NCBI RefSeq assembly: GCF_037975245.1
Contig: NC_092566.1
Location: 16,837,001-16,901,000 of the forward strand
DNA length: 64,000 bases
DNA from: Apostichopus japonicus
Taxonomy: Eukaryota; Echinodermata; Holothuroidea; Aspidochirotida; Stichopodidae
Reading direction: 5' to 3'
The position numbers and the translations under genes are program-made. The notes under the pieces are model-generated. The model searched no databases and had not been told where the DNA came from. It saw nothing but the letters and a program-made list of their open reading frames with translations. Shown here one piece after another: positions 1-64,000 of the stretch. Numbering within the stretch: the stretch's first letter is position 1; every line of letters begins with the position of its first letter.

Positions 1-160
1 CTCAGACATTGTTAAGGAACACACAATATGGCTGAATGTCCCAGTGAGGAATATTTCCTGGAAGGTTGTAATTAAAACAGTTTAAGAATTTTGACCCAAA
101 GGAGACCATATTTAAATATCTAGCATATTTGGTGACAATACAGTATACCTTTTAAGGCTT
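1..160. repeat. Dispersed repeat, also at 27210-27360
   Basis: Positions 1-160 and 27210-27360 share CTCAGACATT, GACTGAATGTCCCAGTGAGG-like sequence, AACAGTT-A-AGAATTTTGACC and ATTTAAATATCTAGCATATTTGG. A weaker copy lies at about 7215-7300. The family is unknown to me. Confidence 0.7.
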
Positions 161-171
161 CACCGCCTTAC

Positions 172-1664
172 CAGCTTCCCTTGCGATGTATCGGCAGATG
201 GCTAGTGTTTGGATTAATCTTTTACCGTTCACCTCAAGAATTGGTACCATGCCGTGCAGGATAGCTTGGGGAAGAAATATGGTAGAAACGAACACAGAAT
301 TAAGTTTACTACTCAATATGACAAATACTTATGGCCATTATTAACCAGCTTCTTCAGTAAGAGAGACAAAAGTATATTTTCATACAATGTGTTGCCCGCG
401 GCATATTCCATTCACATTTCCTTTTTAACTTTTAAATGTCCCTAATTTTAAGTTCACTTCATAGTTTGTCAGTTAAAATATGATTTTTATTTGTAGTTAC
501 CGAGATGGCGTTTTATTCCCCCTCCCCTCCAAACCCCACCCCTCGTAACCTAGTTTGACTGGATAAACATTCAACTGTCCCCTCGCGAGTATGTTTAAGG
601 TCAGGTTATACTATCAAATGCGGATATTCCTACATGATATTGTAGCCCAAACATCCCACCACCTCCACCCAACCCCCCCCCCCCTCCCGATTCAAAAGGC
701 GAAAGTACAGTGTATTATATATAACTACAAAAGCATATGTTTATTAATTCATAAATAGGCATTCCTATGCGTCCTACATTCAAAAACCCGAAACGAAAGA
801 CAACTTGCAACGTCGGTAAGATTCACTGACGAAGAAGTAGGTATAATGACCTTGCATGACTAAACAGGGGCCTGGTGAACCCGACGATGCACGGTCCATA
901 AAGCGGGCAAGCAAGGGTACTACACGTCCCCGAACCATCTCCTATCCCCACTCCAGCCCCCTTCCCCGCCCCACGTTTAATTGATCAAAATCTCCCTTTC
1001 ATAAGTAACAAAACGCCCGTCTTGTTCATGACAGTATAGCCCTCGAAGCGAACATGACCCTCGATCTACACTCACCAGGATTCATTCCTTTTCCACCCTC
1101 TCACCTTGTATGACGTATATTATCATATGTTATTTATCATTCCCCAACAACCTTCTTACTTAACCTTCACAGATTCATGTGTTTATGTTTTGCAAGGTCG
1201 AAGTTGACATTTTCATGGTGCTAATCTTGGTAAGTCCCAGCCACTATAGGCTATGTCAATGCTTTCAAAGCTTTCGTTGGTTTCATATACTTAGGCCTAA
1301 CCTGTACATTTACAAGTTTATCGAGGTTGCGTCGAGTAGGCTATAAATACTTTACACTACTATCAACGTGACATGTAATATGTCATATATTCGAATACTT
1401 AATTTGAAAGCATATATATATATATATCGTTTTAATAATATACTATTACCCCAGGTACGTACGCACGTGTGACTGCAATGCATAACACACTTTATCGGGA
1501 TTTTAGCAATGCTAAATCTATCCACACTTACTCTTCTTGAATTCTGGCCAATTCTCATCCGGTATTCGGTAATCTTCAAATTCTATTCCAGCTACCTTAA
1601 ACATGAGTCTTGGACCCTCGCCGCGGCCCATGGCATTAAAGTATATTAATTTGTAGCTTGCCAT
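172..1664 (-). CDS. Sigma-class glutathione S-transferase (HPGDS-like), 5' part; cut by left window edge
   Basis: Two exons are seen on the minus strand: exon 1 at 1664-1532 (133 nt, start ATG at 1664-1662, donor GTAAGT) and exon 2 at 264-172 (93 nt, acceptor AAG, donor GTAAGG). They join in phase 1 to about 75 residues. Exon 1 reads MASYKLIYFNAMGRGE, the thioredoxin-fold N-terminus of sigma GST / haematopoietic prostaglandin D synthase. Tyr8 (the glutathione-activating Tyr) and Arg14 are present. Exon 2 reads MVPILEVNGKRLIQTLAICR, the cis-Pro and glutathione-binding segment; the usual Q-S pair is Q-T here. The C-terminal helical domain (exons 3-5) would lie beyond position 1. Family members are cytosolic and conjugate glutathione or isomerise PGH2; which of these this protein does cannot be told. 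It is divergent from the neighbouring GST at 3973. Intron 1 (265-1531) holds no recognisable gene. Confidence 0.85.
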
Positions 1665-1949
1665 ATTCGAAGCTTGTAATAACCGTGTTGCTGAATAGCT
1701 AGCAACGGACCAATACACTGTGCAGGATATACACTGTATATGTACAACGAATTGACGTACACCAATAGAAATTGAACTACTTCAATTTCTACGAGTACAC
1801 CTCATATACATAGACAGGTATGGAAATCCCTTTGATGATTGTGCAACGTAACGTGCAATTCTAAATCACCGCGTGTTTACAAAGGTCAAGTTATGAAATA
1901 CATTCACATTGCTAGATTGTAGTATTGAGGCTGTAGGTGTGATATTATA

Positions 1950-2231
<282 letters not shown>

Positions 2232-2344
2232 AAGTAAGGACATATAAAGTTGACTTGACGAGTATACGAAATAACAAATTTTACTTGAAATTTCCCCTGG
2301 AACCTACCTCAACAAAACCGTTAATCTATATATTTATATGTTAC

Positions 2345-3055
2345 TAAGATGGATACGTCGGATACACCATGGGTAAAGATACCCATTGTGGATAGTCCAT
2401 GAGTGGATATGCTACTCTATGGGTGGATTTTCCATGGGTGGATACACCATGGGTGTAAACACCATTGATGGATACTCCATGAATGGATATGCTACTCAAT
2501 GAATGGATACTCCATGGGTGGTTAGACCATGGATGGATACGCCATTGATGGATACTCCATGAATGGATATGCTACTCATTGAATGGATACTCAATAGGTG
2601 GTTAGACCATGGATGGATACGCCATTGATGGATACTCCATGAATGGATATGATACTCAATGAATGGATACTCCATGGGTGGTTAGACCATGGGTGGATAC
2701 GCTATACGTGTAAACACCATGAGTGGATACTCCTTGCGTGGATACACCACGGGTGGATACACCATGGATGGATACTCTATGAGTGGATATACCATGGGTG
2801 GATACTCCATGAATGGATATGCTACTCCGTGGATGGGTACTCGTTGGGTGGTTAGACCATGGGTGGATAGGCTACTCCATGTGTGTAAACACCATGACTA
2901 GATACTCCATGAGTGGATACCTCATGAGTGGATACTCTATGGGTGATATACCATAGGTGGATACTCCATCATGGATGGATTCTCCATGGGTGGATACTCC
3001 CATTTGTGTATGCACCATGAGTGGATACTCCAGTGGATACCCCTTGGATGGATAG
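2345..3055. repeat. 15-bp minisatellite
   Basis: About 45 imperfect copies of GGGTGGATACWCCAT. Since 15 is a multiple of three, every frame stays open for long stretches; these frames are not genes. Confidence 0.9.
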
Positions 3056-3832
3056 GACCTACTCTATGAGGCATGTTTGCTAAGTTATTATCTTAAAACA
3101 CAGATAAAGTAAACAATAATTGTAGAATCAAAACAACAACGTCATGATCTTTGAACTAATACGTGATATGAGGATGACCACAATATCTGCTGAATCAATA
3201 ACATAATAGAAAAGGACAGACGTTAGTGTTTTTAACCTGCGCGAGCAAAACCAGTGGTATACTTCGTTCAAACTTAGCCTAAATCTCTGTTACAAATACC
3301 GATCATAGCACAATCCAACTGAAATAATGAGCTCATTAGTTCGACTAGTCAGTTTTAGTGCCAGTGATGACGTCATATCCAAAATTACATTTAGTTTCTT
3401 AAGTCATAATTTCAATACATTCAAAGTATTGCCTGTCTGAAAAGTTAGATCGAACGAAATAAATTACTTCTTTCGATCTCAATCTGGGTAGGGCCCAGTA
3501 AATCTTTTGGAACAAAACCTCAAAAATCTAGTTAATATATAGTCACTTTGCTGTATCTCATTTTAAAGGTCAATTTGCCCATCATCACCAAAATAATATG
3601 TCATTTCTCATCTTACCCCCCCCCCCCCCCTTTATTTTTGTTTTTCTGACACATTTCTTGTACTATTCCTTTAGCCCTGAAGAACATTCATGTGTATAGA
3701 GTTAATCATATTTATCCATCGCCACGTTCCTCTTTAAATAAATAAACAAAAATATCCCGGTCAAATTCCACATTCCAATTACAGCAAGAGCATTGCATCG
3801 ACAAGTTCATTCTAAAACTAAAGCTGGATACT

Positions 3833-3842
3833 ATATATAAGG
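3833..3842 (+). promoter_or_regulatory. Likely TATA box of the plus-strand GST gene
   Basis: TATATATAAGG lies about 130-140 bp before the ATG at 3973, leaving room for a 5' UTR of about 105 nt. Position and sequence fit a TATA box; there is no other support. Confidence 0.45.
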
Positions 3843-3972
3843 TTGTCTTAGTTTAGAAACGTAACAATTCGAGGCGAAGGATTGTCTTCTTGAGATAACA
3901 TATTTTTTGTCGTTCTTTGACACGGTTTTTCTTTGGTAAGATCGGATTCATGTATAGTTTCTGAATACTGTG

Positions 3973-8566
<4,594 letters not shown>

Positions 8567-10371
8567 CCGTTTTGTGTTACACCGTTACTTTTGTTGGTAG
8601 TCTTCAAAAATGAAAACCAACAAAGGAAGAAGATTAAGAAATAAAGGAACATTATTTCATAATTTTTGTAATTAATGACGAATTAATTACGAAATAAGGT
8701 ACCATTGTAGTTTTCTTGATAAATCGTTAAATTCAATGAAAAGAAAGCTTCAATGGGTGAAATTGGTAAAACGGACACTTCAAATGCATACCACTTGGGC
8801 AGGAGTGTGATAACCAGACATTTTGGAAGTTACGGATATTGGCGGCTATATAGCAGACTCTCTCTAATATCATGTAGAGTATACGTCCATTCCATGTACG
8901 TTGTTGTTGCCATTGTTACAGCTGCTCGATCGTCCATGACGTGTGGAGTGCGATGTTTACTCGCGAATGGCGGTATGAAACGATTCGAGTATTTAGCGTA
9001 TATATGCATGGTGTTACATAATGACACATAATGACACCATCCACAGTACAAAGAAATGGTGGTGTAGGGCGGACTTGTCCGATGGGCACTTCGTCAGATT
9101 CCGAGGGGCTGAGATCAATTAGGGGCCACTAGCCTCCAAATAAAAAAACGCTTGTACGCTTGTGTACCAGTTTTGTTGCGATATAATGGGCATGTAATAA
9201 TACTTTCCATTCTACATAGAACAGGTATTGTAAGATGTAAGAAAAACAAAAATTTCATGAAATAAAAACAGTAAAGAAAAACCCAGTCAAGGATGGCACC
9301 ATATTTTTCGGCAACTTAATAAAAACTATTCTTATTGGGGCCATGATTTAACATTTCAATACAAATCAGAATACATTTTTTTCTTGTAGCCAGTCTTGCT
9401 TGGCATCTTAACTTTATAATTAAATATCATGATTTATAATTTTAATAAGCACATCCGGCTGCTTTTGGTACATTTTTAATTGTAAAGAAATTAGCTTAAA
9501 GAAAACAAAAAAGCAAATTCAGTTGTTGATGAAGAAGGCAACACAAACATCAGTATTAGCTATAGATTGTCAATATGGTGCTTATGAAGACCTACTCCCC
9601 CTACCCCACTCCCCCCCCCCCAAAAAAAAAGGGAAGAAGAATGTAGTGGCTGTGATATATTACCCCAAACACAAGGTTGACAACTTGAGCAAGATTAGCA
9701 AATGACATCACAGATCCATCAGTGATATTATGTCTCATGTCTTTCTTTACGATGTAATTTACTGTATTTTCAATCATGGAGATGGTACAGGTGTATTTTG
9801 CGAATTTTTCTGCTAAACCTCTAAAAAACTTGATATTACGTAGCACTTACTGGCATTTTGTTTCCGCAAACACGCAGAAATCATGTTTACTTGAACCATG
9901 CAAATATTTGATGATCGAAAATGCACTGTGTAAGAAAACTTGTGATCACCAGAAATGATTTTCAAGGATAACTTCTGTCACAAAATTAATTTTTTGAAAC
10001 TTTAATGTTTTTTTTTCTGAATCTTCAAAGCAGTTCATCATCATTTCTCTCTCAATAAGGTAGATGACATTTGGATTTTTGCCATTAAAATAGGAACAAG
10101 GGTTTGAAATGATGATTAATCGTTTACTTCTATGAAAGCTCTTTTTAATGAAAATCTCCTTTCTACTATTTTAATTTTCCGCTTACAGGAATATGATAAA
10201 AAAAAAGTAATTATTTGTTACTGTGCTATGGGAGTTGCACCATCTTAATTACGAAAATATATATAAATATTTAATTTTTGTATTATTTACAGAAGTCACA
10301 GGCACATAGAAAAATCAAGATTCAGTTGTCGACCAGATATTTATATGAATTGTCCCTTACATTTGTTGCGA
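8567..10371. other. Intergenic region between convergent GST genes
   Basis: It holds the 3' UTRs of both genes. Otherwise AT-rich sequence with short homopolymers; no gene seen. Confidence 0.75.
8639..8644 (+). terminator. Polyadenylation signal of the plus-strand GST gene
   Basis: AATAAA lies 73 bp after the stop codon at 8564-8566, a normal 3' UTR distance. Confidence 0.6.
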
Positions 10372-13483
<3,112 letters not shown>

Positions 13484-15033
13484 TCATTTGTAACTTCTAA
13501 TCCATCTTGACTTCACATTTACTTGCACTGGTTCGCATGAGTAACAAGTACCATGGCTTCTCCCTCTGCATTATTAGCTGCTGAATGTACAGCTGAAAAA
13601 CGCAAGAAAAAAATGCATCACACATTTAGGTGTAAGGTCATGATGTCGAGGTCAAATGCTCTAATTTATTAAACGAAAGATATGTCATAACGAATTTCTT
13701 TGAAGTCTGAATGGGTTGAGGGAGGGCGTGGCTGTATAATGATTGTTGAAATTTGAACGATCGAATGACCATTATTTGATTTTATAAACCCGGGAGAGAA
13801 TTGATAACCTTTCAGCTGTTCATCATTCCATGGGTACCTGCGCAAGTGTAAAGTTGCATTGAAAATAATAATTTTCGTTTTAAATACGCATGGTTTAACG
13901 AAACTAACAAAGTGAACTGCGCTTATACGCACTTAAAATTACAGAACGGTCTATTATCACCGTCGACAGCCCCGGAAAAACCATGCCAACCCCCCCCCCC
14001 CCAACCCCTCACAATAAAAACTTTCTGAAGTGTTCATATATTGATGGTCATGTATTGGCCTAATGTAAGAAGAACATTTCTGAAATGAGAAAAAATAAAT
14101 TATTATACCTTATTTATCTCATAGTTCCCCGGACCCTCTAATTGACTCTGGTTTCTGAATTGTTACCCCTCCCCCGTCGAACGCCTCTCCTCTTATTAGT
14201 TGGTAAAGCGTAGGAGGGCACTAGTTCGAATTCCGTTCTGTAGCTAAACATGTCTTTGCTCTCTTCCAAGAAACTAATAACATAGAAAAGGCGCTTGAAC
14301 AAAATCAAAATTTTGGGGAAGTATTTTTGGTTCACGAGAGTAATAGTGAGGGCGGGGGGGGGGGGGGGGGCAGAGTATGAGAAGGGGCAGAGTATAGGAG
14401 AAAGGGGGCAGGAAGCTTCGTTGACGAGGCGTGTAGATAGTTACTCTGAGACAAATAGACATGTTTTCAACTGATAATACAAGTAAAGGTAACTAACCTT
14501 ACGTCATTGAATTCTTTATGCTGCAATTAGTTGACTTAAGCATCAGAACGGTATATATGAGTGCATGTTTGTTTCTGACATCAGTTGGAGGGTTAATTGT
14601 CGTTAAAACCGCCTAGCAACGACAACAAACTTATCTACTTGTAGATTTAGTGATTTAAAACTTCTTCGATCAATGGGGAACCCATATTTATTCAAATATT
14701 ATACTAGTCCATACCTGCGTATTGAAACCAGAAACCTCAGCGACCTAACCACTTTAAAAAGTCATGAACACAAGTGGTTTTATAAACCAATCAAAACATT
14801 AAATACAATCAATTTTAAATCTTCACCTAAAATCAATGAAAGAACCTTTCTTTTCAGAGCTATTAAGATATATTATGCAGTCAGTTATAAGTGTATATAT
14901 AGGTTCTGTTTGATCATCAAATATAACAAAATTGGATTATTTCTTAATGTTTCTGCATGCATGGTTAAAGAAACGAACCACGTGACCAGGTGCGTATCCG
15001 GGGGGGGGCGTTGGGGGCGCGCGCCCCCCGGGT

Positions 15034-15153
15034 AAGAAAAAGAGGAGAGAAAAAAAAGAGAGGAAAAAAGGAAAAAAGAGGGGGGAAAAGAGGAGGAGAG
15101 GAAGGAAGGGAAAAGAAAAGGAAGAAAGAGAGAAAAAGGAGAAAAGGAGGGAG
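15034..15153. repeat. 120-nt uninterrupted polypurine tract
   Basis: Only A and G on the plus strand, directly after a G/C-rich inverted segment (15000-15031). Open frames over it on the minus strand are low-complexity artefacts. Confidence 0.9.
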
Positions 15154-15579
15154 TTAACGAAAAACGCCAAGACACCGGGAAGAGAAAGAGGAACAGTGAC
15201 ATTATTACAGCGCTGATCCCTATTATATACACAGGGTAGCCAGTGACGGATCAAGGATTTCGGAAGAGGCGTGTGCTTCACCCTACCCCTTACACCGACA
15301 ACTCAATTGTTGACGTTTCCATTTTTCTTTTCTGACTCATGATCTATATATTCTATATATGGTCTATCATAACGCGTGTGTGTGTATATACGCCTTAATC
15401 AATTGTAGAACGGTGCTATGGAACCAACTGTGCACTGGTCTTGAACTCGACCGAGTCGTCGGAGAACATGACGCATTTCGGGAAGGGGGCGACCGCCCCC
15501 CCCCCCCCTTCAGCATATTTTTTTTATGATATCGCTAGTAATTTCAAAATAGAAAGTGCTTAGATGCAACTTACAAGGC

Positions 15580-17480
15580 CTGGGAAGTGTCATTTCCAGC
15601 GATCTGGGAGGCATTTTCTACCAAAATTTGCTTGTACGCTTCGCGCCAACAAATGGTCCTGGGTAGTGCCATATCCAGCGATCTGGGAGGCATTTTCGGC
15701 CAAAATTTTCTTATACGCTTCGCGCCAACTAATGGAGGAGCTACGCTTAGATAATTTGCCTACAGGCTTCGCCCTTCCCTTGGCAAATTCCTTGCTACGC
15801 GCCGGTTCGAATTTGTAAAGCAAACAGCAGATATCACATCATATCAGTGAGCATGAAAATGGCGTTCCATGATGAACAGCCTCAAAATTGTCCGACTTGC
15901 CCGAAAAAAATAACCAAAAATTCCAACATGTTAATGTCAATATCATATAAGCAAGCATCGGTTATTACATCAGATGCCATCGTGTACCTTACGGTCCGTG
16001 AAAGTTGCTCAGTATACCGCGGGATGCTAATGTAAACAACGAAATGTCTTATGTAGATGGAGAAAATCATCGAGGTCCAATTATGTTAAAACTCTCTTTT
16101 ACATTAGTAATGGCGAATTAGGGCTGCAGCCCCCACCCCCCCGCCTCCTACGCCTATGTGTATTGTTCGGTTTCGGAAATATCTGCTATATTTTCATTTC
16201 CTTCAACCAAGTTTTATAATAGCCGTTATAAGAGGTTTTAATATTTGTACACCAAGAAATTAACTGTGTCTGAATTTTTGAAAATTTCTGACCGACATTC
16301 TTCATCACACGTCCCTCTACTCGTGCAATATTGACCGGTCTGTTAGGGGTTCAAGGAGTTTTTAAAGGGCGGCGGAACCGGGGGGCACGTGCCCCCCCTC
16401 ACTTTTCCTCAGGTTAAAAATGTGCCCTTTTTCTACATAAAAATATAGGTGTCTCAAGTTAGCAAGAGGCCAGGGAACCAGAATGAACACTCGGGAAGGG
16501 CCGTTTCCGGCCATCTGAGGGGTTTGTAAAACCAAAAAAATTCTTGCACGCTCCGCGCCAACCGATGGTGGCGCTCCGCTCAGATAGTCGTGCATACAAC
16601 TTTGCAAATCCTGGCTACGCCGCTGACTTTCTAATGAATTTCTGTGGGTCAAACTCAAAGCTATTTAGAATGGAAAAAAATTGTTAAGATATTAACAAGA
16701 AATAAATTCTAATTCGGAAGATTCCTTACATTAGCAACTAGCATAATTTCACCTCATTTTGTCTCAAAAGAAAACTTGTTCCATGTTTCCTAATTTGCAC
16801 ATTGGATATTGCAGTTCTAGTATGCATATTTTCCTTGAGGGGGGGGGGGGGGCGTTGATGGAGTGATGTGTATACGCAAATAAGATAAATACAATAAGAG
16901 TTATAAATGGTACTAAATATAAGGCTGCATCAGTCCAATCGAATATCTGCAAAGTGCCCTTTGATGTCGGTGCCCCCCCCCCAGATTAAAAGTGCTTCTG
17001 CCGCCCTTGGGTTTTTCTATATTGGTTGTCCATAGATGAAATTTTGTGCAACATTATGGGTATGTTTTGAATTGAGTTTAATCACGAGAAACGTGAATTT
17101 TCAAATTCTGAACAAATAATGGGCTTAAAACCTTGAAAAGTGGGGCTTTCGGATATTGTGGGCCGTGACGTAGAATCACCTACAAAAGCAATGATCCACA
17201 GGACATGCGATGAGGTTGAACATGATGTGTGACTGGTGACAAACTTCAAAAAGGTTATGGATGGAAAAAAAAAACTATTGGGAAAAACTTGGTTCTCTGG
17301 CAAAAAGTGTACATCTGGTTGGTCATTTTCAAGCCCGAGAAGTGCCATTTCCGGTGATCTGGGTGGTATCAAAACCAGAAAATTTCTTGTACGCTGCGCG
17401 CCAACCGATGGTGGCGCTCCGCTTAGATAGTAATTCGCGCCCCCCGGGTTAGAAAATCCTGGATACGCGCCTGGTGACTG
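15580..17480. repeat. Fragments of a dispersed element carrying GCGCCAACYRATGG
   Basis: Two tandem copies at about 15583-15755, one at 16480-16600 and one at 17330-17440 share GATCTGGG, an AAAATTT.CTTGTACGCT word, GCGCCAACYRATGG and GCTCCGCTTAGATAGT. Related copies lie at 45640-45735 and 46935-47020. The one near 16360-16626 has weak inverted ends (GGGCGGCGGAACC against GGCTACGCCGCTG). Confidence 0.75.
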
Positions 17481-17971
17481 TTACAAATAGACAACAAATC
17501 AGAATTATACCCACGGGAGACATGGGCCAAATGTTGGTTACGTAACCCCTGCCCCCACCCCCCCTCTCCCACAACGGGCATGCTACCAATGCATGTCTTT
17601 GAAAGTTATTTCACAATTTACGTGTCACTAGTAATGGCACAGAATGTAAATTGAAGTAAACGGTAAAAAGAAGAAAAGAAGAAAAAGAACATTACAATGC
17701 TATGTTATATTATTTGATTCCTCACTATTTACGTCCCTTCTATAGTTGGATGAAACGGTGTTTTTGATTGATCCATTTAACAAAGTTATAGTTTAGAATA
17801 AGCAAACTTTGTAAAGTTAACACAAGTTATTTAGTTATATGACCTAAGCGTATATGCTTCGATGATCCAACTTGCATTACAAAGACCTTTATAAATATGA
17901 AGACTTGAAAGTATAAACGAAAATTTCTCTTTTACCTTATGGGAATAAAATGAAACTATAGTTACGGTTTT

Positions 17972-18171
<200 letters not shown>

Positions 18172-18526
18172 CCTACACCTTCTCCATTCTTCTATATAAG
18201 TCAAGTGTTTCGTGAGAGTCGTTTCAAGTAGTTTCAACTGGTTAAATATGTTTAATCTCCGTACGGCAAGCACCTACTTTTAATATTCCAATAAAAGGTT
18301 TAAAGACGAAAAACAGATGTAAATTAAACATGTAAGATTGTTGCTCGACAAGGTATAACCAGATCAGACATCGTTCCTTCAAGGAATATTGAAGTTCCAT
18401 TGTTGTACTATCGTGTAAATGTTGGCATAAAACCATTTATAGACACGTCTGTGTTGACTTTGATCAATAGCGTGTATAAGTCCTCGGTAAACAAACGATT
18501 TTCAACGAAAATTACCCGAGATATTG

Positions 18527-18534
18527 TATAAATA
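18527..18534 (+). promoter_or_regulatory. Possible TATA box of the first CLCA gene
   Basis: TATAAATA lies 110 bp before the start codon at 18637, giving a likely start site near 18557. Confidence 0.35.
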
Positions 18535-18636
18535 TGAAAAATTACATGTTGAAATCGTCATTATTGGACGTCAGCGAGATAAGCGAGTTTTAATGCAAGC
18601 AATTAGTTACGAAACTTAATTTCATCTACCGCGCCG

Positions 18637-21600
18637 ATGATGACGACTCGTATTACGAATCTGTTTGCCCTTGTCGTATTCGCCGTGACAATTTCGTCCT
18701 TTATTCGGGAAGGACTCGCTTTGACGAGGCCGTACTCGGTCAAACTCGTCAACAACGGATACGAAGATGTGGTGATTGCGATCCACGAAGACGTTCCCGA
18801 GGACCAGAAACTGATAGATGAAATTAAGGTATACCACTTTTTTTTTTTTTTTTTTGGCCTTTCTCTTTTTCAATAAAAACAGTAATTAATAAGGATCATA
18901 CAAACAATAATTAATTTTGATCATATCAATGTACATAGTGGACGATTATTATCACGCTCTGTGCGTATATAGGCATTATTTCCATTTTCCATTTATCGAT
19001 GTGTTTTTTTTTTTAAGCCGCAAACTGCCCGACTGACCACGACCCGGACTCTATACTCGACCGTCGTTAAGTTGACAAATCTCGGATAGTCGGACAGTGT
19101 GCGTTTGCATAAGATCACGACTGATCGATATTTTTCGGCTACTTTTTCATGTCGCGTCGGTTTCAAACGGGAAAATCTGAACAAGTAGCGTTTCATGGCT
19201 TAAACTGCACAGTTTAGCAACGACAAAAATTAACAAAATTCATATAACCAATCACGGTTCACTAAATATGAGCTCCGGGCAAACAGTCGTTGCGTGCGCT
19301 GGCCAGTCAGGTCACTGTGCTGGCCGGAGTCAATTGTAAGTCAACTGGATTTTACGACAGTCGAGAACTAGGTGGCGACGGTCAAGTTAAGTCGTGTCGT
19401 GATAATTCGGACATAATGCTCGCTTTGTCGGCAGTGATTTCGATATCTACCTATATTTCCCTGTCCCATCCCAACCCTCCCCCACCCCTCTCCGCCATCC
19501 CTACCCCCTCTCCACCCCCATCCTATACTTAATGGCTTTATTAATAGTTGCCCGTAAAGAGCAGAACAAGAAGATAAAAACTAAGTAAAGCTCTTGTCAT
19601 TCAACTTCAACTCGACGGTGTCTTAAATGTATACAGTTGAGAGGGATGAATTTTTTTATTTTACAGAAAGTTCTCGATATACCGTCGTCTACAAAGTATA
19701 ATAAAATGTTCTCTTGTAAAAGTAGAGTCCAATACATACATCCTTCACTAATTTAAAAAAAAAAATATTTGCATAATATAAAATATACTCATCTGCCAGT
19801 CGGGAGAAAGCTAAATATGATGTATGGTCATTTTCCCCGACTGAAGACGATGTAACTTAAAACTGGCTAAATTATGATCAGTCGTAGCTTTTAGCTCACG
19901 CACACCGCCCGACTATCCACAATATCCCACTAGTAACGACGGTCGGGTTGAGTTATACGATCAGTCGTGCAGTGTGCGACGGGCTTATACGTCTGGCCTG
20001 GTCGACCTCAGTCGGGGAAACTAAACATTCAGCGCTCCCCGACCTTCAGTCGAGGCATTGCGCAGAGGTTCACGACTAAAGCCCTCCGCTCACTACCCGA
20101 ATGATTACCACCCGTCTCAACTCGAGCGTCGCTAAGTCGAAAATCGTAAATAGCCTGTAGTTTGCGACCACTGTGCGGCGGTCAGTTTGCAGACCATGGG
20201 TCTTCAAATCTATCGAAACCTACGTTTGCGGCCATCTTAAATACTGGCTAGTTCGCAATCGGTTTGTCGTAAGCACAAAACACACTGCCCAACTCCCCCA
20301 CCTTTTCTACCTTGCGATGTAAGAGTTGCGTCGGTTCGTGTTCAGTTGAGCCGTGTACGGCAAATTTTAGTACAACGATGAAAATTGACAGCCTCTCAAA
20401 TTTACTTATTAGTTCTCATTATACTCGTTACATATACCGTTTCTATTATACTGTTTTTATACTTTATTTAACTCTTTATATGATCTATAACTTTTCACTG
20501 CATTCTCTGACAAAATAATTAGGAAATGCAAAAAAAAAATGAGATACGATTACTTCTTTAATTTGCAATTTAGTCATCACTTTTTCTTCCTACACTTTTG
20601 TGATTGATTTATTTATTAAAAACAGAACCCTTAAGAAACTTCATATATATATTTTTTTATATTGTAGCGAATGTTCATCGATGCCTCACCATACCTGTAC
20701 GAAGCGACCAAAAGGAGAATTTTCTTTCGACGCGTGACCATCCTGGTACCAATGACATGGAACGACAACGCCCTCTATGTCAGTCCCTTGAATTTCACCT
20801 TTGACACCGCTGATGCTATTGTTGCCACCGAAAATCCTCGATTTTCTACTGGTACCGCTGGTCTAACAGTTCCACATTGCAAGCATTTTGAAGGATGCGG
20901 GAAACAAGCGGCGTACATCCATTTCTCGCCATCTTTCTTGATGGATGACAATAGAGAAATTTATCACGGAAATACAGGTATTTTGTTTCAAATGGCATAT
21001 GTGTCGAAACTTAACATGTATTCAATTGCTTTTGTCTGATCATTCCATCATTGTCTCCACAAATAAAGAAAAAAAGACCCCCCTTCCCCTCCCAAATCAG
21101 TACAAATAGCCAAGATCATGCTTAATTGAACAATACAATTCCTGAATTTCGTCAAAATGTGAAAACGACAATTTCCAGTAAAACAAAATTGTTAAAATAT
21201 GCACGCAGGTAGATTTAAATTTCGATGCCCCTTAATTTGCATAAAAAATGAATATATTTGGCAACAACCAATGACATGAGGGGACAAGAGTCAAGTCGGG
21301 ACAGAGAAACAATTGATTTACTCCCGGATCACAGTTTCTCCCTTATTGAGTAAATTATGAAAATAAGAATATAATCTTCTTTATTCCTATATTTTCATAT
21401 TTTGCGTATATGCATAACTTCTGCCAACCAAGAGCAGAGGAAATGTCTAATGGACATTTAGCTTATTTTTAGATTTCTTTATAATATTGAAATCGTTCAT
21501 GCACAGAGGAAAGCTACAAAATTTCTACCAAAAAAGAATTCGGTATTTTGATAAAAAAATCAAAACAGAGAATATTATCAGCTATATATGCCTATGTAAA

Positions 21601-24600
21601 TATTAAAAATATATTACATTTTACGGATGGATGATCATCAAAAAGATTATGATTAAAAAATAAAACATTTGCAAAGTATCTATATACTATAATGACATCA
21701 CAGACAACACGCTGTGATCCACTTGTTGGAGTATAGTTGAAGGTTTGACCTATCAAAATAATATCGGTATAACATTCAATCAACCACATCTCCGAACTAG
21801 GACCAAGATATATAGACGATTTTTTTTTTCTTCTTTAAAATAACATGTCATTTGGAATATTCTATAGGATGAGTTTGACATTGTAGAATGTCAAACGAAT
21901 ATCTCTTTCGATTAATGATAGCATCATCAGCTTGTGACTAATTCAAATCAAATGTTTGATTTTATTTTCGTTTTATGATAATTATGATAATTAAATTATT
22001 AAACCCAAAGGACGACTGCTTGTCCACGAGTGGGGCCATTACCGTTGGGGTCTATTCAATGAATACCCGGACCCTATAGCCGATCCAGATTTTCAGCAGT
22101 CATTTTATCACTCTCCAACTACGGGCAGATTCGAGGCGACACGGTAAACTGTTTTTATTATATTATTACATTTTAATATTATATATATTTGATTTGGTTC
22201 ATATTTTTCTTTGCAACGATGGTTACATATTGAATGATGATGCAAAAAAAGATTTTGATTTTTGTTGTTGTAATTTTTGTTTTAGAAAGGGGGGTGGGGG
22301 TGGCATCTTCATTAAGTCACAAACAAACACCCGGTTTAGATCCGATTCGATCCAATCTGAATAAAAAAAAACAAAAAAAAAACCAATAGCTGAGTTTCTC
22401 GTGTACTACAACAGCCTTAATTAAAGTGTTAACAAATAGACAAGAATTATATCTTTTATATTTATTCCTTTTTTTTAAGGGGGTTGTGCAGACGAAAATT
22501 GTCGAATCTCCGGTTAAAACTTTGTTTACATTAAGAAAAAAATGCCACCAAAACAAAAGAGGGTATAAACTGAACTTCTAAAAGTGTTCAACTGACGGAG
22601 TGTTTACAATCAAATGAAATCATCAATTAGTGACTAAATTAAATTGAGTTTTAATGAAAGTATAAATTTCGCTTCGTATAAACTTTCTGGTCATTCTCTA
22701 TCAAGAGAGAAAGTTACAGCAGTGCTTTAAGGGAAACAATTTCTGACAAACTTCTTTCGACAGCTGAGCTATCAGTTCAACATGAGGTTATATTTTCCTA
22801 AATATACACCAATATCGGTACCTCAATTGGGGGGGGGGGGGTTATATTGATATAACGGGAGTGCATATAATTACTTTGTCGGCAAACGCTTTGGAAAAAA
22901 AGGTGTTATGCAAAGACCAATAAGTCAAAAGCCTATACAGCTATATTTGTTTTTGAGATTTGAATCATAAATTTATCACCAGGTTGTCATGCATGACTAT
23001 TTACTTTTAATGTTGGTTATCATAAAATTACTTGCTCTGCAAAGATTTTTATACAAGCAATCAAGTGTCAGGCGATATATATTTATAATTATATACATAG
23101 TTTTTTTATATAAATTGAAGTTGGAAGTTGTAAAATTCTTTTGATCATGTGGACTATTGCCAATTAGTTCATGAGATAAGAGGTACGTTGTTTAACTCAT
23201 TTTGATTCAATGAATAAACATTGTTTTTTTTCCTTACCATTCTTAAATATTGCCATACTTCGTTAATTTGTCCTCTTCCGTTACATTAAAATGTTTAATA
23301 AATATTGACTTTAAAGCTGTAGTTTGCTTTGTGCAGTAATTGTTTGTTTTTTGTCGATTTACCCAATATTTGTATTAATCACGTTATAATAAGTTTTAAA
23401 GTGGTTTGGCCAGGATATTCTATCTATACCTAACCATGTTCAGCACATTAAACTAGTATACATACAGTTGAATAATGTATACACCGATCATTCAATGTAA
23501 CAAAGAGATCCCATTTCATTAAAGCCACATGACTATAACATGATTTATACCGATTTCTTTATAAATTAAAGGAACTTATATTCCAACCAAATTAATGCAA
23601 ATATGAACGTTTTTGACAAACAACCGAATGCCGAATGCATTTAATAATTTCGTTTTTCTTGTGGCGAGTTTAGTGCAAGACTATAAGCGAACAGATTAAT
23701 CGTTGTATAATATGGTGCTATAACAGATCGATAGACTGAATTACATTCACGGCCCGGTTTTCATTTACGCATGCGCAGTGAACTTTCACCCTCTTTTTCT
23801 CCTCTTCTTCCTTCTTTGCCCTCCCAGGTGTTCTAGTGACTACACATCTTACAATCTTGTCTACGACGAAAAGAAATCCACATTTCGATTTTGCAATGGA
23901 AACCAAAATGTTGGGTATGAAGATGGCTGTATTAGCATACCTAGTACTTCTCAACCTAGCATCAGTGGTTCTATTATGTATGGTTACACCAGTATACCGG
24001 AGGTATATACATATATTTCTTTAAAAAAAAAGTATGTCAATTTTGCTATGATCACTATATTTCATATATTATTAAAAGTCGGTTAAATAGGGTCCAGTCG
24101 AGGGTGGGGTAGATGACGGGAGCAGGTTCAGGGGAAAAGCACGAACTTGGAGGGGCCACAGGACAATGATTTAAGTTGGGTGAACTAAAAAGTTACCTTA
24201 AAGCTTCCCAACAAAGTGCTATGTGCATTATGTCCTCCTTTAATTACATTTTTTGGAAGAAAATCATTTAAAAGAAAAAGGGACACTTTAAATTTACTAA
24301 AATGGAAAAAGAGTACTTTTTATTACTAAACAGGGGTACTTCTCATTTATGAAGAGGGGCAGTTGAGGTGGGGTTGTGGGCCGGCGGGAACACGTCCTAT
24401 GTGAACCCTTCTAAACAGCCACGTATATCTATTGCAGGTCACTCAGTTTTGTGATAACGACACATCAGATCCTAGCAACTATCACGTGACCGAAGCTCCT
24501 CATAAACACAACCGTCTCTGCGATCTCCGGAGTAACTGGGAAGTGATGAGAGAACATCCAGACTTTCAAGGTTTGCAAAAATTTGAATTATTAATTTTCA

Positions 24601-27600
24601 AAGATTGAAAAATCGCTCTTTGAAAGTACCCAGGATTCGAATGCTCCCAAAAAGAATATGCTATACAAATTGGACTCTTAAGGCCCGGTCACACTATACC
24701 GATTTTTTATCGGAATACTATCCGATTTTCCCAGAGGAATCGAAACAGCCAGTTTTTCGTGCGGGTCTTCTAGCCACAGTGATAAAGGACCTGATTTGCT
24801 ATCTGTTGAGCCATTCCGATGTGGAATAGCCCTCTCCTAACTTTTGATATTGACTCCGTTTCCTTTTATCGGATAGCTATCCGATTTCTCTTCCGATTTT
24901 TATCGTTTTCGATGTTACGTCACTTCATAATGTAGTCCGTTCCAGAACCCCTCGGATTTGGAGCAGGTATTCGAATATTCCACTGCATTCATTGCATTCA
25001 CTACCACAAACATCAATTTTCCGCCTAAAATCGGAAAAATCGGACCATATTCCGATAAAATATCGCTGTAGTGTGACCGGGCCTTAATGGAGTGAAAATG
25101 TGTCCTCTTGTTTAGACTGGATACGCTACGTTTAAAGGGGGTCACTCTTCGATAAGAGTGAAAATCACTCCTCAAAGTGCGACAATTATTGAATTCGCAC
25201 TCTTTGAAAGAATACTTAAACGTATGTTAATGAAAAAAACAAATCCCATTGTTGCATTAACAATACGGTTATACCAAAAAGTTACCATTGGGGTCCTTAC
25301 CTGTCAAACTAACCGTTCGTATTAACGCATCACATAGAAAAATAATGTTACGGGAGAGGGGGTGGGGGTGGGTGCAGTGGCGTAAGGAAGGTACTTTTGA
25401 GTGGGGGGGCGGGCTGAAGACTGATGGCCGGCCTGGGGGAGAGGTCTAAGGGATTTTTTTTGCATTTCCAGGTGGCCTCGTATGCAATTTGGTGCAATAT
25501 AGCACACTTCAACACCCACTCCATTTTGTAAATAATTTTGCATTTTCACCTGGCTTTAAAAATGCAATTTGGTGCTCCAAATGAGATTTTTTTTCTCATT
25601 TGGAAATGAAAAAGGGGTTTTCTGACTTGCGAAGCGGGGGGGGGGGGGGGGAGGCGGAATGATACTTCCGCCCCATATTTTTCACTGGGGGGGGGGCTGG
25701 CGCCCCCAGCCCCCCGGTTCCTACGCCCTTGGGTGGGTATATTCCTGTCTTTATAATGGAGGTGTTACATGCATCACGTGACGTCAAATTACTCCATATT
25801 TTGTTAACAGGAAGTGAGAGTCAACCACGTGACATCCCAGACAGCCAATTGGTCCCCGAGATTGTCGTTGCCCGAGCCAGACCTGCTCAAATGGTTCTAG
25901 TTCTAGACACGTCAGGCAGTATGAATGTAAGTTACCATACATCAATAGCGCCACCATTAATTTTCGACGAGGCAAATTTCCAGCGAGAAACATTCGATTG
26001 GTGATCCTTAATCTCACTTTATCACTATTGTAACAAACGGTGCAAGAATATGGACTCGATTTTAATTCGCGGGCGAGAATAACTGCTTTTAAGTGATCTG
26101 ATTAGGACACGTGTTGAGATTTTTCCGATTAATGACATATAGCCGCACAGTATATACGATATAATATTTAATGTATAGAGTGCACGATTTGTTTTACGTA
26201 ACGACATCGATACCGAGAGCCGACCATTTGTATAGGTACAGATGACAATTGTTGACAAAATTATTAAGAGTAAACAAAGATTTTGTAAAAAAAAAACGAA
26301 AGCATTTTTTTTGTCTCACTCGTCTTCTAGCCGCAATTGTAATATCGGCAAATGATTGTTTTAATCAATTCTATTCTTTGTGGTGCGTACAGGCAGGGAG
26401 TTGTTTCCATAACAACTCCCTGGTACAGGCATGTACCCCGCACTCCACTCTAAGATCTAGTAACATTCTTACATAGCGCCACCAATCAAACCTCTCTGAG
26501 GTCACTAGCCTCCTCATCCTTATTAGTTGTTACAGGCTATATAGCTTAGATCAGAGTGCGTACGTATAGGTGGAGACAGGTACGTGAGGTGTGTAAATTG
26601 TAAATCACCTTGGAACTGTGGTTTTCTTTTTTTCTTCAATTTTGGAATCATGGCTATACCAACAAAGAAGTTCACTTTCTTCTTCTTCTTTAATAATCGT
26701 GACAGAATTATGGCAGAATACAGAAGCAAGCCACGACAGCACAAAACTTCATAGTCACAACCTTGGTTCAGGGCACACTTCTTGGAATCGTCCATTTCTC
26801 GGACGAAGCTTTTGAGTTAAGCAACTTTACCCTTGTAGAGTCGGACAAGGTACGAAGAAATTTAGCCGGTAAAGTTCCACAATCGGCAAAGGGTAGCACC
26901 TGCATTGGTTGCGGACTGGAGAAAGCACTGGAAGTAAGTTTTATAGCAATTGATATGAAATACGATTCAACTATATTTCTACTTTTTTTGTTTGTTTGAT
27001 CCTTACAAGGTTATACCTCTCTCTGAAGTCATTATCATATCAGGAATATGGTGTAGCATACCCTGAAAGTCCCATTGAGTTATCCCTATGGAAAGCGATT
27101 CAGACTAACTTTAAGGGTAGTCTGTATAGGCCCCAAAGTATAACACGCTCTAATTGCTAGAAGTTTTCAAAAAGTACTTTCCTGGAGGTCTTTTCTCTCC
27201 AAACTGTTCTCAGACATTTTCAAAGAACACATAAGATGACTGAATGTCCCAGTGAGGAAAATTCCTCGAAGATTGTAAAAAAAAAACAGTTACAGAATTT
27301 TGACCAAAGGTGACTATATTTAAATATCTAGCATATTTGGGGCAAATACAGCACACCTTTAATTTTAAAGAGGTTAATACCTTCAGTACAAAGTATCACC
27401 CCCCCCCCCCCCACATACACACAAACTTCCCTCCCCTCCTTCTTCCTTTGAAATCTAAGGGACCCTGAACTGGTGGGGAGGGGGGTGGGGGAACACAAAT
27501 TGCTAGTAGCTATCACGTTGTTATCCATATTATACTGAATTATATCATACCTAGCCATAATAAAACAAAAACATGCAACATGATTTTCAATTTTTCCTTC

Positions 27601-30600
27601 TTATTTTGGTACGTAGATTATCGAAAGTAATAACAACAGCGCCGCTGGTGCGACCGTGTTGCTCATAACGGACGGGCAAAACACGAAATCGCCCGAGAAA
27701 CTTGAGGAAATGCAAGCATTATACCCAGAGAAGCAAGTGAAGATCAATTGCGTAGCTTTCACGAATAATGCTGATGGTATCTTGAGGAATTTATCCAGTT
27801 CAACGGGTGAGAATTTTGCTTCTCTCCTCAAAAACACCGGTGGCAAGATTATAATTTGCTATTTCTGAACAAAGTATTTGGAAGGTTCCGTATATGGATA
27901 TAGCTGGTTATGGCAGGATTTTTTAAATTTTCAAATTGTTAAACATTGATAAATTTTTAATTTTAAATTTTAAAAATTTTCAATTTTCAATTTTTCAAAT
28001 TTTAAATTTTCAAATTGTTAAACATTGATAAATTTTCAAATTGTTAAACATTGTTAAACATTGATACAAATAGCTTTTTTTAATGTAACTTTTCTAGCAA
28101 CTTTTGACTCGTTTATTTATGGTTACTCAGTATTTCTCACAATAAGATTGCAATTTACAAACTAGGATTCTATGCTAGATCTGACCAAGTAATCTGTGTC
28201 ACAATCATGAATTCAAAAACTTTAAATGTTTAAAGGATATGAGTATTGTGCTCCGTCCATAAAATGGTGGCGCCCTTCCTTAAACGTTTGGTGCTCCTTG
28301 ATCTGACCTAAAGTTCCTGGCTATGGGTCTGCTATCAGCTCGATATCAACACTGCTACAATATTAATCATATCTTCATATCTATTTTAAGTTGATGCAGG
28401 AATGTGTCGAATATGCATTACAATAATACATCAGCCATATAAATAAATATATAAATAAATTCATTTTTATTGTTGTCTTTCAACATTTGTTTATTAATTT
28501 AATTTCCAGGTGGACGTTTATTCCTGCAAACCGACGATGCAAAGTCAACAGGATTACACGATGCTTTCATTGCAACAACAATCGGATCAGGAACCAGTAA
28601 AGATCGACCAATCGAAGTATGGCATGCTAACTATATCCTACAAATTAAATATAATTTATTCCACTGATTTTAAATTGTAATCTTCACAATTAGTCGGGCT
28701 AAATGTGTCTTAGCTTCAACATTGAAACCTCCCTCTGTAAACTCATGTCTTACAAATACGTTAGAACTACAGTCTTCCCCCCCCCCCCCCCCCCCAAGAA
28801 AGTTTAACTGCACACAATCCCAACTAAAGACTTTTTTCTTTTGTTTCCTTCCCTCCTTTCAACAAAGCTATTGACGCAGTCTTTTCAGATGGACCCAGCG
28901 GAACAAAGAAGTGGGGGCGTTTTCATCGATGGAACCCTCGGGAACCGAACAACCTTTGAGTTCATGTATTTCAAGAAGAGATTGGATTCCAGTAAGATGT
29001 TAAAATGTGCCATTAGTAATTCTACTGTACAATTTTACATCTTATACTGATTATTGTATACATACGCACGCAGATCATGTGCTAATTAGTGGCTACCATC
29101 ATATTTAATCCCATTACTGTCTTTTCGCAAGGGATGGATGGAGGGGGGGGGAGGGGAGAAGTGGGTTGAAGAAGCTCATCCAAAGCAGACCCGCACCCCC
29201 CCCCCTGCCCCACGAAATGTTCGACGGAGAAGAAAAAGGATAATCTCGAAATGATTCCATATCATTTCAGTATCAATTCTTGATCGTGACGGGCGGGGGG
29301 GGGGGTGGTCGGGGAAAATTCCAATACGGGCTATTTCATAACGTTGGAACTGGAAGGGATGTGGGGGGGGGGTGGTTGAATTATAGCTTAAAACGTATTC
29401 GGCTTCAATAGAATAAACTTTACTGGCAACTGACTTATGATAGCATTTGGTACCGTGATATTATGAAAAGATCAACGCATATCAATTTTTACTTGTGGGT
29501 TTTGTTTTTAATATTTAAAGGGCTAGCTGACCTAAAATTACAACATTGAAACAATTAATTGAAATAATTAGCAAGACTTGTTTCATACTTGTTATTGCAA
29601 AGTATCCATCTCTAGACTTCGGGTACAAAATGCCCAAATTACGAGTAAAATTACGAGTACAAATCTAAGCGGTCGAGTACAGATCAAAGTAACTATGTTA
29701 TAGGTACACGTATACATTCTGCCTATGACAACTATGGTTTGTATATACATTTTTGACAGGTTTGCAAGTGATCCTCACCTCCCCGTCTGGAACTGTGTAT
29801 GATGAAAGTAGTCAGGGTTATGGGGTAGATCTCACTTTCAGTGTTTCAGCATTCAGAGTGGCTGGCATTGCAGAGGTAAGTATTTAACTACACGATTACT
29901 TTTATAATACAGATTTAGAAGTAGCTAATAGTGAAAACAATGTTTCACACGTACTTCTTCGTCATGCAAAGAATTATAAAAAAATATATTTTTTTTTATG
30001 GATTGTAATTCTCCATAATGACCCCCCCCCCACCCCTACTACCCGGCGAAATAAAAGAGAAACTTCAAAACGTATTTGGTGAAATTTCGTTACTAACTTC
30101 TTAGTACATAGTAACATCTTTCAGTGTTCATATAGCTTATGTCACGGCTTAAGTCAAGCTCGAAACACGCGATGCACGCTCCTTAAATTTATATTTGCAT
30201 GAACTTTCAACAACAAAAATGTCCATCAACATAGCCCACTTATTGAATAATCGTTTAAATGTAATATTAAACAATATCCGATAAAAGTCTTAAAGTAGAT
30301 ATATCGACAGCCCCCCAAAACAAAAAAATAAAGTGGAGAAACAGAGATATGGATATCATGCTTTACAAATGTCTTTTATAAAAGCCCGGATGGTGGTCCT
30401 ATAAGGTGACAAATCGCTTGCAAGAGGCACTAGATATCTTGGTGACCATTGTGTCGTACCCAGCTCGACATGGAGTAGAGCCTATCATTACAACAGCAGA
30501 GATGAGCGACAGCCTAACCGACGTATCCAGCCAACACCTTATAGCCTTTGCAGAGGTACGCCAGGGTTTTAGTCCGGTTGTTAACTGTAGGGTAGTAGCA

Positions 30601-33197
30601 ACCATCGAGGACCCAATCGGACAGTCAATGGAGATAGAACTACTTGACAACGGAGCAGGTAAATTATATATTTCCGCTCTCATTCGTGATGTGGTATAAG
30701 CTCCTTTCAGCCAAGCGTGTTTTTAGGTTGTTGCAAAATTGACTTATTGCTAAGGTCCCATACTAAAGAGTACTTGAGACAGTATTTCAGCAACAGCCCG
30801 CACATGGCATTGTAACCATATGTAATTAGGCGTCTTAAATTCACGTTCCTCAATAATTTTACATTCCATAACATCCACGTGGGCGTGGTGCCATTTCGGT
30901 CACTTTCAGTGTCAGTCGACATTGGTCTGCGCAACCCCCCCCCCCCCCTTCTCATATCAAACATGTGCCGGCTCCTTGATAAACCATAAAGGAACCATAA
31001 ATGACACAAAACTTATATTTATTAAATTATTGAGCAAAATAAGCTTTCACTATAGAATTAACGTGACTCAATCAGATCACTTCTATTATAACTTGTATGC
31101 TCTATCAACTGAGCCCCATTCACTCTAGACAATTTATTATGGTAATCCGTAATCAGCCGTTTCATATAGCAGGCTACACAGGAACCGTCCGTAGAGCATA
31201 TATAAGTTGATGCTTTGTATGTGCTGTATCACGTGACCTGACCGGGAGCGTTTTTTTTTCCCCAGGACGAACGTGGGTTTCAGGTTTTTCAGGAATTTAC
31301 AAATTCGTTTGAAATCAGTGTTAGGGTTTAGAAAGTGGGTTAAGGATACAGTTTCTATGGAATTGCAGGATTGTCGTTCATAATCTGGGGTCAAAACTAG
31401 GAAAAAAGATTCAGAACATGTTTTTTGAAAAAGCGTCACATGTTTGGAATCCAGGGATTTGATTGGCCGATGCCCACGTTCGTCCTGGGAAAAAAAAAAT
31501 ACGCGACCGGGGAACTGTGAATCCCGAGACACTTGTTATAGACAATTCCATCAATATTAAGTTATGACCTCCCTATTTTAACACTAGGTGCTGATATCAC
31601 GACTGGGGATGGCATTTACTCACGTTATGTCACAAAGTATGGCGGCGAAGGGTTCTATGGCATTAGAATAAGCGTTGATGACAACAACGGAACAGCTCTC
31701 ATTCTGAATCAACATGGTGCAGGGTTACCCTACTCTAGAGGCCTAGCTTACGTAGACCCGGAAGAACTGCTTGCTGGGAACCTGCCAACAGTAGGTGAGT
31801 TTAGCATGAAATGAGGTTAAGTTTATTGTTTACATGTGTGAGGGATACTTCCGGTCTATATGTGTGGTTTTTGTATTTGGTTGTTTTCTTCTTTGATGTT
31901 TACTTGTGTTCCAAGTACTCCTAAAGACGAACAAAGAATTTTTTTTTTATTATTACTATCATTTATTTGTTTTAGACGGGGAGCCTATAACTCTACCCGG
32001 TATGCCGATTGCCCCGCTTACAGGAACTCCTGCCCCTCCGTTTTCTAGGCAAACATCAGCAGGCTCAAGTAGGGTAGAATATTCCGGAGGGGATTTCCCA
32101 AGTAATTTGAACCAACCACCGTCCAAGATCAATGACCTCAGAGTGACTTCAACGTCATATTCGGATGGACATATAACGTTAGAGTTTACAGCACCTGGAA
32201 GCGATTTAGATAGCGGAACTGGTAAGCACACACATTCCATGTTCTCTTTTCATTTATGTTACTAATCAAATTGTATGCGTATTTGCATAAAATATTACGC
32301 CACATGGACACCATTTTTTTTGGGGGGGGGGGTTGGTCGAAGGGTGTGGGAGGGGCAGGGAGAATTCATTTCCGTGTAAGATCTGACATAGTAGGTTAAA
32401 TTTGTTTGCAGATTAAGGGAATTTTATTTCAAACAGATCTTTAAAGTGATTATTGAAACAACCACCGTCCAGGATCAATGACCAATGAGTGACTTTAACG
32501 GAGCAAATGTGCTCATGAATATTGATCATGTTTGAATGTTTTACTTTAAATAATAACTATCCATTCGAGGGAGTATATAGGCCTAATTTACAAAATGCCT
32601 GATATAGTCAGTTAACAATCTCTATATGAAAACGACATTGTTCTTATAACAGCTGAAAAGTACCAAATTCTCCATTCGACGTCGATAAGGAATTTACACA
32701 ACGATGGCGCTGTTGAATTGGACGAGCATGCAATCGTTGTCGGAAATTTGACAGAGCCCTCTCCCTTTGGCAAGAAAGAAAAATTAATTGTTCACTATCC
32801 CATCGACGAAGAAGATGACGCCATTACGATCAATTTTGCTATCATAGCCTTCGACGAAGTGGGAAACGAAAGTCCACTTTCTAACATTGCTACTGCTACT
32901 TTGCGTAAGTACATTCCTACAGCGTCCCCTGATGTGGATACATCAACTCACATGAAGACAACCACGGTCCCTACCGCTATAGTGGACCTCAGACCCGACC
33001 CATTACCAATTGCGGCTCTCGTTGGCGGGGTACTCGGTGCCACTTTGTTCTTCCTGTTGATTGCATTGTTCGGCTTCATGTTGCAGAAGATTATTGTAAA
33101 CAAGAAAGGAAAACCCGACAACTTCCATGAAGAAAAATCCCCTCATCATCAGAACAAGGGTTATGATAACGGCATTCATGGACATGAAACTGCTTAA
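18637..33197 (+). CDS. CLCA: Calcium-activated chloride channel regulator (CLCA) family protein, complete, 15 exons
   Basis: Exons: 18637-18828, 20668-20977, 22011-22143, 23828-24002, 24438-24570, 25811-25926, 26706-26933, 27617-27806, 28510-28616, 28868-28991, 29760-29875, 30385-30658, 31588-31794, 31976-32221, 32653-33197. All borders are GT/AG and phases agree, giving 1032 codons with one stop (1031 residues; human CLCAs are about 915-945). Signal peptide: residues 1 to about 29. N-terminal zincin domain: HEWGHYRWG at residues 173-181. VWA domain with MIDAS DTSGS at 347-351, Thr418 and Asp448. The C-terminal part holds beta-rich and fibronectin-like sequence (GSDLDSGTG, then FAIIAFDEVGNESPLSN). 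One hydrophobic segment at about 970-994 precedes a basic tail, so it is a type I membrane protein like CLCA2. Family members are secreted or surface metalloproteases that self-cleave and modulate calcium-activated chloride channels; they are not channels themselves. Introns hold several small transposons. Confidence 0.95.
19010..20360. repeat. Cluster of degenerate inverted repeats with ACTGCCCGACT core, in first CLCA intron 1
   Basis: At least three units (19018-19115, 19903-19985, 20280-20360) start with a form of CACACTGCCCGACT and end with a form of AGTCGG.CAGTGTG. Further partial copies lie between. The stretch is richer in GC and CpG than its surroundings. No coding signal. Confidence 0.6.
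24682..25083. mobile_element. TTAA-flanked MITE in CLCA intron 5
   Basis: A 402-bp element starts GGCCCGGTCACACTA and ends TAGTGTGACCGGGCC. TTAA lies directly outside both ends (24678-24681 and 25084-25087). The inverted similarity continues inward (CGATTTTTTATCGGAATA against TATTCCGATAAAATATCG, imperfect). TTAA targets are used by piggyBac and Kolobok elements; which of the two made this copy is not decided. Non-coding. Confidence 0.85.
25375..25731. mobile_element. Decayed hAT-like short element in CLCA intron 5
   Basis: The left end CAGTGGCGTAAGGAAGG and right end CCTACGCCCTTG are imperfect inverted copies. The flanks are GGTGGGTG and GGTGGGTA, 7 of 8 bases alike, but they lie in a G-rich tract, so this is weaker than the element at 4768. 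It contains internal polyG/polyC arms. It ends about 80 bp before the acceptor of CLCA exon 6. Confidence 0.6.
31241..31510. mobile_element. Inverted-repeat MITE in CLCA intron 12
   Basis: About 35-bp imperfect terminal inverted repeats: the left arm ends CCCCAGGACGAACGTGGG after a T run, and the right arm is CCCACGTTCGTCCTGGG before an A run. Outer sequence is ACCGGGAGCG on the left and ACGCGACCGG on the right. No clear target duplication was seen. Non-coding. Confidence 0.65.
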
Positions 33198-36100
33198 AAT
33201 ACGTTGAAGTAAATTCACATAAAGAATGGCAGACCAAGGGTTCAAAACTTTTTTTTTCAAAAACATTACAATATGCATTTAAAGCACATAAATGAAAAGT
33301 AATTAATGCGCACCGGTTTAATTTTCGCTAATGCGAGCGTGTCGGCGTGGGTCCCGGGACAAGCCATAGGGCACCTGTCGGAGGGAAAGAGGGGCGAAGT
33401 TTGCGGTCTTCATAATTTTCCAGAAGTTATCAGCTTTAACTCAGCATAATTTTGGAGGTAGACGTAAAAAAAGTTGTGTATCTTCCAGCTAAAGATTCAT
33501 CTTGGGCATGGCAAATTTGATTTGGGGTTGGGTTGGGGGTATCGAACATGGGGGAGGGGGTACGTTTCCTTTGTGCCTACCCCCATTGGCGACGCCACTG
33601 TATTAAAACGTCCTTGTCATGCTAATTGACATTATAATAGGTCTTAACCAAACCAGCTCTCTTGCGATCAACGTTTGCGTAAAATATATTGATCTTGAAG
33701 GTATATCCAATGATTTGAGTTGAGAAATTCGTTGCGATCTTTACAATATAAGAATCATCCCTGTAGTGGGCTTAAGTTGATTTCGTATTTCTGAATCTTG
33801 TTCACTTTAAAATTTTTGATCCAAAACAAAAATGTGCGTCATTCAGTATATGGTATAATTACAAACGTTCGGCAGACTCTCTCATTAGATATATGTTTTA
33901 AAGTAAAATTATTGTAGTATAGCCAATATCTCAAACCTCATATTCTTTTGGAGCGATAATCCGCCTTGCAGTTAAAAAAAATGTTCCAGTATACTACCTG
34001 TCACATGGCTCATGGGGAAAAGTGATTATTATTTGCAGTAATAAATTCAGAGCAAAAATATAATAATTTATATTGATCTTTGTTTTTGTGTTTTTGACGG
34101 CTTAACCTGCAGGATGGATGTCAATATATATGTTGCACGAGGGAAACCGATCGTCAGAGTTGTAACTATAAATATTGTGCTGTATGTATCGGGAAAACTT
34201 AACCGTGCCTGTTCGTGCTGCTTATCTTTTTCTTTAGTAAACACCAGTCATAACATTCGAACATTGTCCTTGAAAAAAAGGTTTATTGCAGCGGTCCGCA
34301 AACGTTTGGTCCAAAGACCCATGCATGAATGAGTCACGACCCACTAGATATTTCCTCCCCGCCCCACCCCCACATAATCGATGTTGGGAATGAACGAAAG
34401 CTAGTTAGTTTCAACACTTAATGTTTAAAAGAAATAACTTAAAACTATCTTCGTCGATATGAATAATATATCTATAGGAATGTATCTTAGTTCGATCAAT
34501 TACAGTCTTACTTTGAGGAAAAGCGTTCGCTAAAATTATTACCGACCATACGTTGCTTTAAAACAAAGCTGCAGAACGCCACTAGTTTAGAAGAGTGGCA
34601 ATGTTAGCAAATGTTACCAAATTTTGATGTAGTGGGTTTAGATTAGTTTGTATCTCGACCCAGTCTTTTTTGAAAAGTACTTTGTAAACTAGTGCAGGTT
34701 CCCTTTTAAGGAACATCCGGGTATTCAACACATAATCGCAAACGTATATTTGTTAAGCTGTTCAAGATGATTTCTTTTGACTGTTTCGGGTGATTGTTAT
34801 GGATTATCTCTTCAAATCAAAAGTCACGCGTACCACTGCCCCTCGTATTTCGTGAACCACTCCCCCCACCCCCAGATCCAAACCCCCGCCTCCACAAACC
34901 CGCCTGATACCCTGCAAACGCCACCATTAATATATTCTTTCACGGCAGCTCTTAAAGTATGAAAATAAAATGTTTTTACAACATTGAAATTCCTGGTGTC
35001 ATCTTAACACCCGGGTACTTGTATATTAGAAAGCTATATATTATGGTATACGGTATAATCGCGGTAGTAAGGGCAATGGGGCATTAATGTTAAATTGAGA
35101 GATAACGGTTATAACGTTCTCGCTGATTTTGCTCATTAGTTTAGTATTATATTCATCCATATACTATGTGACATGTGCTATAATCTTCTGTATACGTATA
35201 GTTGCCTAAATACCAATGAAATCGCCAAACTTTGTAACACTTTGTACACTTTGTACACTTTCAATGATTAACGTTTTGACAAACACATTAATGGATGATC
35301 TTATCTGAAGTACAGCTACTAATACAAACATATCGGTATGTAACACATGATTATAAGTATACCAATTGTTATGTGATACATATCAATGTTTGTATTACTA
35401 TCTATATAGTCCTATAGGATTATAGATAATGCCACTTTCCAAGCATGAATCATCACCCATTCTGATATCAAATTAGAACTAGTAATGGCGCGAAACATGT
35501 ATGTATATCTGTCTGTCCGTCCCAGATGATCCATCCATCCATCCATCCATCCATCCATCCATCCATCCATCCATCCATCCATCCATCCATCCATCCATCC
35601 ATCCATCCATCCATCCATCCATCCATCCATCCATCCATCCATCCATCCATCCATCCATCCATCCATCCATCCATCCATCCATCCATCCATCCATCCATCC
35701 ATCCATCCATCCATCCATCCATCCATCCATCCATCCATCCATCCATCCATCCATCCATCCATCCATCCATCCATCCATCCATCCATCCATCCATCCATCC
35801 ATCCATCCATCCATCCATCCATCCATCCATCCATCCATCCATCCATCCATCCATCCATCCATCCATCCATCCATCCATCCATCCATCCATCCATCCATCC
35901 ATCCATCCATCCATCCATCCATCCATCCATCCATCCATCCACCCACCCACCCATCCATCTATCTATCTATCTATAGATCTATCGATATATATATTTATAG
36001 GTGAAAAGTCAGAGGGAAGCTCAGAATCTCCAAAAATTTACAGACACACGGCGCCATATCCGTATCCCTCCTCTGTCAGTTACACCATGGAGCTATATGG

Positions 36101-38228
36101 TTACACATAATTGCCATTAAGCAGGCAAGTAACGAATTTTCAACGCAGTGCACAGAGGTGTCAAAACAAAAGCGTTGAGATGAGGGATTTATCAGTAAGG
36201 GCGTCTCTCGACATGCCCCTTTCTGTCAACGCTTGTCATTGATAACATGGGGATTGTTATCGTTTAATTTTCAAGGGCAAATAACAAAAGAGAACAACCA
36301 GAAAGCCAACATGCTTAGAGTGATTCCTTACCATAGTAGAAACATTGGTCCAACATTTGATCGTGAAGTCACTGTGTTTACAATTAGGTACAAAATGTTC
36401 AACATCCATGGACATTGACTGACATTTTATTTTTGTCGACCCACGGACCAAATGAGTATGAGTTCAAAGATACTAACCATAGCAGATAACACTTTTGGTG
36501 TTTGTCATGTTGAAAGCTGGATTTTTTTTATAGAACTATTAACATGATCGCTTGTTAGTGTAACCATATCTCAGAAGACAAATTGCAACAGTTTACAAGG
36601 TTTTCACAGTTTGACCTCTGGTGACCTCAAATTACCAGTGACCTACCTGGAAAGCAATAGGGACCGTGTACTTACCGAAGGCAATCTACATAGCAAGTTT
36701 GAAGTTCAACCAAATTTAACTTTTAGATTTATCGTGTTGACAAGCAGTTGTAACATACACACATACATATACCTACACGCGCATACATACATACATACAT
36801 ACACACACTCAACACCATTGCATTATTCAGACTTCGGCAAGGTAGGCCTTTACAAATGGAAAGAGTATTTTTTTTCCCTTCCGAAAGGGCCACTTTTTTA
36901 TTTATGAAAAGGTGCACCTTTGAGGTTTTCGCAAAACTGGGGAGCACCCCAACCCTGTGACGTGAGCCCCACCTTATATTCTTTCTTAGAAGTTACGTAT
37001 ATATTATTGCACTTCTTAGATTCCCCTGAACAGTTTATCCTCATACCATCTCCCCCCTCCCACCTCTTGTGTAGTGCAAGGAACGGGGTTGTAGTAGGCC
37101 TGAGTGCCTATTCCACCTTTAAACTTGGAATAGGAATGGAACTTATGTTACACTCTGGCCACCCACTTCGGTTGCTCACTATGCATGTCATACCCCCCCC
37201 CCCCACTCCTCCCTTCCACCTTCCCACATCTGTCATACCCTCGCCACACCCTTTTCTCGCTACATCCCTCTCTTCCGGGCTCCCAGGCACCCCCTCATTC
37301 TGCAGGCATCTCTCCTTTCCTACAACCCCGTGCCATTCCACGCATTAACTCTTTACCTTGGTATCGCAAAACAACAGATCCCAAAGTTTCCATGGAAATG
37401 CATACAGAATTAAAAGCCAAATCAGCCAACGAATTTCGGACACTTTCTCCAACTTTGAGATATGTGAGTCCAAGGTATATCCAACCAGGGAGCCGCTTAT
37501 TCTAACTCCCTGATCAAACCCCTTCAGCATATTCTACTCTTCCTGATTTGTTCCGCAACTGGGAGAGGGTCATGATTCGCAAAAGATTGAGCATATGCAA
37601 AAAACATCGCCTGTTATTAGGAAAATATTAATTTGGGACAGGCGTCACAGGCCTATGACAACCATGTAAGTTTTACTCTGACTATAGGGTAAGAATTCCA
37701 TGCTACAAACGAGACATACAAACATATGTATATGTGTTTATAATGTATGATCGACTTTTCAGAACTATACTGGGTAAATAAACCTGCTTAATGCAATCCA
37801 TCTTGGATTGGGTGGAGTCCTTGCCCTTTGACCCTAATAGGGTCTCAAGTTCTGTACGCTCCTCCCTGCGTAAATCATTTGTTTGTATTAATATCCTTAC
37901 TTTATGTTGACAGAAATATCTAGCAACAAGACCTTTGGTCACCAGCGTGCACAGCTCTGTCGTCTGTTGTGTACTACTAACGTGCACCACCACCAATATC
38001 GGTGAAGTAATCCTGGGTTAAGGCTTATATCAAACCGTACAGTTGACTCGAGTGCACCACGGAGGATTGCCGTAGCGCTAATGCTAACAGGAAAGCCTAC
38101 AGATAGGAAGGTTTCTAACTGGTCATATTTAAATCCCAGGAAAGCTATGATTCCATGAGTGAAATGTCGTTTCTAAGTTATCACAGATTCGTGTTGGTGA
38201 CCGCGCATCTTTCTGTGCCAGTTTTTCT
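33198..38228. other. Intergenic region between the two CLCA genes
   Basis: It begins with the 3' UTR of the first CLCA gene. The ATCC microsatellite is the only large feature. Open frames near 36920-37500 are C-rich low complexity. No gene seen. Confidence 0.75.
35529..35955. repeat. ATCC microsatellite (about 105 copies)
   Basis: A nearly pure CATC/ATCC tetranucleotide tract that shifts into ACCC and then ATCT at its right end. Long open frames on both strands (HPSI or MDGW repeats) are artefacts of it. Confidence 0.97.
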
Positions 38229-40344
38229 ATGGCAATGGCAATAGAGTGCAGACGATCTACGCTCAAACAGCCTAACGTTTTAACTATACCTCTGTATCTC
38301 TGTTTAGTACTAATACTCACAGTTCTGTGCCCTACCACGGATTGTTTAGCTAAACCTTCATCAATACAACTCGTTGACAACGGATACGAAGGAATAGTGG
38401 TAGCTATACGGGATGACGTAGAGGAAAACGGGGAGCTCATCGAGGAAATCACGGTACGTATAGAAAACAGTATACTTACATTTTGCAGCTATACCGTTCA
38501 CTACAACAAGCACACCACCTCCAAGACATAGTGCTAACAATTCTTGTATCATTCCATGTAGGTCTGTAGAACTGAATGTAGAGTGCAAAATGCGTTCTCA
38601 CTTTGCCGTGTCGGTAGACAGCGGCCTTTAGGGCGACAGAGCACGATGGGGGGGGGGGGGGGCTCACAGGATGGGGGAGGGGGGTGCTTCTCCGCACCGT
38701 CTCTACCAGTGACCAATAAAGTCATTCGACTGGATCACACTTTATCATGTTGTATCATGCAAGGTAACGTTTGAATTGGATTGCAGATGGTTTTCGCGAT
38801 CATATGCATGTCGCCGACCAACGGTAGATCTCTAGAATAAAGTGTATAGGTCTACGTGCACGAAAACTAATTTAATTTTGGCCTATCAATTAAAGGTACC
38901 AATTTGAATTGTCCTATATCCAGCTCGCTCCGAGACAACATATTGTTTCAACATTATAATAACCACACCAATCAGCTATGAGACTTGGGGGTGGGGGGGG
39001 GGGGGTACGTACACGACGACTGTATCTTACGATACCTCCGTGGATGGTATTGTTCAAATAGGAGCACGTACACAAGCTGGTTAGTCGATTTGACCTATTT
39101 CATTTCCACGACTGAAATCCCCGCAGCACAATATTTTTGGGCGTTGTCAAATTGGTGTCATATTTATGCAGTTATGTATAATAAACATTCCGAAGACACT
39201 AACCCTTATACCTATAGTTTGAACTGGGTTTCAAGTTCTCGGATATATTATCGTGGGTCGTGGGTCGTATTAAGCTTAGAGCTATACATAATGGTGATAT
39301 CATAACTATTGAGGTTTTTGTCTTGTGTGCATAACGTAAAGTTTTGAAAGTAGGAAGTTTTTGAGATGAGAACAGGCTACAAACTGAACTATATAGCTAA
39401 ATGGCCGTTTGGCATTGCATCGACACGAATTTTTTTTTTGGCAAGATGTTAGGATATGTCCAATTGCTAACAACTAAATGTCCTATTAAATTGGTGCAGG
39501 GCTTGTTGGCATTTTAGAATAAATTCACGAATTTTTAAGGTAAGCATGCAACAGGCCTATCTGGAGAACGTGAAAGTTATAGTTTTTAAGTTAGTTAAGG
39601 AACCTGTGAAGTTCGAGAATGTAAAATACTCATGTTGTAACAAAATGTTCCTAACAAATTAATTAGGCCTTGCTTTGCTGGTAACTAACATAACATTTTT
39701 CACCAGAAAATCAAAATGTCTTTAAAATGCTTTAAGGATTTCATCCATTGTGAAATTATTTATATAATAATATATAACATATTAGCAAGTGACGAAGACT
39801 TGAGTTGTTTATAGCTCCATGGTTTATCTTATCGATTTAATACACCAACCACAAATTGAAAATAGCCTACATGTGTAAAACAAACTGCAGTAGTCATCTC
39901 GACGTGCGCAACATTGGCAATGCGCCATAGAAGGCAAATCCAGATCATGCATGGACCGCCTTTGGCAATTTTATTGAAAGTTGATACCGATATCCCGCTA
40001 AGACGTCGGTCTATTGGGAGATAATCAATATTTTTTACCTGCTTTAATGAGTCCAACACAGGCAAGAGACTGTTACCTGTTTTCCTTCAAAAAGTAACAA
40101 TGGGGAATGTTGGTAAGGGAGGGAAGGGGGGGGGGGTGTGGGGGGTTAGTTGTTAGAGCCAGATTTGCCTGGATTTCTGGACACCGTGAATGTATACCCT
40201 ATTGATTAGCTGCCTTCTCTTATGGTTTTTCACCGGAGTTGTCATTTTAAACCTCCCACCATTCAGAAGAACAGCCGAGAACGTTATCGTCAATGATACC
40301 CTTTAAACAAGCCATGTTTTTTCTATAATACATACATACATACA

Positions 40345-40416
<72 letters not shown>

Positions 40417-43400
40417 TATATAGATATATATATATATATATATACATATACAGGTCCACATATATATATATATTTATATATATAGCCTATATATATATAT
40501 ATATATATGGAAACAAAAGAAAAAAGAAACACGTGATCTAACTTCTGTTACTTTAGTTTTTCTCGAGAATCCATAATATTTGTAATTTTGGTATAATATG
40601 CCTTTTCTTGAATGCAACTGGAAAAGATATATACCGGTTACGAACACGTGTGTCAAGTGCATGTGATCTCACAATGGTACGAATATACTCGTTGGCTCCA
40701 CCCACATTTTATTATTTCGACATTAACCTTTATAGAAAGACGCTCGTTTTATGACATCCTTCATATCAACAAGACCACATGTTTTAATGGCAAATTGCCA
40801 ATGTAGGCTACTTCTGAGAAATCAAACAAACTTTAACTAACTTTCAATTTAACACCAATGAAAACAAATCCGCCCCCATCTCAAACATGATAGGCCTGTT
40901 TATGAAAAGGTCAGAATCTATAAAAGGTATTAATACACCCTAATATGGACACCCGCACTACCAGAGATTAAAAGCGCAGAGAGCAAGCTGTAAGAAATGA
41001 CTAAATAAGCTTGAATTTACGACAATGTTAATTGAAGCGATGTTTCATATGGCAGAGTTCGAGAACAGACATCGATAAATTTACTAAAATCAGAGTTTGC
41101 TCCATCGTACATGAGGAAGAGGCAAAATCTGATTTGAAACCATCATGTTTAATTGTTATAACGGGATATCACTCTATAGAGTATGTGGTCCGTGGGATAG
41201 ATAGCCCCACCCCTACATAATACCCCCCCCCCCAAACGGTCGACAATCGTGTACAAATGGAATATAGTGTATGGGATTTTGGGGTCTGTCCGGCGTTTGA
41301 TCCACCAATGTTTTGAAAAAAAAAATATCATACAATATCGGTTTATAAGCATTACCGAGATGCATCATTCTATATGTAAGTATATATACATTCGAAGATA
41401 TCAGTAAATATTGACAGCTGGATTTAATACATCGAAGGTTACAAGTCGTCCGAAAACACTCTTTTTCCCCCCCTAACTGTTGCTATAGGCCTATATATTT
41501 ACATATTTTCCCTCATTTGATTGTCAGTATATGCTATATTTTCACACATTGCGTAATAATGGCAACTTTTTTATTCCACCCAAAACAATATATTATATAA
41601 TTAAAGATGCGTTTCTCATTTGATATTGAGAAAAAGCATTAACCACATGTACGTTTTTTCTCTCCACAATACGTATAAACGAATAAGCAATTTATTCTTC
41701 AACAGTTAAATTTCAATAACTTTTTTTTTGTTTGACTTAAATTTTCAAACGTCATAAATTGGTTACATTTTCCACAATGAAGCTTTCATACAGCATAATT
41801 TAAATGTATATTAATTATATGAGAATTATTTCTTAGAGTACAGATCTATTACATCATACATGGGATTCACCGACTGGGGCGTCGGGCGGCACTGTTCAAA
41901 TATACCATATTTTCCCGGCTAGTCCATATTTTCTCGGGGACCAAAATTGACCCCGGGTCCTTGGGTATAACCCCTCCCCGTCTTAATCGCCAGGCCAGAA
42001 CGAACAGCAACACTAAACAGAGTTTCAAAACAGAATAAAAGCATTCTAAAAACCGTTGAACAACCAAAACTGAGTATATATGTTGCAATCAATCGAGAAA
42101 AAAAAATGTCAAATCTTCTGAAATGACTTTCTTTGCGATTTTCTCGCATTTGTCATCATTATTTATATATCATGACAATTAGTTTGCTTAGAAAGCCTTT
42201 TATTATTTTTTTTTGTGGGCGGGGGGGGGGGGTGGTTGTTGCTGAAACCGAGTTATAGTTGCGTACATACGTATATAGGCTACACAATATAGCGGTATGC
42301 CTACGTATAATGTGTCAGTTGAAACACATGCCCATCTTTCTACTAGACTTATAGTGAATCGAATATGTTTGATGTTTCAATATATTTTATAGTACCAAAG
42401 AGTTGCCGATGTACATCTGTTCACCGATAATACCTTGATTCTGCGCTCAAAACGTCAAATTTAAGGTAACCCTAAATCTCTGTTTTGAACTGAATAAGTA
42501 AAAGGGCACTTGGATAGCATTGTCATATAGTTACGATAGAATGCATTTCATCATTGCACATTGAACGTGTCGACGTTAACATCAACCGTCTGTGAATAAA
42601 CAAAATATTGAAAAAACAAAACCCGGAAATATTGAGGCATTCAATCGCCGTGAATTTAATTTCAGGCAAAATGAACGGATGGTATTCAAAAACTTGTTTA
42701 ATGAGCCAAATCTGATAAGCATTATTTTCCCACGAAAAATCCGCTCAGCTTGTGGCTTAATTGGAGTCAATGTAATTTACAGGTCGTCTGAACAAATGTT
42801 TGCAACAAATAATTCGCAAGATAAAGACAAAAAGTTAGGTTTAAATCCTTAATGAACTTTACACAAATTTCAATTAACTTCTTGCACGTCAAACTGTGTT
42901 TAATCCGTTGCTCAGTGACCATGGAATCTAGAGAAAAAAATTGTCCATTATTGACAGATAGTACGTGTGATGAATCTGCTATTGAATAATACGTACCAAA
43001 ATGCACTAAGTATACGTGTATGGAACGCGAAAAGGGAAAACTTATTTCGTCGTCTAAACTAAGTTTGTTGTTGTCTAAACTAAAGCTGTTGCTGTTTTAC
43101 CATGCTTTGGCTCAAACTCACGTTGATGTCTTAAATTCCGTTGTCTAAACTTACGTCTTTGTCTAAACTTACGTTAAATTTAGCAACGAAATAAGTTTGC
43201 CTTTTTCGCGTTCCATATACGTGGAGACTAAAACTCGTACGGCCAGACGGACGCGAAAAAATGACCCCAAAATTGCCAATTTATGATCTGTAATGTGTTT
43301 TTAATGTCACCTCCGTTTTAAAGGGTATCCGGTTTCCTACAGACGCCATCTTGAATTTTTGGGAAAATGATAACGTTTTATATGCATGATTCAACCAACT

Positions 43401-46400
43401 AATGATATTCAATATTCTTATATATGTTTGTTTGATGTTTAGTCCTTTTTAAGAGATTTATATGTTCTTATTTTTTGAAGAGTTCTTTGTAAACAACATG
43501 CATTTTCATGCTTTTGAAAACTGCACGTACCCGCGATTGCCTCTTTAAATAGAATCGGTCGCAGGATATCAGTGTATAAATATTGAAGCACCTCTGTCTT
43601 GAAAACGTTCCTGTTTATGAACATTGACGTTATGAATAACGTTTTATGAACTGTTATGGACTGTATATTTCAGTATATAGGACAATATTCCAATTATAAT
43701 GTTTGAATGCATAAACAACTTTTGGTCTTAAAATACATAACGGAATTGTTAGAGAAAAACCCCACAGGAAACCATATAAATCATGCGTTTATGCATGTAT
43801 AGGCTATTTAACTATCGTGCAGCGTGGCTCGTTTACAAAAGTATATATATGGTTTACACGCATAAATGGCGCTCAATTATAACACATCAAACAAGCATGT
43901 GCGTACTTTCCTGTGCTTCGTATTCTAACTAATGCAGTTTTCGTTTTTTGTTTTTTATCTACAGAGCATGTTTAGCGACGCATCTTCCTACTTGTATAAC
44001 GCCACAAGGCAACGTGCCTATTTTAAAAACGTCACAATACTAATACCTCAAACGTGGAACGCCAGTTGGGCTACGGCGTCCCCCGTAAACTACACCTACG
44101 ACGCCGCGGATATTATCGTTGTTCCTCTTGGACCAACTCTTTCAAACGCGTCTTCCTTGCCGCCGCCTCCACATTGCAAGCACTTCGAAGGATGCGGCAA
44201 ACAAGCTGCTTACATCCAGTTTACATCCGATTTTCTGACCAGAAATAACACCAAGCAATACTACGGAAACTTTGGTGAGTTGCATTTATACGCCTTTCAA
44301 TTTATATTTTTACATGTACCGTATTATGCACATTACGTTTACTCAGGCTACACCAGTAACCATGCATATTATATATATAAAAAAAATTAACAAAATTACA
44401 AAATATGTTTCATATGGCAACTAAGTGCGTTTTTGCATATCATGTGATTACGTCATGTTTTGAATCATACACATTCAATTCTTCCAAGTTTAAAGGTACA
44501 AATATGTATGCGTCACAGAACTGCGTAATATATTTAGTCTTTCTTATAAAAGGAATAACGTACAATAAATATATTATTTGATCCAATCAATGAAGCCATG
44601 AAGCTGGTAGTTGGACAAATTCAATTTTGTTCAATATTGGTCCTATACATTTTTTGTAAGCCTGACTTTGCTATAGTGCAATTAATTAGATAGTGGTCTT
44701 ATTATTAACATTTGAACGCAAATGCGTTCTTAATCATCCATCCGTAGTGGCAAAATTGAGAGACCTTATAATCACGAAGTGTAAGAAAAGTTTGTCCGGT
44801 ATAAGTAGCCTGCAGCACATGTTGCAATTTACCGTAGCCCCTAGCGCTAACTATAAATATTTCAATGGGATATTAATTACCTATTTGCATGGGCGTCAAC
44901 AGGTGGGGGACGGGGGGACATGTCCCCCCACGTTCAAAAGTGGAGGGGATATCATATCATTTGTCCCACCCACTTTTCAGAGTAGTTATTAAAAAAAATC
45001 ACATGCATATGCGCGATTTTCTATTTCAGGTCAAGAAATCTGGACTCCCTGGGCCCCTGCTACCTATCACTTGCACCGTCATTTATCTCCCATTCTCCCA
45101 ATATCCTAAATCTGCCCATTTAATTCGTTCGGGGGGGGGGGGGGGGGGAGACCATTCGAAAGTGTATTGAATCTTGCACACATGTTGTTTGTATGGGTTC
45201 CAAGGGATTAGGTAAGCCATACAGGTAGATGGTGATGAGTTACTATGTTCATATCACTACCTCCAGTCCCTTGGACTGGACGGACGAATAGGGGTGTAGG
45301 GGTTAAGTAATTTAGATCTTTATTGTTGAGTGCCGGCTAGGCGCTACACACGCTCTGCGCGCGGTGCCTTTTTCTGATTATTATTATTAAAGTACCTGGG
45401 CACATAACAACTGACGTCTCGCACCTACATGCATGTATTATATATACCACTCCACTCATCCCGGAGGTGACGGCGCCACCTTTTCAATATTTCGTTTGAG
45501 ATGGACGCTGTGTAATTCGTCTCCCTTGGTGTCAGAACGGCATCTTTCTACCAGTACTTTCTGTCGGAATTTAGTTTTGTGAGACAAAATTTCTCCTCAC
45601 AGATCTGGTTCTGATGTAACTAAAAACGACTCAGGAAGGCCGTCTCCTGCGATCTAGGGGGTCTTATGTACCCAAAATTTTCTGGTACGCTACGCGCCAA
45701 CCAATGGTGGCGCTCCGCTTAGATAGTATAGTGTCCCCCTCACTTTCTGAAACCTGCTGACGCCCATGCCTATTTGTGTAGGCATACGTGATGCAATTCA
45801 TGTTCATTTTATTTTCTTATCAATTTGATACATGTGTTTGTAATTTATATAACAATGAGCACGTGAAAATTGAAACATAAAGCAACACGTACGTGACAAA
45901 ATGTCGCCAGTACACTGTAAGAAATGTACGTAATTTTACAGGAGTTTTGCCGCGTGAAATAACAGTCGATCCTGTTTTTCTACGTTCTTACGGTATTTTA
46001 CCCTAAAAGTACAGTGCTCAGACGAACAATTACGTAAACATGGTAAAATAACATTATATAATGTTAATGTATCGTCATCCACTGTTATTTAACATTAGCG
46101 TATCGTTATTGTGTAATTTAACTGTAGTGTGTGTAAATGTACGACACCTTTCTTGTTAATTCACGATGTAGTAACTTCAATTGACATTTGAAGGACGTAA
46201 AATGACGCAGAAATTGTAAAGTAACAGGCATTTCATCATCTTCTGTTAATTAACAGGGAAATATCAGAATCTTGTAAGTTTACGGTTGCAATCTGTAATT
46301 CAACACTGTGTTTTACGGAAAAGTATAAACATTTCAAGCAAGTATAGGCCTGTATTATATACACTTGCAAGACGTATAGGCCTATGCTAATGCAAACATC

Positions 46401-49400
46401 GTAGACCCCTTTCCAATGAGTCCCGATATTGTAGTGTTCAGTACAAAACCCCGCACCGAGTTCTAAAATTTCCTATACGCTTGTGAATTCAACTATGAGC
46501 GCTGTTTCGGTGGGTTTTTCACAGTTGTCTCCCCTAATCATGGAAAATCAGTTTTTGTACCGTATATTACCTATATGTAGTTGATGTTACTGTTATTGTG
46601 TTATTATCATGGGGGAAATATCCTGCTAACGTGTTGAAACAGTGATTCCGTTTACGGCAGAGGCGGCGGATATAGGTTGGACACATAACCGGAATCCCGC
46701 CGCCATGGTTTACGGCACAAAAATACAGTGTTCAAGTAGCCTCAGCATTAATAAGGTAAAAGGGCAAAGTATAGTCATCTACGTAATGTAACTTAACGGT
46801 ATACAAGTCGGTGCGGACTGGCCATACGGACACTTGGGTTGAATGTCCGGTGGGCCAGTGGGCTAGGTAAAAATGGGCTGGGTTGTGCCCCCCCCCCCCT
46901 CTCAATTAAAGTTCTGTGTTGCCTTAAGTCCTGTGAAATGTCATATTCGGTGATATAGGAGATATTTAGCCAAACAATTTGGTTGTAAGTTACGCGCCAA
47001 CTCGAGTGGCGCTCCCAGATAGTAAGGAGCTTAGATTGCACGATGCGGACCTCTCTACGACGAAAAGACTTGCGTTCTGCGCATGCGTCTACTTCACCAT
47101 CTCGTTTTCCCTGAGATTTTACACCGGGTGTCAATTTTTACATTGTACTCAAAACGAAAACTTGAGATAGCGTGTGACGTCATATGTCGCCTACTCTGAC
47201 CAGGCCAAGATAACCACATGACTGTCATTTTCCCCGTAGTAAGAATCTTAAGCGCAAAGCCAACAGGACCATTGCGACGACGTACACTGTCGGTTTACTT
47301 CCCGTTGCACTACTCCGCGCCGTGCAATCTAATTCTATATTGTCACGAATATGTAGCCCTCATCGGGTAGGTCACCTAATTTTTGCCTGACGGTATCACT
47401 GTAAAAATCCGTCACTAGCTGTTTCATAATACTGCGGCGTGAAATATCTGTTATTTAGCTTTCTTTTAGATATTTAACCTAAACGTAAAGTGCTCAGACT
47501 ACAATCACATAAATATAGTAAAATAACGTTAATTTATTGTCATCCTTGAATTGAAATACCGCTTGAATTTGTTGTGTATCAGTTATCATCACAACAAGTT
47601 TCAACTTGATATTACATTGGCTTTAGTCTCGCCTATTGGCTACGTTGATCACATGGTGTTATTGCGCCAACCAGGAGTCTTTTAACTAACTTCCTTTTCG
47701 CGGCGTTTTTCCTTACTATCCTTCGTTCGTATTACTAATGCATGCGCCTCGCCGAGGCAAGTTACAACATGCAGGATCGGAACAGTACATACGTATGTAT
47801 GTAGAGCGTGTACCAAATTATATCGAGCGCTGAGCGAGAACGAGTAAATGTACACGTACGTACGGACAAACATAAATAAATGTGAGTGCTGTCCCTGTCG
47901 TATCACTTCGTAGTTCGTCTTACATGAATATCCAAGTTTCAGATTCAGTTGGACAAGAATGCAGTGTCAAACAGGCAAGTGATTTATTGAATTTCCAAGA
48001 TTACAAGCATGAAACCTGTATGTGATACTTGCAATTTGCAATGCAAGAATATCACACATTACGTTAATCACTGTAGGACCCATAGGCACATTCGAAACGC
48101 ACGTTTTACTTGCTGCATAACTGGTTGTATTCGAACGTTTTATACATACAAAGCGTTAGTGTCACATATTGCAAGGAATCACACAGCAGCAAGCTATGAT
48201 CAAGGGGATGGCCATGATGAAGGCCTAGGCTCATATCGAAATGTAGGTGTTGGTGTCAAGTGTATGCTAGAATTTTGCCAACACCAAAGCTCTGATATCA
48301 AGGAATTGATCTCTCACCTAAGAGGACATATTGAAAGTGGTTTAAAGGTAGATTGCCCATTCGAAAATTGTAAAATACAATTTGGCAATAAGAAATCATT
48401 TTCATATCACTTGTCTCGTCATCATAGAAATTATAAAGTAGGTGATGTAGCCTCAAGGTATGTTGTGACTGTGAGCCAAGGCCCCACAGATGTGGTAGGT
48501 GAAGCCATATACCCTATAGGCCTACATAATGAAGACAACTCTGACAGAAATGAATTAGATGAACAAGACTCTGTTGAAACTGAGCAGGAACAGGATCTCA
48601 AAAGTCGTACTAGTAGTAGCCATGAAGGGGATACCGTCGTTTGTGGTGAAAACCCCTCTGAAAATGTAAAAGAATTTACACAAAGCGTTGCACTATTCCT
48701 GTTGAAACTGCAGTCCAAGTACTTGATTCCTAATTCAACCATTCAAGTAATTGTTGAACAGATGTGTTTCCTCAACCAACTTGGAAATGAGAATACAAAA
48801 AAATGTATTGTAACACAACTACAAACAGCTGGCATAGGTCTAGGCCTAGCTGATGAAAGATCTAATGAACTTGCTCAAGATATTATGACTGATGTTTCAG
48901 AATTAGGATGTTCTCTTGCACCTGCTAGTGATTCCCAACATTTTCAGTCTCCAGAATGTGGAAAACTGCGATCTGGATATATGAGAAAAAAATATTGGAA
49001 AGAGAACTTCAAATACGTGAGCCCAGAATCAATATATTTGGGAGAGCCAAATGGTGGCAAGAAGGAATATTGTCACTATGTGCCAATTTTGGAGACACTA
49101 AAACTCATGTATGAGGATAAATCTGTTCAAAACCATATCATACCAGTAGATAAGGAAAGAAGTGGGTATAGTGATATTCAGGATGGGAAAGTATTTCGGC
49201 AGAACACATTTTATCAAAGAAATCCAGATGCTTTGCAAGTTATGCTGTTTCAAGATGGGTTTGAAGTTGTCAATCCATTGGGATCTTCTAGAAACAAACA
49301 CAAGATGCTTGGAGTTTATTGCACACTGGGTAATATTGATGCTAGATGTCGATCACAAATTGATCCTATACAGTTAGTTCTGTTATGTAAGGAAAAGACA

Positions 49401-52400
49401 TTGAAAAAAATTGATTCTCAGAGGGTTTTTTCAAGGCTCATTACAGATTTAAAGCATTTAGAAGAAAATGGTATTGTACTTAAAAATGGTTATGTTGTTA
49501 AAGGGACTGTAGTTGCAATAATTGGAGACAATCTAGGATCCCATTATATAGGGGGTTTCTGTGAAAGTTTCAGTTCTCACTATTATTGCCGTTACTGCTT
49601 GCTTTCAAAGATAGAAATTGCCCAAGGGCTTCCTTACGTTGAAGGAGTGTATCGCACACGTGAATCATACAGGAGAGCTCTACAGTCGCTGGATGACGAT
49701 GGTGAATCTGTGCATCATGAGGGAATTAAATTTGATTCTCTCTTTAATTCTCTGACATATTTTCATGTAGCCAGTCCTGGGCTTCCTCCATGCCTTGGCC
49801 ATGATTTATTTGAGGGTGTTGTGGACTATGACATGGCCCTTTTTATCCAGTATTTTGTAGCTAAAAAGTGGTTCAGCTATGAGAATTTAAACAGAAGGTT
49901 GCAACTGTTTCCATTCAAAGGTCGAGACTCTGCAGATATGCTGACTAGTGCAGTCAAGCCTCAAGGAGAAAGGATTGGTGGACAAGCAGTGCAAAACTGG
50001 TATTTCTTGCGTTTTTTCCCCCTTGTTGTATACGGGCTAGTTCGTAACATAAAGGACCCAGTATGGCAGTTACTTCTGCAACTGAAGGAAATTGTTGAAA
50101 TTATTGTGTCTCCAACTTTGCAATCATCTCAGGTAGCTTTTCTGAAAGTATTGATAGAGGAATATCTTGAAGGGAGGGCCGACCTCTTTCCTGAAAGGAA
50201 GTTACGACCCAAGCATCATTTTCTACTTCATTATTATTACCTTATTTTCATGTTTGGACCTTTGATCAAGGTTTGGACTCTCCGCTTTGAAAGTAAACAT
50301 TCTTTCTTCAAAAGATGTGCCAGATACTGTCAAAACTTTGTCAACATTACTTCAACATTGGCAGAAAGGCACCAATTACTGCAGGCATATTCCTTTCATG
50401 GACGTTTGTTTGCTGATGATGTTAAAGTAGCAAAAGGGATCCCATTCCACCCAGAGTTATATGCCGAAAACATCCAAAAAGCTGTTCTTGCTGTTCAATT
50501 TACAAGAAAGACTTGTTTGTGATAATAAAGGAAGATGAGGACTGGACATTTGCTTGCATTATGCTAATATTGGTGGTAAGAGAAAAAGTTGTTTTTATTG
50601 TGCAGAAATACCAGACTACCCATGTGCATGAATATGGCTTATACCAAGTGAAAAACAGGGCAGCAGATTCAAACCCTGTTTCGTGTGTGGCATACTCAGA
50701 CCTTCTAGATTATTGTCCTTTGTCAGCATACAAGGTTGATGGGCAATACATGCTTTCATTGAAAAACAAACCCACCAATATGTAGATTATTTTACAGGCT
50801 AGACAGTTCCAGCACGGCTTCTGACACTGATACTGATAGAGATACTGTCATTATAACAGACATAGAGAGAGTGTGCTGGAATAGTGTACCTGACATAAAC
50901 GACGAGCAATTAAGAAGACTCTTGGCAAAATTAGAGGCAGCTGGTGTATTGACTACAGATGATCTGGAGTACATCAGAGAAGATGATATTTTGGGAATTG
51001 TCACACCCATCCAAGCAAGAAAACTGATCAAAGGATTTAAAAAAGGTAGGAACTTACTCAGTACCATCTGTTTTACCTTCCCCATCAACGCTGTAAAGTG
51101 AAAACAGTCTAAGAAAATAAGCGAACAAATGTGACCATGTAGATTTTCAATATAGCAAAACATTGCAAACTAGGCTACATGTCAAATTTATTCCATCAAA
51201 GTTCACTGAAAAGTTCATATTTTACGTCAACTGTACAGTCAGGGGTAAAGTGGATTAATTGACCAATCTGCACGCGCAACCAGCAAATTGGTGGTGACAA
51301 ATGTCTATATTAGCAATTAAATCTGAGCACAAAAATCCTCACATATACTGACAGTAAGGTCCATGCCGTATTTCCATTGAAACAGCTTGTGTGAAATTGT
51401 AATAATTTCATTGGACTAGTTTGTATTGCGCAACCGGTATCAAAAAACATGCAGCCTCCGAATTTTTGAACAAAACTTATATAAGAACTGCATTGTATTG
51501 ATTAGGATCGTTACTTTTAACGTGTGTATGCAAACATGTATGGTTGTCCCATGGACAGTCTGCAAATAAAGTTGTCCCAGCCTAAATTTACGATCCGAGG
51601 CAAACAGACAACAGCTGCTTTTAAGCCCTGTATCTGCATACAAAAGTTACTTCCAGGTGGAAGGGCTTTAATCAGAAACCTTCTACCTAAGTTTATATGT
51701 TGGAACTGTGTTCTAGCTTCAAACCTGCGAATGTTTGTAGCTTTGCGTGGTTATCATGTTTATTATGATAGTAGCACGGCATGTTGTACTCGTCACCCAG
51801 TATAGTCACATATTGCTGCTGTCTCTGTGCCTGAAACTACGTACCCCCTAGCCCAGCGTACAGTGCAGCTACTTGTACTGCGCACACCAGGAAAATGGCA
51901 GGAACTTTGAGGAATTCTAGTTAAAAATGTTAAGTTTGGTTTGAGCCGCAGCCAGTATTTAGCTAAGCCTAGGCATAAATGTTACAGGCATCTAGCCTCT
52001 AGGCTATACCTGGGCTAAAACAGCATTGTGTTGTTGCATGTAGCCTAGCTAGCTATAATACCTGGGCTAACCCCGTTTTAATTGTGTTACGGCATGTACT
52101 GCATGCACTAATTATAATGTTACTGCACTGTTAGTGTTAGTGTGTTACACTATTATAAAAGCCTAAGTTGGGCTAAGAAGTCAAACCTACACCAAGCTTA
52201 GCCAGATATAGTGGTACAAATGCAAACCATTACCCCGCAACTGTTAGCTTGACAATTTGAATGTAGCTGGCTGCATTAATTGTGCACTGTCCATTCACTC
52301 TGTTGAACCATATTGGCTGGCAAAACGAACAAATTCTAAACCCTGGCTCACGTCAGTGCTGTATAGCCACAACCGACAGTAAGCAGTCGTACTGTGCGCA

Positions 52401-55400
52401 TTAATATGCAGGGCCTTTAGCTGAATTAATATGTTGTGTTCTCAACAACACAGAATACATCTATTCCCTCTATTGTGTAGCTGCTTTTTAAGTGACTACT
52501 CTTCTAGAGATAATCCTAAACTGTACAACTACATAGCTTTGCAGAGATGGATTATCATTCCTCTTGGCTTTGACATGGACTCCATTATCCCTAAATTGTG
52601 CTACAAGGGGCACATATATGATGGATTGCTACTGCATGGTTGGGAGAGAACTTTAACCAAATTTTTACATTATCACAATCTTGACAGGTTTATGATATTC
52701 AATGTTGTCACAGAATTTGAACCACCTGTTTTTGGTAATTTGTTAATTAAGGGGTTCCTACATATTCTCAAAGTCAGTAAATCAAGCTCTGTTAGCCTTT
52801 AACTAGCTGTGAATTTGTTGTTTATGTTATCAAAAGTACAAATCTGCTTATTTTTCCTAGTGCATGACTGCATGTACCAATGGCCCACGATGTAATGTAT
52901 TGTATTCTCACTTACATGCATGTGGACTTAGGGCCTGCAAGTTATGTAAATATTCAATTTTCACAAATTAAACTAAGGCTGAAGGAATCTATGCCATGCA
53001 TGGCGATGGCGCATGTTTGTATGCGTGGGTGGTGTGTGTGACGCCTTGCCTTGTAAACACGATATCACAAGAAGTGAAAATCGCTTGAACTTCAAACTTA
53101 GTATACTGGTAGCCTGTGGTGAGTAGATAACCCTTAGTGTTTTTCATGGAGGTAAAAGGTCATTTGAGTTCAACAGCTCGGGTCAGCAGGGGTCAAATTG
53201 TGAAAACCTTGTAAACATGATATCACAAGAAGGGAAGCTTGGACAGATCTCATATTTGGTATGGGGGTGTACCTCATTGAGTGCAAGAAGCCTATTGTTT
53301 TTGGTGGAGGTCATTTAGGTCAGCAGGGGTCAAATTGTGAAAACTTTGTAAACACAATATCTCAAGAAGGGAAGCATGGATCAGTCTCATATTTAGTGTA
53401 TAATTGTACCACATTAAGTACAAGAAACCTGTGGTTTTTGGTGGAGGTCAAAGGTCATTTCGGTTCAGCAGGGATCAAATTATGAAGACTTTGTAAACAT
53501 GATATCTCAAGACGGGAAGCTTGGACAGATCTCATATATGGTATTAGGTGTACCACATTGAGTGCAAGAGCCGTATTCTTTATGGTGGAGATCAATTGTC
53601 ATTTGCAATCATCGGGGGTCAAATTTTGAAAAGCTTGTAACAACGATATTGTTACATGGGAAGCTTGGACAGATATCATTTGGTATTTAGGTGTATAGAG
53701 TGTAAGAACCTATTATTTGTGGTTGTTAATGGTCAGTTGTGGTCACACTGCTATTAAATATCTCAAGAATGGGAGTTGTCATTGTGAATGTATTGTTTAT
53801 CACATCTCAATGCTTTATGCTGTATTACTAAGATCAAGTATGTTGTTAACCCTCTCTATACAGTACATCAGTGAATGCAATGCATTTTTACATTTTGGTT
53901 AAAACGGGCAATTGATCTTATCTTGTTCTTATTTGATCGTAGATGAAAGCGCATCAAATGCAGACTCATCACCATCGAGTAGTGGCCAGAGCCGCACTGC
54001 TAGCCGCTGGCAACCAAAGGAAGTGACGCTGTCTCTATCACCAGGTTCTACTTATTTTCTTCTTTTTTTATTGGCTAATTCTGTCAGCCAAAGGATTCTG
54101 TGCAAGAGTTCGCTAGTTTTTGACACTTAATTGTGGTTTGTCTGTGGGTTTTTATCCAATAATAACTTTTCAATGCTTGGAAACTCATTTACATGATTTC
54201 TAATGTGATAAACATTGTTTTTTGTATGCAATCAAGTTGGTGCATGTGCTTGTCTGTATGTGAGGCCCTAGCTTGTAACACAATATTTCAAGATATATAG
54301 GTAACTACAGCAGATTTCATATTTGGCATGTGGCTTCCCCATACTACGGTAAGCACAAAAACCCTATTGTTTTGGTAGAGGTGAAAGGTCATGTGTGGTC
54401 AGCAGTGGTCAATTTGTGAACACATTGTAATCGTTAACACAGTATTTCAAAAATGGAAACTTGGATGCTATATTAGGGGTTTGAATGTACGTTATATAAT
54501 GTACAAGCACCCCATTGCTTTGGTAGATGTTCCACATTGAGTGTAAGAGCCTATTATTTTTGGTGGAGGTTAGAGGTCATTTGTGGTCAACAGGGGTCAG
54601 ATTGTGAAAATGGTGTAACACAATATCTCAAGAAGGGAACTTGGTATGTAATTAGCCTTTGGGTGATGTAGCCCTTGTATTTTTTGAGATCATGAACAGA
54701 GGTGAAAGTCTGAACCTTGTAAATAAGATATCTGAAAAAGTAGAAGTTGCTCAATTGAACTTGAAACTTGCTTTATGTAGGTACCCCTTGGTGAGAAGAT
54801 GATACCTCCTACTTGTATAAGGCAAAGACCTTAGGTAAACCCAAGACCCTTGCATTTTTCATCATTTCTGGTCAGCAGTGTGTCATGTAGAAGAACCTTG
54901 TAACAGAAGTTGCTGCTCATATTGGCAAGGAATCACCAAGTCTTTTGACTTTCTGGTTTATTGAATTGTCAATTGAAAGCATCTGTAAAGATACAGTAAA
55001 TCTTTGTTTTTATATATTTTGTAGGTCAGCTTGTGTTGATTGATAAATGTGACAGCAATCTGCTTGTGGAAAGCAAACCTTATTGGCACTGTTTACATTG
55101 AATGACTTATATCTGAGTTTGTGTGTGGGGAGGGGGGACAAATCAATGTTTATAAGAGCTTCCATATTCATCCCCTGTCCCATACTGAATTTTGTATGAG
55201 CTACATACTGTACTATTATTGATTCAAACATTCAATTGTTTAAATCTGCACATATTCTCTAATTTGTTCCTTGAATTACAGTTGAAGGAAGCAAGTCTGC
55301 CCCAAGTAAGGTAATAGATTTGGATATGATGTTGAGCAGAATTCCAAGAAAAACAATACATATTTTGGAGAGAAATGAAAGACTCCCTCCAAGAATTCGT

Positions 55401-58400
55401 AAAGAATTTGTGCGACTAGTGGTAGATAACATTATTGACTGCAAAGGAGCTACATACCCTAGAACAAGTGAGTTGCGTTTATATGCCAGCCAAATAGTCA
55501 GCAAGTATAAAACACTTGGAGACCATCTTGATGGAGTGGTAGTTGGAACAGGATACGAGAGCTTACTGAAACAATTCGTCAATCGAGTGGACAATCTTGG
55601 GAGATCTGTTGTTCAGGGATCACTGAAAAGAAAAGCATTGGCAGGATGCAAAAGTCCCAAAGAGAGACTAGCAGACCAGTACGGGTGTGTAAATTGGCAG
55701 CCTGAGTCTTTGCCGGAGGGTGAATCTGGGGAATCTCAAAGAAAGATTATGAATGAGCTGAAAAGCCTGTGGGAGTCTGGGACTGGAAAAACAAAGGATG
55801 TAAAGAACAAAATGATACACACATATGCTACACAAAGAAAGGACATTAATGAAAAAGACTGTGTTCTGACAGATATCATAGAAAACTGGCCTTTTTTGTT
55901 TGAGGAGGAGTACTTGCTGGCTCACTTCAAGAAACTTATGGGAATTGACATCATGGAAAATATGTCATCTAACTTTGAGCATAGAGTTCCAAAGCTTTAC
56001 AGATACTTTCAACAAGTAGCCAAGCCAAAGATTGAAGCAACCCACAAAAAGATACAAGATGCAGTTGACAAGAAAGAAGACAATAGCCCTCAAGTAATGG
56101 GACTGCTAATGCTTCTGAGCGAGCACCTAGGAGAGGATCTGGGAGAGCACGTAAAGAGTACTGACAAGGTAAGCAAGGAACTGTTTCTCATAATTTCAAA
56201 ACTGTTATTTTCCTTACTCATTACCGGCAACTAGCTTCCACTAGCATGTTATGCCTCAGGTAAGGTAGAGTGCCCAGAGACCAGCAACCAAGAGAGGGGT
56301 GGATTTAGGGACTATAAAACTAGAAACAGTTGTGCACCCAAGGGGCTAAGTGTTTGTGAAAACATAGTCTGACGGGTTTTACTCAAACATAAAGAGAATT
56401 GATCATACAGGGCCTCCTCATAGGACATGCACAATTTCTACAGATGCTCTTGAATTGTTTTATGTAAAAATCAGGCCTCAGCTTTATAAAGCATATTATG
56501 CTCTAAATTGATTGAATTTGTTGCCAATATTTCATTTTAACCTATCTTGCCTTTTCTCCCACTGCTGACCATTGACTGTATCAATTTTCTTCAGGAAAAG
56601 AGTGCTGACACATGCATTGAGGCCATGGACTTGCAAGGCCCTGTTGTTCTGGTTGCACATGGTAAGTGTTGTTTGTTTTGATTGTTCATGCTACTCCATA
56701 GTGTACTGATCAGTGACTAATTACCACACTAAATACGCTACTGGAATTGTTCCAACAAAAAATATGTCTACGTAACCATTCATTTATGTCAATATCAAAA
56801 TATGGTACGTACAACCATGCAGTTTACTCAGGACTGCATCATGATTGGACACCATGCATGTTGGGTAGTGTCTGCAAAGGTCATACAGTGGTCAAATATA
56901 TAACTTTATACTTACTGTAAATTCCTTGTGTGTGTATTCATCAAGCCATGCTATTTATAAAATTGTATGCTTTGCCCCATCAATCTCTGATGCTTTGTAA
57001 TAGGACTGGCAAATTAAAGGTAGTCAGGACTCGCCCAAAGGCAAAATGATAACAGGGCCATCACCAACTTTCTCTTGTCTGCAACCCAAAGTTCTATCTA
57101 AGCTCCGCCCATTATTTACGTTGGTCTGCACTCTTCCCATTGCAACTATATGTGAAGTCCCTCCCATTGTTTACAACTCACTCTCATCCAAGTAAACATT
57201 GACCAAGCCAGATCTGGTTTCACCCCCTGGTAAGCATCAGCAGGCCTTGTCCTTAGCTCCCCTTAGGGCAATAGAAAAAGTTCTGCAAGTCTCTTCTTTG
57301 GACCTGACAACTAAATAATTATGACCAAAGCTTACCAGACTCACCTAACATGGTATGTACACAGTACTACACACTAAAGCTGTAATTGACACCTTGTAGT
57401 ACACAGTATATATGCTGGTATGATTTGCACAATGTAGAAATGCATGCAATTTCTGATAATTCAATATTTTCTTTTCAAAGGGAAAGTACTGACAGCAACT
57501 TTGTTTTCTCTCGCCATTGGAGGGAAAGAAACGACTAAAGTAACCAATCCTCTATCGGGTGTGTGCGTATGGTTTGCAGCTTATTATGTCTTCAACCTAA
57601 AATATCCAGAAAAGGCGCCGGCGCTCTTGGAATTTATCCAACGGTGAGTAGTTATATTGTAGTCAAGGACGACCACTGCCTCGTCTAAGCGTCAGGAAAT
57701 AATGGGGATTGTAATTATTGTGCAATCCTAGGAATCCCTGTAAGCTTTACATGTCCCCACTCTTGGGCAAATTGCCCTTATTTCACAAGCAGTTTCCCCA
57801 TATCAAATTACACTACAATCCGACATAACAAACTCAGCATGCTTAAACGAATTTACTCCACCATCAAGTCCCAGAGTTATGAAGGTTGGGTATTAAAAAC
57901 CATTAAAAGTCCCTACCCTAGAGTGGACAATGCAACTGGTAATACTGACCAATATTGCCACTAAAATAGAGGTCATGAAGGAAGTATACTTTGAAAGTGC
58001 ATAACCATCAAATCGTTTGCCCTATCCACTTTAGGTGCAACATCTTTAATCAAGTTAAACATTTTTAGACTATACTTCAAAATGTTATTGCGTCCTGATG
58101 AATTTGGATGATATCTCGCTCAATATTTGAGTATGGAAGACTCAAAAAAGGCAAATGTTTAAACTCAGTTAAAGTGTAATTACCAGATCCATAAACAACT
58201 ATTTCCTGTAACACATGTACTTTATCCCAAAATACCATGCTGCAAAATGCCAACCTGCCTATGGCCATCATGGACAATTGATTATAAAAGGTTTCCAATC
58301 CTTACTATAATACATGCATGGGTATTTTACTATATTGTTATTATTATATGATTATATATAATTTTAAAGTTTTCATCCAACATGAGGAGATACCATTGCA

Positions 58401-60560
58401 TCCAAATATTTGAAATTGCCCAAGTACTCTATAGTGATGCATTTGTGGTGTTGCTTGATTAAAAAATAAATACTGAATAATGATTTTGTGTTTCCTGCAG
58501 GATCTTCCTTGGAATCAACCCGGACTGTGGGACTAAGAGACAAAAGATGAAAGGAAAGAAATCTGCTGTCAACCCAGTAGTGCTTAAACTTGCAGGCGAG
58601 ATGAGTAACTTTGAAAATGACTGGGCATTGTAGGTCCCAGAATGGGATACATCCATCATGGTTACAGAACACTCTCAAAACTTTTTTTTGCTGGATCAAG
58701 TTTGTATTTAAAGTTATAACACCTCTCTTTTTCAGTACTTATAGAGGTGGTTTGTCTCAGATATTAGGGTAAATAGCCACACATTGTGTGCTACACAGAT
58801 TTTGATTGCTTGTTTTATTTATTTAGTTTGTTATTTACTTTTCATTTTTGTCCTGTTTCCATAAAGCTTGTAATTGTTTTGAAAAGTTTAAGTAAGTAAT
58901 GGTGTGCTATTGCATACATGTGATTTTACCTAGCTGGTTACTTGAATAGACAAGTTTTTTTTCCAATTCTATAACTCCTAAAGTGATTCATGTGAAATCA
59001 GTATTGCTTCTAGGAAAGATGTTAGATCATGAATCTGTTATTTAAGCAGATGTATGTGGTTTTCTGTTCTGGATATACACAATACTGTTACAAATACAAA
59101 TTTGCACTAAAATATTTCAGAAAGTTCTAGTTGAAGAAAATTTTGGCAGCTATGACATGTGTTTCTGATATCAAGACATTTCTGAAAGGTGAAATCTGGT
59201 TATGGGGCTACAGTATGATTTCATTTTTATGGAGATCACAGACCAAAAATAATTTGGCTAGCCTATCTTTTGATTTGAGAAATTCCTTGTCCATGTTAAA
59301 AATGCTAAATTTTAGCATAATTGATTTTATGTAATGTTTTTTTGATAAGTTGCTGTTAAAGCAAAGTTAGTATGGGGCAGTCCTTGGTTTCTGATGTCTT
59401 TGCTATTTCACAGCAGCATTCTCAGGCTGGCATACAAAGTATGTAAAAAAAAAACTATATTAAGGTGTTAAATCAAGTACAATATCTTTTATGAAATTCA
59501 TTTCACCGTTCACACTGCCTACAAATTGACTTGCTTTGACATATATCTGTTCATTTACAGGAGGTATTTGCGATGGCATTGTAAGTGTCAGTACAATACC
59601 GTGTTTCAGGATGTTTTCATTGTTATTTCTATGTTCCTTTCAGTTAATAAAGGATATATGAAACATTTACTCACAGTCCACATGTTTTTTTTTAATAGTA
59701 CATGTCTGCTAGTTCAAGTCACAGCTAGTAAATGAACTTCACGAAACGTTTTTATACAGTCTATGTTATTTTACAGTATAGTACCGTCCGCCAAAGTAAC
59801 AGTATAGTACCGTTTTTTTACAGATTTTTTTCAGTAAATATACGATGGGAAACGTTTTTTCACGGTCCGTGTTATTTTACGGTGGACTACCTTCCGCCAA
59901 ACTGACAGTAAAATGCCGTTATTTTGCAGATTTATTTCAGTAAATATATGATGCGAACCTTTTTTTCACGGTCCCTGTTATTTTACGGTGGACTACCTTC
60001 CGCCAAACTGACAGTAAAGTACCGTTTTTTTACAGATTTATTTCGGTAAATATACGATGGGAAACGTTTCCCCACGGTCCGTGTTATTTCACAGTGCCGT
60101 TTTTTTACAGAAGTGAGATGCTGTAAATACATGACGGGAAACGTCGTTTCACAGTCAATGTTATTTTACGGTAAACTACTGGCGTCCAAGACTGCCAGTA
60201 AGTTACCGTTTTTTTACAGATTTATTTTTTACAGTGTACGTACTACTGTACCTGTTGGTTAAAACGAACTTCAAAGTTCAAACAGTCGGAACATTCAAAA
60301 TTGACAACGGCATAAAATGTAACAAGGAACAATCAATGAAATTAAGAGCATAAGAAATTAGTTTAAGTCCTGGATCAAACATTTAAAGGTATTTAAGGAG
60401 TCGGCATTCTTTCACTCCTTTCGGACTACTCCTTAGTAGCAACATATGAAAATGTTTTCTGATGATACTGGGTATTACCACCCTCTAAGAATAGATTATT
60501 TCGTGTGGTATACCTAAGAGAGTGGTTATGTATATTGTTCGCGTGATGGAACATGTCCAC

Positions 60561-60592
<32 letters not shown>

Positions 60593-60644
60593 CCACATAT
60601 ATATATATATATACCATATATATACGATTTCAATTATATACTTT

Positions 60645-60720
<76 letters not shown>

Positions 60721-61160
60721 AATGCAATGGAGGTAAACGACAAAGGCAAATGAATATATATAAACGAAAATCGTAATGAGTTGGAAAATCAAGAACAGTG
60801 AAAAAACTTTCAGCCTCCACCGGGATTCGAACCACGGGCCTTCCGCTCTGTACGCGGACACCCTAACCACTAGGCTATGGACGCTGATTGTATGTCCAGA
60901 GGTTCGAAACCGGTAAGGAAGGTCGTAATTCCACTGTAGGCGTTTGTCACCTGTATCGAACAATACTAGTTATGTTTTTGGTGACATATTTTGCCTTACT
61001 CTAGAGATCAAAAGTATCTTTTTCGAGATCCGGCTTTAGGAATCACAAATGATTTCGAGTTGGTTAGCATCATGTTTGATCGGAAGGCCCTTGGTTCGAA
61101 TCCCGGTGGAGGCTGAAAGTTTTTTCACTGCTCTTGATTTTCCAACTCATTACGATTTTC

Positions 61161-61256
<96 letters not shown>

Positions 61257-61953
61257 TATGATAATGATATAAAATAATGAAGTTCGATTAACAAAGGAAC
61301 ATATATACTAACGTTTTCGTTGCGGTTCTAAAAGATTATTGCAGTAGCAAACAATGTAATAAATATATTGACTAGAAATATATTGAATATTCCATTCTGA
61401 TATACTTATAGGTAATTTGTTGTTGATTTATCATCGAAACTGATACTGCTGGAAGTAAGTTTTGCTGTCAATGTTCTCTGTATATAAATGCAACATTTTA
61501 TGTAGAAATATGAAAAATTTCCCTCTGCGATAAACGATTTAAATATGATAGAAAATAATAAGAAAGAAACAAAGACATTTGCCATTGACGTGTTTCGAAG
61601 ACATCTTTCATTTTGCTGTTGCAAGATGCATTTACCAAAATATTACCAAAGTTTGAAAATTAATATCTGTGCGATATAAAGTGCTATGGGGATGTGCAGG
61701 AAATCCCTTTTAACATGTTATAGACATTAACAAAAAATAATACGAACGGGAAGACTAAATAATTCGATTCTCCATAAATTTTTAGAAAGAAACTTATGCA
61801 AGACGCTCTTTTTCATACAGGTCGCCTTCTGGTTCACGAATGGGGCCACTTCCGCTGGGGACTGTTCAACGAGTACCCAGATGAACAAGCCGATCAACAA
61901 TTTTACAGTGAATTCTTTTATTCTTCAATACGAGAGGAGTATCAAGCAACAAG
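38229..61953 (+). CDS. CLCA: Second CLCA family gene, first three exons; runs off right window edge
   Basis: Exons: 38229-38453 (75 codons), 43965-44274 (310 nt) and 61821-61953 (133 nt). Exons 2 and 3 have exactly the lengths and phases of exons 2 and 3 of the CLCA gene at 18637, so the two are tandem paralogues. Exon 1 has a hydrophobic signal stretch at about residues 19-37, then [19 protein letters not shown], the CLCA N-terminal block. Exon 2 shares [13 protein letters not shown] with the paralogue. Exon 3 carries the zincin motif HEWGHFRWG at residues 184-192. Translation could start at either of two Met codons (38229 or 38235). No further exon was found up to 64000, so the VWA and later domains must lie downstream. 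Intron 2 is 17.5 kb and contains a hAT-like element and a large nested DNA transposon on the same strand; exon splice sites look intact. Confidence 0.9.
40337..40508. repeat. TA microsatellite in second CLCA intron 1
   Basis: Alternating TA with several interruptions, preceded by a short ATAC repeat. Confidence 0.95.
43018..43215. mobile_element. Short MITE with about 30-bp inverted ends in second CLCA intron 1
   Basis: Left arm TATGGAACGCGAAAAGGG, right arm ending TTTTTCGCGTTCCATA; the similarity goes on inward through AAACTTATTTCGT. TACGTG lies outside both ends, a possible 6-bp target duplication. The middle repeats the word GTCTAAACT several times. Non-coding. Confidence 0.7.
44888..45768. 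mobile_element. Non-autonomous hAT-like element with perfect 8-bp target duplication, in second CLCA intron 2
   Basis: Left end CATGGGCGTCAACAGG and right end CCTGCTGACGCCCATG are inverted copies (15 of 16). The 8-bp direct repeat CCTATTTG flanks it at 44880-44887 and 45769-45776. The 881-bp inside is non-coding and contains one copy of the dispersed GCGCCAACC-ATGGTGGCGC sequence also found at 15.6, 16.5 and 17.4 kb, which ties those fragments to hAT-like elements. Confidence 0.9.
45913..47560. repeat. Two similar left-end sequences of the nested transposon
   Basis: The first about 150 bp from 45913 recur in diverged form from 47397: CACTGTAA start, GCGTGAAATA, AAAGT.CAGTGCTCAGAC-like word, GTAAAATAAC, TATTGTCATCC-like word. 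So there are two candidate left ends 1.48 kb apart. Between them is a degenerate copy of the dispersed GCGCCAAC family near 46935-47020. Confidence 0.65.
48009..50522 (+). CDS. Transposase-like protein with four C2H2 zinc fingers and candidate DDE core
   Basis: Uninterrupted 837-residue frame from ATG 48009. The N-terminus has four C2H2 fingers: C5-x2-C8-x12-H21-x3-H25, then C35-x4-C40-x12-H53-x4-H58, and two more at about residues 84-106 and 115-138. A low-complexity acidic stretch follows (about 175-215). The C-terminal two thirds matches, from memory, a protein group seen in fish, cnidarian and echinoderm genomes and usually left uncharacterised. Conserved-looking blocks are [12 protein letters not shown] (Asp507), a CRYC pair, [15 protein letters not shown] (Asp599) and [20 protein letters not shown] (Glu761). 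The last two resemble the second Asp and the final Glu regions of CMC transposases, so D507/D599/E761 is my candidate catalytic triad. The likely job is DNA binding by the fingers and cut-and-paste catalysis. Alternative: a domesticated nuclear factor. The natural C-terminus seems to continue in another frame. Confidence 0.75.
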   Translation: MKPVCDTCNLQCKNITHYVNHCRTHRHIRNARFTCCITGCIRTFYTYKALVSHIARNHTAASYDQGDGHDEGLGSYRNVGVGVKCMLEFCQHQSSDIKELISHLRGHIESGLKVDCPFENCKIQFGNKKSFSYHLSRHHRNYKVGDVASRYVVTVSQGPTDVVGEAIYPIGLHNEDNSDRNELDEQDSVETEQEQDLKSRTSSSHEGDTVVCGENPSENVKEFTQSVALFLLKLQSKYLIPNSTIQVIVEQMCFLNQLGNENTKKCIVTQLQTAGIGLGLADERSNELAQDIMTDVSELGCSLAPASDSQHFQSPECGKLRSGYMRKKYWKENFKYVSPESIYLGEPNGGKKEYCHYVPILETLKLMYEDKSVQNHIIPVDKERSGYSDIQDGKVFRQNTFYQRNPDALQVMLFQDGFEVVNPLGSSRNKHKMLGVYCTLGNIDARCRSQIDPIQLVLLCKEKTLKKIDSQRVFSRLITDLKHLEENGIVLKNGYVVKGTVVAIIGDNLGSHYIGGFCESFSSHYYCRYCLLSKIEIAQGLPYVEGVYRTRESYRRALQSLDDDGESVHHEGIKFDSLFNSLTYFHVASPGLPPCLGHDLFEGVVDYDMALFIQYFVAKKWFSYENLNRRLQLFPFKGRDSADMLTSAVKPQGERIGGQAVQNWYFLRFFPLVVYGLVRNIKDPVWQLLLQLKEIVEIIVSPTLQSSQVAFLKVLIEEYLEGRADLFPERKLRPKHHFLLHYYYLIFMFGPLIKVWTLRFESKHSFFKRCARYCQNFVNITSTLAERHQLLQAYSFHGRLFADDVKVAKGIPFHPELYAENIQKAVLAVQFTRKTCL
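50513..50785 (+). pseudogene. Displaced C-terminal tail of the transposase-like protein, in another frame
   Basis: A frame overlapping the end of the 837-residue ORF by 10 nt reads on to a stop at 50783-50785, with [20 protein letters not shown] and then a [15 protein letters not shown] segment. I remember homologues of the zinc-finger protein ending with this kind of sequence (a 'fvvQk...tey...glY' block and a 'DyyPLp.Y...g' ending). So this looks like the true tail, thrown out of frame by a small deletion or frameshift near 50505-50515. A short unrecognised intron is possible but no good GT/AG pair is seen. It has no convincing start codon of its own. Confidence 0.5.
50798..58633 (+). CDS. 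SAM-domain protein (SAMD3-like family), second gene of the nested transposon; 5' exon not found
   Basis: Exons: 50798-51045, 53943-54044, 55282-56168, 56595-56661, 57481-57643, 58501-58633. All inner borders are GT/AG and the phases agree (1,1,0,1,2), giving 532 residues and a TAG stop. Exon 1 has an acidic/Ser start, then a SAM-like helical domain ([20 protein letters not shown] followed by [12 protein letters not shown]). Exon 3 is a large helical block starting near [20 protein letters not shown]. The last exons give [18 protein letters not shown] and [10 protein letters not shown] recognise this order from proteins labelled SAMD3-like in fish and other animals; their function is unknown. 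The first exon begins with the last base of a codon and contains no Met, so an upstream exon must exist, perhaps shared with or lying before the transposase ORF. SAM domains usually mediate protein self-association; a transposition accessory role is inference. Confidence 0.8.
53040..54730. repeat. Diverged tandem repeat (about 130-160 bp unit) in introns of the SAM-domain gene
   Basis: Units recur at about 53055, 53210, 53344, 53490 and 53633, then again at about 54270, 54430, 54610 and 54717, on both sides of the small exon at 53943-54044. Each has CTTGTAAACACGATATC-like sequence, AAGAAGGGAAGCTTGGACAG, and a stretch rich in AGGTCA. Confidence 0.75.
59735..60236. repeat. Right subterminal repeat array of the nested transposon
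   Basis: About five related units (starting near 59737, 59848, 59951, 60056 and 60133; spacing roughly 75-110 bp) share GATGGGAAACG, then CACGGTCCGTGTTATTTTAC, then CCGTTTTTTTACAG. The last word is repeated at the terminus itself, as in subterminal transposase-binding arrays of CACTA elements. Confidence 0.8.
60564..60717. repeat. TA microsatellites next to SINE
   Basis: Two short TA runs and one long one (60648-60717). The last is the 3' tail of the minus-strand SINE. Confidence 0.95.
60755..60888 (-). mobile_element. tRNA-derived SINE copy, best preserved
   Basis: Read on the minus strand it gives CATAGCCTAGTGGTTAGGGTG (box A region), then GGTTCGAATCCCGG (box B), then the body GCTGAAAGTTTTTTCACTG. 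Its 3' end points left into the TA repeat at 60648-60717. It lies just outside the right end of the large nested transposon. Confidence 0.85.
61045..61164 (+). mobile_element. tRNA-derived SINE copy with TA-repeat tail
   Basis: Box A is degenerate (GAGTTGGTTAGCATC). Box B GGTTCGAATCCCGG and the body GCTGAAAGTTTTTTCACTG match the minus-strand copy at 60755-60888, so the two form a head-to-head pair about 160 bp apart. A TA repeat follows. Confidence 0.8.
61163..61258. repeat. TA microsatellite (SINE tail)
   Basis: Alternating TA, broken once by CCCATACA. Confidence 0.95.
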
Positions 61954-63411
61954 GTAAGTTTTGCACTTTCAAATAACGCAAAAGCACGATTTGCTGGAAG
62001 CAAATTTGTTTCAGCTGATAAAAGCCTGATTTTGATATCCGTTTTCGGTGGATTTTTGTTAGTATAACTCCATAGGGTTGTATATAAAAAGTTTGGCTAT
62101 AGTCAAGCTTTATTAGAGGTAATGAACTATTTCATATAAAGTAATAGTCAACTTTTAATTTATCATTTTTGAACTTTGAATGTGATTATTTGAAAACTTT
62201 GAATACAGTTGGCGACGAAATCTTGACAACCGAAAGCAATCATTAAAATCCAATTTATTGGTTCCGATGCTTTGCACTTTTAGCAAGTTTAAAAGTAAAC
62301 AATAAATTTGAATGAAGATAAAATATATATATAACAATATGGATGGTCTTCAAAGGAATATGCACAATTCCAACCATCCTTAGTGGTCTCTATGACATAA
62401 GTTGTAACTGTTATCAACAATTTCCCTAAAACAGCTAAAAAAATCTCTGTTCCATCCTTGCGAGATATCACATTTTAAATGTATTCTTTTCTTTCAACAC
62501 ATATAAGGCTGAAGACTTGATCAAGTCTAAACACGACATCCTCGAGCAGCATGTGTTTCAATTATCTATGTTCCTATCTATTTATTACTATATGTTTATT
62601 TTCTGTAATTGGGCTTGTGTTTTGCAAATACTGAAACTAAAACGTTGGACCTATTAACATGACCTTTAACGGTGGTTTCAGTGTTAAAACTGTCAAGAAC
62701 TTCTCTTGACAATATGACAAGAAAATTAGAGAGAAAGTGAGGGGGCGGGGGGGGGGGGGGTGGGCAGATCCGAGTAACATTAATGACGCCCGTACAGGCA
62801 TGCGCATATAAACATAAATGGCAGCTTCCGGACAAGACTGTTAAAACATGATTTCTCATAAATTAAATGATTGGCCTTTTTTGTATGGGGGGGGGGGGGG
62901 AAGTTCTATGCACAATGTATCATTGCCATATACAAGCCATATATATCATGGTAGGTGTTGTGTATATAAATCCGCGATGTTGAAATATTTCATAACATAT
63001 TTACTGTATAGGAATCACATTTGGCTGAAAGTCAAATTTCTATGGCACGTTTACCTTAACGACGCAGTTTGTTTTGCTATAAACATGTTAGCAAGTTACA
63101 CCCAAGATTATAGACTCTATCATAATTAACAAGGTTGGGGAGTCAACAACTGTATAAATTGTATGATACCAACAATGAAAGAAAGAAGTCAGAGATAACC
63201 GATATTGTAAAATCATCGGTAATAGACGTTATCTTTGAAGCACCCGCCTTCTAAGCAAATATGTCGACGTGTATAGTGTATAGATAACACAAAAGGGAAA
63301 ATAAGTGTGCATGATGATACTGGACAAAATGACGATAAGTGTGTGTAAATATAAGATTACTCAACAATCCACTGAAACCGTTTGACGTGGTGAACAACTG
63401 TACTTGAGTGA

Positions 63412-63427
63412 TATATATATATATATA

Positions 63428-63519
<92 letters not shown>

Positions 63520-63580
63520 TAGATATATAGATATAGACAGACATATAGATATATAGATATAACTAATAATCATAATAATA

Positions 63581-63651
<71 letters not shown>
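63412..63651. repeat. Two TA microsatellites in second CLCA intron 3
   Basis: TA runs at 63412-63513 and 63586-63651, separated by GATA-like repeats. No exon was found in the rest of intron 3 (61954-64000), only polyG and AT-rich sequence. Confidence 0.95.
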
Positions 63652-63652
<1 letters not shown>

Positions 63653-64000
63653 CTGAATCAATAGATAGATGGATGGATGAATGAATAAATGAAAAAAATA
63701 AACACAGAGATACAGAAAAATTATAAATCTATTTTTATCTAACTATTTTGAATAACAGCCGTTCTTTCTCATTTTCCACAATACAGAAAGTGGTTTTGCA
63801 TGCAACAGGTTCTCAGATTTGATTTACTTAATGCCTTGTTATTGACATCTACATTTTGTTTGATATTGTAGGTTATCATGTCAAACCTATAATTTACGGG
63901 TATTTCTACCCTATTGGTGACAATATTCCTGAAGATAAAGGCATTATGAAAACATTAAATTCTAGTTTTGTAACCCTTTATCCGTTGTTTATAAGATATG

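What the first reader, a model, noticed from the sequence alone, without database searches (positions are those of the whole stretch)
45913..60236. A two-gene CACTA/CMC-like transposon nested in a CLCA intron
One continuous insertion explains why intron 2 is 17.5 kb here and 1.0 kb in the paralogue. Seen: CACTGTAARAAAT inverted ends, TA on both outer sides, a subterminal repeat array, and two same-strand genes. Known: CACTA/CMC elements have CACTR-type ends, short target duplications, subterminal repeats and often two proteins. Inferred: the zinc-finger protein is the transposase and the SAM-domain protein is its partner. In most genomes such proteins are listed as uncharacterised host genes, so a bounded copy would show that they belong to a mobile element.
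Basis: partly seen in the sequence, partly recalled or inferred. Interest (0 to 1): 0.88.

Follow-up and report, generated by a model that had tools for sequence, protein, structure and literature searches.

The report
Two-gene jumping gene in an intron
A 14.3-kilobase DNA transposon of the CACTA-like kind, probably in a sea cucumber genome, sits inside an intron of a chloride-channel-type gene and carries a cut-and-paste enzyme gene plus a second gene that travels with it, so both are easy to mistake for ordinary animal genes.

Summary
Window 45913-60236 (14,324 bp) is one insertion. Two further copies in the same genome (C10, C15) have the same two ends in unrelated flanks, each copy with its own 2-bp duplication (TA, TA, CA). 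Gene 1 is a DDE transposase with N-terminal C2H2 fingers; the D, D-C(2)C-H(3)H-E signature of the CMCT clade is invariant in 9 aligned rows, and weak Pfam tnp2 and DUF4218 matches fall on its relatives. Gene 2 (at least six exons, SAM-like start) is not chance company: 38 of 53 gene-1 clusters have it downstream on the same strand, 0.24 expected. GTAAAATAACA is concentrated at both ends. Best reading: a cut-and-paste element in which gene 1 cuts the ends and gene 2 does the job of TNPA in plant En/Spm; the first half is well supported, the second inferred. Corrections: ends are CACTG, not CACTA; the duplication is 2 bp; the window's transposase is truncated where 52 bp are missing; the SAM label is only partly supported. 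A new member of a known kind.

The parts
45911..45912 (.). left target-site duplication TA
   Evidence: C10 has TA/TA and C15 CA/CA at the same place
45913..45925 (+). left terminal inverted repeat CACTGTAAGAAAT
   Evidence: same end in C10 and C15
45954..46226 (.). left subterminal motifs GTAAAATAACA, 4 sites with at most 1 mismatch, both orientations
47015..47332 (.). nested MITE-like repeat with inverted ends (47031-47049 / 47314-47332), foreign to the element
47397..47540 (+). second, degenerate copy of the left end (CACTGTAAAAATCC...; 74% over 94 bp to the outer left end)
48009..50522 (+). gene 1: C2H2 zinc-finger DDE transposase, truncated here; catalytic D at 49254, D at 49527, E at 50289
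   Evidence: numbering from P0001, which starts at 48012
50490..50491 (.). place where the window lacks 52 bp present in C10 and C15; the C10 frame stays open to the stop that lies at 50783-50785 here
50798..51045 (+). gene 2, first recognised exon (SAM-like stretch); no start codon found
53943..54044 (+). gene 2 exon
55282..56168 (+). gene 2 main exon, used as probe P0003
56595..56661 (+). gene 2 exon
57481..57643 (+). gene 2 exon
58501..58633 (+). gene 2 last exon with stop codon
59727..60227 (.). right subterminal array of about 106-bp units with 5 GTAAAATAACA sites (at most 1 mismatch), all on the - strand
60224..60236 (-). right terminal inverted repeat CACTGTAAAAAAT
   Evidence: same end in C10 and C15
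60237..60238 (.). right target-site duplication TA

Best explanation
[quoted passage not shown] Shown: bounded copies with fixed ends and 2-bp duplications, two genes that travel together, a transposase-type catalytic signature, motif arrays near both ends. Inferred: gene 1 recognises the CACTG ends, excises the element and joins it to a 2-bp staggered target. Inferred, with less certainty (about 0.6): the gene 2 product, with its SAM-like start, binds or bridges proteins on the GTAAAATAACA motifs near both ends and so assembles the ends or regulates the element, as TNPA does for plant En/Spm. The window copy is probably no longer self-sufficient because its transposase frame is cut where 52 bp are missing.
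For: Three copies with the same ends, different flanks and 2-bp duplications TA, TA, CA. Gene 1: 70 matches in the genome (54 of 384 candidates scored), D/D/C(2)C/H(3)H/E invariant in 9 of 9 rows; Transposase_21 in 2 of 9 rows, 5.3e-4 and 0.0057, and DUF4218 in 1 of 9, 0.07; 12 of 58 genome matches of Transposase_21 and 5 of 66 of DUF4218 lie on gene-1 relatives. Gene 2 downstream on the same strand at 38 of 53 gene-1 clusters, 0.24 expected under uniform placement; the two genes diverge in step over 6 families (Mantel r 0.87, 3 of 720 permutations as high) with nonsynonymous below synonymous differences in all 5 between-family comparisons of both genes. GTAAAATAACA, at most 1 mismatch: 4 in the left 600 bp, 5 in the right 600 bp, 2 in 11,639 bp of interior, 3 in 49,676 bp outside. 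TNPA precedent: PMC2613891 and PMC8195511, passages.
Against: The window protein itself matches no transposase family in Pfam at E up to 1, and no gene-1 relative reaches a cut-off. The 15 places over the Transposase_21 cut-off are not reached by gene-1 searches. The terminal repeat alone is near chance. No empty site was found in this genome. Ends and duplications were read only for this family of three, not for the related families. 15 of 53 gene-1 clusters and 24 of 62 gene-2 clusters have no partner within 25 kb. No transcript data; no start codon for gene 2 in this family. The single-sequence structure model was useless (pLDDT 34).
Confidence: 0.85

Rival explanations
1. Gene 1 is the CMCT transposase, but gene 2 is element-borne cargo with another job, for example counteracting host silencing, and not an end-binding partner.
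For: No DNA-binding family was recognised in gene 2. Fungal relatives are reported to carry other useful cargo genes such as TET/JBP (PMC12730594, passages). 15 of 53 gene-1 clusters show no gene 2 within 25 kb.
Against: The pair is kept in order and orientation at 38 of 53 clusters and the two genes diverge in step; motif arrays at both ends suggest that some protein reads them.
Confidence: 0.3
2. The two genes are host genes (a gene family spread by segmental duplication), and the bounded appearance of the segment is a coincidence of repeats.
For: The window family has only three copies; many copies keep long open frames; the end repeat alone is near chance.
Against: Homology in the stretches read ends at the terminal repeats in copies on three chromosomes, each with a 2-bp duplication; transposase-type catalytic signature; near-identical copies of related families on different chromosomes.
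Confidence: 0.03
3. The element is a compound: a segment with a new left end (45913-47396) was added in front of an older element whose left end is at about 47397, by end duplication or a nested insertion, so that the present unit is a secondary product.
For: Degenerate second left end at 47397 (74% over 94 bp, E 2.75e-12); a C17 relative (70% in gene 1) has left-end-like sequence at a similar distance from gene 1 and pieces of the intervening region.
Against: The C10 and C15 copies have the outer end too, so the outer ends are the ones that moved. This adds to the best explanation and does not replace it.
Confidence: 0.5

Closest known systems
Plant CACTA elements En/Spm, Tam1, Tgmt* (PMC2613891 and PMC8195511, passages read)
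   Same: 13-bp terminal repeats beginning CACT, asymmetric subterminal repeats richer on one side, a tnp2-type transposase gene and a second multi-exon gene, insertion in a host intron (Tgmt*).
   Different: CACTG instead of CACTA; 2-bp instead of 3-bp duplication; the second protein shows no Transposase_24 or TNP1 match in the lists; shared 5' exon and alternative splicing not shown here.
SmTRC1 and related animal elements (PMC1636069, passages read)
   Same: Animal CACTA-superfamily elements with Transposase_21 domain; 2-bp direct repeat at 7 of 14 copies as reported there.
   Different: Their terminal repeats begin with CCC; no SAM-like partner was seen in the passages read.
EnSpm elements of animals, e.g. 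zebrafish (PMC9341512, passages read)
   Same: EnSpm/CMC class in animals; CACTG-type ends are recalled, from no call.
CMCT clade as defined in PMC12730594 (passages and section 3.1.6 read)
   Different: Position inside the clade (EnSpm or a neighbour) not determined; ESTA also makes TA duplications but is described from fungi.

Membership tests
[quoted passage not shown]
   D415, D506, C526-x2-C529, H736-x3-H740, E760 invariant in 9 of 9 rows; definition from PMC12730594. First D is assigned by position, not by experiment.
CMCT clade (CACTA/EnSpm-Mirage-Chapaev-Transib) | 5'-CA..TG-3' termini (in most cases) | tested here: met
   CACTG..CAGTG in 3 of 3 copies
CMCT clade (CACTA/EnSpm-Mirage-Chapaev-Transib) | 2 to 5 bp target-site duplication | tested here: met
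   TA, TA, CA in 3 of 3 copies
CMCT clade (CACTA/EnSpm-Mirage-Chapaev-Transib) | Sequence similarity to tnp2 transposases (Transposase_21) | tested here: inconclusive
   2 of 9 rows match, 5.3e-4 and 0.0057, below cut-off; window protein does not; 12 of 58 genome matches fall on gene-1 relatives at 18-22 bits
CMCT clade (CACTA/EnSpm-Mirage-Chapaev-Transib) | Place in the tree of CMCT transposases | not tested
   No reference transposases of the clade were at hand
Classical plant CACTA (En/Spm type) | CACTA at the termini | tested here: not met
   CACTG
Classical plant CACTA (En/Spm type) | 3-bp target-site duplication | tested here: not met
   GTA/TAC, GTA/TAC, ACA/CAC do not match as 3-bp repeats; 2 bp do
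Classical plant CACTA (En/Spm type) | Subterminal repeats at both ends | tested here: met
   GTAAAATAACA 4 left, 5 right, 2 in the interior; about 106-bp array on the right
Classical plant CACTA (En/Spm type) | Second gene related to tnpA / TNP1 | tested here: not met
   Neither Transposase_24 nor TNP1 is in the lists for gene 2 proteins
Classical plant CACTA (En/Spm type) | Both proteins required for transposition | not testable with these tools
   needs an experiment
SAM domain (gene 2 first exon) | Match to a SAM family over its cut-off | tested here: inconclusive
   SAM_TNK in 3 of 5 exons, best 3.2e-4; SAM_2 in 1, 0.0059; SAM_1 in 1, 0.11; CARD in 2, best 0.0054; for the window's own exon neither SAM_TNK (13.5 of 25 bits) nor CARD (17 of 23.9) reaches its cut-off

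The most novel reading that the evidence does not exclude
A deuterostome lineage of CMCT transposons with 2-bp duplications whose transposase carries C2H2 fingers and depends on a second, SAM-like, self-associating protein that assembles the two ends through a GTAAAATAACA array: an animal counterpart of TNPA with no sequence relation to it. Many uncharacterised or SAM-domain genes in animal gene lists would then be parts of such elements.
Probability: 0.45. Interest if true: 0.62.

Novelty: new member of a known kind. Interest (0 to 1): 0.42.

Why it matters
A bounded copy with two genes shows which host-like genes belong to a mobile element: both gene models have long open frames, gene 2 has proper introns, and both occur in dozens of places, so they are easily counted as animal genes. 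The fixed order of gene 1 and gene 2 across families that are 38-60% identical in gene 1 makes it testable whether animal CACTA-type elements also need two proteins, as plant En/Spm does, with an unrelated second protein. It also explains most of the length difference between the two CLCA introns.

Tried and rejected
Genome-wide count of the end 13-mer as copy number: rejected, because the eight loci read (L001-L008, all from C1:3.19-3.21 Mb) are tandem repeats (units of about 74, 366-387 and 441-518 bp) without a match to the element. The other places, including a dense run at C1:15.87-15.94 Mb, were not read.

Terminal repeat alone as proof: rejected as near chance. A 3-bp duplication: rejected in all three copies; a longer terminal repeat including GTA, shared by window and C10, is excluded by C15, which has ACA/CAC.

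Empty-site search with the joined flanks: each flank matched its own place, and 39 further matches all lie from query position 245 on, about 50 bp beyond the junction; none spans the junction.

Structure of gene 1 from a single sequence: mean pLDDT 34.1, no fold search made. Solved-structure searches: gene 1 profile matched C2H2 zinc fingers (best 1.2e-6) and no transposase among the 60 shown of 65; profiles of gene 2 gave one chance-level match each. Relatives in viral contigs: 30 pattern matches, none confirmed. Start exon of gene 2 in the window family: not found; three related families have an ATG in the same exon.

Literature searches for this gene pair or for SAM-like partners of CACTA elements: no listed title or abstract start described it; the listings were capped and only the papers named in this report were opened, as passages or one section. 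Repbase was not searchable.
Full report
WHERE. The window is G000:C6:16837001-16901000 of a 671,581,487-bp genome in 35 contigs. Size and longest contig agree with the Apostichopus japonicus assembly (671.60 Mb, 23 chromosomes, 34 scaffolds, longest 46.02 Mb; PMC10344927, passages; longest contig seen here 46,036,110 bp). The species is inferred from size, not proved.

THE INSERTION. CLCA exon matches at 43968-44306 and 61820-61954 pair with 20671-21036 and 22010-22144 of a paralogue in the same window, so the intron is about 17.5 kb here and 1.0 kb there. Two other places carry both ends. C10 reads ...GCTAGTA|CACTG and CAGTG|TACCATT; C15 reads ACA|CACTG and CAGTG|CACGCGT (only 3 bases of left flank were fetched for C15). 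BLAST homology stops within 7 bases of the terminal repeats in both. A 2-bp duplication fits 3 of 3 (TA, TA, CA), a 3-bp one 0 of 3. The left 400 bp and right 500 bp each find just these three full matches, plus one partial 73% match of the left end on C17, so the family is low-copy and no short derivatives appeared at that sensitivity. Identity to the window is 96.7-99.8% over the pieces compared; the middle parts of C10 and C15 were not all read.

WHAT IS NOT EVIDENCE. The 13-bp inverted repeat alone is close to what chance gives (32 pairs; 60 controls, mean 16.25, maximum 31). The whole-genome 13-mer count is inflated by satellite: the eight loci read have no match to the element.

GENE 1. 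The window's 837-codon frame (from the base after the ATG) is truncated. The C10 copy has 950 open codons, and the window lacks 52 bp at 50490/50491 that C10 and C15 both have. One search found 70 matches from 100% to 26% identity, with 54 of 384 candidates scored, so the count is a lower bound. Of 17 gene-1 locus pairs compared on one strand only, 4 match over about 5.4 kb at 98.7-99.9% and 3 in pieces at 97.4-99.5%; the other 10 gave nothing in that orientation. In a 9-row alignment (two rows from this family, one row without its N-terminus) D415, D506, C526-x2-C529, H736-x3-H740 and E760 are invariant: the arrangement given for EnSpm, Mirage, Chapaev, Transib, Plavaka and RAG1 in PMC12730594 (passages and section 3.1.6). 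Pfam gives Transposase_21 for 2 of 9 members (5.3e-4, 0.0057) and DUF4218 for 1 of 9 (0.07), all below cut-off, and neither for the window protein. Scanning the genome with these two models gives 58 and 66 matches; 12 and 5 fall on gene-1 relatives, at 18-22 and 16-20 bits; the 15 over the Transposase_21 cut-off are other loci that gene-1 searches did not reach. The solved-structure search matched C2H2 zinc fingers, best 1.2e-6, which supports the N-terminal fingers.

GENE 2. Six exons with AG/GT borders give one open frame of 532 residues to a stop at 58631-58633. The first exon shows no start codon in this family; in three related families the same exon has its own ATG. SAM_TNK matches 3 of 5 of these exons (best 3.2e-4) and CARD 2 of 5 (best 0.0054); for the window's own exon both are below cut-off. 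The main exon has no confident family. Genome-wide it has 67 matches, all 105 candidates scored. After merging pieces, 38 of 53 gene-1 clusters have a gene-2 cluster within 25 kb, all 38 downstream on the same strand; uniform placement predicts 0.24. 15 of 53 gene-1 clusters and 24 of 62 gene-2 clusters have no partner within 25 kb; divergence, decay and deletion were not told apart. Over 6 families the two genes diverge in step (Mantel r 0.87, 3 of 720 permutations as high), and in all 5 between-family comparisons nonsynonymous differences are below synonymous ones in both genes (0.24-0.50 against 0.74-0.83); synonymous sites are saturated, so no exact ratio can be given. In 5 comparisons of close copies the ratio runs from 0.13 to 1.86 on very few changes, with one undefined.

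ENDS. GTAAAATAACA with at most one mismatch occurs 4 times in the left 600 bp, once in the 600 bp after the inner left end, 5 times in the right 600 bp, 2 times in 11,639 bp of interior and 3 times in 49,676 bp outside; the stretch 46514-47396 was in no class. On the right it sits in a tandem array of about 106-bp units. Plant CACTA elements have the same asymmetry and their TNPA binds such repeats (PMC2613891, PMC8195511, passages).

INNER STRUCTURE. A second, degenerate left end lies at about 47397 (74% over 94 bp, E 2.75e-12). A C17 relative (70% in gene 1) has left-end-like sequence at a similar distance from its gene 1 and also pieces of the region in between, so the double left end seems older than the three copies. 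A foreign MITE-like repeat sits at about 47015-47332.

MECHANISM. Shown: bounded copies, duplications, gene pair, catalytic signature, motif arrays. Inferred: cut-and-paste by gene 1; end assembly or regulation by gene 2. I put the transposon with gene 1 as transposase and gene 2 as an element-borne gene at 0.85, and the TNPA-like role of gene 2 at about 0.6 given that, the rest going to a cargo role.

KNOWN OR NEW. It meets the three CMCT features tested with a clear answer (signature, CA..TG ends, 2-5 bp duplication). It fails two features of classical plant CACTA (CACTA ends, 3-bp duplication) and its second protein shows no tnpA-type family, so I do not file it there, although its layout is parallel. 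Animal members are known: SmTRC1, with 2-bp repeats at 7 of 14 copies (PMC1636069, passages), and zebrafish EnSpm (PMC9341512, passages). The nine literature searches named in Tried and rejected listed no paper that describes this gene pair; Repbase was not available, so the pair may already be implicit there. That many fish proteins annotated as SAMD3-like or uncharacterised resemble gene 2 is recalled and comes from no call.

Noticed in passing
47015-47332: A MITE-like repeat nested in the element. Its two halves match other places in pairs about 7.2 kb apart (e.g. C16:37823198 and 37830395), as if they were the ends of a longer, different transposon.
   Followed up: partly
47397-47550: Relic second left end inside the element, also suggested in a C17 relative.
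   Followed up: partly
L001-L008 (G000:C1:3189695-3207144): Satellite with units of about 74 and 366-387 bp that happens to contain CACTGTAAAAAAT; a second dense run of the 13-mer lies at C1:15874877-15936134.
   Followed up: partly
53049-54744: Degenerate tandem-like repeat of roughly 137-145-bp units inside a gene 2 intron.
   Followed up: no
60290-60479: Dispersed repeat in the right flank of the insertion, 39 further matches genome-wide at 77-92% identity.
   Followed up: no
G000:C11:3835198-3835650 and 14 further places: 15 places pass the Transposase_21 cut-off and overlap none of the gene-1 matches: other tnp2-type elements in the same genome.
   Followed up: no
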